Assembly: GCA_030374765.1 (NCBI GenBank)
Contig: JARGXX010000132.1
Coordinates: 208,501 to 272,500 of the forward strand
DNA length: 64,000 nucleotides
Source: Agarophyton chilense
Taxonomy: Eukaryota > Rhodophyta > Florideophyceae > Gracilariales > Gracilariaceae
Direction of reading: 5' to 3'
A model generated the notes under the pieces. It saw nothing but the letters and a program-made list of their open reading frames with translations, ran no database searches and was not told the origin of the DNA. Positions 1 to 64,000 of the stretch are shown here, one piece after another (position 1 is the stretch's first letter; every line of letters begins with the position of its first letter). Both the position numbers and the translations under genes were made by a program.

Positions 1-122
1 GGATGAGCTACATCAGAGCGATCTCTTCTCAGCTAGAGATAGAACTACAGACACGCCCAATCCCCGCTGAACGAAACCCAATCGGAGGTCGGAGAAGTGA
101 AGGAAACCAACCGCGGCAATCC

Positions 123-515
123 TCACTGCTTCTTATATATAAAACGCGGTCCATTGAGCACACCATTGCCATTTCCACAAGCTGCATAACACGCAGCTCC
201 AGCAGTGATGCAAAGCGGGGCGCAACTTTCTGCTTCCGGAGCACACAAAGCAATACAAGCTCCCACAGCGGCAGAACAAGAAACATTACAGATAATCCTT
301 CCAGCACTATTGACTGTCTTCACCTTTGCACAGCATTTCAACACAGAACTGTTGAAAAGCCTCCTTTTCTGAGTCTTATTCATGCTGCGGTAGCGACGCC
401 AATGAAGACGGCCAACGATTCCATTCTTGTAGATACCATCACATCGCTTGTCGCGGGCCTGGGCGACAGTAAGCAAGACAAGAATGAGGGCAGAGAAAAC
501 CACTGCTCGAACCAT
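123..515 (-). CDS. Secreted cysteine-rich protein with CX3CX6 repeats
   Basis: A 130-residue single-exon protein starting at an ATG (515). Residues 1-20 are a clear signal peptide (hydrophobic run, then AQA), so export is likely. There is a basic middle (residues 35-60) and 11 cysteines: C25, C61, C62, then C76, C80, C87, C91, C98, C102, C109, C113. The last eight form four CX3C pairs separated by exactly six residues, an 11-residue period that suggests an alpha-helical, disulfide-stapled rod. A TATA box lies upstream at 649-655. I do not recognise a named family; the signal peptide and periodicity are seen, the export and helix are inferred. The frames on the other strand look like shadows. 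Confidence 0.75.
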   Translation of the reverse strand: MVRAVVFSALILVLLTVAQARDKRCDGIYKNGIVGRLHWRRYRSMNKTQKRRLFNSSVLKCCAKVKTVNSAGRIICNVSCSAAVGACIALCAPEAESCAPLCITAGAACYAACGNGNGVLNGPRFIYKKQ

Positions 516-648
516 TTTGGACTATTAGCGGCTGTAATGGCAACGGGTTCGTATATTGGATATCGGTGTTTTTGTGGGACTAGTTGATATATTGATGAGA
601 GAGAGGGCGGAGGACCTGAGAAACATGGACGGCTTCAAGTGTGTCTCC

Positions 649-655
649 TTTTATA
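649..655 (-). promoter_or_regulatory. TATA box for the cysteine-rich secreted protein
   Basis: Read on the minus strand this is TATAAAA, about 134 nt before the ATG at 515, a spacing that fits a core promoter with a leader of roughly 100 nt. Confidence 0.5.
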
Positions 656-1695
656 GCAGCTGGAGATTGTGTTGAATTGTGCGTCTTTCGTCAGAATGGA
701 TTTCCTTGAGCGGAGAAATACGGAGACCAAGATATTCTTGAGAGGACGGAGCTCTTCCATTACCTTAAAACGTGGGACGGAACCGCTCGAAGCACATAGT
801 TGTTTTGAAGATGTACCCGAAGAAAAGGGGATAATAGTAGATCTACGGAGCTTGTTGGCAAAGAAAAGGATTAGCTCTAAGTGGTATGCTCATAAAAAGG
901 GACACAGTTGAGATGGTAAAAGACGTGACAAACTTTTCCTATATGGCGGGGTCGCTGATGACGCGAAAAAGAATGCGGCACAATGTGACGCACTGTGATA
1001 AGATGTGCGCATATGCGCTGCCAATGATCAAATGATAGAAATTCGGGGTCCGAGTTGTCGCCGTCTTTCAGGAGTGTTTCGAAAGGTTTTGTAGAAGGGT
1101 TGGTTAGGGCTGGCAACTATCAAATGTTCTTGGATGACAGAACAGCCATGCACGATTGTGCGACAACTGCCAAGCAGCTGACGGCGTCCGTTGTCGCGAG
1201 GTAGGCTGTTCGCTGTTCTTTCGAGTAGATAGAGGACAGTTGTGCACGTAACAGGGCATCGTTGGCGTTGAGGTCTACCCTTCGTACATCCATTCCAAAT
1301 GTGCAACAAGCCCAACAGGAGAATGCTAACGCGATGAAAACGTTTACAAGCTGTACCTTTGGCCTTGGTACAGAGCGCGTGGCACGGAGCGGCACGGCGA
1401 GTTGGCGAAGCAAGCAGCCAGCAGCAGCAGCACTTTCCAGCGTGCGCGTCAGAGAGCTCCTTACGTGTACACGTACAGAATCGTTGTCCACGTGCAAGTG
1501 TTGTCCAGCCAGAAGACACTTGCGTAGCGCAATCGTCTTGCAGAGCGCGCAGGCGCAGCGGCAGGGTTACCGCCGCCGTCACGCTCACGGTGCGGTGGAG
1601 CATTCCTCGACGCGCGTCGGTGTCCGGAGCGTCAGACAAGCGCGGCCAAACCGACATGAGCCACGGGCACACACCGCTCACCTCCTTCAGCCGTC

Positions 1696-4497
1696 ATGTC
1701 CGCCTCTCTTCTCACCCGCGCCGCGCTGCGCTCTCCCGCCCTGTTCCGGCCGCGTGCGCTGCTGGCGCCCGTTTCGCTTCCCTTTCGCAACGCGCTGCGA
1801 TCTTTCTGCTCGGCTTCTTCTGACAATGATGGCAATAACGGCGCCAAACTCTCAAATTCCTCCAAGAAGGCCGCCGGTTCCAGCGGTACTTCGTCCCCCA
1901 CTGATATCATTGTGCCGCCTACGCCCCCTTCCTCTTCCTCCGAGCAGGTTGTCGGCCGTCGGCCGCTCATGGAACCGCGCGAGTTGCTCTCCATCCCGCT
2001 TTTTACCAGGCCGCATTTTCCGAAGATCATTGCCCCTATCATTGTGCACGACCCGGCTGCCTGCAAGGCGTTTGCCTCGTTGAGAGACACCGGTCTTCGC
2101 CACGTTGGTCTGTTTCTTCACAAGCAAGCTGGTATAGATCTCGTCCCCAGCGATCATGCATATCCTTACAACGATGCCGAACAGCTGCATCGCGTCGGTG
2201 TGCTAGCTGAGATCATTCGACTCATGCCCAGGCAAAAGGGCGTCGAGCTTACGTTTTTGTGCCATCATCGCATTCGTTGGAACCGCGTTGTTTCTTCTGA
2301 ACCGCTTTTGACACTTGCCACCGAGCCCATTGCAGAGCCGCCCGCCGATTTGAGCAGTGATCTCATCAAGGCTTATTCGCTCAGTGTCATCGAGACCATG
2401 AAGGAATTGTTACGTCTAGGTTCATTCTACAAGGAACAGTTGGAACTTTTGCTTGAGAGTGTCGATGTCAATAACCCGTACCATCTGGCTGATTTGGGCG
2501 CTTGTCTCACCACGGCTGATCCGGCCTCGCTGCAAGACGTGCTGGAAGAGACTGATATTGCCGAACGACTTCGACTCACCTTGGAACTGCTCAAGAAAGA
2601 TTTGGAGACAACTCGAGTGTCCCGTCGCATCCATAAACAGATCGAAGAAAATGTATCAAAGTCGCAACGAAAATACTTTCTGACCGAGCAAATGAAACAG
2701 ATCAAGCGTGAGCTTGGAATGGAAAAGGATGAGAAGGAAACTTTGCTCACAAAGTTCAAGGCCAGGTTGGAACAAAAAGTCGTTCCAGAAGCTATTTCTA
2801 GTATTGTCAATGATGAAATGGAAAAGCTCAGTACTTTGGAACCTTCGAGTTCTGAGTACAACGTCACTCGAAATTATCTTGATTGGCTTACAGAACTACC
2901 TTGGGGGGTGTATAGTCAAGATTCTCTTGATATTGAACGTGCGGAAAAGGTTCTAGATGAAATGCACTATGGTCTAAAGGACGTAAAGGAGCGTATTTTG
3001 GAGTTCATTGCGGTCAGCGGTCTGCGCGGTAATGTTCAAGGCAAGATTCTCTTGTTATCCGGTCCACCTGGTGTCGGGAAGACTAGCATTGGCAGGAGCA
3101 TTGCAAAAGCACTGAACCGCGAGTTTTACCGATTCTCCGTGGGGGGGATGGGAGATGTGGCGGAGATCAAAGGTCATCGACGAACCTATGTGGGCGCTAT
3201 GCCTGGAAAATTCGTTCAAGCTTTGAAGAATGCGAAGGCTGCGAATCCAGTTATCATGATTGATGAGATAGACAAGATGGGAAGGGGTTGGACTGGGGAT
3301 CCATCTTCCGCATTGTTAGAAGCTTTGGATCCAGAACAGAATTCTTCTTTTCTCGATCACTACATGGACGTACCGATCGACTTATCTAAAGTGCTGTTCT
3401 TGTGTACGGCAAATGTACTTGACACAATACCAGGGCCCTTGCTAGATCGAATGCAGTCGATTCCGTTAAGCGGCTACATATTGGAGGAAAAGGTTGCCAT
3501 TGCAGACAGATATCTTGTACCCACAGCGAGGATAGAAGCTGGGCTATCTGAAGAGCAAGTGGAGATAACTGAGGACGCCCTGGTTGCGCTCGCACGAGAT
3601 TATTGTAGAGAAGCTGGTGTTCGAAGCCTCAAACAGCAAATCGAGAAGATCTTCCGCAAAGTTGCACTGCGAATCGTCAAGGAGAGACCACCTGAAGCAG
3701 ATGCTGATGGCGCTGGAGAACCAGCTGCCGAGGAAGTTAAGCTTACGAAAATAACTTCGGAAAATGTTGAGGACTTTTTGGGAAAGAAGCTGTTCACAAA
3801 AGAACGCCTATTTGAACAAACACCGCCGGGTATCGCCACTGGACTGGCATGGACTTCCATGGGTGGTGCAACCCTGTACATCGAATGCGTACGAATTGTA
3901 GGCGCGAGCGAAAATAATGTCACGCTTAAGGTGACGGGTCAGTTGGGGGATGTCATGAAAGAAAGCACAGATATTGCGCTCTCGTACACACGCAACTACA
4001 TCAAAGATATCGCCCCAGACAACAAATTCTTCGAGTCTTGTTCCCTGCACATGCACATTCCCGAGGGAGCGACACCTAAGGATGGCCCGAGCGCAGGATG
4101 CACGATGGTCAGCGCCTTACTGTCGTTGGCTCTCGATAAGCCTATCCGTCAAAACGTTGCGATGACAGGCGAGGTCACACTGACTGGTCAGGTTCTCGCT
4201 GTGGGCGGTATTCGTGAGAAAACAATCGCGGCCAAACGCTCAGGGATAAAGCACATAATTTTGCCGGATGAGAATCGAAAAGATTGGGATGAGCTACCAG
4301 ATCATGTCGCCAAGGATATCGTACCTCATTTTGCGGAACATTACAACGATGTCTATCGAATATGTTTTGCTGAGGGGCCCGACGAAAGTGAAGAATCAAG
4401 CAGTTTCACAGATGCAAAGCCAGATTCAGCAGCAATGGTGGGCTCGTCGAGAATGCCGGCTGTAACAGAAGCTCTACGAGCACTTAAATGCTCGTGA
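1696..4497 (+). CDS. LONP1: Mitochondrial Lon protease
   Basis: A 933-residue ATP-dependent serine protease of the mitochondrial matrix that degrades damaged and regulatory proteins. Residues 1-40 are rich in Arg, Ala, Ser and Leu and lack acids, as in a mitochondrial presequence. The LON substrate-binding domain follows (about 95-300), then the AAA+ module with Walker A GPPGVGKT at 456-463 and Walker B VIMIDE at 519-524, and the C-terminal protease domain with catalytic Ser799 in DGPSAG and Lys842 in IREKT. The 43-residue Ser-Lys spacing equals that in human LONP1. The ATG at 1696 is kept because the presequence follows it directly. The gene is a single exon and complete, and converges on the RRM gene with only 76 nt between stops. 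Confidence 0.97.
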   Translation: MSASLLTRAALRSPALFRPRALLAPVSLPFRNALRSFCSASSDNDGNNGAKLSNSSKKAAGSSGTSSPTDIIVPPTPPSSSSEQVVGRRPLMEPRELLSIPLFTRPHFPKIIAPIIVHDPAACKAFASLRDTGLRHVGLFLHKQAGIDLVPSDHAYPYNDAEQLHRVGVLAEIIRLMPRQKGVELTFLCHHRIRWNRVVSSEPLLTLATEPIAEPPADLSSDLIKAYSLSVIETMKELLRLGSFYKEQLELLLESVDVNNPYHLADLGACLTTADPASLQDVLEETDIAERLRLTLELLKKDLETTRVSRRIHKQIEENVSKSQRKYFLTEQMKQIKRELGMEKDEKETLLTKFKARLEQKVVPEAISSIVNDEMEKLSTLEPSSSEYNVTRNYLDWLTELPWGVYSQDSLDIERAEKVLDEMHYGLKDVKERILEFIAVSGLRGNVQGKILLLSGPPGVGKTSIGRSIAKALNREFYRFSVGGMGDVAEIKGHRRTYVGAMPGKFVQALKNAKAANPVIMIDEIDKMGRGWTGDPSSALLEALDPEQNSSFLDHYMDVPIDLSKVLFLCTANVLDTIPGPLLDRMQSIPLSGYILEEKVAIADRYLVPTARIEAGLSEEQVEITEDALVALARDYCREAGVRSLKQQIEKIFRKVALRIVKERPPEADADGAGEPAAEEVKLTKITSENVEDFLGKKLFTKERLFEQTPPGIATGLAWTSMGGATLYIECVRIVGASENNVTLKVTGQLGDVMKESTDIALSYTRNYIKDIAPDNKFFESCSLHMHIPEGATPKDGPSAGCTMVSALLSLALDKPIRQNVAMTGEVTLTGQVLAVGGIREKTIAAKRSGIKHIILPDENRKDWDELPDHVAKDIVPHFAEHYNDVYRICFAEGPDESEESSSFTDAKPDSAAMVGSSRMPAVTEALRALKCS

Positions 4498-4573
4498 CAT
4501 AAACTCAATAACTGCGGAAGTGGCCCATGTACAAATACCCCATGCCGGGTGAGCCTTACAATAAATTTTGGTA

Positions 4574-5626
4574 TCAGTATGGCCGATATCTGTGCTGCGA
4601 TGCGGAATTATGCGACGTCGAAGGTGCTCTTCCATATGAATGCCCGCCATAAGGCGGTCTCTGATTGTAGCCCTGGTGGTAACCACCGCCATGTGATGGG
4701 GCACCCTGATAGAAACCTCCAGAAAAGTGAGGTTGGTGGCCCGGACGCTGCGATTGCATAGGCGGAGCTCTGCGCACGTTTTCACGACCCCAATGCACTT
4801 GCACATTGCGCCCCTCCACCTGTGTGCCTCCCTGACATTCGTATATGGCACGGGCGGCAGAAGCGTGGTCAAAGTAACGAACGAAGGCGTACATTGTTTC
4901 GCTGGCCTGCATTTTTATGCTTTCAGGGATTCTGACCTCTCTGATTGCCCCGTAAGTCTCAAAGACGCTTCGAATGGCTTGCTCTGAGGTGTTAACACTG
5001 AGCCCCGACACATAAGCCGTTACGTTGTTAGCCAATGTTTGAGCCAGAATGGTTTCGAATGAGATACGCTTCTCTTGATCATCTTCATTGTTCTTTCCTT
5101 TTGCCCAGTCTACTCGCAATGGTCTATTGTTCAATACTTGGCCGTTCATGGACTCCATAGCCGAATGAGCTTCGTTCTTCTCTTTAAACGAGACGAAGGC
5201 AAAACCTTGCGTCTTTCCGCTTACAGGATCCTTTGCGCATTTCGCCGAAGTGACCTCGCCAAACTGAGAAAAGGCAGACACTAACTGCTCATCTGTAACG
5301 TCGGAGGATAGATTGCCAACAAACAAACAGTGCTGCGAGGCAGATTCAGCAGCCGGGCCCGTCGGTCGCGCCCAGTCAATGGTGAGCAATTTTCCATAGA
5401 TGGAGCGCCCGCGAAACTTTTCCATGGCTGCCAGAGCGGTGACGTGGTCGGCGTAGTCGACGAAACCGAAGCCGGAGGACACTCCGGTGTTCTTGTCGAA
5501 GACGATATGGCATTGTGTCACTGGGCCGGCTAAGGAGAAGATTTCATGCAGGAGTTGGCGGTAGACGCGCGGGTCGAGGTTACCGACGAAGAGACTCGTC
5601 TGCGCGGCTAGCGCGGGCGTGGCCAT
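4574..5626 (-). CDS. TIA-1/UBP1-like RNA-binding protein, three RRMs
   Basis: A 350-residue RNA-binding protein of the TIA-1/TIAR/Pub1/UBP1/RBP45 group, whose members bind U-rich RNA and act in splicing and stress-granule mRNA control. RRM1 has RNP2 LFVGNL (12-17) and RNP1 SGFGFVDY (51-58); RRM2 has LFVGNL (101-106) and QGFAFVSF (140-147); RRM3 has AYVSGL (204-209) and YAFVRYF (246-252) and ends with HWGRE (278-282), close to the WGKE signature after TIA-1 RRM3. The tail (285-350) is Gly/Tyr/Gln/His-rich, a typical prion-like tail. The start is the ATG at 5626, in strong context (ACCATGG); no ATG lies upstream in frame. Family placement is good; orthology to one member is not resolved. Confidence 0.92.
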   Translation of the reverse strand: MATPALAAQTSLFVGNLDPRVYRQLLHEIFSLAGPVTQCHIVFDKNTGVSSGFGFVDYADHVTALAAMEKFRGRSIYGKLLTIDWARPTGPAAESASQHCLFVGNLSSDVTDEQLVSAFSQFGEVTSAKCAKDPVSGKTQGFAFVSFKEKNEAHSAMESMNGQVLNNRPLRVDWAKGKNNEDDQEKRISFETILAQTLANNVTAYVSGLSVNTSEQAIRSVFETYGAIREVRIPESIKMQASETMYAFVRYFDHASAARAIYECQGGTQVEGRNVQVHWGRENVRRAPPMQSQRPGHQPHFSGGFYQGAPSHGGGYHQGYNQRPPYGGHSYGRAPSTSHNSASQHRYRPY

Positions 5627-5649
5627 GGTGCACAGCGACAACGGGGGAG

Positions 5650-8090
5650 CTGAACGTCGGAGCGCGGGGGCGTCTTGACCTTCAAGACAGTTGCGTTTTG
5701 AAGCTGGTGAGTCTGGGGAGTGTGCCTTGAGACTCGAATTGAAGGTGAGGGTACGACGGTACCGTTTCTACAATATTTTCCTCATTTGCTCTTGGACCAA
5801 ATCGAATTTCTTTGAAAATGTTTGGCCGACGTCGGGAAGGACTGAATCCAAGCTCTACAGAACCATACCATCATCATCGCCGGCCTCATGTCCGCAGCTT
5901 GGGCTTACTCCTTTCAATTTGCCCACCCCAGCACCCACCTTACTGCACTACTGCAGTCCTTATAATAACGCTTGAATTCCGAACGGTTGAAGTCTGCGAC
6001 GCAGACTAATAATGATGACGTCATTGCCGTAAGAGGGCGACGCACTCGCTGACTTTTTCAAGAAAGCATGTTATAAAATGCATTCTTCATCGAAATCCCA
6101 ATATGCACTATCTACGTAGCCTGGCCCCACAATCACTTCGGTTGGACAAGGCACCCACGTCGTCATCGAATATTTCTATTCTCTCTTGGTGATTTATGCG
6201 GAAGAAAACATGAGGCGTGAAGACATTGATTATGCCTGGTTTAAGATCCAGATTCGTGTGTTTCCGGAAGCAATTGGGAACCAATCGACCCTCACTGTGA
6301 GACAGTGGCCCTCATCAAGATACAGGCTGTCTTGATGAAGGGTATTGAACCTGATGTACATGTCTTATCTCGTTTCATGCGCGCTGTCGCTTTGAGTCAG
6401 CTGTGTGTCATCTTGCCCCGTGCGTAATTTCAGGCCTGACAAGAAGAGAGCCTTACCCTTAGGGCAAGTAGCCTGGATTTCAGTAAGCCTTTTCAGGTTA
6501 TTTTTGACTCCGAGCGGATGATACATCAATAGATTTCAACAAGTCCAGGGCAACCGTCACATGCGGTAAGCACGAGCTCACCCCGACCCTCCAAATACTG
6601 TCCTTGTTTGGGACGCTTGAAGATATCTTCGCAAATTACTGTAGGCAACTGTCCAACACGTCTTACCGTGTCGTGAGCGTTCTGGTGCAGGGGACCGTTT
6701 CCTCCTCATCACGTACAAATACTTCTGTGGAACGAAGTGGAAGTTTCTGAGATATCATGAATCCTCGCTTACCGTTGTATGACGTTTTCTATGGTCAGAC
6801 GCACGTATTTTCCTAAAAGCATCTTGACGAATTCCCCATCTATCTTCGAGAATCACCCACTGCTCTTTTTTTGTACGCTTGCATCCGGCTGAAGAACCCA
6901 GACGAAATGAAGCGGCGCTCACAATGGTCGCGATTCCGCTTGCCAATACAAAACAATCGACTTGTGCTTGTGTGTCGATCTCGAATCAATGCTGAGATGT
7001 CTTGTCTCCTTTTCATATATTCAATAGTCTCGACATCTTTCCACCCTTCGCAGAATTCTGCCACAAATGTGTCTCGGCTCCACAAGATGCGCAGGGATTA
7101 TTCCCTTTGTTGGAGCCAATGAATACGTGGAGATGGAATCCGATTCTTGCGCAGGGGCAAAGGCATATGAGAAATATCACAATCTCGCCAACTATTAAGG
7201 CCAACTGCATCCGCGTCGATATTCGCTGATACACAGGCATTCTTCTGCCAATCGTGGAGAGGGAAGCATACGAGGCTGCAGTGAGCTACATATTGTTGCC
7301 CTCCATTACTGACAAGACATATGAACCAAGATTTTGGTATTCAGAACATGTCGACGAATACTAGCAACTGATAGTAAAGTTGCACACTGTCTGTTGGAAG
7401 TGACTGCCTGCTCGATGTTTCTTCTATTTAGTAACCGGTGGTAATGATCGGCTCACTCAGTCAGGGGTAACGAATAGGCTTCACTGATGTTTTGTTTGAG
7501 GCTCCGTGAACTTATGGACCGTAGCACGTGTGGAGAGCAATTCCGCGTTACCTCCCGGCAGATGAGAAAAACGCCTCTGGTGGTGCAACTCACTGCCGGC
7601 AAGCTCGGTCATGATCACAATGCCTCACCAACGAGCTTGAAGCGAAACGTATCCATATCCGGGCTCCGTGAACCTGACAAAATAGATTGGAGAAAAACTT
7701 GCATATCGTAAGGAAGGGGAGCACGGACAACAGGCAACCATCTTAATACTTCAAAAGAAATAGCCTTTGGTACGCACCGTGTTGGTAACTTCCCTTATGA
7801 ACCGTTGCGTACGGGCATCATAGGGCTTTCAGCTTCGGTTGTCACACCGGCTCTGGTGTTGTCAACGTCTTGACCTGTGGTTCCCGTCGGCGTTACGTCT
7901 GTCCCGTTTGAAACCCTCTGATGGTCGCAGCCTGTCCTCTTATTTTATCTTATATGCCCCAAGTGATTCTTCTGTTGTCGGGCCGAAGGTGTTCTGTGAG
8001 ACTTTCTGCTCTGTCCGTATGCCATTTCGTTCTATTATCAGCTGTACTGAGGAGATTTCTTCGCAAAGAAGACGTTTCTGGTTGAGAACT
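5650..8090. other. Long stretch without a supported gene
   Basis: About 2.4 kb between the RRM gene and the membrane protein. Its open frames are short and carry no motif I recognise. The only hint of coding is a pair of minus-strand frames at 6755-7240 that each hold one hydrophobic segment and could be exons of one small gene (see the separate entry). No repeats, LTR-like ends or RNA gene were seen. Confidence 0.5.
6755..7240 (-). other. Possible small two-exon membrane protein, weak
   Basis: A frame starting at ATG 7240 (second ATG 7210) opens with a hydrophobic segment (LALIVGEIVIFLICL) followed by a Cys-containing stretch. A second frame ending at 6755 opens with another hydrophobic segment (FVLASGIATIVSAASF) and a basic tail. 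A GT-like donor (AAGG/GTGGAAAG) and an AG-like acceptor lie between them, so they could be spliced. No family is recognised and the evidence is weak; it may be chance. Confidence 0.18.
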
Positions 8091-8143
8091 CTATTGTGAC
8101 CTTTGCGGTCGCGACCAACTTGGTGGGCGCGGCATCGCGAGCG

Positions 8144-8782
8144 ATGTTCCTCAACTTTCCGTGCATTCGGAATGTGTGCGGGGATGGACTCATATTGCCC
8201 GTGACAACGTCTTCAAGACGTACAAAACGGCGAGTGGTAGCGTTATCGACGGGGTTTCTTGCTTTTGTCGCTGCAACAAGCGTTGGATACATAATACATG
8301 CGAACCATGTGTCCACAAGGCTGGCGGGGACAGTAAGTGGGATCGTCGGAGGATTACGACGCGCGATTACGGTAATTGACTGGAAAGCCAGTGCGGCTTT
8401 CAAAGTGACAGATGCAATGCGAGTAAGCATTGCGATGAGTATGGCATTGGGCGTATTGCTCGGGGTTGGCGTGGGACTCATCTCTGGCTTAGAACCTGCG
8501 GTTGTGATCGGAGTAAGTGCTTCAATGGCTATGGGTTGTGTGTTCGTTATGTCATTTGCAATCTTGCATGGAGTGAATGCGTTGCGTGCTATTGCTTTTG
8601 CTCTTTTTGTGTCGGTGTGTCTTCCTGTTGGATTCGGTGTTGGATTCGGTTCCGGGATTTTGGTTGGTGTTTTTCTCGGATTGGAAGATGCTGATGAAAT
8701 CCGGGAGAAGACCTCTGACTTTGTTAACAACTTTGGCGACTTCGTTAAAGTTGTGACTGCGTTTACTTTAGAGATATTGTGA
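8144..8782 (+). CDS. Unrecognised polytopic membrane protein
   Basis: A protein of 212 residues from the ATG at 8144. The frame stays open upstream to about 8050 without an ATG, so an upstream exon is possible. Hydrophobic segments lie at about 31-52, 92-113, 118-141 and 147-180; the last is long and Gly-rich and could hold one re-entrant or two short passes. A basic cluster (SRRTKRR, 24-30) precedes the first, and the C-terminus (181-212) is acidic, then amphipathic. Consistent hydrophobicity over about 150 residues marks this strand rather than the opposite one as coding. I do not recognise the family. It sits alone between gene-free stretches, so context gives no hint of function. Confidence 0.5.
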   Translation: MFLNFPCIRNVCGDGLILPVTTSSRRTKRRVVALSTGFLAFVAATSVGYIIHANHVSTRLAGTVSGIVGGLRRAITVIDWKASAAFKVTDAMRVSIAMSMALGVLLGVGVGLISGLEPAVVIGVSASMAMGCVFVMSFAILHGVNALRAIAFALFVSVCLPVGFGVGFGSGILVGVFLGLEDADEIREKTSDFVNNFGDFVKVVTAFTLEIL

Positions 8783-10090
8783 TATAATGCTTACTATCTC
8801 GATGAAAGAGACGTGGTTGGATAGAAGTGGCGTTTTGCAGCTAACTCCAAGAAGCATGAGGCATTGCACATATTATTCCTTTCTGATTCATTAAATCAAC
8901 GCCACTTGTACCGTCTCAGAGCACTAATGCAACACAACTGATCTCTTCCAACTCTGCGACTAAAACCCGAAAGGATACCAAGTCGCCGCTGCAATCAGTG
9001 GATGTAGTCCCGGCTGGCGATGAAGGCCTTGGGGTACTATGAAAAGGACCGCGTGGGCAGGGTATACGCGAGTATTGCGAACCAAGTGCGTTACTTTGTA
9101 GGACTGCTGCGCATGATTTGGTCGACATGTATTACAAGCTCGCAAGCTGTTCTTTCTCTATTATTGGAAATGGAAGGAAATTTCTGCTATCCATTCATTC
9201 GATTTTTCCCTGTGACCGAAGAAAGCACTACGTCTCTGATTCTCTTTTCCTCGATTTTTTTCTCCATGCAGAAGACTTTTTGTCTTTCTAATGAAAAAGG
9301 TTCCTTGAGCTTTCTCCGCTGTGTGCTTGTCGAATAGTGCACTCACAAACAGATATTCAGAGAGGGGAAGCGGTAGTTGACAGCTCATCCAAGACAAAAC
9401 GCAATTGTTTGTGGTTCATATGTCGCATCAAGCAAACTGTTCGAGCTTGAGAATAACAGACAATAGATGGGAGGATGGATATGGGGAATCGGATCCAGAC
9501 CGGTGTTCTTGTCTACCATTCTCTATTTTGCCTTCTTTTTGAAAACCGGCATCGAGGGAACGTGGATCACACTTTCTTTCAGGGGTACCAAGGGATCACG
9601 GAACCCATTGAATCTTCTATCAAGACCAACGTACAACTCCAAATTCGTAGCTGTACCACACACATTCGACTGCTGTGTATGACATGACAAAATTGTTGTT
9701 TCAGCGCGTGTGTCTTATGAAAACGCTTTGCATGAGTTTCCGGTAAGCAATACTCATACAGGGCTCCAAACCTCTTGGATTTGGCAAAATTTAAGAGCTT
9801 CGCCAGCATGTGCGGGCGCATGCGCCCTTTCTGCTACATGCTTGCGTGCATGAGACCCAACATCTCATATCCTTCTGCAGACATTAAAAGAAGAAAGGGA
9901 AGGCTTTTGGAATCATCGTTTCCAAGGATTGCTATATCGCATGCAGATAATTGTTATGTGGGTGGACGTTGTTTACAGAATGTGCTGGGAGTGAGTTTGA
10001 TTCCATATCATCTACAAGAGTTAGCTGCACAATTACGTGAATATACATTCTGGAGGAGTTCCTACGTCTCCACCAGGAAAGCCTCCACCA
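8783..10090. other. Stretch without a supported gene
   Basis: About 1.3 kb between the membrane protein and the decayed polysaccharide-lyase gene. Only short frames without motifs; I see no repeat, RNA gene or regulatory element worth naming. Confidence 0.5.
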
Positions 10091-10091
10091 C

Positions 10092-11868
10092 CTACTCCTC
10101 CGACCACCACTTTGATCTCCAGCGCTTTGATTTCGGGGCATGAGAAATTGATGAGCTCGGAGATGGAGAGATTGAAACATGGACCACAAGCGGCAACGTC
10201 GAGGAAGACGGAGCTGGGGATGGGCTTTGAGAAGCCGAGGGTTGTGGGCTCGGCGAAGCAGACAAAGACGGTGTTGTTGATACGGAAATGCTGGGTGAAG
10301 CACTGCATGACGGAGATGGTTCTGGGGATGAACCGGGAGAGGAAAGCGGGCTTTTTGCAGCTGAGTCACCCTGTACAACTGCGTGTGTATCGGAATCAGT
10401 GTAAAAGAACTCTTCATCGTCATAGATCACTATCACTAAAGTTCCTTTTGGGTCATGATCCATCGAGAATCGTCGTCGTCGGCGGGCCATCCAAAATTGT
10501 GCGGGTGTCCATAATCCGCCATATCGAAGCGCTTTCCGACTTGCCTCGATGAACCGTCCTCTTCGGTGATGGTAACAGCCGTCATTGGGGCTTTGCCAAA
10601 CGGCCAGTTTCTTGCCCACTGAACGTTGTATGCGTAAGGTATGCGTAAGTCAAGTTGGCCGTCGCAACCACGTCTCGCCCATTGTCTTAGACTACAACCA
10701 TGGCTACAGAGGGCCCCTTCGCATCTTGAGCGAGCCCGTCGATGTGCATGAGCGAGTGCTTTCTGGAATCGATGTTCTTGTTCCACACGTGATCGTCAAT
10801 CCATGCCGTTTTGAAAGCGGTAAGCGTGAATATACCTCAGTCCGCGTTGTCGTGGCCTGGAAATGTCGCATCGAGACGCGCATCAAAGTGCACATATATG
10901 GCGTTCTCCGCTTCACTGCCTCTGGCGATCAGCAGTTTCCGACGGGGGCTGAAGTGTGAAAGCGGGAAGTGTTGCAAAAACTCCTTCTCCAATCCTTGTG
11001 GGGACTCAGCGTACGTCGATGTTCCGTGCTCCAAGCCAAGAACAGTGACGTGTAAGAGAACCTGCCCCCATTGAATGCGATAAGGGCTGTTGTTTTTGAA
11101 GTGCTTCCCCATCCTTTGCTTCCACACCATTTGCGGGAGTGCGCCGTCAGGATACGCGTACTTGAACAAGGCGGTCCACGCGGGATACGACATGCCGCCG
11201 CCCGACGAGTGACCAACAATGCGGGCGCACTGCCACGGCTCCATCATTTGGGCCACGTTGTGGATGAGGCCGCGAAAGCGATCGGTGTCCATGACGCGAA
11301 GCCCTTGGCGTTCAGCGGCGACTAGCGCCAGCGATCCTTCGCGAAGCGCGATGAAGTACGTGTAGGCGTCCTCGAACGTCGCCCCATCGGGATACACAGC
11401 GTGAGTCATGTATGCGTTGATGAGGGCGGTAAAGCTGTGGTTGAGTCCGCTGTTGAAGCCTGTGTCGCCACTCGACGACATCACGGAGCTCGCATATGCG
11501 TCGAAGTTGGTCTCGCCCTCAAGGACCAGATTTGTAATGTAGAGGTGGCCATGGTACAAAGCCCAATTACTGAAGATGCGGTGGTGGTGCTGGGCGGCGT
11601 TGGGAGATTTTCGGGAGCTTTGGAAAGCCGTTCCCCATGACGTCTGTTTGTACATCAGCAGCGCTAGGGCGCTGAGCATAATTCGTTATTCGTCGCAGGA
11701 GATTCGATCGTACAAAACATCGAGGGTGAGTACCAATGAGGATCCGGGGGAAAACCAGTCATTGGACACTTCGAACCACCGATCTTCGTCCCACAGAAAA
11801 GATCGTTGAGCTCCGTCCTCATTTGGGCATTTCCCGGCGCAGTTGACAGCGCGATGGGCGAGGAGCAC
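10092..11868 (-). pseudogene. Decayed heparinase II/III-like polysaccharide lyase
   Basis: Reading down the minus strand, one frame from 11868 to about 10690 gives a protein that looks like heparinase II/III family lyases: a helical toroid portion (NHSFTALINAYM, YPDGATFEDAY), then a beta-sandwich portion with GHDNAD, GIFTL, AWIDD and DSRKHSLMHIDG. These enzymes cleave uronic-acid polysaccharides by beta-elimination. The frame is broken by stops at 11686-11688 (TAA), 10837-10839 (TGA, right after GHDNAD) and 10687-10689 (TAA). An 11-bp tandem duplication at 10628-10649 shifts the frame, and another frame change occurs near 10.45 kb, after which a Ser/Pro-rich low-complexity tail follows. Both TAA and TGA occur, so an altered code is unlikely; this is a pseudogene. 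Family call from motif recall only. Confidence 0.6.
10628..10649. repeat. 11-bp perfect tandem duplication
   Basis: The unit GTATGCGTAAG occurs twice back to back (10628-10638 and 10639-10649). It lies in the lyase pseudogene; 11 is not a multiple of three, so the duplication alone disrupts the frame. It looks like a single slippage event. Confidence 0.9.
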
Positions 11869-11997
11869 TTTTGCCTATGCAACAGACGCTTTCACGCAGT
11901 CGTCAACTGTAGTGGTCATAAATGACTCTCTTTTACCCCGTTCCTGAACAACGCTCTCGTTCACGCTGGCCCACACTGCACAAATAAAGAAGCTCTG

Positions 11998-13801
11998 ATG
12001 GTAACCCTCGGGCGTGTTCATGATATGGTTTGCAAGCGGGTGTTAAGGTCGCAAAGAATGACAGTTAGATTAATTCAAAGAACGGATCAATTGACCGTTG
12101 CAGAACTTCCCAAGGGTCGCGAACCGAGGAAGCGTCTCATACAAGAGCGCGATGCTCTGACAAAAGTAAAGGGGGGCTCTGTCATAATTGAAAGAAGCTC
12201 AGGGCCGATCGATTTGTGTTCCCCAAAGAAGTGAAGCTAAGCGCGAGTTGCGGATTCTAGTTGCAACAGTAATTACTGTTTGTACAAAAGGCTTGAGTGT
12301 ACAATTTCCGTCAATTTGCTCACCACTATGGAGAAACAAACGGCCAAGTCGACCACAACGTTTAGACAGACCATCGTCTCAAATTTAGAAGCGCCTCGAC
12401 TGCAAGGTGTCGCGACCACGCACTTTACGGCTTTTCAAAAACAGCGTGAGCTGTACGAAAAGCAGATTGCGGACAAAAAAACAGGGAACCCGGAATAACG
12501 GTTACTCCCACGTCCTACAAGGCCTCCATAGATGACTCGTATCTACGCATCTTCTTGACTGCACACTCGATTAAGGCGGATAGTATCGCGAAAATCACTG
12601 AAGGACATCTCCAAGACTGTTTGAAAGAACGTGCCAGTTTCACTCCCGAAGGCGACCACTTGACGAAAATCGAGTACATAACTCGAATGGTCAAGATGAA
12701 TACCAGCATTAAACAAGCCGAGGATCGTGTCTGGAGTTTGCATTACAAGTAAGTCCCTGTCTTGGAGGCCGCCGGGATGCATGAGCTTCCAACCCAGAAG
12801 CCACACATCGCGGTCAAGCACATTCTAAAACGCATCAAACCAGCATGGCTTCGTGAAAGAATGAAAAACATCATAAAGTGGCGCAGAGACAAAGCATTTT
12901 CGAAGAAAGATTTTGGTTCTTATATGCATGAGCTAGCGTGTCAGGCCAAAAATCTTTAGCAAGAGCAAAAATCCGAACGAAGACTTGCCAGTTCTCGTGA
13001 ACGCTATTCTTCGATTTAAGATAAAACTCAAGTACGCAAGCGAAAGCGTAAGAACTCGAAACAATTGATTTGAGAAAGGTGCAGCAACAAGAAACGGGCC
13101 AAGACTGTAGTCTACCCGAAAGAGGCAAGGTGGAACTCGTGTCTTAAACAAGGAGCGGTTAATAAGTCGAATAATGAGGTGCTACCTTGTTTTAATCCCG
13201 AATACGATGGATTTCACTTCATTTCTCAGTTTCCCATCTCGACCATGGAGCAGAAAGCAAAGTACAGAAACGAGTACAAAGTGCGGAAACCCCTTGAACG
13301 AGAGGCGAGAAGTGCTGGTAAAGGGAGGGAGACCATTAAAAAAGGCCAAATTCACCGCATCGGGGCCGAGGAAATAGATTCTCACTCGGCTGTGGTTAGC
13401 ACGACATTCCGTCAGGATGCCGTGGAAGTCTTCGTAATGGCTGACCAGATCTCAGATGTCAAACTTATCCCCGAGGATATCTTTAAGACATTACAATCTT
13501 CAGCTCCAGGACTGAAAGTTACGGAGTTGAATCCAACCCATGTTTACAAGGGAATCGGAAAGACATCTGGAGAAGTGTGTTGTACCCATCAGGCTTTCAT
13601 AAATGTGCACTGGCGTATTCGACATAGTACAAGACTGGTCCTGAGATCCATCCCGTGGAAACTCGTGAAAGTGGAATCTGAGAGTGTTCTTATCGGAAGG
13701 CATGTACTACAAGCCATTGGTTGCGACAACAAAGCACTTCTAACAGCTGCGTGTCACAAACACAACGGGGTAATCAATGTACCTCAAGCTACGGAGGACG
13801 A
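11998..13801 (+). mobile_element. Ty3/gypsy-like fossil, gag and protease region, broken
   Basis: Pieces of frame on the plus strand resemble the gag region of a Ty3/gypsy lineage I associate with oomycetes and algae (frames around 12.3-12.95 kb with motifs such as KPHIAVKHILKRI and LRERM). They are followed by a retropepsin-like segment (about 13.2-13.8 kb) with the LRSIPWKLVKVES and VLIGRHVLQAIG signatures. No RT, integrase or paired LTR was found, and the fossil is cut at its right edge by the lone LTR beginning at 13802. It is broken, with several breaks, and looks old. The left limit is uncertain. Confidence 0.55.
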
Positions 13802-14718
13802 TGTAGAGCAACGCCCAGTTAAAAGATACTTGAAGATGCAACTCATAGAATGAGGATTGAACCCTCCGAGGGTTATGACTATGATCCCCTCTAGGATGTG
13901 CTGAGGTGGCACTGTTTTCTGGTTAGAGTTCGCCTATGAAGTGAAAATTCGGATGGTCCATGGTTGGATTGGCCCTGTGATACACGTGTCTTAATTTTGG
14001 CACCGATTTTCGGATATTTGTTAGATCGTTGGACTTTTGGGCCCTGACAGTAGGATCTCCACGTGTATGGCCCTGAGCAGGTGTGCACTACTGTAGATTT
14101 TAGTTAGTGGGCCCTACTTAGGGAGACGAGATCTGACAGTCCGAAGCTCAGAGTAAAGGGTAACCAAGGTTGGTCTTCGATACCTTTAGAGGTTCTTCGT
14201 CGCCATCGTTTCGGCCTTACAACCCGGAACGGGCTGTGGTTAGCAACGCCTGCGTAGGGACACGACTCCACTTGGAGAGTGCCCACGTTTGATTTCCGTG
14301 CAACCACCCCCTTGGGACCGCTCAGACGACCTGCGTGCACGATACCCCGTGGGGGTTCTGCTTACTTGTTGCGTGCTTTTTGTGTTTCCTTTCGAGGACA
14401 GGTTTTCGCCCCTGTATTGGGTTTCTTTTGTTGTTTCGCCCCTTTTCTGGTTCTCGGGTCCGGTGCCTGTTAGTGCCCGACCCTCGCCCCGTTTTTTCCT
14501 CTTCGCCGGATTTTCCCCCATTCTTTGGGATACCCATACCCATTCCCGACCCAACGGCTTCTACCCCTCACCTCTGTCGGTACTGCCGGAATCCCCCGTG
14601 GGAGTTACACCCCATACTACGGGTGGAACGGAGGGCTCTGTCTCTGAGTCTGCCTCCCCCAGGGAGCAAGGCTTCGAACACGTTGAGAGCACTTCCCGTC
14701 GCCGGGTTTTGCTCCACA
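13802..14718 (+). repeat. Lone LTR of the same family as the 41.9-62.9 kb element
   Basis: This 917-bp stretch starts TGTAGAGCAACG and ends GCTCCACA, and matches the two LTRs at 41933-42844 and 61993-62904 over its whole length. No internal retroelement sequence follows it, so it is a solo LTR or a fragment. The flanking five bases differ (GACGA before, CCGAT after), so no target duplication is visible, hinting that it formed by recombination between two insertions or was trimmed. About 130 bp of unassigned DNA lie between it and the next element. Confidence 0.85.
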
Positions 14719-14847
14719 CCGATTCGACCCTTTGTAGGGAAATACCGGGTTGGAAACGGCGCATATGGGTAGCAACGTGGCAACCAAGTCTACCATTCGT
14801 AGACGGAAGCCCATTTAGAGCTAGTTATCCCGTACTGTAGAGGGGTT

Positions 14848-15688
14848 TGTAGGACAATGCCCCAAGGGGGAAAACCTACGGAGACGTCCGGATCTTCCTC
14901 TCACGAGGTAACCGGCGCGGTAGAGCCGTCCCAGGGATCGGCGCGCAATGCCGGGTGTAAGCCGGAGCCGAACCGTCGCGACGGGCGCAAGGAGGCTGAA
15001 AGAAGCCGAGAATATCCGCCGAAGCGGTGCTTTCGTATCCTCTGAGGAGGCAAAACCCACGAGAGTGGCAAGCACGACAGGTGTCAGTGCGAGCCGCAAG
15101 AGCGGGAATTGCCCAATGAAGGGGAGAAAAAGGGAAGGAAAATGGGAACGGAGGCAAGAGGGCGAGGTTGACCACGAGTCGCAAGAGGGGACTCGGGAAT
15201 AGCCGGCACTGCCGGGTGTAGCAAACCGTATACACGGGTGGAACCACGAAAGTGGGAATAGATACCCAACACACGAAGGCTGCTTGAACGTCCAAGGGGG
15301 TTGGGAAGCCGTGCACCACGGGAAATCCCTCCGTAAGGAGTTGTATATCCGCGCAGGCGGTTTGATTCAGAGCCAAGATCTGGAAGACCAAGATCACCCT
15401 TGTTGGGGAGACTTTACTGGACCGGCGGCCGCGAAGCCGGCGGCCTAAGTACTGTAGTCACCGTAGAATACAATAAATAAAGTCTATCCTAAATAGCTAG
15501 ATGTCCGTCTAACAAAAGGGGCCAATCTGGCGGCCACGTGTCGCGCGGGCGCTGCGGCCAGGTGCATCACCGGCGTTCCGAGTGTCGCCGTGAAAGCGGA
15601 TTACTCCTACTCATAACGAGGTTGCACGCCGGAGGCTCCGGAAAAAACTTAAGTCCCCAAAAATCTCCCTGGAGGACGTTGCTCTTCA
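14848..15688 (-). repeat. 3' LTR of the complete Ty3/gypsy element
   Basis: 841 bp; reads TGAAGAGCAACG to CCTACA on the minus strand. Nearly identical to the copy at 25356-26219, which carries about 23 extra bases near its far end. Confidence 0.93.
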
Positions 15689-15702
15689 TATCCCCCCCCT
15701 TA
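15689..15702 (-). other. Polypurine tract
   Basis: A G-run (AAGGGGGGGATA on the minus strand) directly abuts the start of the 3' LTR, where plus-strand DNA priming is expected. Confidence 0.7.
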
Positions 15703-15735
15703 AGACAGGGCGAACACCTCGAAGAGGAAGTCGGC

Positions 15736-17511
15736 ATGGCAGCTCGTCATGATAAGAGCGCGTCCGACACCGGGTCTCCGGAAACCAACACACCTTCACC
15801 AAGGATCCCACGCCAGCTCTTCGCATCCGATTCCAACCATAGCACACCAACACGCACCATGTCCAGCCCCGACCGTCATAACACATCCGCGACTCTCGCC
15901 CTTGGCGGTTCCACCGGCTTCCGGTCTGCGCCCCACCCTGGGGATATTACCAACCTCGCGTACGAAGACCGCCGTATTGGCGCCCGCTTTCGCGGACAGG
16001 CGGACCCACCGCAGTGGCCGACCTACGACGCCCTTGTGGGTGCGAATCCGAGAACTCGGCATGGCTCCGCGAGGTTGCGGTATGCGCCTTGGTTTCACCC
16101 ATTGGCTGTCCGCGACGAGGATTTGATCCAATCCTACACCGATAACTCAAAGATGCTCCCCGGCGACCTGCCCGGCGTGGTGACCCTGTCCTTGGATTGG
16201 CGTAATCGTATCGCCATCCCGGTACACCACATACTCCGCCGACGCGGTGAATCCTCTGCGGAGGCTCAAGCCGCGCTTGTGCGGATTGCTTATCTCAGGC
16301 ACCATCGGGCGCCTTTCGAGTTCCCGATACCGCCAGAGGTCGAATTCGACGTCCACCTTTACCGCACTCGCGGGGAAATGTCGTACTGTGACCGTCTTAA
16401 CGGATTGGAAACCCTCGCTTGGAGGGGCACACCGATCGCTCGGCAAGAAGCCCTTTGCTGGGCACGACCGATTCTTCGGGCAGAGTTCCGCTATCAACCG
16501 CGGCAGTCGCGCTCGAACTTCCTTCAGAACTTCATCCGCGATGAGCGGCGTTGGCGGGCCCGGACCGGGTTTTTCGTACCGTACCAGAACACGGAGATTG
16601 AGCGCATCGCGCCTGCTCACCGACGTGGTCGGTATGTCAGTCTCCCAGACTGGTGGTCCTCCTTGGAGGCGTGCTGGGGTTGCTTCGTTGAGCTGCCCCC
16701 AGTATTCACCTATGTAGGGTCGTCGTTCTTGAACGATCCCCAGTCGGGGTGGTGGTCCGTCGTGGTAAGCGAATGGGCCGTCCGCACTGCGGCTTTTATC
16801 CTCGCTGAGGCGTACGACCAATACCGATTGTGGTACGTGCCACCGCGTGTGTGGGCTGCGATCCGTCGTTTGGACATGCGCATCCCCCTCGGGGGCGAGG
16901 CGAACGAAGAAGAGATGCTGGGCCTCCTCGACTTTGCGGAGGGGGTCCAGTGGGATGAGGTCCCGCTGGAGAACTCCCAACGCATTCAACCGCGTCGCGG
17001 GTCTGGCCCCGGACTCAGGAGAAATACCGCGCTAGCGGGGGATTTCGTCTACTTCGGCCCCTGGGAGTACCACAAGATCAGCCGCGAGGAAGCGGAAGCC
17101 AACCGGCATGCGCCGCGTGAAGTCCCGGCCGACCACCCGCGAGGGTATGTCGACTCGAACGACTATTACCGCGACTATGCGGATGGTGACCCGATGGTCG
17201 ACAACGAACCGGAGGATCCGGATTACGCTCCGATGGAGGATGACGGGTCCGGCGAGGCCGGTGAGGAGTCCGTTGAATACGGTGGTGCGGCTCCATCCGA
17301 GGCTGCTGATGCCGTGAGAACGGATTCCTATCCGACTCCATCGGTGGCAGGCCCGCCCGCAACTGCCGCTGGCGCGGAGCGGGGCGAGGTCATCGCGCGC
17401 TTCCTTCGGGAGGTGGGGCTTCGCCCTTCCGAGATCTCGGGTGATGTGGCCGCCATGCGGGATGCCTTAGCCAACCGCCTGGGCGGGGGTCCACCTCGTG
17501 CGGAGGAATGA
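15736..17511 (+). CDS. Antisense ORF between pol and 3' LTR
   Basis: A 591-residue ORF on the strand opposite to gag and pol, with its ATG at 15736, only 48 nt inside the 3' LTR. An N-terminal Ser/Thr/Pro-rich part precedes a Trp/Tyr/Arg-rich core (APWFHPLAVRDEDLI, RPILRAEFRY, GFFVPYQNTEIERI, LPDWWSSLEACWGC) and an acidic tail. No signal peptide, membrane segment or known fold is recognised. The core is clearly conserved at protein level in the other Ty3/gypsy element (minus strand, 60.06-61.9 kb), which argues for a real protein. Antisense ORFs in this position are known from plant Tat-type elements; any similarity there is unproven. Transcription would need a promoter in or near the LTR. 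Confidence 0.75.
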   Translation: MAARHDKSASDTGSPETNTPSPRIPRQLFASDSNHSTPTRTMSSPDRHNTSATLALGGSTGFRSAPHPGDITNLAYEDRRIGARFRGQADPPQWPTYDALVGANPRTRHGSARLRYAPWFHPLAVRDEDLIQSYTDNSKMLPGDLPGVVTLSLDWRNRIAIPVHHILRRRGESSAEAQAALVRIAYLRHHRAPFEFPIPPEVEFDVHLYRTRGEMSYCDRLNGLETLAWRGTPIARQEALCWARPILRAEFRYQPRQSRSNFLQNFIRDERRWRARTGFFVPYQNTEIERIAPAHRRGRYVSLPDWWSSLEACWGCFVELPPVFTYVGSSFLNDPQSGWWSVVVSEWAVRTAAFILAEAYDQYRLWYVPPRVWAAIRRLDMRIPLGGEANEEEMLGLLDFAEGVQWDEVPLENSQRIQPRRGSGPGLRRNTALAGDFVYFGPWEYHKISREEAEANRHAPREVPADHPRGYVDSNDYYRDYADGDPMVDNEPEDPDYAPMEDDGSGEAGEESVEYGGAAPSEAADAVRTDSYPTPSVAGPPATAAGAERGEVIARFLREVGLRPSEISGDVAAMRDALANRLGGGPPRAEE

Positions 17512-17843
17512 CCGGAGCTTCCGGTAGAATGTAGGGCGGCGCCACTAGGGCGCCCTTGCCAGTAGTGAGAAATAAAAGAAGAGGGTCGCCTTTCCGACGC
17601 CTTTTCCCAAGTCCACTTCTTTCTTTCCGGGGTACCGGCCTTCAACCGGGGTTCCGGCGTTGCAGGGAACCAGCCTAGCTGGGAGTTCCGTGTTTAACGG
17701 TGGGCGCTTCGCGCGCGGACCAGGTAACTGGCACGACCACCAACGACGTTGGGATAGCGTGAGCGGTTGCTTCCTTCCCCGCGTTAGGGCATGGACGGAG
17801 ATGGCGCGTGGCGCCATCAGCCATTTCATTCCATGTTCACGGT

Positions 17844-20800
17844 TTATCCCTCTTGGGCGTTTACCAGCGTGGGTGGGAGTGCGGTCCCCGCAAGGCGGTG
17901 GTATCGCATTACCGCAGAGCGCGGGAGGTGCTCGATGGGCTCCGGAGTGTCCCACTCCGGCCCGTATCCGTACCAGCGGGTCCAGTAGTGGAGCACCCCG
18001 TGCCCATCGTAGCTATGTCCGACAATTCGGTCGAGGACGTACTCCTGCACGTAAACTTGCCGGCCTTGCCGGGTGGTGGTGACCCGAGCCTCAGCGCCGC
18101 GTGGTGCTGGGCTCGTCGTCGCCTGTTCCGGGTCACCCGGTCTGTCATTCCGCTCTGCGGTTGTTGCCGGGTTGCCGGGGCTGCCATACCGCTTCGCGGA
18201 AGTTGCCGGCACGGCCGGGTAGTTTTTCCGCTGGGCGGTAGGGGCTTCCCTGAAGTCCGCCCTTACCGCGAGTTTGCGGGGGTCCTTCCGTCCTGGTGAC
18301 GGTTTGCCGGAGGCCTCCGCTTGTGTTGCAGCATGCGGCATTCCCATTGGTGGGCAGTTTCCGCTGTGCGGTGCGCCGTGGGCGGTGAGTGGTTCACCGT
18401 CCCGGCGGTCCGCCTCCGCGGGGTGGCTGTCAGCCAATGACCGGGATGCCGGGTGCCCATTGGTCCGATCTCCCGCCCGGGTCAAGTGACCTTGAGGACG
18501 GGTGGTCGGGCCGTCGCGGACGGTTGGCTCCGATTGTTCGGCAAGGGAGGCGGTTTTCGACTTGTCGTTGCGCCCCTTTTCCCCCATGGAGTTCGTACCG
18601 TTCTCAACGGAGTGGCTCGCTAGACCTGCTTGCGCAGCGCCCGCCGGAGTACCGGTATCGACCGAAACGCTCGGTGTGCGACCGCGAATGCGCGGGAAGC
18701 CCTTAGTTGCTTCCACGCGATGCGGAGCGTCCGTAGGGTCTCGCTTCCCGGCTTCGGGTCTTCGAGCGCCTTGGTTCCCCTTTCGGGGTTGCGTGGCGTT
18801 CGGATTGACCGCCGCGTCCCGCGGGAGCGGAGTAACGTCCGGCGACGATGCCGGATGCCCGCTCGGGGGCCTTGCCCGGGGTGTCCGGTTAAACTTCCGT
18901 TGCGACGGCGATGCTTCCGCGATTGAGCGGGTCCCCTCCCCCTCCTTAGACGGAGCGACGGGTGATGGTGGGCTAACCGCATGGCGGGTATAAATACCGC
19001 TGCGCGGCGCCCGTAAGGGTAGCTGGCCGCGAGGGCCAGGTGTTTCCGCCATTGCCGGTGGTTCCGATAAAGTCGGTATATCGGAGAGACCCCGTGAGGG
19101 GTGCGGTACCACGGCGGGGCGTAGTGCCACCGTTGTGCCCGTGGTATCCGAGGCCGTTTCGACGGGGGCTGATGCGTTTTCCGACTGCGGCGGTGGGGCG
19201 GCTACGATGCGGTCTTGTGAAAGGCGTTCGTTGTCGCCATTCTTGTCCACCACAACGGTGCCGGGGAGGGAGGACACGACCCGGAACGGACCTTCAGCGA
19301 CAGGCAAGAGCTTGTGACGCTTGTCGGTCCGGGGGTTGTAGTACTCCCGGCGAACGAACACGTAGGTTCCCGGCTTGGGCGGTGCCGGTAGTGGTCCGCG
19401 TAAGCGGTTATCAAAATCCCGCTTGTAGGCGGCCTGGGCACGTTCCATGGACTTCCGGGCGACCAGTACGAGCTTGGTAATCCAGTTCTTCCACTTGAGG
19501 CGGTATTGACCCACGGATGGGAAAGAGTTGACCCTGTGTTGGGGTTCGACAGCCACTGGCGGGGGTGTCCTGGAGAGCACAAGCTCGAAGGGAGTCAGAC
19601 CGGTTGTCCGGTGAACCTGCGTGTTGTAGGCGTAGGTGATAGCATCAGAATAAATGTCCCACGTCATTGGGTGATCGGATACGTAGGAGCGTAGCGACGC
19701 GAGTAGGGTGCGGTTGAAGCGTTCCACCTGCCCGTTTGATTGCGGGTGGTAGGTGGTAGTAAACAGGTTCTTGACGTCGAGGATGCGGCAGACGTCCTGG
19801 AAGAACTTAGAGGAGAACTGCTTACCGTTATCGGATAGAACCTCTATCGGAGGGCCATAGACGAACGCCCAGTGCGTAACGAAGGCGTTCGCAACCGTGA
19901 AAGCGGTGATCTTCCGTAAAGGTACGGTGCGCACCAGCTTCGAAAAGCGGTCAGTGATAACCAAGAGGAACTTGTTTCCCTTGCGCGCCTTGAGTAGAGG
20001 CCCGGGAATGTCGATTGCGACAAACTCGAGGGGCGCCCTTGCGGGGAAAAGCTTCATCCGTTTGGAGTGCTTCCGGAGTTTCACCCGGTTCTTTGCGCAT
20101 TGGGTGCAGAACTGCACCGTAGCGTAGCAATCAACCGCCATGGCGGGCCAATAAAAGTCCCTTCGCAGGGTTAGATAAAGCTTTCTCCCACCGGAGTGTC
20201 CCCCGAGGGTCGGGTAGTGTGAGAGGTGGAGCACCCTGGTTTGCAGGGTGTGGGGGACCACGATCTGGGATCGCTGGTCCACCGTCTGGACGAGGTAACC
20301 GATGTCGTTTACCTCGAACGGGAGGTCCTCTCCACCGTTTAGGCGGGCCCGTATGCGCGTGCAGAACGGGTGGCCGAATTGTTCTCGGATCATCTCCTCG
20401 GTGGAGATGGGTACCGAGGTCCCGGGTACGGGTGTTTCATTCTCGCGCGCTGCGAGTAGCTCATCCATTTCCATGGTGTCTTCCCCGGTTTCGGGCCAAT
20501 CCGACTCCGTCGGTGTTTCCCCTTCCAAGGTAAAGCACGGGATCTCGTCGACCTCCGGGTCGGCAAGTGCTTCACCTGTCGTAGGTAATCGAGAGAGGGC
20601 GTCTGCTTGGGTGTTCTGGACACCCTTTTTGTAGACGACCTCGAAGTCGAATTCCGATACGCGGAGGCGCCACCGCATTAAGCGGCCAGAAGGATCTGCG
20701 ATGTTCAGCAGCCACCTCAACGAGGCATGGTCCGTGTATACGGTGAAATGAACGCCCATGAGGTATGGGCGCAGAGTGGATAGCGCCCAGACCACTGTGA

Positions 20801-23186
20801 GGCACTCCTTCTCGGAGACCGAGTATTTGCGCTCGTGGACGTTCAGCGTGCGAGACCAATAGCCAATTGGTTTGCGGTCCCTCTCGGGGGTGGTTTGGAA
20901 CAGTGCGCAGCCCACCTGGTGGTCGCTGGCGTCGGTGTCGATGGAGTAAGGAAGCCCAGGTTTGGGCAATGATAGGATGGGAGCTGTCGTAACTGCCTTA
21001 ATCAAGGAGCGAAAAGATTCCGACTGATCGGTGGTAAATGGCGCAAGCTTCGGTGGCTGGCCCTTCCGCAGTAGCGCGTTTAGCGGAGCGGCGATATCCG
21101 AGAAACTCGGTATAAACCGTCGATAGACGTTGACCAGACCTAAAAAGGATCGGAGCTCCGTTTGAGTACGGGGCTCCTTCGCCTCACAGAGGGACTTGAT
21201 ACGAACTTGTTCGATCATTAACCGTCCTGGACGGATGACGTGCCCGAGATACTTCACCGTGTCGGTGAAGAACTCGCACTTCCTCAACTTGAGGGTTATT
21301 CCTGCATCTCGCAGTACGGTCATCACGTCCCGCACGTGGGTCAGGTGATCGTCCAGGTTTCTGAAAAAGACAATGATGTCTTCCAAGTAGACAAGGCACG
21401 TGCGCCACTTGAAACGCGACATCAGTATGTCTATTGCCCTTTGAAAGGTGGCCAGTGCATTGGTTAAACCAAACGGCATCCGCTTGAAGCGGTAGGAACC
21501 CGAATGGCAAACAAACGCGGTTTTGTCTCGGTCCTCTTCCCGGACTGGGACTTGCCAGTAGCCCCAGTTAGCATCCAGAGCCGTAAACATGGTAGCGTCC
21601 CCGAGCGAGTCTATACACTCGTCCATGCGCGGAATCGGGTAGGTGTCCCTCACGGTGACGCCATTGAGGCGGCGGTAGTCAACGCAAAACCGCCACGTGC
21701 CGTCAGCCTTGAGGGCCAGCACCACCGGTGAAGCCCAAGGAGATTGGGCGGGCTCGATGACTCCAGCACGGAGCATCTTGTCCACCTGAAATTCTTCCTC
21801 CTCCCGAGCTTTCGGTCCCGCCCTGTAAGGGGGTTGTGCAACCGGACGTGCGTCCGGTAGCAAGTCTATCCGATGTTCGGTTGTATTGATCTCACCCAGT
21901 GAGCCGTCCCACATTGTGGTAAACTCGCGTAGCATTCCGCGTAAGCGGTCCCGGTGTGAGACTGGTACATGACTCAGGTCCAGGTCCTCGAGGGCCTTGA
22001 TCGGGTCTATCTTATCGTAGCTCGTAGGCTGTGCCCTGGTGTCAGGTGTGGGAACCGACGAGGTCGGAAATGCATCCGTCTTGACGGTTTTATCGAGCGC
22101 CAACTGCTGTGCCTCCCCGGAGGTTTCTGCACCGGATACCGGGAGACCATCCTCGGTAGAGGGAGTTATCCCGAGTACTTCGGCAGCCGTCACCTTTGTA
22201 GGGAGCATCGCGAGCAGGTGCGGCGTCACAGACCCAATGACTTGGTTCTTTGCCAGCATCTGGGGAGCCTTCCCCAGGTTGGCAACCAACACCCTGAAAG
22301 GGGAATTCGGCGTGACTTGCACGATTCCGTTCGCAACGGTTAACTGAAATTTCTCGTACAACGAGGGCAAGGGCTGAACAACCCGAAGACCGTGTTGACG
22401 GGAATTGACTGAAACCATAACCTGGCTCTCCGGGGGTATGGTTACTGACGAGGCAACGCGTAGCTTCGTAGAATCCCTGTTCGCCGGTGTGGGTTTCTGC
22501 GCAGCAGGTAGAGGAACGTGTTTCCTCGATGCCCGCTTCAGCGGTTGACGAACAATGGGGACGGTCGATCCGTCCTCAAGTTCCACCTGCTTAAGCCGTG
22601 GGCGGATGGCGTCGACAAACCTGTCGCAGTAGTCATATCCCAGTATAACTGGCGCGGCCACCGAGCGGCACACAATAAAAGTTAGTTTAACCACCATCCG
22701 CCATAGCCTGACGACCAGGTCGATCACACCAGCCGTTTTCAACGGGTTGTTATTGGCGTCCGACACGTCGGGTACCGTTTCAGAACGGATGAGTGACCGC
22801 AATGGCGGGGGTAAAACCGATTCCACAATAAAGTTCGGCCCAGCACCTGTATCCAGGACAGTGAGATGTCTCACCATAAACTGCGTGTGCAGACCAAGGT
22901 CAGCGTAAACCTTGTAGTTACGCTTGGCCATTACCAAGACTCTATCCGGGATCCGGTTATTTCTAATCCGTATCCATGGTCGACGCAACACACCGAGGTT
23001 TTTAGAGTCCGCGTCTGCGGTGTCCTTCCTTGTCAGGATTTCACCGGGGAGCGAGGCATCGGCGCCTCGGGCGTCGTCAGCCTCAACTCTGAGGACGCCT
23101 CTCCCGAAGGGGAGACTCCCTCTATTCTTTTCCCTGTACAGGGTCCTGGTCGGGCGAAGGCCCGACTTCCTCGGCAACGAGTGCAT
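17844..23186 (-). CDS. pol: Pol polyprotein with chromodomain
   Basis: 1780 residues, ATG at 23186. In order: retropepsin with LDTGA (111-115); reverse transcriptase (about 430-650); RNase H with DTDAS (about 750); integrase with an HHCC zinc domain (about 985-1030) and DDE core (about 1055-1155, including SDNGKQF and QSNGQVERFNR); a Pro/Ser/Arg-rich linker of several hundred residues; and a C-terminal chromodomain (about 1708-1765: YVLDRIVGH, WTRWYGY, EPIEHLP). A chromodomain at the pol end is the hallmark of chromoviruses and is thought to steer integration to marked chromatin. The linker is unusually long. Confidence 0.93.
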   Translation of the reverse strand: MHSLPRKSGLRPTRTLYREKNRGSLPFGRGVLRVEADDARGADASLPGEILTRKDTADADSKNLGVLRRPWIRIRNNRIPDRVLVMAKRNYKVYADLGLHTQFMVRHLTVLDTGAGPNFIVESVLPPPLRSLIRSETVPDVSDANNNPLKTAGVIDLVVRLWRMVVKLTFIVCRSVAAPVILGYDYCDRFVDAIRPRLKQVELEDGSTVPIVRQPLKRASRKHVPLPAAQKPTPANRDSTKLRVASSVTIPPESQVMVSVNSRQHGLRVVQPLPSLYEKFQLTVANGIVQVTPNSPFRVLVANLGKAPQMLAKNQVIGSVTPHLLAMLPTKVTAAEVLGITPSTEDGLPVSGAETSGEAQQLALDKTVKTDAFPTSSVPTPDTRAQPTSYDKIDPIKALEDLDLSHVPVSHRDRLRGMLREFTTMWDGSLGEINTTEHRIDLLPDARPVAQPPYRAGPKAREEEEFQVDKMLRAGVIEPAQSPWASPVVLALKADGTWRFCVDYRRLNGVTVRDTYPIPRMDECIDSLGDATMFTALDANWGYWQVPVREEDRDKTAFVCHSGSYRFKRMPFGLTNALATFQRAIDILMSRFKWRTCLVYLEDIIVFFRNLDDHLTHVRDVMTVLRDAGITLKLRKCEFFTDTVKYLGHVIRPGRLMIEQVRIKSLCEAKEPRTQTELRSFLGLVNVYRRFIPSFSDIAAPLNALLRKGQPPKLAPFTTDQSESFRSLIKAVTTAPILSLPKPGLPYSIDTDASDHQVGCALFQTTPERDRKPIGYWSRTLNVHERKYSVSEKECLTVVWALSTLRPYLMGVHFTVYTDHASLRWLLNIADPSGRLMRWRLRVSEFDFEVVYKKGVQNTQADALSRLPTTGEALADPEVDEIPCFTLEGETPTESDWPETGEDTMEMDELLAARENETPVPGTSVPISTEEMIREQFGHPFCTRIRARLNGGEDLPFEVNDIGYLVQTVDQRSQIVVPHTLQTRVLHLSHYPTLGGHSGGRKLYLTLRRDFYWPAMAVDCYATVQFCTQCAKNRVKLRKHSKRMKLFPARAPLEFVAIDIPGPLLKARKGNKFLLVITDRFSKLVRTVPLRKITAFTVANAFVTHWAFVYGPPIEVLSDNGKQFSSKFFQDVCRILDVKNLFTTTYHPQSNGQVERFNRTLLASLRSYVSDHPMTWDIYSDAITYAYNTQVHRTTGLTPFELVLSRTPPPVAVEPQHRVNSFPSVGQYRLKWKNWITKLVLVARKSMERAQAAYKRDFDNRLRGPLPAPPKPGTYVFVRREYYNPRTDKRHKLLPVAEGPFRVVSSLPGTVVVDKNGDNERLSQDRIVAAPPPQSENASAPVETASDTTGTTVALRPAVVPHPSRGLSDIPTLSEPPAMAETPGPRGQLPLRAPRSGIYTRHAVSPPSPVAPSKEGEGTRSIAEASPSQRKFNRTPRARPPSGHPASSPDVTPLPRDAAVNPNATQPRKGNQGARRPEAGKRDPTDAPHRVEATKGFPRIRGRTPSVSVDTGTPAGAAQAGLASHSVENGTNSMGEKGRNDKSKTASLAEQSEPTVRDGPTTRPQGHLTRAGDRTNGHPASRSLADSHPAEADRRDGEPLTAHGAPHSGNCPPMGMPHAATQAEASGKPSPGRKDPRKLAVRADFREAPTAQRKNYPAVPATSAKRYGSPGNPATTAERNDRPGDPEQATTSPAPRGAEARVTTTRQGRQVYVQEYVLDRIVGHSYDGHGVLHYWTRWYGYGPEWDTPEPIEHLPRSAVMRYHRLAGTALPPTLVNAQEG

Positions 23187-23204
23187 GATTCCGTTGCACG
23201 GTAG

Positions 23205-25232
23205 CTACCGCAGGAGCGGGTTGAGATCCACCAGCGTGGTTTGGCGCTGGTGCGGCGCGTGCCGGCTGAGCCGGTTTGTACCGAGAATTCGGAGTGTGAG
23301 CCAATGCGTTGGGGAAGTCCGTCTTCGCGCGGAGATATGACGTGAGTGGCACGGAGCCCTTCTCCTGCGGGAGAGGGCTTCGTAATTATCCACCACTCGC
23401 GCCATATCGCGTAGCGATAAAAGGCATCGCGGGGAAGTGTGCCCGCGCTCGTAGCACAAGTGGCACACCAACGTCACTCCCGCGTTTCGCGATACGGCAT
23501 TCCGAGCATCGGTGTATCTTCCGGGTTCCCGGTTTCCAACCCATCCAGGGCGCTGACTTCGTGTCATTCCGTTCGAGTACGGCATACGGGGGGCCGGAGT
23601 GCGGCGGTCATTAAGATAAAAGACCTGCCCGTTCTCCGTGTCCCTTGCGGTTGAGTCAACCGAGCCATCCGTCGTAGACGGTAATTCCGTTGTCGGAATA
23701 GATAAACCATCGTGATGGATGACATTCATATTGTCATAACCCTGTTTGGGGATGCCATCCGTCGCAAATGACGGTGAAGAAGGGTCCGACTCAAGCAGAA
23801 ATGCCTTAGCGGCCTTCGACCGGGTTCCCGGATTGCGTGCGCGTAGTGCATCTCCCTCTGCGCCGGCAAACTGTACGAGTTCAAGGTAGGTCACCTTCGG
23901 CTCTTGTTCCCTGTAACGGGCGACAAGAGTCTTGATGGATGGATCCAAGCCATCAATGAACATCGTACAGCGTTCCCCAGCGGGGTATACATTACCACAA
24001 CGGTGGAAAGCCTTATTCAGGCGTACCGAGTAATCGGTCTCGAGCTCGCCGGAGCGTTGTCGAGTGTCTCGCAAAGCGAGTATCGCCGCTTGTATCGCGG
24101 AGTTGGTTGCGTAGGAACGGAGGAGGTACTGCACGGCCTCGGGCCAGCAGGTCACACCTCCTTCGGAGGCTCGCGACGAGCCCCGAACCGACAAAAACTG
24201 ATCTTCAGCGACACCCCGTAGAAAGTAGGGTAGCGCCACGTAGGCTTGTCCTTCGTTCATTCCGAGTATATCGGCTTCCGCTACAAAGCGGTGTAGGAAA
24301 TCCAAGACCAGAATTGGATCATCCCCAGTAAAAGATTGGTTACGAAGTGAAAGCTGCATCCGCTTGATGCAGTCTTTCACTTTACCCGTGTCACGCGGTG
24401 TCCGACCTAAGGAGGAATCTTCTAGCCGGTAATACCGGTAAGACAGGAGTGTCCTGTACAGAGGGTCGGTGGGCTTCAGGGGTTTGAGGCCCGGATGTCG
24501 CCGACCCTTGGGGCGCGACCGGATGGCCCCGTAGGTGGCAGAGGACCGCTTTGAGCGGGAAGAGCGCCCATAACGATCCTGTGGGTCATCGCTCACCGAC
24601 GAATCAGAACTCTCCGAGTCACTCGGTTTACCGTCCGACTCAGATGATGAGTCGGACGGGGGTCCGTGCTTACGGTTAGAATCCCGGTTCTTCCGGCTCT
24701 TCCAGTTCCGCGACTGGGTCTCTCGATGAGAGACAACCGGTCTAGCCGCGTTCGCGGGCGAGGTTAACGTCCTCTCGACCGACTCAAGTCGGCTTCGGAG
24801 ACGCTCGAAGCGATTCTCCATACCTTCTGCGAAGGAAGACGGAGCGCCAAAACACTCGAGTAGTGTATTGACGTCCGACCGCAATACGCGGATATCCTCG
24901 GCTAACTCACTTGTAGGGGGGTTAGCGAGGCTTCCTCGTAAAGAAGTGAATTCCCTCGAGAGGGTATTGTGAGCAGCCCGCAGGGAGCGGAGCTGCTCTT
25001 CCAAGCGTACAACCCGCGCTTGGTCGACCAACCGCGGAGGCGGAGAAACCACCGTTGCGACGGTCGTTAACCCGGAATCGGGCTGCGGGTCTTCAGTGCC
25101 GGTGACTGGTATCTCCCGGGAAGCCGGTGTTGGAGCCAGGGCCTGTGGAACATCAGTGCCCCTGGCATCACCGCTCTGGTGGGAACGGCTGCGTGTTGCA
25201 GGAGGCTCCAAGCTAGGCGGTTTCCTTGGCAT
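23205..25232 (-). CDS. gag: Gag of the complete Ty3/gypsy element
   Basis: 675 residues from the first ATG after the primer-binding site (25232). An N-terminal low-complexity part is followed by a coiled-coil-like stretch (about 70-130), a Ser/Asp-rich acidic patch, a helical capsid-like region, and near residue 590 a CCHC zinc knuckle (CHLCYERGHTSPRC) that would bind RNA. It is the structural protein of the particle. Its stop lies 18 nt before the pol ATG. The open frame extends further upstream into the LTR but without an ATG after the primer site. Confidence 0.85.
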   Translation of the reverse strand: MPRKPPSLEPPATRSRSHQSGDARGTDVPQALAPTPASREIPVTGTEDPQPDSGLTTVATVVSPPPRLVDQARVVRLEEQLRSLRAAHNTLSREFTSLRGSLANPPTSELAEDIRVLRSDVNTLLECFGAPSSFAEGMENRFERLRSRLESVERTLTSPANAARPVVSHRETQSRNWKSRKNRDSNRKHGPPSDSSSESDGKPSDSESSDSSVSDDPQDRYGRSSRSKRSSATYGAIRSRPKGRRHPGLKPLKPTDPLYRTLLSYRYYRLEDSSLGRTPRDTGKVKDCIKRMQLSLRNQSFTGDDPILVLDFLHRFVAEADILGMNEGQAYVALPYFLRGVAEDQFLSVRGSSRASEGGVTCWPEAVQYLLRSYATNSAIQAAILALRDTRQRSGELETDYSVRLNKAFHRCGNVYPAGERCTMFIDGLDPSIKTLVARYREQEPKVTYLELVQFAGAEGDALRARNPGTRSKAAKAFLLESDPSSPSFATDGIPKQGYDNMNVIHHDGLSIPTTELPSTTDGSVDSTARDTENGQVFYLNDRRTPAPRMPYSNGMTRSQRPGWVGNREPGRYTDARNAVSRNAGVTLVCHLCYERGHTSPRCLLSLRDMARVVDNYEALSRRRRAPCHSRHISARRRTSPTHWLTLRILGTNRLSRHAPHQRQTTLVDLNPLLR

Positions 25233-25334
25233 TGGCCACACCGTCTCGACGGAAGAATAGAAAGCAAACCGGTGAGACCGGAGAAAACCCGTTAAACGGA
25301 AAACAACCTCAGAGAGGACACAAGCGGTCTTGAC

Positions 25335-25352
25335 TTCTAAGTCGGGAGACCA
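25335..25352 (-). other. Primer-binding site candidate
   Basis: TGGTCTCCCGACTTAGAA on the minus strand starts three bases inside the 5' LTR. It begins with TGG as expected for pairing to a tRNA 3' CCA end. The same 18 bases follow the 5' LTR of the other Ty3/gypsy element (42847-42864). I cannot name the tRNA from sequence alone. Confidence 0.7.
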
Positions 25353-25355
25353 ATT

Positions 25356-26219
25356 TGTAGGACAATGCCCCAAGGGGGAAAACCTACGAAGACGTCTGGA
25401 TCTTCCTCTCACGAGGTAACCGGCGCGGTAGAGCCCTCCCAGGGATCGGCGCGCAATGCCGGGTGTAAGCCGGAGCCGAACCGTCGCGACGGACGCAGGG
25501 AGGCTGAAAGAAGCCGAGAATATCCGCCGAAGCGGTGCTTGCGTATCCTCTGAGGAGGCAAAACCCACGAGAGTGGCGAGCGCAACAGGTGTCAGTGCGA
25601 GCCGCAAGAGCGGAAATTGCCCAATGAAGGGGAGGAAAAGGGAAGGAAAATGGGAACGGAGGCAAGAGGGCGAGGTTGACCACGAGTCGCAAGAGGGGAC
25701 TCGGGAATAGCCGGCACTGCCGGGTGTAGCAAACCGTATACACGGGCGGAACCACGAAAGCGGGAATAGATACCCAACACACGAAGGCTGCTTGAACGTC
25801 CAAGGGGGTTGGGAAGCCGTGCACCACGGGAAATCCCTCCGTAAGGAGTTGTATATCCGCGCAGGCGGTTTGATTCAGAGCCAAGATCTGGAAGACCAAG
25901 ATCACCCTTGTTGGGGAGACTTTACTGGACCGGCGGCCGCGAGGCCGGCGGCCTAAGTACTGTTGTCACCGTAGAATACAATAAATAAAGTCTATCCTAA
26001 ATAGCTAAATGTCCGTCTAACAAAAGGGGCCAATCTGGCGGCCACGTGTCGCACGGGCGCTGCGGCCACGTGTATGGCACCCGGTCCCGCCGGTGCATCA
26101 CCGGCGTTCCGGGTGTCGCCGTGAAAGCGGATGTCTCCTACTCATAACGAGGTTGCACGCCGGAGGCTCCGGAAAAAACTTAAGTCCCCAAAAACCTCCC
26201 TGGAGGACGTTGCTCTTCA
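25356..26219 (-). repeat. 5' LTR of the complete Ty3/gypsy element
   Basis: 864 bp, TG...CA ends on the minus strand, followed after three bases by the primer-binding site. The pairing with 14848-15688 and the GGGTT duplication outside both define the element. Confidence 0.93.
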
Positions 26220-29219
26220 GGGTTAAATGACAAATCAAGGTTATATCTAGATATTATTATGTACGGCGCTCACCTTTGTGCACAGTTTATAAGGCACAGA
26301 GAGGGGCGCTGACTCTCAAGTAAAGGAGACAAGAAACGGGTTCACAACTGACTTGTTCCTTGTTCAGGGTTCCCTAACCGGATATCCGGACAAGTTACAA
26401 CAAGTAGTTGTCCGTTCCATAGTACCAAACAGCCTCATTGGTGAGTGGGGCCTTACGACCCCCATGCTAGCTCGCTAGTGTTGTGCTCTACCACATCTTC
26501 CCCTTTGCCCCAAGCACCCATTCGGCAGTCCCGAACACTATCGTAGGTGTCTGCTCTCTCCGTAGAGTGGATAATACATTTGTCAGCAACCTTGGTGATT
26601 GGGATTCCTTTTCTCCACGTAGATGAGTTTTCGAGCCGCAATCAAAGCAAGTCACCTCCAAGTATCTCTTTTTGAAAAACAACGCTTGCTCCACAACATT
26701 TCGAAAGGTACGAGCCTAATTAGTATTATTATTCCTCTTCTTCTTTTTTTTCATATGAGAACCACAATTTGAAGAGCCTGGTGCTGGGCCACGTTTTGAG
26801 CGGGATCCAACTGGTGCTCTCAGACTTGGCAGCTTCTGAAGGTTCTAGTTAAACACGGAATCCACATCGTTACGAGTGAAATGGGGTTTGATGCCTTTTT
26901 GGATATCGTCAGGGAGCGAACCACCTTCAAGGCATTATCAAAATGGAAAATTACATGACTTTGTGAAGAGAATCAAATAGCCTTAACGAAGTTTTCTAAA
27001 CTCTTCGTCGATGATACGTATTACTTTCGATATGGCATCTAAAAGAGTGTCCGGAAATTTTTTCTAAGTATCACGGAGGCTTTCGACAAGCTTGAGGCTT
27101 TGGACTGATTTTGGTAATGAAAGAGTCTAAAAGCTTTCGTGAACTTCTGCCCACATTTGTGAAGCTGACAGAGAACATTGTAAATACCGGGAACCTTTTT
27201 ATCAATTGAATTCCTGGTTGGCTTCAATCGATGGTCAGCTTTGCTGCTTCGCTGCATCGCTACTAACCGGCAAAAAGCGTTATTTATCGTGCTTTTCGGA
27301 AAACAGACATTCTCCAGGAACATAAATGCAAAAATCTGTTTCATTTGAGAAGGAAATATTGTTTCGATGTTTACAAGATGCTAAAAACAATATTCTACAA
27401 AAATCGCGTAGAAATTTTTTTTAGATCTTTTAATTTCCGACGATGGTGTTATATAACCTTCTGAAAATAGTAGATGAGTCTAGCAACCATTTACGTTAGA
27501 AAATGGAATAAAACGAAATCGAGTATGTACTTGACGGCTTTCAATTGTTGTTTTGTTTATAGTCTTTTTTTTTTCAGTTGAGCTAAATTCACGAGAGATT
27601 GATGAAAAAAAGCTAAACGAAGATTGAAAAATGGTTGGAGAGTGGGGTAGACTGATTTTTATGGGTCATTTAAGCTCTTTCTAGGGGCTTTTTTTCATAA
27701 TGTCAACTCGATTGGGGACATAATGAAGCCAAAGCTGGGCGTCTTCATTGACAGAAAATGTTGTTGGATGTAATCTAAAAAGTATGGTTTTATTAAAGTC
27801 ATGGGCCCATAGCTATCGTTTTTGTGGGGAATCATTACGCAGGTGAACTGTCTGAGAATGCTTGCGAATTCTCAAAGCGGGACGAAGTGCTCCGTTCACC
27901 TTGGAGCGCCAAGTTCCCACTGGCCGCTTCGGAGCTTAGTTTATTTGTTCCGGGAGCTGCGCGCGGCGTCAGGCGCGCAATCTCCTACAGCGCTGAGCTG
28001 TTTTGTTGCGTGTACGCCGTGGCCCAGTCAAGGTTCCAACATGTACACCGAACCGCACACCCCAATGCTTTCGCCTAATTTTGTCTCTACACCGACACAG
28101 CAAAAGAGTTTGTTGCTGTTTAACTCAGAGTTAATGACCTGAATGTTGTTGTAAGGTCTGGGGTTAATGTTGATGGGACCGAGGCGCGATATCTTACCTC
28201 AGGTCTTAGCGAGATATTGTTGAATAAATGCCAAGGTCGGCATGAGAGCGCATTTCAGCTGTGATTGACTAGCAACCACAGCGGCGCTGCCTCAGAGTTT
28301 ATGGCAATATTTGCAAACGCTTCTGGTAGAGACTCCGAACCCGGAGCCTCCATTCGCGCTGCGCCGTTCCGTCCCCGGAACGGTCGTTGTCAAAACTCGT
28401 AGTGCTGTGCACGTACCGCAAAGTGTGCGTAGTTGGCTGCAATTCAACATTTTGTCCCGAAGCATGTACTAGGAATGAGCTTTGATGCCGTCCTCTAACG
28501 AAGTTTCAGGGCTGCTTCGACACACCTTTGAAAACGACAACGAGGAGCATCGGTACCTTTTCCGCAACATTTGTTGTAGATGGCTTCAATCCAATTTCGG
28601 CTTAGTTGCAGGAAATCTACGCAATCGGGTACCCACTGCTCCAACTGCGGTCGGAACGAAAAGACTGCCACATAAGGTTCTCATTGGCTATTTAGAGTTA
28701 GGTCTGCTCGGTGTCAGCGTTTACAATAATCTTCAGATACATTCGACATCAAGGTCGGTCAACTATTCACCAACGTTACCGTCCCATTTCTCCGCATAGG
28801 AGGGTACGCACATAACACACGCATGCTCGTGCAGCAGCACCAATTCCAATGAGCCTGCGTAACTCAGATCGTGAAGACACCTCAAAGAAAGCCAATGAAA
28901 TCCGCGAAATACACCAGCGCATTCCTCTCCTTCTCTCCCGGTTCATGCCCAACGCTTCTGACTTGCCACAGGAGCCAGGGAACGCGGCAAATAGATGGCG
29001 CCTCGCCTAACTGTTCCTTTATTCGCTATTGAGTAAATAAGGCCTTCCACTCTGCATTGCATTCAGAAGATAAGCGAACCTGCAATGCCCATCAGGCCTT
29101 ACCGCCGTTTTCAATGTGCTCAAATGACAACATCCCTGTCAAAACTTAGAAACGGAAGCAATGTGGATCAATTTTTAGCCTGAGCTAGATCCTTCAAAAC
29201 AGAGATCGCTGGCTTGAAA
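26220..29219. other. Gene-poor stretch
   Basis: Three kilobases between the Ty3/gypsy element and VPS54. The 26.22-26.46 kb part has a TATA-like motif and the palindrome CCGGATATCCGG and could be an LTR remnant, but no partner was found. 26.9-27.8 kb is AT-rich. A frame at 28485-28799 (+, 104 residues, ATG start) has no recognisable domain. Nothing here is supported as a gene. Confidence 0.4.
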
Positions 29220-32200
29220 CTAAGGAGATTCGGCGGAAGAGTCTTTCGGAAATGCTTCCTGCGCTGGGTCCTGTGTTTCGTTAGTCTCGAGCTTCTCCGC
29301 GATATCAAGCATCCTTTCTGATCTACCCTGCGCGTCTTCATTGCAGTTGCTTTCTAGGTTAGAGGTCACTTTGCATTCAACAGATTCTTCTTTTGTTACG
29401 TCAGGCAACGGATTCTCTTCTAGCTTTTTATCGTGTTCAGTGTCCGAGGTTCGCTTGGCTACCAAGCCATCACTCTTTTGTGGCTCAAATTGACTTGGAT
29501 CCGGACCAGAAAGGTTTTGAGAATCATGGCTGGTCTTCTCGTCATTCCCAGGATCTATATGTTCTTCTCCTGATAGTCTCTCTGGAGAGTCCGCATGCTC
29601 ATTTGCATTGGAGGAGGGCAAACCATCTTTCGGGCCCTCGAGCGTAGTTGTCTCGTGCAAATGTCCAGGTGTAGCCAACACCACCGATGAATCTGTCGGT
29701 GGCTCTTCCTCAGCCTGGTTGCTTAAGGGCTTGAAGTCAATACTTCCTTCGTTCACAAGCTTGTTCACATTCGCTAAACCCTGGACTGATGGGTTGCTTT
29801 CAACTTCAATATGCTGTTCTCTCCCAGATTTACCTTGTTTTGATAATGACGGCGCCTCAGACAATAGCCCTTTTCCGGTTAGTGGATTTTGGATGTTTGC
29901 ATCAGCGCTTTGAATGGTCTTTAAATCTGTAGATGAACAGGGCACGGGCTTCTTTCCAGACGAATGTTCATCGGCGGAATCCAATGGTTTATCATGATCT
30001 GTTGAGTTCGCTGATCTTGAATTATTATCAGAAGACAAACTTTTTGTAGTTGACAGTGAGCTCGGTTTATTCTCCAGCGTCGTTGCCTCTTTCGGTTTAG
30101 CCGGACCGCCACTCTTCGACTCGGAAGATTTTAAGTCAACGGTAGCGACTGATTTCTGAGAATTCCCATTAGGAGACGTCGGGGCTTCAGAATTGGGACC
30201 CTCTTTCGGTTCACCCGGTTTTCCACTCTTCGACTCAGAAGATTTCGAGTCACCGACAGCAACCGATTTCTTCGAATTTTCGTTTGGAGACGGCGGAGTT
30301 CCCGACCTGCGATCCTCTTTCGGCTTAGGTGGGAGCGGACTCTTGATTCCCGTCTCGAAGAAATCTTTTGCAAAGCGAATATACAGTCTGGACAAGGGCT
30401 TAAACGAATCCGGATTAGCAGTGAAGACATCCAAGGCTTTTAGCCGGTTGTGAAGACATGCAACGTCCTTTGCAACTCGTACTCTTATCCATTCCTCGCC
30501 ACCATCTAGGGACCCATACGCCTCAGTTAGATGTGTTCCATACGCAGCACAAACACGCTGAAAGATATCGAAGACTTCCCTCTTCGGTAACACAGACCAC
30601 AGAATCCGATGTAAAACAGATGCTTCTTTAGCCAAGGTAACTGCATACATGCTTGGCATTTCGAATCGCTCCATTTCCTGCTGCTTGCTCCATGGCAAGG
30701 ATTTCATGGTCTTCTCATGAGCCTCAAGACGATCCATCATGATTGCCAAAATCTTTGCCAGTAGCTGTGCATGGTGATCTCGAAGGTCTTTCTCAGATCT
30801 CTTGACTAGAGGCAGAATGAGCTTGACTTGAGTTCCAGTTAGCGCTTTTTCCAATGGACTATTGACATGTTTTGCCAAAGCAGCTGCGAGGGCGATTGTA
30901 CGGGAAGCAAGAGATAGATGCCTTGCTGTTATTGACCGCAAAGCAGACCATTGCAATGCAGCCGCGCCAAGTATTGCTTTTCCGACAAGCGAATTAAAGA
31001 GACGACAATAGTCATTACCGCGTCTCCCAAACTCGGACCCCAGAGCCGGTGACTTTTCAGTCAATAATGAATATGCGCACATGGAGCGGACATACCGCAC
31101 ACCAGTTGCAACCGTTTTAAATACCTCGTCGAGGATGGTGATCGATCCTTTAGCAGCATTTGGCTGTGCTGTCTTTGAAGCTGTTGAATCGCTTTCGTCC
31201 TCAGGGTCAACCTCCGCAGGGGGGCCAACAACTGCATTCAACAAAAACGTGGTAGCATCTGTAGCCCGAACCTCCTGCCATCGGTCCGATCGTATCGTTC
31301 TTGTGAGCGTATCAACATGCGCTTTGTGAAAGGCTCCTAAGAATGCAACTTGTTTCTCAGATATCTTAGCTCGCAATGCACTACGCTTCTTTTCAACGAA
31401 AAACATGTTTTCAAGCTCTTCTGCAAGCTGCTCCAGAGATCTTACCTCTTCTGCAAATCGAAGCGCAGCTTTGAACTCATCAAAACAGTTTTCCACTGTT
31501 AATTCGTTTTCAGGCGTGATGACTATAAACGTGCGTTCTTGAAGGGTGTCATGAACAGACCAGTTCGTCAACATGCGATCAACTACATTTGAAACAAGTT
31601 CATCAAGATCGGCGTGCGCTTCTCGCATTTGAATCTTCCAGGCCTCTGGAGGTTCTTTGTCGGCGTTCTTTGGAGATGTATCGCTTTCACTTTGAGCGCA
31701 ATGAATAATATTAGCCAGAAGAACGGCACGGGAAGCACTTGTCTTAGCATGTTTTGCAGCGTTGCTGAGAGAAGTAACATTTGCTAATTCTCTCGCCAAA
31801 CCATCCTTGATTTCACGCATAAAGTATCTACTGAGCAATGGTAACCGGCCCATTCGGTTAACAAGCGAAACGACATGATTGAGGGTAAGTTCGTTGTTTT
31901 CCATCAAAGCGAGTCGGAATTGTTGCCGCAGAGCGTTATCAATCTGTTCCACGGACTGCGCGAGACGTGCGCGAATGGGACCAAGAGCTTTTAAGGAAGA
32001 TAGATGATGATCGGAAAGCGCTGTCTTCGCATTCGCTACGGTGTCAATGGCTGCTGAGTATTCTCCGCTATCCAACAAGATAGAAACGTCTGATGGAGCA
32101 TTTGCAACGGTGTGTACGCGATTCAAAGCAGCTTTCACCGCATTTAGATTGGCTTGAATCTGAGTGAGACGCTGTACTGCCAAGATGGGCGATGTGACGG

Positions 32201-32771
32201 TGGGTATCAATGTAGCCGCTTTCTGCCGCGTCTCACGAAGGGCTGCGGCTGTATTCAATATTGTTTCGCGTAATGTTCGAATGTTAGACATAGATTGCGA
32301 AAGCTGAGCGGATTGATTGTCAAGTTGTTTCTTAAGATGATACTCTAATGTTGTCTGATGGGTGGTAAGTTGGCTACGAAGTTGTGCAAGTCGCGGATGT
32401 TGTGAAAGCGCATGATGATGTTCCTGGAGTGTAAGTAAATGTTGGCTGGAAGCCGGTTCAAAGTCCGCTTCGAAAAACTGCGATGGGACTGAATGAAGTT
32501 GCTGTGGGTCCAGTGGCTCTCTTCTATGATGGCGTTGAAATTCGGAGTAAAGCGGAGCGTACTTTCTCAGGTACGATTCGAAGTGGTTGATGTCATAGGG
32601 AGTGGGAAGATCTGTCAGTGGTGAAGAATTGATGGAGAGCGATTTGGAAGAAAGGTCAAACGACACGTCTGGAAGATCGAGCTTGGATGCGCGCGGATTG
32701 TGAAGGAGTTCTGTGATGGACTGCTTTGAAGAATTTGCTACATGCCAGGGAAACTGATCATCAGCGGACAT
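29220..32771 (-). CDS. VPS54: VPS54, GARP tethering complex subunit
   Basis: 1183 residues from the ATG at 32771; in-frame ATGs also occur at 32876 and 32927, the latter only 31 bp from a copia element end, so 32771 is preferred (purine at -3). VPS54 is part of the GARP complex, which tethers endosome-derived vesicles at the trans-Golgi. Supporting signs are the N-terminal YSEFQ and VPSQFFEADFEP segment, the long helical CATCHR-type body, an LTRTIRSDRWQEV motif near residue 495 matching the family's LLDNERWKQ region, and a later RHLSLASRTIAL helix. The last ~370 residues are a charged Ser/Lys/Pro/Glu-rich tail that known VPS54 proteins lack, including two tandem ~39-residue repeats (SPNxNSxKSVA...SSESKSG). 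Single exon. Confidence 0.82.
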   Translation of the reverse strand: MSADDQFPWHVANSSKQSITELLHNPRASKLDLPDVSFDLSSKSLSINSSPLTDLPTPYDINHFESYLRKYAPLYSEFQRHHRREPLDPQQLHSVPSQFFEADFEPASSQHLLTLQEHHHALSQHPRLAQLRSQLTTHQTTLEYHLKKQLDNQSAQLSQSMSNIRTLRETILNTAAALRETRQKAATLIPTVTSPILAVQRLTQIQANLNAVKAALNRVHTVANAPSDVSILLDSGEYSAAIDTVANAKTALSDHHLSSLKALGPIRARLAQSVEQIDNALRQQFRLALMENNELTLNHVVSLVNRMGRLPLLSRYFMREIKDGLARELANVTSLSNAAKHAKTSASRAVLLANIIHCAQSESDTSPKNADKEPPEAWKIQMREAHADLDELVSNVVDRMLTNWSVHDTLQERTFIVITPENELTVENCFDEFKAALRFAEEVRSLEQLAEELENMFFVEKKRSALRAKISEKQVAFLGAFHKAHVDTLTRTIRSDRWQEVRATDATTFLLNAVVGPPAEVDPEDESDSTASKTAQPNAAKGSITILDEVFKTVATGVRYVRSMCAYSLLTEKSPALGSEFGRRGNDYCRLFNSLVGKAILGAAALQWSALRSITARHLSLASRTIALAAALAKHVNSPLEKALTGTQVKLILPLVKRSEKDLRDHHAQLLAKILAIMMDRLEAHEKTMKSLPWSKQQEMERFEMPSMYAVTLAKEASVLHRILWSVLPKREVFDIFQRVCAAYGTHLTEAYGSLDGGEEWIRVRVAKDVACLHNRLKALDVFTANPDSFKPLSRLYIRFAKDFFETGIKSPLPPKPKEDRRSGTPPSPNENSKKSVAVGDSKSSESKSGKPGEPKEGPNSEAPTSPNGNSQKSVATVDLKSSESKSGGPAKPKEATTLENKPSSLSTTKSLSSDNNSRSANSTDHDKPLDSADEHSSGKKPVPCSSTDLKTIQSADANIQNPLTGKGLLSEAPSLSKQGKSGREQHIEVESNPSVQGLANVNKLVNEGSIDFKPLSNQAEEEPPTDSSVVLATPGHLHETTTLEGPKDGLPSSNANEHADSPERLSGEEHIDPGNDEKTSHDSQNLSGPDPSQFEPQKSDGLVAKRTSDTEHDKKLEENPLPDVTKEESVECKVTSNLESNCNEDAQGRSERMLDIAEKLETNETQDPAQEAFPKDSSAESP
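30078..30315 (-). repeat. Tandem ~117-bp repeat in the VPS54 tail
   Basis: Two adjacent copies encode SPNENSKKSVAVGDSKSSES and a slightly different second version. Both are in frame, so the repeat lengthens a disordered tail without breaking the gene. Confidence 0.7.
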
Positions 32772-32957
32772 GGCGAGGGAATGAGCTGCGATTGGGGGCG
32801 CAATGGAAGGAAATGGATGCGTGGGGATGGAAGAGGGCAGAGGCGGGGCGGAGGCGGAGGCGCATGGGCGCCACATGCTGCGGAAGGAAGAGGGTGCTAG
32901 TTTTGCGCCTTCACGATTGGGCAACATCGCGCTGGGGCAGCCATGCTCGTTTGCGAC

Positions 32958-33012
32958 TGTCAAAAAGCATTACAGTGAACAGACAGTACATAAAACAGAT
33001 GACGACGACTGT
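32958..33012 (+). repeat. Left inverted terminal repeat of the copia element
   Basis: Starts TGTCAAAAAGCATTACAGTG and runs to the GACGACGAC block. It matches the reverse complement of 37508-37562 at most positions with small gaps. A possible conventional LTR (TGTAAAACA...GACA on the minus strand, 32958-33068) overlaps it. Confidence 0.7.
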
Positions 33013-36000
33013 GACTAGTTTGACTATCTGAAAATGTGACACAGCAATGAATGTGATGTTGTTTTACAGTCCCCGGGTGCTGCGTCTCATTTTTGTTTCG
33101 GGTTGGGTATGACTTGAAGTTCGCTGCGGAGAAACTGGTATCTGTCTCTATGTAATGGTTTTGTGAATATATCGGCCCTCATCACCGTGGTGGGGATTCT
33201 GTGTACCGTTATTGTGTTTTCCGCGACATGTTGTTGAAGGAAGTGGTGGCGTATATCAATATAGTTCATTTTCTTAGTTGGGGCTCGGTTCTCAGCAATG
33301 GGAACTGCGTATTTGTTATCAATGTGATGCGGAGCGGGGTTGGCCCACGACGTGTGGGAGTCCTGCAATAGTTTTCGTAACCACGTGGTGTGTCGAGTTG
33401 CTTTTGTTGCAGCTAGGTACTCGGCTTCGGTGGGAGAGAGCACTACTACATTCTGCTTACGAGACGTCCATGAGATGGGTGTGGAGTTGAGGCAATGTAC
33501 TGTCCCGGAGATAGATTTTCGATCCTTTTCATTCGCGAAATTGGCGTCCCTATATACATTAAGAGATTGTGGCAGGATCGCTGCTGTAGTAGCGAAGAGG
33601 AGTCCGTGAGCTCTTGTGCCTTTTACGTATCGAAAAAGGCATTTGATTTCTTGCTGATGATGTTTCTGTGAGGATTTTATATGTTGTGATAAGCGATTGG
33701 TGACATGCGCGGTGTCTGGGCGGGTAGTGTCGATAATATACCTTATTTCTCCGAGGATATGTCGGTATGTTGTGGCTTCTGTGGCGGGCAGTGGCTTGCC
33801 TGGTTGTTGTTGATGTATGACTGTGAGGTTGTTGTACGGTGTGAAGGTTGGGTTGCAGTTGTTCGTCCCTGTTTGTTGGAGTATGCAGTCGATGGAATCA
33901 GGTTGCGAGAGGTGTTTTCCTTGCGAGGTGCTTGTGATGGTCCAGTTTAGGAATCGAGTGGGTGTGCCTAACCTCTTGAGTTTGTACTTGGTCAACATAT
34001 TGCGATAAAGTTCTTCAAGCAGGGATTGATGCGATTCTAAGACCAGAAATTCATCTATTGTTGTGCTTACGACTGTGACGCCGTTGTTTTTTTTGAGTTT
34101 GTAGAGGTCAGGATCATGTTCCGAGCTAGTGAATCCTAAGGAGGTGAAAAATGTTTGTAGTTCGTGGTTGTAGTTTTATGGCGCTGGAGGAGAACCGTAG
34201 ATGTTTCCGAAAAGTCGCCCATACGTGCTGTTATGTCGGTAAGATCCGTTGAAGTTCGGCATTTGCTTCACGTATACTGGTTTTTCATGTTTGTATTGTT
34301 CATGAAGATAGGCTGATTTGATATCAAAATGTTCTAAGGGCAGGTTCATTGTGGCGTGGATTGCTAACAGCATGCGTTGAGTTGTCCAATCAGCCGTGCA
34401 TGTAGTGGTGTGCTTTGGGTCATAGTGCAATCCCCGTTTCATCAGATCTCCTCTAAGGTTGCACATGGCCTTACGTTGGATAATGCTACCCTCGGCGGAG
34501 CGCTTGTACAGGTTTAGTATCATGAGCGGAATAACGGATTCTGGGGGTGGTTTTAAGTGTTTGGGTAGCCAGGAGATGCTTTGGTGTGCATCTATATTGA
34601 GCAGTTCTGCGTCGTGCGCTTCTTGCCATTGGTTAGCGTCCGGGTATTTACGGGCCTGTGCCAGGATGAGGGGAGGTGGTGTGGTGATGGTTATTTCATT
34701 TGGTGGCTGTTGTTTGTAGTTCGCTCGCACTTTGAAGGCTGTGGGTGTGGTGTCTGTAGGGTCTGTTGATTTTTGATTCGGGTGGAAGTCCTGTGCTCTT
34801 ATCTGTTGGTATGTTTGTGTGCAAAGATTCAGTACTGCAACGTGTGTTAAGGTATTGGCATACATGTATCGAGCGGGGTCTGCTCGTCGTTCTAATTTCG
34901 CTTTTGGTGCATACACTGGGATCATTCCCAGCTCTCCGAATGTGAATAGGCGTGTGAGTTGTGGTTTGGTATTAAACCAGAGCTGGTATGGAGAGGTGTC
35001 TGTTGTGGAATGGTGTATGAGATTGTATTTGAATACCGTGTCTCGAGCCGCATCTTCGCCGTAGGAATCATCGAGTTTGGCTGTCGTGAGGAGTGCTCTG
35101 ATGGATTCCATGATTGTGCGGTTAAGTCTTTCTGCTATGCCATTCTCCTGTGGTTGATGGAGGGTTCTGAGGTGTTGCTGTATGGATTGTTTGTGGTATA
35201 TGGCCTGCATCTTTTTGGATGGATACTCTTTGGCATTTTCACTACGGCGGTGTTGTCGTGGGTGGCCTAGTTTGTGTTTGATGTGGTGTAGTGTTGTGTC
35301 GATATGTTCTGGTAAATCTTTGCGGTCCCGAATGAAGTGTGCGATGAGGAATTTTGCTTGTTGCACAAACTACAAGAAGCATGTGGTTGTTCCCATGTCG
35401 TGATGTGGGTTTGATAGGGCCACAAGTATCGGAGCTGACGTATGCGCCGGTGGGATATTCATGGGCTTTGCGCTTGTGCGGCGCCGGGTGACGTTTTGCA
35501 TGATAGCAAACGCTGCATGTTAGTCGAACATCTGCTGGAAGTGTGGATGGCATGAGTGGGAGGAGTCTTCTATTTGGCGTTAGTGCCAGTTTTTGTGGGT
35601 TTGCATGGTTGAGTCTAGTATGCCAGTTGTGTGTGCTTATTTGGAGGTTGGAGCGACGTGTGTTTTGACTGGGGTTGATTACATGTCGGAGTGAAGTTGT
35701 GGTTGTTGGAGGTCTTGACGTTTGTGTGACTGGTGGAGGTAGTACTGCTGGTTTGGTGCTGTGAGGTTGCGACGGGATTTGTATCCGGTTTTGCTTGCGT
35801 GTCTTGTTTTGGTTTGTCCTTGTTTTCTTTTTTCCGGTGCTGCTTCTCTTTTGGTGTGTTGATAGGCAAGGCTCGTGCGGTGTGCGCTTCTGTGGATAGG
35901 ATAGTCTTGGTATGGAGGCGGTATTGGTTGTTGCGCCAGGGTGCTGTCGCTGTGACTGCTGGGGGGTTGGCTGTTGCGTCTATGATGTAACCGCGTTTTG

Positions 36001-37507
36001 CAGTGAAGGCTACAAGTCCGTATCGTGTCGCTAAGTCATATACGGATAGAAGGTTGTGTCGAAGTGCCAGATGGGCAACTGCGTGTGTCCGGATTATTCT
36101 ATTCCGTTTGGTTTTCAGGCGTTGGATTCCACTGTGGGTGCACTTGGTCTGTTGGTTGGTGGCCGACTGTGTTAGAGTGGGCGTTCGGAGTGGTTGCATG
36201 GTGGGCGTAGGGTGGATGATGTGGGGTAGGATGTGCGCCACTGATTAAGACGAACGTACCGGTTGTCTCTGTGTCGGTTTCGTATAATACGTCCACTTGA
36301 TTCTGTGGTGGATTCTGGTGAGGAAGTATGGCCCAGTACATGTTGGGCGGTGGAGGCTGGGGTGGAAATGGGTAATTGGGTTGTGAAGGGGCTGGTCCAA
36401 GTTGGAAGTAGTTGGCCTGGTGCTTGATTGATCTATTCTTCGGGTGCCCGGGGTCCCGGCATTGGGTATCCGTGTGGTTACAGCGTACACCTAAGGACTT
36501 GTGGCAGGCGCTGAGTTAGTTGGGTGGTAATCGACGGATGGGATACGTGGGTCTTCGAAAGTTTGAGCGTTGATTATGTGTATTGGGCTGCTGTCCATAG
36601 TCCCCGGTGAATTGTTGCGTTCTGGGTGCTATTGATGAGCTGTAATGCGATGCTTGGTAGAGGCAGTGAAGGGATTTAAACAATCGTGTGATGTTGCGGA
36701 TCGTTTTCGGTATGTTGGAGAGTATGTGTCCGAGGATTGGTGTGAGTGTCGCATGTTTCTTCAGTCCGGCTATGATGAAGTTGATAGTAATGTCCTCTTC
36801 GACGATGTTGTGATATCGTGCGGCTACCATCTTCTGCCTGACTGCGAGGTGAGCTTTGAGGTATTCATCGAAGTCAGTAGGGTTCTGTAGTTCTACACTT
36901 TCTGCCTCAGTTGTAAGGAACTGATGATCCTCTTTTGTGGGCTGAGTGATGTGAGCAATAATTTTCTGGATGAGATCGAACGGCGTTGGGTCTTCTTCTG
37001 GTGCAAGGAGTAACCCGAGGATGTCGATGGATACACTGCTGAGAATGGCTGAGAGGATGCGACTTTGTTTGGAATGGTGTCGCTTCAGTTCTGCCTCTTC
37101 TACTCGTGGTTCGGGGTTGCTTCTAAGTTACGGTAGTGCTTCTATTGTGATAGCGTATGTTTTCAACGCTAGGTACCATAGCGCATAGTTATTTGCTTCT
37201 AGGGACGGGATTCTGTGAGGTTTGTCTGGTTCCATTATCGGTGTGCGTGATGTGATGGGGTTGATGCTGTTTGTGCGTGCGGGATGATCGTGGTTTTGTG
37301 TGGTGTCCCGGGGGGTATGTGAGTACTTGGAAGCGGTGATCGCGTTGTTGCAAAGAGTTTGTATGTAAGGGTTTTGTCTTAGTTCTCGCCCTAAGCGTCG
37401 GGCTAAGCGGGATGTTGCGTTATTCGTATTGGGGGCGGTTGATGGCTTGTCGTCGTGCGTGAGGCCCATAACCTGTGACTAGAAGACCATAACTCATGCT
37501 TTACTCT

Positions 37508-37562
37508 CTCGTCGTCGTTGCATGTCTTATGTGCTGTTCTTGCACTGTAATGCTGTTTGACA
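37508..37562 (-). repeat. Right inverted terminal repeat of the copia element
   Basis: On the minus strand it starts TGTCAAACAGCATTACAGTG and continues to an ACGACGACG block, mirroring 32958-33012. Confidence 0.7.
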
Positions 37563-38464
37563 ACGACCACGAAGAAAAGAGAACAGCCAGTACCTTCCAC
37601 TCACAGGTTCTGGGGCTATCGCTAACCTAAAAACTCTCACCCCACCTCCACCACGGGTTCCAATACCCAAAGACTAGCCCGACGCCTTGGGCGCGCACTA
37701 CGACAAAGCTCCATCATGCAATAATAATACAACAACGCCATCCTCACACCAAACGACACCCACGTACTAAAAAACCACAAAAAACACAACCAACAAACAT
37801 GAACCCTTGAAAAAATTTTGACTGCACGAGAAGATAGACGCTAACCAAACATACAGATCCTCCAAACTAGATACCACAAACCATACCCTCTGGTAACTTG
37901 CAGTGAAAACAAATACAGTCATCATCAAAGTCTTACCGCGACTCTAGGGAAACCTAACCTCATCCTTCAACAAACAAACACCAGACCCATTCAACACGAC
38001 TAATAATCGTCTTCTATCAGCAATTATCAGCAGTATTTCATTCGACAGACTAGGCCTTCTCGTCGTCTCAAACGAAGCTGTTTTCTTCTTAATCCCGTTC
38101 ATCAAAAAGCAAACGTAACAGTCTTTCTTGGTAAGAAGATCATTAGTTTCTTAAAACCGAAACCGATAAAATCAAAATCCAAAAATAATCAACGCATTCC
38201 TCAAAGATCATATTCCCGTCCTCCAGGAAATATTTGCATCTCAATATTCTGACATTATTTAATAAAACACAACAGAAGTCCTACAATATAACGAGAAAAA
38301 AGCAACAGGCACCATCAACACCTATTCTGGGTTAAAAATTCTCGAAGATACGGAACATAAAGTCTATTTCAAAATCATATCCCTCTCGCAAATTTTCCAA
38401 AAATCGACGTTTTGGCTACAGTAAAACTTACAAAATCAGTGCGAAAAAATTTTGAAGTAAAAAT
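37563..38464. other. AT-rich intergenic stretch
   Basis: About 900 bp of AT-rich DNA with no open frame of note between the copia and mariner elements. No gene or repeat is supported. Confidence 0.4.
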
Positions 38465-39660
38465 ACTGTTTCAAAAACATAACCTTTATTGCATCCTTTT
38501 TATTTGAACGCGAGTTCAAAAGTTTATTTTTGCTTCTTTAGCCTGTATAACACTTATACAACGCTTTGGAACTTAATCTATAAAAGGATTGATAGCATTA
38601 CTGTAAATATTTTCCAAGCAATCTTTGATACAATTTCTTAAATCAAAAACGGTATCAAACTGCCTTCCTTGCCCATAAACCATTCTGGCCAACATTCCCC
38701 AAATGTTTTCGATAGGATTGAGGTCAGGAAAGCGCGCAGGCCATTCCATAACCGACATATTTAGAATATTGAACCACTAGTTCATAGAATTAGACTTATG
38801 CACAGGTTCATTATCGTGCTAATTAATTAATTCTTCTCCGTGAATACAGTATGAAAAAGGTAGAAGATAGTTTCTTAGAGCCTCAGCATACTTCTCAGAG
38901 TTTATTGTGGTTTCAACAAAAGCCATATCAGTTGCTCCTTTCGTAGAGATTCCAGCCCAAACCATTACTGATTCGCCTTCTGAATGCCTGGTCACAAATT
39001 CTTTCTTTTCTTTTCGTAGATCATGCCAATAATATATCTAGCAATCTGGACCACCAAGGTTATACTTTTTTTCGTCGAGAAAGATAACATTATTCTATTC
39101 CGTTTTGCAAGAAGCCTTTTGAGCACACCATTCAACACGATTCTTCTTGTAATTATCTTTTAAAAAGAAAGTCTTCCTCATGTTTGTGTACTTGAAAAAT
39201 TTTTGACGGTTGACTTCACGCCATATAGTAGATCTTGATAGAGGCCAATTTTGATTTTTGACAATTTTTCCGCAAGATGAATTGTTACGGCACAGTTCTC
39301 GCTTAATTCCACGCTTATCGGCCGGAAATAGTGACGTAGAACGGCCGGTTGAACGCCTTGTTCTGTATGTAGCGGGGTTTTTGAAGAAGTTGCTGATTGT
39401 TTTTGGGCTGCGCTTGAGTTTTCGGGCTACATCTGCTGGAATCATACCGTGACCTACTAATTCCATGATTTTGAGCTGGTCAGAACGTTTCAGAGGCGCA
39501 CCACTAGCCATAATTGAACTAATGATTGCGTAAAGGATATTCTTTTGAAACATTGTTATTGACTTAGTGCGTTTTTTTGGTTGTGAAATGTGCTCTACAG
39601 TACGTGAAATGCCTTTTGGCGCAGTTTTTCTAAAGGGATATGTTTTTGAAACGCACTGTA
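38465..39660 (-). mobile_element. Mariner/Tc1-type DNA transposon, decayed
   Basis: A 1.2-kb element, the usual mariner length. Candidate inverted ends share TTTCAAAAACATA(A/T)CC and CTTTA: left at about 38467-38489, right at about 39630-39658, with TA next to both (38465-38466 and 39659-39660). The first few bases of the two ends differ, so the exact left terminus is uncertain. It is more AT-rich than its neighbours. Confidence 0.7.
38573..39553 (-). pseudogene. Mariner/Tc1 transposase with four in-frame TAG stops
   Basis: One uninterrupted frame of 326 codons from ATG 39553 to TAA at 38573. An N-terminal helix-turn-helix (VARKLKRSPKTISNF) is followed by the catalytic motifs FLDEKKYN, HDNEPVHKS and DLNPIENIWG of the DDE/D family. 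The frame has no shift but four in-frame stops, all TAG, at 39095-39097, 39038-39040, 38819-38821 and 38777-38779. From the family pattern two stand where Trp is usual and two where Gln is plausible, which fits TGG or CAG turned to TAG by G:C to A:T change. Non-functional under the standard code. Confidence 0.85.
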
Positions 39661-40310
39661 TGTTTAATACAGTGAGTTACGTGAAATGATGACGACGTGT
39701 TGTACCTGGATGGTTGCCGGCATGCGCCGTGTACTACAGTGATTTAGTTAGCAATTAGTATGGCGTTTGGCTAATTAGTACTATATAGGTAGGATTCATT
39801 AGATGGAGAGGCTCACCTCAAGTGCCCCTCCACGTGGCCACGTGACGAGAAGCGCCAACGTAGGTCGGGTGGCCGGCTAAAACATATATCCTCACCATGC
39901 ATGGCCACCTCGGTCACTAATGTAAAGTTCAGCATCCACTAGACTATTTTTACTTACAGGTATCTTCAATCTCCGTCTCATCTTTCAAGGCCGTTGCGCG
40001 CTTCCTAGTCTCAACAACTTTTACACCTATTATACCATTTTGGTTTGTTTCGCATTTTGGTCTCCCGGCTTAGAATTTGTTGTTATACACATTTGGAATT
40101 AGAATGGAGAATTTGGAGTTGAATTCATATCTTTTTGTTAGATAGTAACTGAAATAGCATTGTCTGACTCATGAGTTTACCTTAATAAATAAATCATCAA
40201 CTAACGCGCCGAGACACGTCACTAAAACGCCTTTTGCTCCAATTTATGGTCTTTGCTCACGAAAACGACTTGCACAACCAATCCTAGACAATCCGGAGGA
40301 AATTCTTCGG

Positions 40311-41062
40311 ATGTCGAGAACCACCCAGGTTGATGCGGCAGTACAAGAGACGGAAGTTCCCTCGACAGAAGCCCGTAATGCCAATGTGGTTGGAAAAAAT
40401 GAAGAACCCCCTCGTCTTCGTCTGTATATCGATGCAATTATCCGTGTGGTGTTTGTTGAGGCCTATCAAGAAGAGATGGATCTTGTGCCTTTATTTATCA
40501 ATACCTACATCGAGAACGGGGTAGGAGAACAAAACGACCAATTGGTGATGCTATCCATACAGAATCATGAGGTTTGGCAACCCGAAGTAGGGGCGAAAGC
40601 AAACAATGTCAAGGTGGAAGCCCGAGCCTCTTTTAAGAAATCTTATGAAATTCTCGATGATCTCCAAACTAACCTTCCAACTTCGATAACTATTGAGAGG
40701 TAGCAAGACAGAATTCGAAAAGGAGCAGAGCCTCCAGCGAATGAGGATCCATGTTATTATTACCTACCGAAACCTATTTGTAGAGATGTACAGGGAACCA
40801 TTGGCAGAGACAATGGTGGTAAAAATGGGTCGTAGAGCTCCGAAGAGGAGTGATATCGATGACCATCTGGTAAGAAAAAGAAGAAAACCAAAAACGCGAA
40901 TAGAAAGGGGCACAGGTCGGACCCTGATGCGTCAAGCTCAGAAACTGAATCTGGTGGCTCAGTGAATGACAAACGAAGAAGTCCACAGAAACTCAGGAAG
41001 AATTCCAGTTGTAAGGAGGGGAAAAATAACCGTAAGGGTAAGACCAAAAGGTATAATTCGTA
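40311..41062 (+). pseudogene. Relic ORF of unknown origin
   Basis: A coding-like frame starts at ATG 40311 with a first open stretch of 130 residues (acidic, with RLRLYIDAIIRVVF and NHEVWQPEV) and carries on to a Lys/Ser-rich basic end near 41062. It is broken, with about four breaks. The composition (acidic front, basic tail) is reminiscent of a nucleic-acid-binding or gag-like protein, but I recognise no family. It may be a gene fossil or a piece of an old mobile element. Confidence 0.35.
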
Positions 41063-41639
41063 GGAGTTAGATTCCGACATCTCTCTCAACCTACACGTGA
41101 TCGTTTCGTTGAACTGTGATGGAGCAATAAGTACGGATGAGTCCTGTAAGCTGTAACGCAATGACTTGTGGGTCATTGTACTGGCCTGAACCTGAGGTAG
41201 CGTGGTACAGCGGGTCATAAGGTTCGTATCCTTGACGGCGGCACTCCCAGAGTACTTGGTGCAATGGGCTTGCGTTTATTGCGTAGTCCTACAGGTCGGA
41301 GCTACAGAAACGATGGCTTCAAGACCGATCAGTGGAACTAATGTACCAAACGGGTAATTTAGTATCTCAACGGTGCCTACCTTACTCTATAAGAGAAGCG
41401 TCACTCGAGCGAAGTAAATAGCAATGGCGAGGGGCTGGGATCTCCCTGGCACTAAAATGCTAATCTATTACACTAAATAACAAAAAATAATCATCTGTAG
41501 AGCAACGCGTGCGCGTATAACCGGTCGGGGCACCATTCATATGGCGCCCGATATATCGGGGACCGCGTCAACGTTTTTATGAGTAATATAATTTTTTACT
41601 ATTTTAGACACCTTAGCAGGTATGTTACTTAAATCTTTA

Positions 41640-41927
41640 CACTACCACCGTAGTGGACGGATGGACATGCAAGGCTGGGGTTCCACACATCATACGTGTA
41701 TGGACCATGATTGGTTTGCACTACTTTAGTCTACACGTGTAGTCCACTGTCTAGAACAGACTTCAGCCATGGCTTCATCGCCGTTGCTACCACCAAGAAA
41801 ATGGGAACCGAGGGCTTGGCTCTAGATTATGTCGCCTACGCGAGTCTCCATCTCTTAACGGGAGGAACCGCGACTGGTTTGGCTAATCTATCCCCTCGGG
41901 AAGCTCAGGCGTTACTGTACCGTTGTA
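41640..41927 (+). repeat. Left half of an older split LTR
   Basis: The order of motifs (CGTGTATGG, GCACTACTxTAG, a CTTCxTCGCC stretch) parallels the middle of the younger LTRs at 41933 and 61993, but much diverged. The younger element is inserted here, and the matching right half resumes at 62910. Left limit unclear. Confidence 0.45.
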
Positions 41928-41932
41928 AGTGG

Positions 41933-42844
41933 TGTAGAACAACGCCCAGTTAGGGGATACTTGAAGATGCAACTCATAGAATGAGGATTGAACCCTCCGA
42001 GGGTTATGATTATGATCCCCTCTAAGGTGTGCTGAGGTGGCACTGTTTTCTGGTTATATTTCGCCTATAAGGGAAAATTCGGATGGCCCATGGTTGGATT
42101 GGCCCCGTGATACACGTGGCTTAATTTTGGCACCGATTTTCGGATATTTGTAGAACGTTGGACTTTTGGGCCCTGGCAGTGGGATCTCCACGTGTATGGC
42201 CCTGAGCAGGTGTGCATTACTGTAGAGTCTAGTTAGTGGGCCCTACTTAGGGAGGCGAGATCTGACAGTCCGAGCTCAGAGTAAATGGTAACCAAGGTTG
42301 GTCTTCGATACCTTAAGAGGTTCTTCGTCGCCATCGTTTCGGCCTTACAACCCGGAACGGGCTGTGGTTAGCAACGCCTGCGTAGGGACACGACTCCACT
42401 TGGAGAGTGCCCACGTTTGGGTTCCGTGCAACCACCCCCTTGGGACCGCTCAGACAACCTGCGTGCCCGATACCCCGTGGGGGTTCTGCTTACTTGTTGC
42501 GTGCTTTTTGTGTTTCCTTTCGAGGACAGGTTTTCGCCCCTGTATTGGGTTTCCTTTTTTGTTTCGCCCCTTTTCTGGTTCTCGGGTCCGGTGCCTGTTA
42601 GTGCCCGACACTCGCCCCGTTTTTCCTCTTCGCCGGATTTTCCCCCATTCTTTGGGATACCCATACCCATTCCCGATCCACGGTTTCTACCCCTCACCTC
42701 CGTCGGTACTGCCGGAATCCCCCGTGGGAGTTACACCCCACACTACGGGTGGAACGGAGGGCTCTGTCTCTGAGTCTGCCTCCCCCAGGGAGCAAGGCTT
42801 CGAACACCTTGAGAGCACTTCCCGTCGCCGGGTTTTGCTCCACA
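41933..42844 (+). repeat. 5' LTR of the split Ty3/gypsy element
   Basis: 912 bp, TGTAGAACAACG to GCTCCACA. Two bases separate it from the primer-binding site. Confidence 0.93.
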
Positions 42845-42846
42845 AG

Positions 42847-42864
42847 TGGTCTCCCGACTTAGAA
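42847..42864 (+). other. Primer-binding site candidate
   Basis: TGGTCTCCCGACTTAGAA, identical to the site of the complete element at 25335-25352, so both families appear to use the same tRNA primer. Confidence 0.7.
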
Positions 42865-43069
42865 TCCATTCTCGGACTTTTGGGTTGGTCATCCACGTGT
42901 TGGAATATCTTTTGGAAGAGGAAGCACCGTCGTGAAGATTTGTTGTAGTGGTCCCCTTTGGAAAGGGTGGAATTGGTTTTTTTTTGTTTTGTGTTATGTC
43001 ATCCGTTCTCCGGGAATCTCGTGATCGAATTTCATCGTTACCCCGAATCGTCAGTGTCGTGTCTGCAGC

Positions 43070-45100
43070 ATGACGCCGCCTACCCGTGGTTCCAGGACTG
43101 GATCGAACCGTCAAGCGGATTCAGTGCCCCCGGCCCCGCCTAGGTCGAGGAGCTCTATTCCCGAAGGTCGGAACGATTCCGGTATCGATCCGGACACTCG
43201 GAGAGCACCCTCAGTGGTTTCAGGTCCTCGAGAGGTCGTGGCTGTGGGCCCAGCTTCAGTGGTGGAGACCCCCTCAGCAGCACCCCGAAGTCGGGCCGAC
43301 CCTGAATTACAGCGCCTGGAGACTCAAATTGATAACGCCAACGCGGCTCACATCGAGCTCTTTCAGGAGGTTACTACCCTCCGCCTCAAGGTGGAGGACG
43401 CCCAGGTGCGGGGAGTCGCCGATGACCTTCGTACCCTGAGGAGGGATGTGAACTCCCTTTTGGAAAGCTTTGGTACCCCTGGGGTCTTTATCCAGGAGTA
43501 CCGGAGTTTCGTGGAGGAACACCGCGTGCAAGCGGAACGCTTCCGAGCTCGGCTGGACACCCTCGAGGCCATTATCCGTATGGACGGAGACGCAGAAGCC
43601 ACGAAGGATAAACCCGACGTTTCGGAAGACGAAGAACACCGCTCCGCTAAACGGGACCACCGCAAGTCAAAGAAGAGCGTTCACCTCCAAGAGGATTTAT
43701 CGGATTCCGATCCCAATCGCTCGTCATCGAGTTCGTCCTCCGAATCTTCGGATAGTGAAGATGAACGCCGGTCATCCCGGGCGACTCGGTCGAAGGCTAC
43801 TTACACCTCTCAAGGGGCAACCCGTACCCGGAAGAAGGGTAGGAAACACCTTGGATTAAGGGAGCTGAAGCCGACGAATCCTCTCTTTCGGAAGCTGCTA
43901 TCGTACCGCTATTACCGGTTGGATAACCCTTCGGGAGATCGAACATCCCGCGGAACGGGTAAGGTCAAGGACTACATCAAAAGGCTGAGCATCACCCTAC
44001 AGAAGAGGGAGTTCACAGGAACAGACCCAATTCTGGTGCTCGATTTCCTTGCGAGGTTCGTCCAGGAGGCTGACATCCTCGGTATTAGTGAAGCGCAAGC
44101 GTATCTTGCATTACCCTATTTCTTAAAGGGGATGGCTGAAGACCAGTTCAACTCCGTCCGTGGATCATCCCGAGCCTCGGAAGGGGGAGTCACGTGCTGG
44201 CCCGAAGCGGTGCAGTACCTCTTGAGGTCATACGCTACTGGAAATGCGATTCAGGAAGCAATCCTTGCATTAAGGGATACGCGGCAGAAGCCGATGGAAA
44301 CCGAAACGGTGTATTCAACTCGCTTGAATAAAGCGTTTCACCGATGCGGGAATGTATTCCCCGCCTACGAGAGATGCTCCATGTTTGTGGATGGTTTGGA
44401 CCCCTCGATAAGGGCATTGGTTGCCCGACATCGGGAAGAGAAGCGCAAGCTGACCTACTTAGAACTGGTTCAGTACGCCCAGGCTGAGGGGGATACTCTC
44501 CGTGCCCGGCAGAACCGAAAGAGTCGGCCCACACGTGCACTCCTCGCCGATGGAGGTAACTCGTCTTTGTCACTTGCAGGAGGCCCTGCCCCTGTGGGGG
44601 TCAATGATAACATTCACTTCATGGGAAGTAACCCCGAATCTATGGGTACGTCTGAGTTGCCGTCGACATCCGCTCCGACTACGGATGAAGACCCTGCGCT
44701 CTATACCCAAGGACGGAGGGTGCCAGCCGCATCGCTACCTTTTGCGAATACCGCTGCTCGGTTCTCTCGCCCCGGATGGAGGGATACAGCACCACGTCGC
44801 GTGGATTCACGTCCACAACCGAACCCGGCAGAGCTGATTTTCTATTTGTGTTACCTCCGTGGTCACAAAGCACCAGACTGCACATTTCCCCGGCGGGAGG
44901 GTTCACGAATTATCGCTCAGTACGAGGCTCTGACCCCTGAGGAGAAAGCTCGAGTCCCGAGTAGGTCCTATGAGGAACAAAGGATACTCCGAGCTCACCT
45001 TGCTAACAGGGATACAGAACTTGTACCCGCGAACGGGGAACAACCGGTCCCCTTCGAGGCAGCTGCACCGAATTCGGTGTGGTCCGCTTCGAAAAACTAA
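43070..45100 (+). CDS. gag: Gag region of the split Ty3/gypsy element
   Basis: A 676-residue open frame from ATG 43070, homologous to the gag at 23205-25232: coiled-coil-like part (ELQRLETQIDNANAAH onward), Ser/Asp-rich patch, then strongly conserved capsid-like motifs (KPTNPLFRKLLSYRYYRLD, EADILGISEAQAYLALPYFL, RGSSRASEGGVTCWPEAVQY) and a zinc-knuckle-like segment near the end. It ends just inside the start of the protease-bearing frame. Confidence 0.8.
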   Translation: MTPPTRGSRTGSNRQADSVPPAPPRSRSSIPEGRNDSGIDPDTRRAPSVVSGPREVVAVGPASVVETPSAAPRSRADPELQRLETQIDNANAAHIELFQEVTTLRLKVEDAQVRGVADDLRTLRRDVNSLLESFGTPGVFIQEYRSFVEEHRVQAERFRARLDTLEAIIRMDGDAEATKDKPDVSEDEEHRSAKRDHRKSKKSVHLQEDLSDSDPNRSSSSSSSESSDSEDERRSSRATRSKATYTSQGATRTRKKGRKHLGLRELKPTNPLFRKLLSYRYYRLDNPSGDRTSRGTGKVKDYIKRLSITLQKREFTGTDPILVLDFLARFVQEADILGISEAQAYLALPYFLKGMAEDQFNSVRGSSRASEGGVTCWPEAVQYLLRSYATGNAIQEAILALRDTRQKPMETETVYSTRLNKAFHRCGNVFPAYERCSMFVDGLDPSIRALVARHREEKRKLTYLELVQYAQAEGDTLRARQNRKSRPTRALLADGGNSSLSLAGGPAPVGVNDNIHFMGSNPESMGTSELPSTSAPTTDEDPALYTQGRRVPAASLPFANTAARFSRPGWRDTAPRRVDSRPQPNPAELIFYLCYLRGHKAPDCTFPRREGSRIIAQYEALTPEEKARVPSRSYEEQRILRAHLANRDTELVPANGEQPVPFEAAAPNSVWSASKN

Positions 45101-45872
45101 ACTTGGGAGTCTCTCCTGCGGGAGGGGCGTCTTCTAAGCCGGAGATGAAGACGCCCGAGGCGCTCCAGCTTCGCTCCCCAGCTGTGACTATCCTTTCAAG
45201 GAGAACGGCTGACACCGACGTTAACTCGGGATACTTTAGTGTCCTCCGTCGCCCGTGGATACGGTCCCGTAATCTCCGTATTCCGGATCGAGTTATGGTA
45301 ATGGCCAAGCGGAATTATAAAGTATTCGCCGACTTAGGCCTGTCCAACCAGTTTATGGTTGGTCAAATATCTGTCCTGGATACAAGAGCCGCTCCTAACT
45401 TAATTCATGTGGAATTGTTACCCCCGCTGCTCCGGGTCCAAGTTAGTACCGGTCCACGTTTGGATATCGCCGATGCGAACAACAAACCGCTACGGACACT
45501 GGGTACAATTTCCCTCATGGTGAGGTTAGGCTCCTATCTCGTTCAACTGGAGTTTATTGTATGCAAGTCACTTGCAGCACCAGTCATACTGGGTTGTGAC
45601 TTTTGCGACCGCTTCGTGGAAGCCAACCGTCCTCGGAATAGAACTGTGGAACTCGAAGACGGGTCTACGATCCCAATCGTTCGTAAACCCTTACAGGGAG
45701 CAGCGCGAACACGCGTCCCTCTCCCCGTCGCGCAGAAATCTGTGAAGAAGGACCCGGTGTCTACACAGGTAAAGGTTGCGAAGTCAGTGGCTATCCCGCC
45801 AGAAACCCAGGTTTTGGTCACAGTTGTTACCAAGCAAATTGGTGTGCATGTGGTACAACCGAACCCGTCTCT
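45079..45872 (+). mobile_element. Protease segment of the split Ty3/gypsy pol
   Basis: Homologous to the front of the pol at 23186 (RRPWIRSRNLRIPDRVMVMAKRNYKVFADLGL, LDTRAAPNLI, VILGCDFCDRFVEA). It stops at the left end of the inserted DNA transposon. Treated as part of a broken element. Confidence 0.8.
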
Positions 45873-45910
45873 CCCAGTGCGCAGCATGAGTGGACAAAAT
45901 ATGGCCGTAA
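45873..45910 (+). repeat. Left terminal inverted repeat of the EnSpm-like element
   Basis: Begins CCCAGTGCGCAG; matches the reverse complement of 56462-56499 at the outer seven bases, a CAG, and an inner AATATGGCCG. Confidence 0.65.
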
Positions 45911-46046
45911 TATGGCCGTACTTAGACCTTAATTTTATTTAAAATTTCCGGCTAAAAACAGGCCAAAAATGGCCTGAAATATGCCTTTTAACGTATGCCA
46001 AAATATGGCCGACTATTGTAGGACGAACACTGCACCAACTATGGCC
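45901..46046 (+). repeat. Subterminal ATGGCC repeats
   Basis: ATGGCC occurs at 45901, 45912, 45969, 46005 and 46041. GGCC-centred motifs recur near the right end (about 56335-56470). Short clustered subterminal motifs are typical binding sites for EnSpm-type accessory proteins; the role here is inferred. Confidence 0.55.
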
Positions 46047-46954
46047 GAGAATTAGAACACGTCAGCGTACCTCATGAGTCCGAGATCATACGCAAAAAGG
46101 GCGTAATAGGACTATATTGAGCCGAAACACGGCTGGAAAATTGGGCGAACCAAGTCCATTCTCAGTTCCGATCTGGTTCGAAATAAGAACCCTTCTCCAC
46201 AATCAAGACAAATGATTGTTGGATATGGACGCTTGTTTCTTTCAGTTTCGGACAGATAGAACACCGAATTGTGACCTTATCAGGTCCATTAACTCTCCAA
46301 TACAACACATATTTCACACCATTTAGGTTCTAGTTCTGGACATAGTTTACTCGTAAAATCCACCGAGAGGGGCCTTCTCGAGTCCCACTTCTTATGAAGA
46401 TGATAGTCTCCAAGCTCTCTCATACAAAGATGGAATTTCCCTCACTTAGACTTACTTAGACGAAAAAACTACTTTGTATGATCAAAACTGTATCGCATCT
46501 AGAACTCACACTTGATGCAAGTCAAGCAATGAACAACTACAACCATTTCGTACACCAAGAACCGCCTCATACAGATTTCAAATCGTACCGTTCGCCCAAT
46601 CTATGGTGATACATACGAACTTCATGGTAACACAAAGTTAATCGGGAGTCCTGACACATTGAAATCAAAAGAACGATAGTTGGTTAGTCTGGTGAAACAT
46701 ATGAGGTTTTAATCATGGTTGCAAACGGGAGGAACTCACTGTACGTAATCCGTGGTTGGCGATAGCACCATAAACGTTATGTTGAATATGCTTCGCAATA
46801 GAGTAATTTTGAACATGATATCGTTTGCGAAAGGTTAGGGACCTGGAGCAGTTAGAGGTGTTAGCCAGCAGAGCCCGCATAAATCAATGAAATCGAGTGT
46901 ACTTACAATAGGAAACATGTCATTAGCAACACGACAGGACTATCACAAAGTCTC

Positions 46955-48346
46955 TCACGGCTTCATGGAGCGAGGGGCGCGGAATCGAGAAACAGCTGCC
47001 TTCGAATTTCTAATACGAGAGCTCTGACGTGCTTCTCTGTGGCGTGCAACCCAAGTTTCCTCTGCCCCGTGAAGCACAGTTGAGTCAGACTCATCTTCAG
47101 ATGTTTCGCTTTCATGTAGCCTCTGCATGGTCCTGGATTTGGAGATGCCTTTTCTGTATGCCCTTCCCATCACTCCTTTCCGTGTTGTCTTACGCTGCCG
47201 CTGCTGTTTTTGTGGCGCTTGAGAGTGATACTCATCATGTTGGTCTTTGTTGTCATCATCGAATTCACCCGAATTGTTGGACAATGTGGAAATTTGGTTG
47301 AAGGGGCGCTTGTTCGAGGCCCTCTCGGTCACAGCAGCCTGCAACTGGTTACTGTTCTGCTCGTTGCGATAGGGCTCACCGCTCTGATCGTGAATACTAT
47401 GTTGATCGGGTTGCGGAGGATGGCCACTAATGTCTCTTGGAAAGCACCTAGCAGACGAACCGGCGTTACTAATTGAATGCAGTGCAGAGTGGCCGTGGCG
47501 TTGAAGTACTTGATCGTCATCTGGAAGAGGTCCAACTTGTGCAGACCTGTCATTGCCCCTTGCAGTGCGCTTTCGCGAACGTTGATTCTGGTTTTGTCGT
47601 GGAGTTTGGCTAGGGCGGCATCTCCCACCGTCAGACCTGTAATTCATTCGCATCGCACCACCTTGCACATGCTCCCCTGACCGGACATGCATAGAGAGAA
47701 CACGAGACACAACGGGAGACACAACGGGAGACACAACGGGATTGGGGCCGTTCTGCTTAGGTGCATGTGCACTCAAGTCGTTCTGGATTCAGCCAAGATC
47801 AGTGCACAATAAACGTCTCCTGGCTGCCTTTTTCGAAGCTTCGATCAAAGCCTTCTTATCGCGTTGCATGGATTCCTTGATAAACTCCGTCGCCAGCCAG
47901 AAGTTCTGAGCCGCTCCGAGAACTGGAAATGCATCCACAATCTTCCGCTTGAGATGCGTCAGTTGAGTGGCATACTCGATTTTCACAGAAGTGAATGTCC
48001 TTTCTCCGCGCCTTAATGACATCCTCTGATACAGAAACTGCCTGATGAGGTCCTTGACTGCGTTTGCCATCTCTGCATACACAGGATAGTTTTCATTCGA
48101 TGGAGCCGAAGTTCCCATCTGCTCCCGGTACAGACGGTTAAAAACTAAGCGCGCTGAAAGAACGGTGCCGGTGGGAACGCCAGGCCTATCTGATACCTTC
48201 ATTCTCCGTTTATAGGCCGCTGTTGGAATGCCGATAGTGTTTGGGAGAACTATAGGACCCCCCGACCGGCTGTCGATGATGCTTTCCTGCTGCATCGACG
48301 ACTGATTGTAATCTGCAGTGACTGGGTTAATAACTCGAGACCCCAT
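46955..48346 (-). CDS. Unknown basic protein with one in-frame TGA
   Basis: A single frame of 464 codons from ATG 48346 to 46955. The first 185 residues are helical and basic near their end (KKAARRR). One TGA follows (47789-47791) and the same frame continues with a low-complexity, Gln/Arg/Ser-rich part including VVSPVVSPVVS and basic clusters (KQQRQRKTTRKG). Either the gene ends at the TGA (185 residues), a short intron removes it, or the stop is a decay or read-through event. Position next to the transposase and basic character make a DNA-binding accessory protein (TnpA-like role) plausible, but I recognise no family. Confidence 0.45.
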
Positions 48347-48984
48347 GATGCATGAACAAACCTAAGTCATTGAAAACGCAGAGCAAACGAAATATATGCA
48401 TGAAAGTTAGCAGAAGATGAAGCACTCTCATCAATGTAAATTTGAACTAGGCAGTACTTACAATGCGTTAACCGTACGTTGGTACGCTGCCGTCGCTTTC
48501 GTTCGAAGAAGTCGAAAGAACGAATACGGTACACGGTGCACGGGAACGGAAATGAACGAGATGGGGAATTGGATGTGGACCGGAGCGACGGGAAAGAGAC
48601 AGAAGGGATGAAATGGAGCCTGGAAGGGGAAGACTCGGGAGGTGAAGCTCGAAGAAATGTTTGAGGGGGAACTTATATGGAAGTCGCATCGAAAGAAAAT
48701 AAGCGGACTTCAAACGAAAGCGCCACCAAGCTTTCGGGTGAACCTTCTCCATTTGCCAAAAAGTTGGTCACAAAATGCCCTTTCTACATTCGGTCACAAA
48801 TTTGATAAACTTTGACCCTTGAACCTGCCCGGAGAGGTAGAGGGAGCTAGGACTATACGCCGGATCTGCGTTAGCCATCAATATTCAAATTCTGAACTCC
48901 ATGATAACGCGGCTACCTCGTTTTAGCATCATCGTTCAATACTGAGTTCCTCCTTCTCACAATATCCTTCTCTGCAGCTCCAGA

Positions 48985-51900
48985 ATGAACATGTCCACGT
49001 CCTTCTTTCAATCTAGAAAGCGTAAGGGGAGATGGCAAATGCGTGGCAAACGATGGGAACCCCCAGCACCCGTCTCTCAAGAAAGCTCCGAACAATATAC
49101 GAGGCTTCCCGAGCAAGCCCCTTGCAGAAAAAGAATGTGCAGATGGGAGCTCGAGCCCGAGCAGAAATTGCTGAATGATGAGCAATCTATTTCTCCACTT
49201 CAAACGCAGAAAGATTTGAGCGAAATGGAGGAGAGCTCCGATGTGAGGGGATTTGATCTTGGTAGAGAGGAGGATTCACCCCTTCATGTGCCCATCGTGA
49301 ATCCTCAAAACAGTTTCCATAATCTTCCCGTGGATGCGAAAAATGAGGATGCGCAACTTTCGTTGTTGCAACATGCCGCTATCAGTCCTTTGGATGCGTA
49401 TGCTTTCGATATAGACAGACAGAGCTCTGGCTTCTATGAATCCGATGATGGCCAAATGTCCAGAAGTGCCGAAGATTCTGACCCTCAACAGGCTTCCCAA
49501 CTTTCCCTTTCCTCAGATGCCATTGTTGGTTTAGAAACGAGGAATACAGGTGTACAAAGCGCTGATGAGTTCAGAAGGCTTGGAGCCTTTCTCTATACTG
49601 CTGAACTGTCAGGTATATCTCAGAGAACATTAGAAAAGCTTCTCACTGTTGCCCCAATCAACGCCATGGTTTCATACCGTACAATGCTTTCGTTCGCTGT
49701 TCGCAACTCCCTCGCGACGGAATCATATGTGCAGATGTGCAGGGAGGGTCATACTGCTTCCGCCGGCAGGCTGAGAAACACAGTTAAATGTTCTGCCTGT
49801 GAAAATACTATCAAAGGAATTGGAAGTGCAAAGTTCTGGTACTTGAGACCGACAGTTGCAATCAGGGCACTATGCCGAGTTCGTGACTCGTTCCAAGAAC
49901 TTATTGAAGGATGCAAGCGAGCCAAAGATGCTTGCATGGAATCAATAAATGTTGCCGAGGACCAAGATTTCCATCATGGTAATATGTTTCAAAGAAAATT
50001 TTCCAGCTGCATGCAGCAGTGGGATGAAGAATCAGATGTGCTGCATTTGTTTCTCACATTCTCCACAGATGGTTTTGAGTGCGCAAAGAACAGAAAGGGG
50101 CAACCAATATCTTCTTGGCCCCTCGTTTGCACAGTGTTGAACTTCAGCGTAGAGGAACGATCGAGAGCAAATAACACCCTCATCCTCGCCGTTGTACCTG
50201 GCTCTCATGTATCCCAGTACTTTGACACATTCATGTCTGAAATTGTGAAAGACTTTCGCCAGCTACAGAAAGGTGTCCAGGTTGTCTGCCATGATAAGCG
50301 TATCCGACTTGTCCGAGCACACGTACTTTTCTTCACGGCTGACTGGCCTGCAGCTTCAAAACTGCTGGGGTACGTTAGACACACCGGTACAGTGTTTTGT
50401 AGATTCTGCCTCAAGCAAAAGACGTACATACCCGAGTGTAACAGCTCTTACGTTGTTCCTCATATTTCATCTGGCCTTGTGAAAGCTGTGTTGGAAAAGA
50501 GGAGAGGGCGTAACATTGTCTACAAAGTTGGGGACATTATCAACATCGAATGCGGCTCGGCTCGCCACGAATGCGATATCATTTCCACGTGGGGCAAGCT
50601 CAAACGACTCGGCGATGATGCTGCTGCCGGAATGAAGGAAATTGCACGAAAAACCGGCATCAAACGTGATTCTTGTTTTCGAAAGCTTTCGATGGACTTC
50701 AAGTACTCTTTTCCATACGACGTGATGCATCTGGTACTCTTGGGCTGGAGTAAACATTTGCTGAAGCTTCTCTGCGGATTTCACGCTCGCCATGAGAAGA
50801 TGGAAACGACTCCAAGCTACTGTATACCAAGGAACACACTCCACAAGATAGATAGTAACATGGATCGATGTTCAGGAGGAATTCCTGTTTCATGGGGGAG
50901 GCCACCGTTGGCTCTCCGTGACATAGAAAGATATAAGGCCAAGAACTTCAAACGTCAGTTAGAAATGTACCTCGTTCCATTTCTGCATCGTGAAGGAGTT
51001 GAGGGGAAAATATTAACTATATGTAGGCTGACGTCGAGGCTGATATCAATATGCTTCCAATATCAGTGTGTGGATGGTAAAGTTGAAGAGTTAAAGCATG
51101 TTGTGGAGGAGCTGTACGCAAGGTTCGTCGATTTGTTCTACAGAAAACCTTCAGATGCGTACTGCTTCACACCTACAACTCATGCAGTATTGCACCTTCC
51201 AGACCTTTTGAAACAGTGTGGTCCTCTTCCAACGACATCTCAGTTTCTTATCGAGCGACTTCTTGGGGACATGGGAAGGCGAATGACCTCCAAGACAAAT
51301 GTATACTCTCACTTGTTCCATAAGAACCATAGACTATTCGCCCTTCGGATTATGAACAATGGACTTGCTCCGCGAGTCGTCGAAGAGAAAACTCTGAGGC
51401 TCACGAGCGAAACAAGTGATCAGGACTCTGAATCATCAGGCGAAGGGAAAAGTACACGTTATACCAGTACAGGCGTCGAGTGTCATGGAACTGGAATCGA
51501 GAGCGAGGTATGCGGAGAAAAAAGAAGTTCTATATCAAGGTTCATGAGGCAGAACGTCTCCAATGGCGTCCAAAGCTATAGAATCACTTCTCTCAAACAG
51601 TACCAGTGGGCCACAATCTTCAAAAGTAATCAACAATTTTCCATTGAAACCAAGGAGTGGTACACGAAACGATGCAAGTCCACACGTGGAGCGCGTCAAA
51701 AGCATTTCATCGCGGGAGAGTTTTTGAGGGTTGACGAAGCACAGATCGATGCTGATTCTCATTCTGGAGTATCCCATACGACATCACTTCGAAAGACGAG
51801 AGATCTGTACTATGGTGAGGTACAACGGATATTCGAGGCCTGCATCAAAATAAATAGACAAGATGGGAAGCGAGTGCTCATGTTAGCTCTTTTTCAGATC

Positions 51901-52119
51901 AAGTGGCAGTATGGGTGTGTGCATGAGGAACAACTACATCTTGTGTACACGAGGGATAGAAGGCGTTCGGAGGTTTCCATTGAGACAAGTGAATGTATTC
52001 AACGCCTTGTCGGAGTACTTGACATATCTGGAAGGCGATATTTTGTTGACAAGGTTAGAAACAAGAGAATAAGCCGCGGTGACCTCCAAATTCCGGGCGC
52101 CCTTGCCGTGTGGGTATAG
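48985..52119 (+). CDS. EnSpm/CACTA-type (Tnp2-like) transposase
   Basis: 1044 residues, ATG 48985, no interruption. The N-terminal third is acidic and Ser-rich; a Cys pair (CSAC) lies near residue 270. The core shows the family pattern: LTFSTDGF (Asp362) with ISSWPLVCTVLNF, then LLGYVRHTGTVFCRFC, FPYDVMHLVLLGW (Asp579), and HLPDLLKQCGPL followed by LIERLLGDMGRRM (Glu757), matching the HL..GP...ER..G.L block of Tnp2/DUF4218 transposases. Asp362, Asp579 and Glu757 are candidate catalytic residues by position. It would cut and paste the element by its ends. The intact frame suggests recent activity. Its last 65 nt overlap the channel gene on the other strand. Confidence 0.82.
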   Translation: MNMSTSFFQSRKRKGRWQMRGKRWEPPAPVSQESSEQYTRLPEQAPCRKRMCRWELEPEQKLLNDEQSISPLQTQKDLSEMEESSDVRGFDLGREEDSPLHVPIVNPQNSFHNLPVDAKNEDAQLSLLQHAAISPLDAYAFDIDRQSSGFYESDDGQMSRSAEDSDPQQASQLSLSSDAIVGLETRNTGVQSADEFRRLGAFLYTAELSGISQRTLEKLLTVAPINAMVSYRTMLSFAVRNSLATESYVQMCREGHTASAGRLRNTVKCSACENTIKGIGSAKFWYLRPTVAIRALCRVRDSFQELIEGCKRAKDACMESINVAEDQDFHHGNMFQRKFSSCMQQWDEESDVLHLFLTFSTDGFECAKNRKGQPISSWPLVCTVLNFSVEERSRANNTLILAVVPGSHVSQYFDTFMSEIVKDFRQLQKGVQVVCHDKRIRLVRAHVLFFTADWPAASKLLGYVRHTGTVFCRFCLKQKTYIPECNSSYVVPHISSGLVKAVLEKRRGRNIVYKVGDIINIECGSARHECDIISTWGKLKRLGDDAAAGMKEIARKTGIKRDSCFRKLSMDFKYSFPYDVMHLVLLGWSKHLLKLLCGFHARHEKMETTPSYCIPRNTLHKIDSNMDRCSGGIPVSWGRPPLALRDIERYKAKNFKRQLEMYLVPFLHREGVEGKILTICRLTSRLISICFQYQCVDGKVEELKHVVEELYARFVDLFYRKPSDAYCFTPTTHAVLHLPDLLKQCGPLPTTSQFLIERLLGDMGRRMTSKTNVYSHLFHKNHRLFALRIMNNGLAPRVVEEKTLRLTSETSDQDSESSGEGKSTRYTSTGVECHGTGIESEVCGEKRSSISRFMRQNVSNGVQSYRITSLKQYQWATIFKSNQQFSIETKEWYTKRCKSTRGARQKHFIAGEFLRVDEAQIDADSHSGVSHTTSLRKTRDLYYGEVQRIFEACIKINRQDGKRVLMLALFQIKWQYGCVHEEQLHLVYTRDRRRSEVSIETSECIQRLVGVLDISGRRYFVDKVRNKRISRGDLQIPGALAVWV

Positions 52120-55100
52120 TGGACGACGTTCTTTCGTTCTCGAAGCATGGATCGCAAAGGACGAAGACGCCATCTGTGTTAGCGCATAATGTGTTAAGAT
52201 CGGGATGTGTATAGACGTAGGGTAACAAATTATCTATCACCGCTTTCTCCGTGTATTTCAGTTGCCCAAGGACATAAGTGACTGTATGTATCCTTGAACC
52301 CGCACCCGTCGCACCGTGGCCTTCTTTGTCCGCTGGAGCAGTATATTTCTTCTCGTTAGTTCCCGCAAAGCCTGATAATTGATTTTGGGCATCTGTTGTA
52401 AAGTCTGCGTCGGATGCGTCGTTCACATCAATCGTGCTTGACGTTTCTTCATCGGATGCAACAGCCATTTCATCATTGTGAGCCTCACCATCCAATCGTC
52501 CATGGACTTCATTCCTTCCTTCCTGTTCTTGAACATGACTGGGAAGCACTTCTCGGAAAGTGCCAAAGACTCTTCGGAGAAGTCGCCTCACGCGAATGAA
52601 GACAGATGATCCCTCGATTTCATTTCCTTCTTCGCCAGATAAAGACTCGTTTGTCAGCTGTCCCAAGTAGCGCAACATGGCTGCTCCCCTCTTCTTTCGG
52701 GATTTGGTGGGCAACAGCGTAGGTGCAGTACCAGAACGGTAAATTCCAAGCGGAGTTACGCCTAATCTGATGAGGGCGTTGAAAATTTTCTCGTATCGTA
52801 CTAGCTCAAGATCACCTCTTCCAGCTGTATTGCGGGAATCAAACATGGAAGGCGGAATCCTGATAAGGCGGATCTTCATTCCAAAACTCTGCGAGTTAGT
52901 ACCAAGAATATTGGTAAACAAATTAATGAAACCTGGTTCAATGTACTCCCGCGCCAGTAAAGTGATGGCATTAGATTGTACAAGCAGCTCCCCTGACGCA
53001 TATCTACGCTTCGGCGAGCTCTAACGGCACCAGGCTTAGGCGCGGGATCACCCTCGAACTCTGGAACGATATTAGCGGGGCTGTCCGGAATGATACCCCT
53101 CAAGTTTTTTAAGGGTTGTTGCGAAAGTCTTCCGTGGAGAGCATTTGACACATTGTGACGTGTTGACCCCTGACGAATCTCGTTACCTTGGCCGACGACA
53201 GTGCGTTCCCGTGATGGCGCCTGGGGTTTGACTGCAGATGCTGCATTTGAAGCTCCTTCAGTGGAACATGTATTGCGATTTTCACCAGCTAGAGGACCCT
53301 GACTATCTTCTTCTCCAAGATTTTCACCCTTTCTACGTGGATGCAATGGTTTTCGAAAGTACTCAGACGACCATTCTTCTAAAACATCTGAACGAAAAGA
53401 AAGATTCTGATCGTCTTTGGTATCGAAATTTAAAGTAGAAAGAGTGAGTATGGTTTGAGAGTCGGGACACTTTCGTTTTTGCCTGTAGTGAGCTGTGGTT
53501 ACTGCTGTGTTTGCATGGGCTATCCTAGCCTTCCTACACGTGGCCCTCGATGTAGAAGATACTTCTGCAAAGAAAAGGTATTGTTCAACAACTCGAGATG
53601 ACTTAGCGCAAAATTCCGACGATATGCAGGGATGAACGACGACAACATTTGCTTTGTGTGTTCCTCTGACTGACATACGTACATCTTTTTTCCACAGGTT
53701 CGCAAGCAGCAAAGTAAGTGTCTCCAACGCCCCCTCACCCTTGGGCGCAATGATGACGTGGTCTTTCAAGTCTTCTGGGACGCGATGAGCTTTGGCTTTT
53801 GTTAGAAGCCATTCTGTCCTCTCTTCTTGCTGTGCAATTCTCTCCGAATCTTCCTCATCAAAGAGCGCGTCAAGATCATCCCCTGACTGGTTTCGGCGTT
53901 TTGTAAAAGAGAACAGAATGATGAAGATATTTCACCCAGTTCTAGAATCTGACTTGCCCCCAGCTCATGAACATTGGGTGGGGCATTCTCTCTCGCCGTT
54001 TGCGATTGTCCCATTGACTCCAGAGGCGGATGAGTGGTTGAAACCAATTTTTCTCGACGTAGCTTTGCATAGCACAGTGCTACAATGTTTAGAACGGCAG
54101 CAACTGCTCCCAGTTCATGATACGTCAACACCATCACTAAATCACCACGGGAAAGCAATGCATTGGTGTTAAGGACAAGTCTTGGAACAGGATTACTGAC
54201 ATCACTGATAGCCACGATGATAAGCCCTAGTTGACACAGCTCTGTTGCTAAATCCTTTATCGCAACGCCGTCGAGCTCTTTCGGAACAATTGCATAAGCG
54301 AGCTCGCACGATGCTCCCATATGGTATTCCGATAGCCACGGTGGCTCGTTTTCTGAGAATTCTGGAGTTTGCACGTCAAGGTACATATTTGACATTAAAG
54401 TACCTACCCCATTCGCTCTTACATTTCCAGATATCAACGCCATTTGAATTTCTTGAAGACAAACGAGTTGTGAACGAGCAAGATCATCTTTCCCACGACC
54501 TGTTTCATAATTTCTTCTAGTATCCTCTTGAGTGTCGAGGTATCTATGCACATGTTCTTCAAATCTTCTCAGAACACTGCCTTTGCGTTGTAGCTCTGGA
54601 ATAGTTTCGTATTCGAGCTCTAGGACTTTAAAATATAATCCGGTATATGCTGCGTTTCTACTCATTTCCTTTCCTCTGAAATATGTCTCCTCTTTCGAAA
54701 AAGTAGATGGTGTGATGAGAGCAGTGTATGTCTGTAGATTAGAATTTTCTAGGATAGTCTGAGCGTAAATGGGAATATCTGTCCGAATGTTTCTGATCGC
54801 CAAGGCGCTCATAACGGTTTCGGTGTCTTGGATTGACGGTTCTTCACCGTTCCTAAACGAGCTCAAAATAAACACAGCATCAGCAGTCTCAATCCCGGCA
54901 CGACTGAGATCTAAGGAGTTCCCAACAGAACCATGCATGTACTGCACCCTGTTCTGCAAGAAGTAATTCTTCGCAATATACTGATACCAATCAGAGTTAG
55001 ACCATTGTACTTCGCCTACGAGTACAACAATCCTGGCATTCTTGTTTGAACCGCGGGGGTCTGAAAAAAACTCTGAAATGAATTGGATGAGGCCCGTACG

Positions 55101-56042
55101 GTTTGGAGATCCGGTTATAATGACGTGGCGAGTGTTCTTGTTCTTAACGAACCATCCGCTCCCGCGACGACGACGGGCATGCGTCACGAGCTCCGAAACG
55201 ATGGAAGCAAATATAACAATACCTATGATAATGATGAACAAAGTGAAGATGCGTCCTTGCAAAGTCGAGGGAGAGAAATCGCCATATCCTACGGTCGACA
55301 AAGTGACAATAATGAAGTAGCATGAATTCAAAAACGTCCATTCTCCAAAATTGAACCATCTTTCGCGAAAAGCTGTAGGGAGAAGATCACCTGGAATTTC
55401 GAGAAGCTGGATGGCACCAGCAAGCGTGTAAAACAGCACTAGATTCTGAACAAGTAGCTTCAAAAGAAGCCTTCTGGAGCTCATCATTCGAATAAAAAGT
55501 AGTCTTTCCAAGATCAAATAGGAAAGATATAGCGAAACCCCGCGAAGGAAAGCTAAGTTCAGATATGCATTCGGACCATCAGCAATCCACATCGATGGGT
55601 AGGAGAAGGAATCAACCAGAATTTTTATGGAGAAAACGGATGAGAAAGCTGACTCATTTGATAGTAAACGCAGTACAGCATCGATAACAAGTAGCCTCGA
55701 AGATATTCCGTACAAAACTTTGATGTACGTACTTACATTCTGCAAGTATGTGCCATGTACGTGCACAACACATACCAGCAAGTTAAGGGCGAATCTGATA
55801 ACTTCAAGAAATAAAAACAAGTGTAAATTCCTACCACGGTATTTCATGAAAAAGCCTTGTAGTTTTGGCAAGCGACGAAGGGAGCGATGAAAATTTCGCG
55901 GTCCATAATTGATAAGGTAACGGCGACAATAGTCAAGCAGGAATGCGACGAAAGCCGTGACTCCAAACGTTATCAGACCGAGATACAGAGAACGCCCAAT
56001 GAACCTCCAAAGCAAATCGTTTTTGGGCTCAGCCAAGTCCAT
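52055..56042 (-). CDS. BK/Slo-type potassium channel with two RCK domains
   Basis: A spliced gene read leftward from ATG 56042. Exon 1 (56042-53936, 702 codons plus one base) has several membrane segments, pore filter TVGYGD (250-255), S6 (about 264-288) and RCK1 from HVIITG (306). A 53-nt intron (53935-53883, GTGAAA...TCAG) precedes exon 2, which carries RCK2 (DHVIIAPKGEGALETLTLLLANL, DSQTILTL) and a disordered loop. A second intron ends at 53021 (donor unresolved), and exon 3 (53020-52055) completes RCK2 (RRYASGELLVQSN, VTPLGIYRS, TKSRKK, YVYTHPDLNTL). About 1300 residues, slightly longer than animal BK channels. Such channels pass K+ and are gated by Ca2+ or other ligands through the RCK ring. 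No break seen. It lies wholly inside the DNA transposon. Confidence 0.85.
53883..53935 (-). other. 53-nt intron in the channel gene
   Basis: Donor CTGG/GTGAAA and acceptor CCAGTCAG/GG. Exon 1 has 2107 bases (phase 1), and adding GG gives a Gly codon that joins RCK1-side and RCK2-side frames smoothly. Confidence 0.75.
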
Positions 56043-56461
56043 GGATTTTGAGGCGAATGCAACAGAACTCCCCGTGGCTTAACCACGAATTCCTGAGAGC
56101 GGGAATTGAAGGCTCGGATGGCCACGGTTTTGAGGTGGATGTCTGAAATATGACAGCGTGAAATTTGGAGCACGACTCTTTTTTGTGTTTTACGATGCAG
56201 CAAAGCAAAGAGGCCTCCTAATGTTGAATGTCACGAGACTGCCGCAAATGGATTTTCAAATATAAAATGCCGAAATAGGGCTGGAGGCATCTCCATTGGG
56301 CTACATTGCGTCCATTTCTCGGACGGCCGTCACCTGCTGGCCTGCTTTTGGCCACTTTACGACGCATCAATATTTTTTTAAGATAATGCCACTTGTTTGG
56401 CGGCCCTGTGCCGGCCACTTCTGGACGTTCAAAATAAAATTTGGATTTAATCAAGTCCCAT

Positions 56462-56499
56462 TATCGGCCATATTCTATCCCAAACCACTGTTCACTGGG
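56462..56499 (-). repeat. Right terminal inverted repeat of the EnSpm-like element
   Basis: On the minus strand begins CCCAGTGAACAG, followed by GAATATGGCCG. See the left repeat. Confidence 0.65.
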
Positions 56500-56503
56500 C
56501 TCT

Positions 56504-58907
56504 GTATACGCGGCGTCAACTCGCCCTTGCGAATGGGGTTGTCTCCGTGGAACCGAATAAACCTTTCAAGGTTTCGGTAGCCAACTTTGGAAAGACAACG
56601 CAGCATTTGGTCAAACACCAGATCCTGGGTTCTGTTCTTCCACACCCGCATGCGGTTGTACCTACAAAGATCTCTATCGCAGAGGTCCTTGGTGTGGCGG
56701 ACCCTAAGGAGGGGGAGGACACTGCCGAAATCGCGGAAGACGGTGAGCATACGACTGCAGCTCCACACGCTGAACACTTTAAACCTCAGGAGGTTACGGC
56801 CCCTATCACAGGAGCAGACCAGACGGATCCTGTTCAGGAATTGGGAAAATGGGATCTCAACCATGTACCCGCATCTCATCGGGAGAAGCTGAGGCACATG
56901 CTTCGTGAATTTACCCCCATGTGGGATGGTTCCCTTAGAACTATTGGGATTACAGAACACCGCATCAACTTGTTACCGAACACTTGGCCTATTGCCCAAC
57001 ACCCTTACAGGGCTGGACCGAAAGCTCGGGAAGAGGAGAAATCTCAGGTGGAGAAGATGCTTAAAGCGGGCGTAATTGAACCTGCCCAGTCCGCTTGGGC
57101 CTCACCAGTGGTGTTAGTTCCGAAACCGGATGGATCGTGGCGTTTCTGCATCGATTACAGACGCCTGAACGAGGTAACCATTAAGGATGTGTACCCGATC
57201 CCTCGGATGGACGAATACATCGACTCCCTTGGGAGCGCTACTGTTTTCTCTACCCTTGACGCCAATTCGGGGTACTGGCAAGTCCCTATTAGGGAGGAAG
57301 ATCGAGACAAGACGGCTTTCGTGTGTCATCAAGGATTTTTCCGATTCCGGAGGATGCCTTTTGGGTTGACAAATGCCCTCGCAACGTTTCAACGGGCGAT
57401 AGACATTCTGTTGGCTCCCTTCAAGTGGAGGACGTGTCTAGTGTATTTAGACGACATTATTGTCTTCCCCAACAACCTGGATGACCACCTCGAACACGTC
57501 AGGGACGTAATGAAGATACTCCGCGACGCGGGAATCACCTTGAAACTCAAGAAGTGCGAGTTTTTCACCGATTCGGTTAAGTATCTGGGTCATATCATCC
57601 GTCCCGGACAGCTTTCAATCGATGAAGTACGAGTGAAATCCTTGAAGGAAGCAAAACACCCGAAAACTCAAACGGAGTTGCGATCCGTCTTAGGTCTGTG
57701 TAACGTGTATCGACGATTCGTCCCGAACTTTGCGGATATTGCCACCCCCCTCAACAGGCTCCTGACGAAGGGACAACCAGTTGAACTGGAATCTTTGGGC
57801 GACGCGGAAGCGTCTGCCTTCACGGCACTGGTGAATGCCGTAACATCACCGCCAATCTTGGCTCTACCCAATCCTGGGCTCCCTTACGAAGTGGACACCG
57901 ATGCTAGTGCAAACCAAGTAGGGTGTGTACTGTTCCAATCCTCTGAGGATGGTGAACGTCACCCTATTGGGTACTGGTCACGTTCCCTGAATGTCCATGA
58001 AAGGAACTACTCGGTCTCTGAGAAAGAATGTTTAGCCGTCGTGTGGGCCTTAGCTACACTTCGCCCCTATCTGATGGGTACTCGTTTCAAAGTCCATACG
58101 GACCACGCATGCTTGCGTTGGCTCCTGGAGATCTCCGAACCCTCGGGCCGCCTTATGCGCTGGCGTCTCCGACTGTCGGAATTCGACTTTAAGATCCTGT
58201 ACAAGAAAGGGAAGCTGAACACTCAGGCTGATGCACTATCCCGCTTGGGAACCACAGCGGAAACGGAAGCCTACGAGGACGATGACATCCCATGCTTTAT
58301 GGAATCGGACCTCAAGGGAGGAGCTCAACCGCTGACGGATGATGTTTGTGACGATATACTCGTCAACGAGAGTCTGGATTCGCCGACCCGCTCTTTAACT
58401 TCGAATACTCCCGAACCTGGGCCCGCTCCCTCAAGGGCCCAGTCAACGAACTCTTACAGAGTTACTCCCCCACCGGAGGTAATCAAGCCTCCTGGCTCTC
58501 CGCCTAAGGAGGGGGAGGAGGACTTAGTTCCTTCGCAGGACGATGTTTCGGCGTCAGCCAGTCGCCCTAACACGGAATCTAGTTCTCACAGTGAGACGGC
58601 GAGCCCGACCGAGCCGGCGACAGAGAAGTCACACCCCCAGCGTATGGGTAGCGACATCACCGCCGACCCAGCCGAGCACGACGTCAGAAAAGATGACGAA
58701 ACCCCGCCTAGGGAGAGTCGTGTGGTGAACTCCGCACCCGGAACGCCTACAGAGCCGCCGATCACCCGCCGCCGCAGAAGAGACACTGAGGTGTGGCACA
58801 CTCAAACCCCGCTTTCTCGGGAACGAGCTGTGTCAGCGGACCCGCACGGGGAAGATCTCGACGACGAGGTTGACCAAATTTGGCTCTCCGTTATGGAATG
58901 GGAATAG
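56504..58907 (+). mobile_element. RT and RNase H segment of the split Ty3/gypsy pol
   Basis: Resumes right of the DNA transposon. RT with YLDDIIVF and the WRFCIDYRRLNEVT and FGLTNALATFQRAID motifs, RNase H with DTDASANQVG and TDHACLRWLLE, then a Pro/Ser-rich stretch. Part of a broken element; homologous to the pol at 17844-23186. Confidence 0.85.
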
Positions 58908-59469
58908 GAACTCCTATGGAGACACTGGAACCCTCAGGAATGGGAAAGAAATGAGTGAGACCCGTCGGGGACAGCTCAGGATAGTGCTAGCGCGTGCCTA
59001 AAGCGCCACCTCATATCCGCTTGCGGAGTGGCAACCGGCGCCCGCGCATTTATGTGGCCCACGTCGAATGGCACCGAGCCAATCAAAAGGCTCTGACAAC
59101 CAACCGTCGCGCAAACCGCCTCCGTCGCACGGCGCGTTGCACGGGAGCAACCTTCGTCCCCGTAGCTCGGGTTGACGTTGAAGTCTTACCCCCCTGAGAC
59201 TGGAGACGCTACCGCGTCGCGGTGTCTCAACCGTCACGGAATCTAATAACACCGTTGTTATCGGGAAGATCTCAGCTTTAAGAAAAACCCAAAACTGGGC
59301 CGTTTTGACTCCGTAGACGGAAGTTACAACGTAGCCCACAGGCCACTCGGCGCCGTTTGGACGAAGTGCTGAGACCCGCTCGCAACACGGAAAAGAACCC
59401 ACCGGGGTGTGTCTAGACCCTACGTTGACACCCTCAATGGAACTAGAGCGTTCCAAGATGGAAGAGAAG

Positions 59470-59697
59470 CCCAAACAGGGAAGAGTGTACCCGCAGGAAT
59501 TCGTTATCGATCGCATTGTGCGTCACATCTACACCTCCGAGGGAGAAGTTCGCTACCAAGTCCGATGGTACGGATTCTAGCCTGAGAAGGATACAGTGGA
59601 ACCCATTGAGCACCTTCCGAGGTCTAAGGTTTTATCCTATCACCGACGCGCTCGGGTAACCTTGCCTCCAAATCTGGATCGTGCCCAAGTCGGGTAA
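59470..59697 (+). mobile_element. Chromodomain region of the split Ty3/gypsy element
   Basis: Translation shows the chromodomain signature (FVIDRIVRH, RYQVRWYG, EPIEHLPRSK) matching the pol C-terminus of the complete element. Part of a broken element. Confidence 0.7.
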
Positions 59698-60057
59698 ACC
59701 ACCACGGGAACTGGTGTGGATGAGACCTCGAAGTGAGGATGATGTTGGACCTCTGAAGAGGAATTGAGGAGAGTATCCCGAAGAACACGTATTGAGAGGG
59801 AATGTCTACTGGCCCTCGGCCTAGCGCCGTTAACCGGGGAACACAACACCGGTTATCGGGACAGTTTATAATGAAAAAGGAAAAGAAGACCCACGAAGTG
59901 GAGAAGAAGATTAAGAAGAAGATTGGACCCTAGGGAAGGAAGAAGAAGAGAAGTAGAAGTTAAGATCCTAGGAAGGAAGAAGAAAGGAAGTTATGCAAAT
60001 ATCAGAAGTTTACTTTTGTCGCCAAGCTATGGACTCCACAATTGCCCGAAGGCGGAA

Positions 60058-61913
60058 CTACGGAAAGCCCGAGGAGGGACCCGCCCCACCGTTGGGATTC
60101 TGACCCTGATGGTACGCCGAGGCGAAAGCCAACATCTGGCTGACATCCGTCATACGCGGGGGAATCGGAATGCCTGCGTTCACGAGGCCTTGTCGCACAC
60201 TATCCGCTTGCGGAGTGGCAACCGGCGCCTGCGCAAGGGTGTTCACACCCCACCCGGTGGGAGCAGATGAACCGCCGCCGGATGCATTCGCCGCCGCAGC
60301 TGAGGTCGTTCCCACTGGTTGGAAGGGTGCAGATGGCTCCACAGGGAGTACTCCACTATGAGCTGGCACTTCTTTATCCAACGCTGGATCGTCCAGGTCT
60401 ACTGGAGGCTCGTACTCGTAATCTTCGGTATAAATGAACCCCGTCGGGTGTCCAACCGGCATCGGTCGAGGCGAGTCAATCAGCGCCCGTGCTTGCGCCG
60501 CGCTGATGCTAACCCCTTCGAAGGGATTGTAATAGACCCAGTTACCGGAGCCCGGATCGTAACGGCCAGGAGTCTTGTCTCGCGCGGATCCTTCCCCTGC
60601 GAGCCGATTTTCCACTAGAACTCGACCCCATTGGTTGTTGTCGATCACGTCCAAGATTGGATACAGGTCCTGCACGCTGCTGGCCGAACCCAACGCTGGG
60701 AAAAGGTCGATCTGACGCATGATGGTCCGTAACATCGGAGGAATATACCAGATACGGAAATGGTCATGAGCATCCCAGAAGAGGTGCGCCGCTACGCGGG
60801 CTGCCCACTCGGCTGCAACGAGGGCCTAGTATCCCGAGTTCGGGTCGTGCATCAAACGAGACCCGATATAGTAGATACATGGGGGCAGTTCAGCAGAGCA
60901 CCCTCGGGGGACCTCGACCTTACTCCACCAAGCTGGAAGGGGCACGAATCGCCCAACCTTCGCCGTATTACGGATACGCTCCAGTTCCACGTGAGGATAC
61001 GGGACAAGGAACCCGAAACGGGAGCGCGAGCGGCGCTCGAAGCGCACGCGTCGATCGAACCCATACTGGGTAAACTGCCGCTGAAGGTACCTGAATTCAG
61101 CCCGAAGGATGGGACGACTCCATTGGAGCATATCTTCTCGGAGAAGACAACCCGGTCCGCGGAACTCGGCTTCGGGAAAGGCTGCCAGGTAACCCTGTAG
61201 GAGACCTCACCGTACGTGCGGTAATAGGCGACGTCGAACCCGTATTCCGGGGGAACCAGATGGTCAAAGCGTGACCTCTCCAATCGCTGGTAGGCCAGAG
61301 CCGCCATCGCGGCGCGCGCCTTGTCCAGAGACTCCCCGCGACCGCGGTATAGATACTGAGGCTCTATGGCTACCCGCGCCCTCCAATCGGGAGAACGTAC
61401 AACCTCGACAGGTAGGCCACCCGGCAATAAGCCGTCCTCCACGTAGGAGTCGATGAGCTCATCGTCGCGAACCGCTGTCGGATGGAACCACGGAGCGCGG
61501 GAATATATCACCGGTTCGGTAAGGGGACTCCACCTTCGAAAGGATTCGTTTGAGATCCAACCTGTGGAGTTTGCTACCAAGGGCATCGCATGAGCGGAGT
61601 TCCACGCCACCGCGGTGATGTCCAAATCCTCCTGAGGATGTCAGTTGCCCGCCGAGGCGGAAGGTTCGGTACCTGACGGAGCCGCATCCAAACCGGAGAA
61701 ATATCCACCCTGCTGGGGAGCTTCGTTGTCCACCGGCGCGGAGGCCGATGGCCCCGAGAGTGGGTTGATGACGTATGGGTTCATTCCCTTGAGAGGGCTA
61801 GTCGAAACCGCTGCTGCCAGAAGTTGCTTATCGCCGAAAGTCGGAGGAGTAGAAGAAAGTTGTACCGATGTGCCGGTTTTGTGGCGATCCTGAGAAGTGG
61901 TGAAGGACTCCAT
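60058..61913 (-). mobile_element. Antisense ORF region of the split Ty3/gypsy element, broken
   Basis: Opposite to gag and pol, lying between the chromodomain and the 3' LTR. Segments such as APWFHPTAVRDDELIDSY, RPILRAEFRYLQRQF, GFLVPYPHVELERI and LPAWWSKVEVPRGC are clear homologues of the 591-residue antisense ORF at 15736-17511. In this copy it is broken, with a few breaks. Confidence 0.75.
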
Positions 61914-61978
61914 TGGGAGAAGTATGTATAGTGATCGGAAAGCTAGACACCCGCGGCTCGGAATGTTCTTCCTCGTCT

Positions 61979-61992
61979 TAAGGAGGGGGAGA
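61979..61992 (+). other. Polypurine tract
   Basis: AAGGAGGGGGAGA immediately before the 3' LTR; expected plus-strand primer site. Confidence 0.7.
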
Positions 61993-62904
61993 TGTAGAGC
62001 AACGCCCAGTTAGGGGATACTTGAAGATGCAACTCATAGAATGAGGATTGAACCCTCCGAGGGTTATGATTATGATCCCCTCTAAGGTGTGCTGAGGTGG
62101 CACTGTTTTCTGGTTATATTTCGCCTATAAGGGAAAATTCGGATGGCCCATGGTTGGATTGGCCCTGTGATACACGTGGCTTAATTTTGGCACCGATTTT
62201 CGGATATTTGTAGAACGTTGGACTTTTGGGCCCTGGCAGTGGGATCTCCACGTGTATGGCCCTGAGCAGGTGTGCACTACTGTAGAGTTTAGTTAGTGGG
62301 CCCTACTTAGGGAGGCGAGATCTGACAGTCCGAGCTCAGAGTAAATGGTAACCAAGGTTGGTCTTCGATACCTTTAGAGGTTCTTCGTCGCCATCGTTTC
62401 GGCCTTACAACCCGGAACGGGCTGTGGTTAGCAACGCCTGCGTAGGGACACGACTCCACTTGGAGAGTTCCCACGTTTGGGTTCCGTGCAACCACCCCTT
62501 TGGGACCGCTCAGACGACCTGCGTGCACGATACCCCGTGGGGGTTCTGCTTACTTGTTGCGTGCTTTTTGTGTTTCCTTTCGAGGACAGGTTTTCGCCCC
62601 TGTATTGGGTTTCTTTTGTTGTTTCGCCCCTTTTCCGGTTGTCGGGTCCGGTGCCTATTAGTGCCCGACCCTCGCCCCGTTTTTCCTCTTCGCCGGATTT
62701 TCCCCCATTCTTTGGGATACCCATACCCATTCCCGATCCACGGTTTCTACCCCTCACCTCCGTCGGTACTGCCGGAATCCCCCGTGGGAGTTACACCCCA
62801 CACTACGGGTGGAACGGAGGGCTCTGTCTCTGAGTCTGCCTCCCCCAGGGAGCAAGGCTTCGAACACCTTGAGAGCACTTCCAGTCGCCGGGTTTTGCTC
62901 CACA
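61993..62904 (+). repeat. 3' LTR of the split Ty3/gypsy element
   Basis: 912 bp, preceded by the polypurine tract AAGGAGGGGGAGA. About 98% identical to 41933-42844. Confidence 0.93.
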
Positions 62905-62909
62905 AGTGG

Positions 62910-63287
62910 TGTGTTTCTTTCTTTTGTTGGTTTTTTTTGTTTAGGTCACTACACCGCCCTTGTAAAGGGTTATTTATAACCGTCTTTGTTTCGCTTATCC
63001 AGTGTGGGTACCGGTTTCATAGGTCTGGACGCTTGGTGGTGCGTCCTATTTCGCCCTACTTTTTCGACTTACACTTTGCCGTTGTCCGCGGAATATCCTT
63101 GAACTTGGATCTTCCTTTGATTCGTCCCCTTTTCCTAGGTTCATCACCTTCGTAGGTATTGCCTGAACCACCGTGGTCTTACACCCATGCATCGGTGGCA
63201 CGAAGGCTCGTTCGCTGAGTTACCCCTCTTCACGAGAGAGGGACTCGAACACCCGAGAGGTATTTTCCCATCCGGGATTGCTCTACA
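62910..63287 (+). repeat. Right half of an older split LTR
   Basis: Its end (GGTATTGCCTGAACC..., TTACACCCATG, ACTCGAACACC, GGGATTGCTCTACA) lines up with the end of the younger LTRs (GGTACTGCCGGAA..., TTACACCCCA, CTTCGAACACC, GGGTTTTGCTCCACA) at clearly lower identity. The left half lies before 41928, so the younger element landed inside this LTR. Confidence 0.5.
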
Positions 63288-63599
63288 TTATCTAAATGAA
63301 CCCAGCCGAGGTCAGCCGGTCTACGTGGCGTCTGTAAGATACCTCACACCCCGGCGGCTCACAAGGCTCAACTGCTATCTTTGCTCCTTCACATATCTCC
63401 CTCCTTAGGATTGGACTGTCACGACCACGTCCAGATTGCCTCACAACTGACCCAGGGGACTTGAGCGCTCATTCGCTCCAATTATAATTGGGCTCGACGG
63501 AACGTCGCGTCGTCATAACCTGCGGGGGTACGAGGAAGTGTGAGCTGACCATTGGCGCCGGGGTGGCGATTATTTGCCTAAGGACTGAAACTCAAGTGT

Positions 63600-63665
63600 A
63601 CCGCGAGCGCTGGCCATAGGTGCATCACCGGCGTATTCCTCGTGTCGCGTTGGCGAGATGTCCCC
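63600..63665 (+). repeat. Segment like the LTR of the complete Ty3/gypsy element
   Basis: GGTGCATCACCGGCGT is shared exactly with the LTRs at 14848 and 25356 and is followed by a similar GTGTCGC stretch, in the same plus-strand sense. Probably part of a third, related element running off the window. Confidence 0.4.
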
Positions 63666-63844
63666 GTTGCTTCTTCTTCCCTGACCGTCATGGGGGCCTT
63701 CCTTAGTCTCCGCTTTTCCCTGGGCGACCTTCCGCGCTTCGTCCGCCGTGTTTTACGTCTTTCAGTCCGCTCGGGTCACTTCCGTCATCTTTTCTTCCCA
63801 TTGTGGTACTTTTCCATTGGGCGCGCGCGATGCTGAACTCGCCT

Positions 63845-63850
63845 TATAAG
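63845..63850 (+). promoter_or_regulatory. Possible TATA box
   Basis: TTATAA about 95 bp before the ATG at 63943, a spacing that fits a core promoter for the truncated ORF. Confidence 0.3.
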
Positions 63851-63942
63851 CCCGTCGGATACTCTACTCTCCCTCCGGAATTTGTCGCTTCCGTCGAATT
63901 TCATATCCATTTCCGGCAGACTAGCCTGTAGGCCGCAACAGC

Positions 63943-64000
63943 ATGGCTTTCAGCAACCAGGTGGGGAGCTCCAAGGGATACCAAGTGGCTTATGAGCGTC
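63943..64000 (+). CDS. Start of a truncated ORF at the window edge
   Basis: ATG in good context (CAGCATGG) opens MAFSNQVGSSKGYQVAYER before the window ends. Too short to classify. The LTR-like piece upstream makes a retroelement gag possible; a host gene is not excluded. Confidence 0.3.
   Translation, partial: MAFSNQVGSSKGYQVAYER

Follow-up and report, generated by a model that had tools for sequence, protein, structure and literature searches.

A red-algal Tnp2-type DNA transposon carrying a captured piece of a host BK-like potassium channel gene

Elements of the EnSpm/CACTA superfamily have ends that start with 5'-CACTA and generate 3-bp target duplications. For Arabidopsis, the extract of PMC8903248 takes the ends as CACTACAA; it also gives a target duplication of 5 nt. 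Gene capture by DNA transposons has been described mainly in flowering plants, as far as the extracts of the cited papers reach. Pack-TYPE elements of plants, including Pack-CACTA, take up, duplicate and spread host coding DNA, usually yielding pseudogenes (extracts of PMC8903248 and PMC13317346), and are defined as non-autonomous elements without a transposase (extract of PMC8903248). The soybean CACTA element Tgm-Express carries host gene fragments (extract of PMC1947982), and fungal DNA transposons encode a TET/JBP dioxygenase, an enzyme that recurs in diverse transposon groups (extract of PMC12730594). Among the matches listed for red-algal CACTA or gene-capturing transposons, Gracilaria K+ channels and ion-channel transposons, no title or abstract opening described an element of the kind reported below.

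Here we analysed a 64,000-nucleotide stretch (the window) from the genome of a red alga related to Gracilaria. The window holds a transposon, assigned to subfamily A1, with a piece of a predicted BK-like channel gene between its ends. We hold with high confidence that A1 captured this piece once from the gene at C79 and multiplied it as a passenger, and that the copies decayed without measurable constraint.

The transposon and its insertion site

The features of the locus are collected in Table 1. The inverted CCCAGTG ends and the flanking CTCT noticed in the sequence-only reading were both present, and the search it proposed for further blocks recovered the ends, the transposase and the channel elsewhere in the genome. 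Ends that do not recur, one of the outcomes it had named as refuting, were looked for and did not occur: the ends lie at the identical base in other copies. The A1 right end (query 932-1190) was found in channel-less copies at C111, C88, C1, C113, C25 and C121, and the window element has one inverted copy of the subterminal motif TATGGCCG at its right end (56465-56472). Target duplications accompanied all 11 copies with both ends paired (3 bp in five, 4 bp in six). The suggested check for empty sites, made with flank matches, yielded 12 unoccupied copies of the target site that carry CTCT once; at 11 of them the left and right flank matches overlap by exactly 4 bp, the duplication length, and at the twelfth they overlap by 2 bp, the left match ending 2 bp early. 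The recurring ends, the target duplications and the unoccupied sites together establish the block as a genuine DNA transposon.

Table 1. Coordinates of the features in the window
Feature	Position	Strand	Basis
5' LTR, interrupted Ty3/gypsy element	41933..42850	+	98.26% identity with 61993-62910
Retroelement coding region, left half, up to insertion	43070..45872	+	open frames
Target duplication CTCT, left copy	45869..45872		single CTCT at unoccupied sites
Whole transposon, subfamily A1, 10,627 bp	45873..56499		ends recur at same base elsewhere
Terminal inverted repeat, left, CCCAGTG	45873..45879	+	inverted match to right end
Four subterminal motifs TATGGCCG (45900, 45911, 46004, 46040)	45900..46047	+	sequence comparison
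Accessory frame, no domain recognized	46955..48361	-	open frames, profile searches
Tnp2-like transposase, 1,044 aa, open	48985..52119	+	Pfam, open frame
Foreign tail behind captured frame	52055..52139	-	open in 7/7 copies
Captured piece of host BK-like gene	52140..56244	-	host equivalent C79:883339-887460
16-bp deletion, codon 1013	between 53005 and 53006	-	comparison with C79
Divergent patch, limits approximate	53300..53630	-	sequence comparison
1-bp deletion, codon 715	between 53898 and 53899	-	comparison with C79
Element's own right end	56245..56499		common to channel-less copies
Terminal inverted repeat, right, CACTGGG	56493..56499	-	inverted match to left end
Target duplication CTCT, right copy	56500..56503		sequence of flank
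Retroelement coding region, right half: reverse transcriptase and RNase H	56504..58907	+	Pfam
3' LTR, interrupted Ty3/gypsy element	61993..62910	+	paired with 41933-42850

The insertion lies inside the coding region of a Ty3/gypsy-like element, read from the letters as a pol, and the right half of this region contains RVT_1 (PF00078, 8.4e-38) and RNase H (PF17917, 4.4e-36) domains. The left half consists of two overlapping open frames, the first of 676 aa, in which Pfam found no match. Both the left and the right retroelement flank are present at no fewer than 39 other places each among the matches listed. A BLAST comparison of the two flanks gave 16 mismatches over the 918 bp of the LTR pair (1.74%), in agreement with the claimed divergence of about 1.8%; a direct-repeat search of 40800-61800, a range that ends before the start of the second LTR, returned no family. 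Rfam at its gathering thresholds gave no match in the whole window.

The transposase, described beforehand as intact, is indeed open, and its Tnp2/Transposase_21 domain was recognized by PF02992 (8.1e-10; 38.7 bits, cut-off 28.6). A first look gave 294 candidate Tnp2 elements in this genome. Three of the ten whole-length transposase matches are stop-free, namely those in the window, at C68 and at C1:246625. The accessory frame of the window copy has one in-frame stop, and none was found in the 13 other loci where this stretch was detected; Pfam recognized no known domain in it, and NCBIfam gave no match above cut-off for this frame or for the transposase.

Capture of the channel piece from a resident gene

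The host channel gene (C79:883541-887524) is a single uninterrupted, intronless frame of 1,327 codons, whose translation is identical to P0001 across 1,327 residues. P0001 contains Ion_trans_2, Slo-like_RCK in two stretches and BK_channel_a. With a K+ pore and two Slo-type RCK regions, the C79 gene is, by its sequence, a BK-like potassium channel. The channel matches slowpoke and KCNMA1 chains of the PDB in the pore and RCK region (best E 1.1e-36), and in the tree the host gene falls into a clade separate from the animal rows. Among named proteins, the closest belongs to Gracilaria domingensis (74%).

The captured piece comprises 4,122 bp, starts 202 bp upstream of the ATG, ends inside codon 1307 and lies as host coding DNA between the transposon ends in all seven channel-bearing elements. 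Junctions were read by comparing an element with the channel, an element without it and the host, which revealed microhomology of 2 bp (TC) and 4 bp (GCCG). Since the seven A1 elements contain the same piece with the same joins, their channel goes back to a single capture event, and its source is the intact resident C79 gene. Behind the captured codons, the frame reads antisense across the 3' end of the transposase to a stop, adding 28 residues from codon 1307. Thus, the elements of a transduplication are all present: the donor at C79, seven copies with target duplications and identified junctions.

We propose that a transposase-bearing Tnp2-type A1 element took up the 4,122 bp of the BK-like gene in one event, into a slot between the transposase stop codon and the right end of the element. 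The TC and GCCG joins suggest microhomology-assisted repair copying as the route. At birth, the cargo would have consisted of the 202-bp 5' flank, the first 1,306 codons and the foreign tail; since the lesions differ between subgroups, its frame was probably open and almost complete. The piece would then have spread as a passenger by transposition to at least seven sites and decayed without measurable constraint. Movement depends on the transposase and the ends, and copies with an already broken channel have moved again.

In the sister subfamily A2, a proteasome-ATPase fragment occupies the slot that holds the A1 channel, ruling out the channel as a fixed component there. In the older, related family B, which includes elements around C111:766-776k and 794-805k, remnants of this channel gene are present in decayed form, suggesting that the host gene was probably captured twice. 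The alternative is that the channel is old in the wider transposon group and that gene conversion from C79 refreshed the A1 copy, with no new capture. Consistent with this, transposase relatives (30-31%) lie about 0.7 kb upstream of the B channel pieces in two of the four C111 copies, and a patch common to the window, C68 and C1:243551, which differs from C79 by about 12%, is 93% identical to the decayed, B-type copy at C16. However, the A1 piece abuts channel-less sister-element sequence with short microhomology at both junctions, and it exceeds the B pieces both upstream (codons 1 to about 323 plus the 202-bp flank) and downstream (about codon 1263 to 1307). Together with the other cargo in the A2 slot, these observations make renewal by gene conversion improbable and favour the single capture by A1.

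Related genomes have about 6,800-9,460 annotated genes (PMC10388701), so two captures of one gene would be unlikely by chance. A recurrent cargo bay, with the BK-like gene captured at least twice independently (in A1 and B) and the ATPase fragment in the A2 slot, is a tentative and rather doubtful proposal. Pieces of important host genes might shelter the elements, as silencing would also threaten the donor gene.

Decay of the channel copies

The TVGYGD pore seen in the window copy is present, and Slo-like RCK and BK_channel_a domains were detected in its frame. The description of this channel as complete and intact was not borne out: relative to C79 it has lost 1 bp at one place and 16 bp at another, and the final 20 codons are missing, leaving no uninterrupted full-length frame. 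Nor is it spliced, as the apparent introns are frame-shifting deletions; a 53-nt intron is ruled out by the uninterrupted host frame equal to P0001.

All seven elements have a broken channel, with different lesions in different subgroups. The lesion at codon 1092 common to C95 and C75 adjoins short runs of A and T, where it could have arisen more than once. We observed 144 nonsynonymous, 54 synonymous and 4 stop-creating substitutions, with 139, 53 and 10 expected under neutrality; with a dN/dS of about 1.01, the changes look neutral. The four stop changes lie below the simulated mean of 10, a shortage reached in 2.45% of neutral simulations, which hints at some early constraint on the channel. 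The copies in the window, at C68 and at C1:246625, the three whose transposase is open over its whole length, have identical channel lesions, indicating that movement does not require the channel. Over the stretches compared, C68 and C1:243551 show a difference of 0-0.2%, yet they occupy different targets.

In the sequence-only reading, a complete, spliced BK-type channel rides on the element and may alter the membrane excitability or ion balance of its host, or be under selection for the spread of the element. The near full length of the piece, its 5' flank and the scarcity of stops would fit such a role, but the host gene is intact and intronless, every channel copy is disrupted, the substitutions look neutral and intact transposases accompany a broken channel. 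The functional part of the claim is therefore unsupported, and we consider it very unlikely; what stands is that a nearly full-length gene was picked up and multiplied. The channel copy has no detectable current role, and any residual one might lie in truncated protein, antisense or small RNA.

That the C79 gene is itself domesticated cargo derived from the transposon, as its near identity to the element copies could suggest, has next to no probability, because C79 has no element ends, the 9.8 kb read around it is otherwise unlike the element, and its C-terminal end is missing from the seven elements and resembles that of P0002 from another species. Equally remote is the other refuting outcome named in the sequence-only reading, namely that the block is the ordinary locus of the chromosome or a product of assembly joining, for which nothing was found in favour: same-base ends in many copies contradict a join, and the target duplications and unoccupied sites rule it out.

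Comparison with described elements

Transduplication is a known process; it is unusually well documented here. Since the donor, channel-less and channel-bearing elements, unoccupied sites and decaying descendants occur in one red-algal genome, the junctions and the fate of the cargo are open to direct reading. Because a related family apparently captured this gene a second time, one can test whether capture is random or prefers particular host genes. In addition, transposon copies about 97-99% identical to the real gene risk being misread as extra channel genes. Compared with known BK/Slo channels, the element copy is broken, and the intact gene is the host's.

A1 resembles EnSpm/CACTA elements in its Tnp2-type transposase (Transposase_21), its subterminal repeats and its two-frame layout of accessory frame and transposase. 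Its target duplications are short, as in that superfamily, at 3 or 4 bp. It differs in having CCCAGTG...CACTGGG rather than CACTA...TAGTG ends; because of these ends, we call it CACTA-like and do not file it as CACTA. Like Tgm-Express as the extract presents it, A1 is a CACTA-like element mobilizing host gene pieces, but the soybean element reportedly contains several gene fragments, whereas A1 carries one nearly complete gene in a single piece. Like the fungal TET/JBP transposons in their extract, A1 combines a transposase with a protein gene of host type; its cargo differs in being young and disrupted in every copy. With Pack-TYPE elements as described in the extracts, A1 shares host coding DNA held between DNA-transposon ends, duplicated and spread; it differs from them in encoding a transposase, open in three copies, and in carrying a nearly whole gene with 5' flank in a red-algal host.

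Structure and mobility of the element

In the genome searched (79.76 Mb, 135 contigs; the window corresponds to C131:208501-272500), the block at 45873-56499 starts with CCCAGTG, ends with CACTGGG, carries CTCT on both flanks and interrupts the coding sequence of a Ty3/gypsy-like element, as the sequence-only reading had described. Its accessory frame matched no family in Pfam or NCBIfam and contains an in-frame stop that is missing at all 13 other loci where this stretch was found; the transposase, which had been called intact and is indeed stop-free, is therefore the sole uninterrupted frame of the window copy. One relative of this transposase was present among the proteins searched (P0038, 33%), and related transposases are numerous in the host genome. 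Elsewhere in the window, inspection by eye suggests a Lon-like protease frame at 1696-4497, an RRM-protein frame at 4574-5641, a second gypsy-like element at 17844-25607, whose open frame has 1,780 aa, and copia-like pieces at 33087-35366.

A 1.2-kb left-end probe gave 16 matches, 10 of which, including the window, span the element edge to the probe end, and a 1.2-kb right-end probe gave 21, some partial or just 72-77% identical. With C98 (left end alone) and C113, C25 and C58 (left-end matches without a terminus) omitted from the pairing, a direct repeat was read by eye at the ends of 11 of 11 copies with both ends paired. The interrupted retroelement belongs to a large family, and at least 12 of the 39 other left-flank matches listed had an adjoining right-flank match (the best 40 of 447 and the best 40 of 281 candidates were scored, and unpartnered listed matches are uninformative). 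The two matches overlap by exactly 4 bp in 11 of these 12 pairs (e.g. C68:3594044-3594443 and 3594440-3594839) and by 2 bp in the twelfth, whose left match ends 2 bp early. These pairs are unoccupied target sites with CTCT present once. Thus, both the recurrent ends and the empty sites that the sequence-only reading proposed to look for were found within the source genome, and the block is a transposon that has moved. Among the left-end loci, those on C113 (L011) and C25 (L013), together with their flanks, match at 3,909 of 3,909 bp and represent either a duplication that happened very recently or a duplicate created by the assembly; the C58 locus (L012), on a 41.6-kb contig, is partly the same.

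Features of the window element, target duplications, related loci and channel lesions (numbered by codon)
Feature	Location	Strand	Details
LTRs of interrupted Ty3/gypsy-like element	41933-42850, 61993-62910		918 bp, 16 differing sites
Subterminal motifs TATGGCCG	left part of element		first inside left end
Accessory frame	46955-48361	minus	follows subterminal motifs, left to right
Tnp2-like transposase	48985-52119	plus	1,044 aa
Channel region	52140-56244	minus	
Right end of element	beyond channel region		255 bp
4-bp target duplications	six copies		window CTCT, C95 GATA, C1:1192746 GCAA, C28 AGTA, C75 GTAC, C1:1573383 GATA
3-bp target duplications	five copies		C1:243551 CAT, C68 CGT, C111:1063896 GCG, C121 GAC, C88 GAT
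ATPase-like slot frame, sister subfamily	L027:2428-2970; also L025		
Older decayed channel pieces	L073 (C111:769000-778999); L053/L080/L081 (C16); L060 (C6)		
Common lesions	window, C68, C1:243551		1-bp deletion 715; 16-bp deletion 1013
Lesions	C95		2-bp insertion with stop 784; 1-bp deletion 1092; stop 1169
Lesions	C75		stop 263; 1-bp deletion 527; 1092 and 1169 lesions in common with C95
Lesions	C28		1-bp deletion 80; stop 836; 1-bp insertion 1037; in-frame 9-bp insertion
Lesions	C1:1192746		stop 234; 8-bp deletion 551; 1-bp insertion 996

Capture of a host channel gene

The top homologue of the window channel frame was P0001 (96%), a 1,327-aa EukProt entry named after GEZJ01003097.1, followed by P0002 (78%) and P0003, an 'Ion channel' of Gracilaria domingensis (74%). 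P0001 contains a K+ pore, two Slo-like RCK stretches and a BK alpha region. C79:883541-887524 is a single open frame whose translation is identical to P0001 across all 1,327 residues; therefore, this host gene (C79) is intact and intronless, and it is probably transcribed, GEZJ01003097.1 being presumably, from its form, a transcriptome-assembly accession. The channel had been read as spliced, a view that does not hold because the donor is intronless and frame changes in the window copy explain the reading. In a midpoint-rooted tree with 29 rows, the group formed by C79, the window copy, P0002 and P0003 (100/100) was separate from the host paralogues C4 and C37 (31% identical each) and from animal Slo rows. 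Within 9.8 kb around C79, nothing element-like was found apart from the captured stretch.

The same channel piece occurs in seven elements (window, C95, C68, C1:243551, C28, C1:1192746 and C75), running from 202 bp upstream of the ATG to 2 bases inside codon 1307 (4,122 bp in C79). Comparison of channel-less elements, the channel-carrying subfamily (A1) and C79 showed that element and host have TC in common at the left junction and GCCG at the right junction. The seven pieces derive from one capture. The captured frame lacks the final 20 codons and the stop of the host gene and reads on in antisense through the 3' end of the transposase; this tail, 28 residues long when counted from codon 1307, is open in all seven copies. 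Since the lesions differ among subgroups, the piece, which included the 5' flank, probably began as an almost complete channel frame. The claim of a full-length channel as cargo is thus right in that nearly the whole gene is in the element, and wrong in that the last 20 codons are absent and the frame is broken.

The slot is filled with other sequence in the channel-less members C111:1063896 (8.6 kb) and C1:1573383 (16.4 kb). At C1:1574310, C113, C111, C88, C121 and C25, all without channel matches, it is occupied by a frame resembling the C-terminal portion of proteasome-type AAA ATPases. Identity to the C1 frame is 94% in the other five, one frame has a stop, and the nearest relative in the host, an open frame of 419 aa, lies at C117 (76%). 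Relative to the 8.6-kb copy, the 16.4-kb copy (L069 and L068; C1:1575100-1587200) has about 8 kb of additional sequence separating its transposase from its right end, and the open frames there had no Pfam match.

Decay of the cargo

All seven channel copies are disrupted. Their distances are star-like about C79, at 0.8-1.5% in two coding zones outside a divergent patch and 0-2% in the 202-bp upstream stretch. Excluding coding bases 2380-2920 because of that patch, we counted 202 distinct substitutions relative to C79 (144 nonsynonymous, 54 synonymous and 4 stops; dN/dS about 1.01), and simulation under neutrality, using the same spectrum, gave means of 139, 53 and 10. Only the low stop count, attained in 2.45% of simulations, hints at early constraint. 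Of the 202 substitutions, nine are common to all seven copies and may have arisen on the host branch or on that of the element. Together, these results indicate that the cargo is dead, a passenger pseudogene and not the mobile working channel that had been proposed.

Of at least 10 whole-length transposase matches in the family (best 43 of 294 first-look candidates scored), three are stop-free (window, C68 and C1:246625), and a broken channel is common to them. C68 and C1:243551 occupy different target sites even though the stretches compared differ by 0-0.2%. Transposition does not require the channel.

A probable older family and comparison with known systems

Decayed channel pieces were also detected in C111 at four places, where DNA identity is 75-77% and the piece covers about codons 323-1263, and in C16 and C6, where identity is about 84% and the piece starts near codon 615. 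Further shared sequence lies beside the piece at these loci (about 1.5 kb in the longer ones), an A-like right end lies downstream in the longest, L073, and two of the four C111 copies have transposase relatives (30-31% identity) about 0.7 kb upstream; these coordinates suggest one element type, family B. At positions where C79 differs from a state common to P0002 and P0003, the C79-like versus P0002/P0003-like counts were 37 vs 3, 32 vs 4 and 36 vs 2 in three of the four C111 copies, 26 vs 2 in C16 and 19 vs 1 in C6, with 27, 26, 25, 4 and 9 sites, respectively, fitting neither, which places the acquisition of the gene by B after the divergence from those species. Differences from C79 fell roughly equally on the codon positions, the pattern of a copy free of constraint. 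The different piece limits and greater age of B make a second, independent capture of the same gene the likelier origin. A patch of about 320 bp (window about 53300-53630) in the window, C68 and C1:243551 differs from C79 by about 12% and is 93% identical to the C16 copy; being closer to the latter, it would reflect either sequence exchange between the families or a common unseen source.

Four Gracilaria genomes are described as 46-66% repetitive with 6,807-9,460 genes (PMC10388701), and passages of a Gracilaria sex-chromosome paper mention neither CACTA nor gene capture (PMC12502185). Among the matches listed, titles and abstract openings report no such element for a red alga. Transduplication by DNA transposons, including Pack-CACTA, is established in plants, with pseudogenes the usual result (PMC13317346, PMC8903248). 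The present element is a real transposon with an unusually complete gene-capture record, in which the aspect that merits follow-up is that a single gene was probably captured twice. It resembles CACTA elements in its transposase but its ends lack the CACTA motif, and, unlike Pack-TYPE elements, it encodes a transposase.
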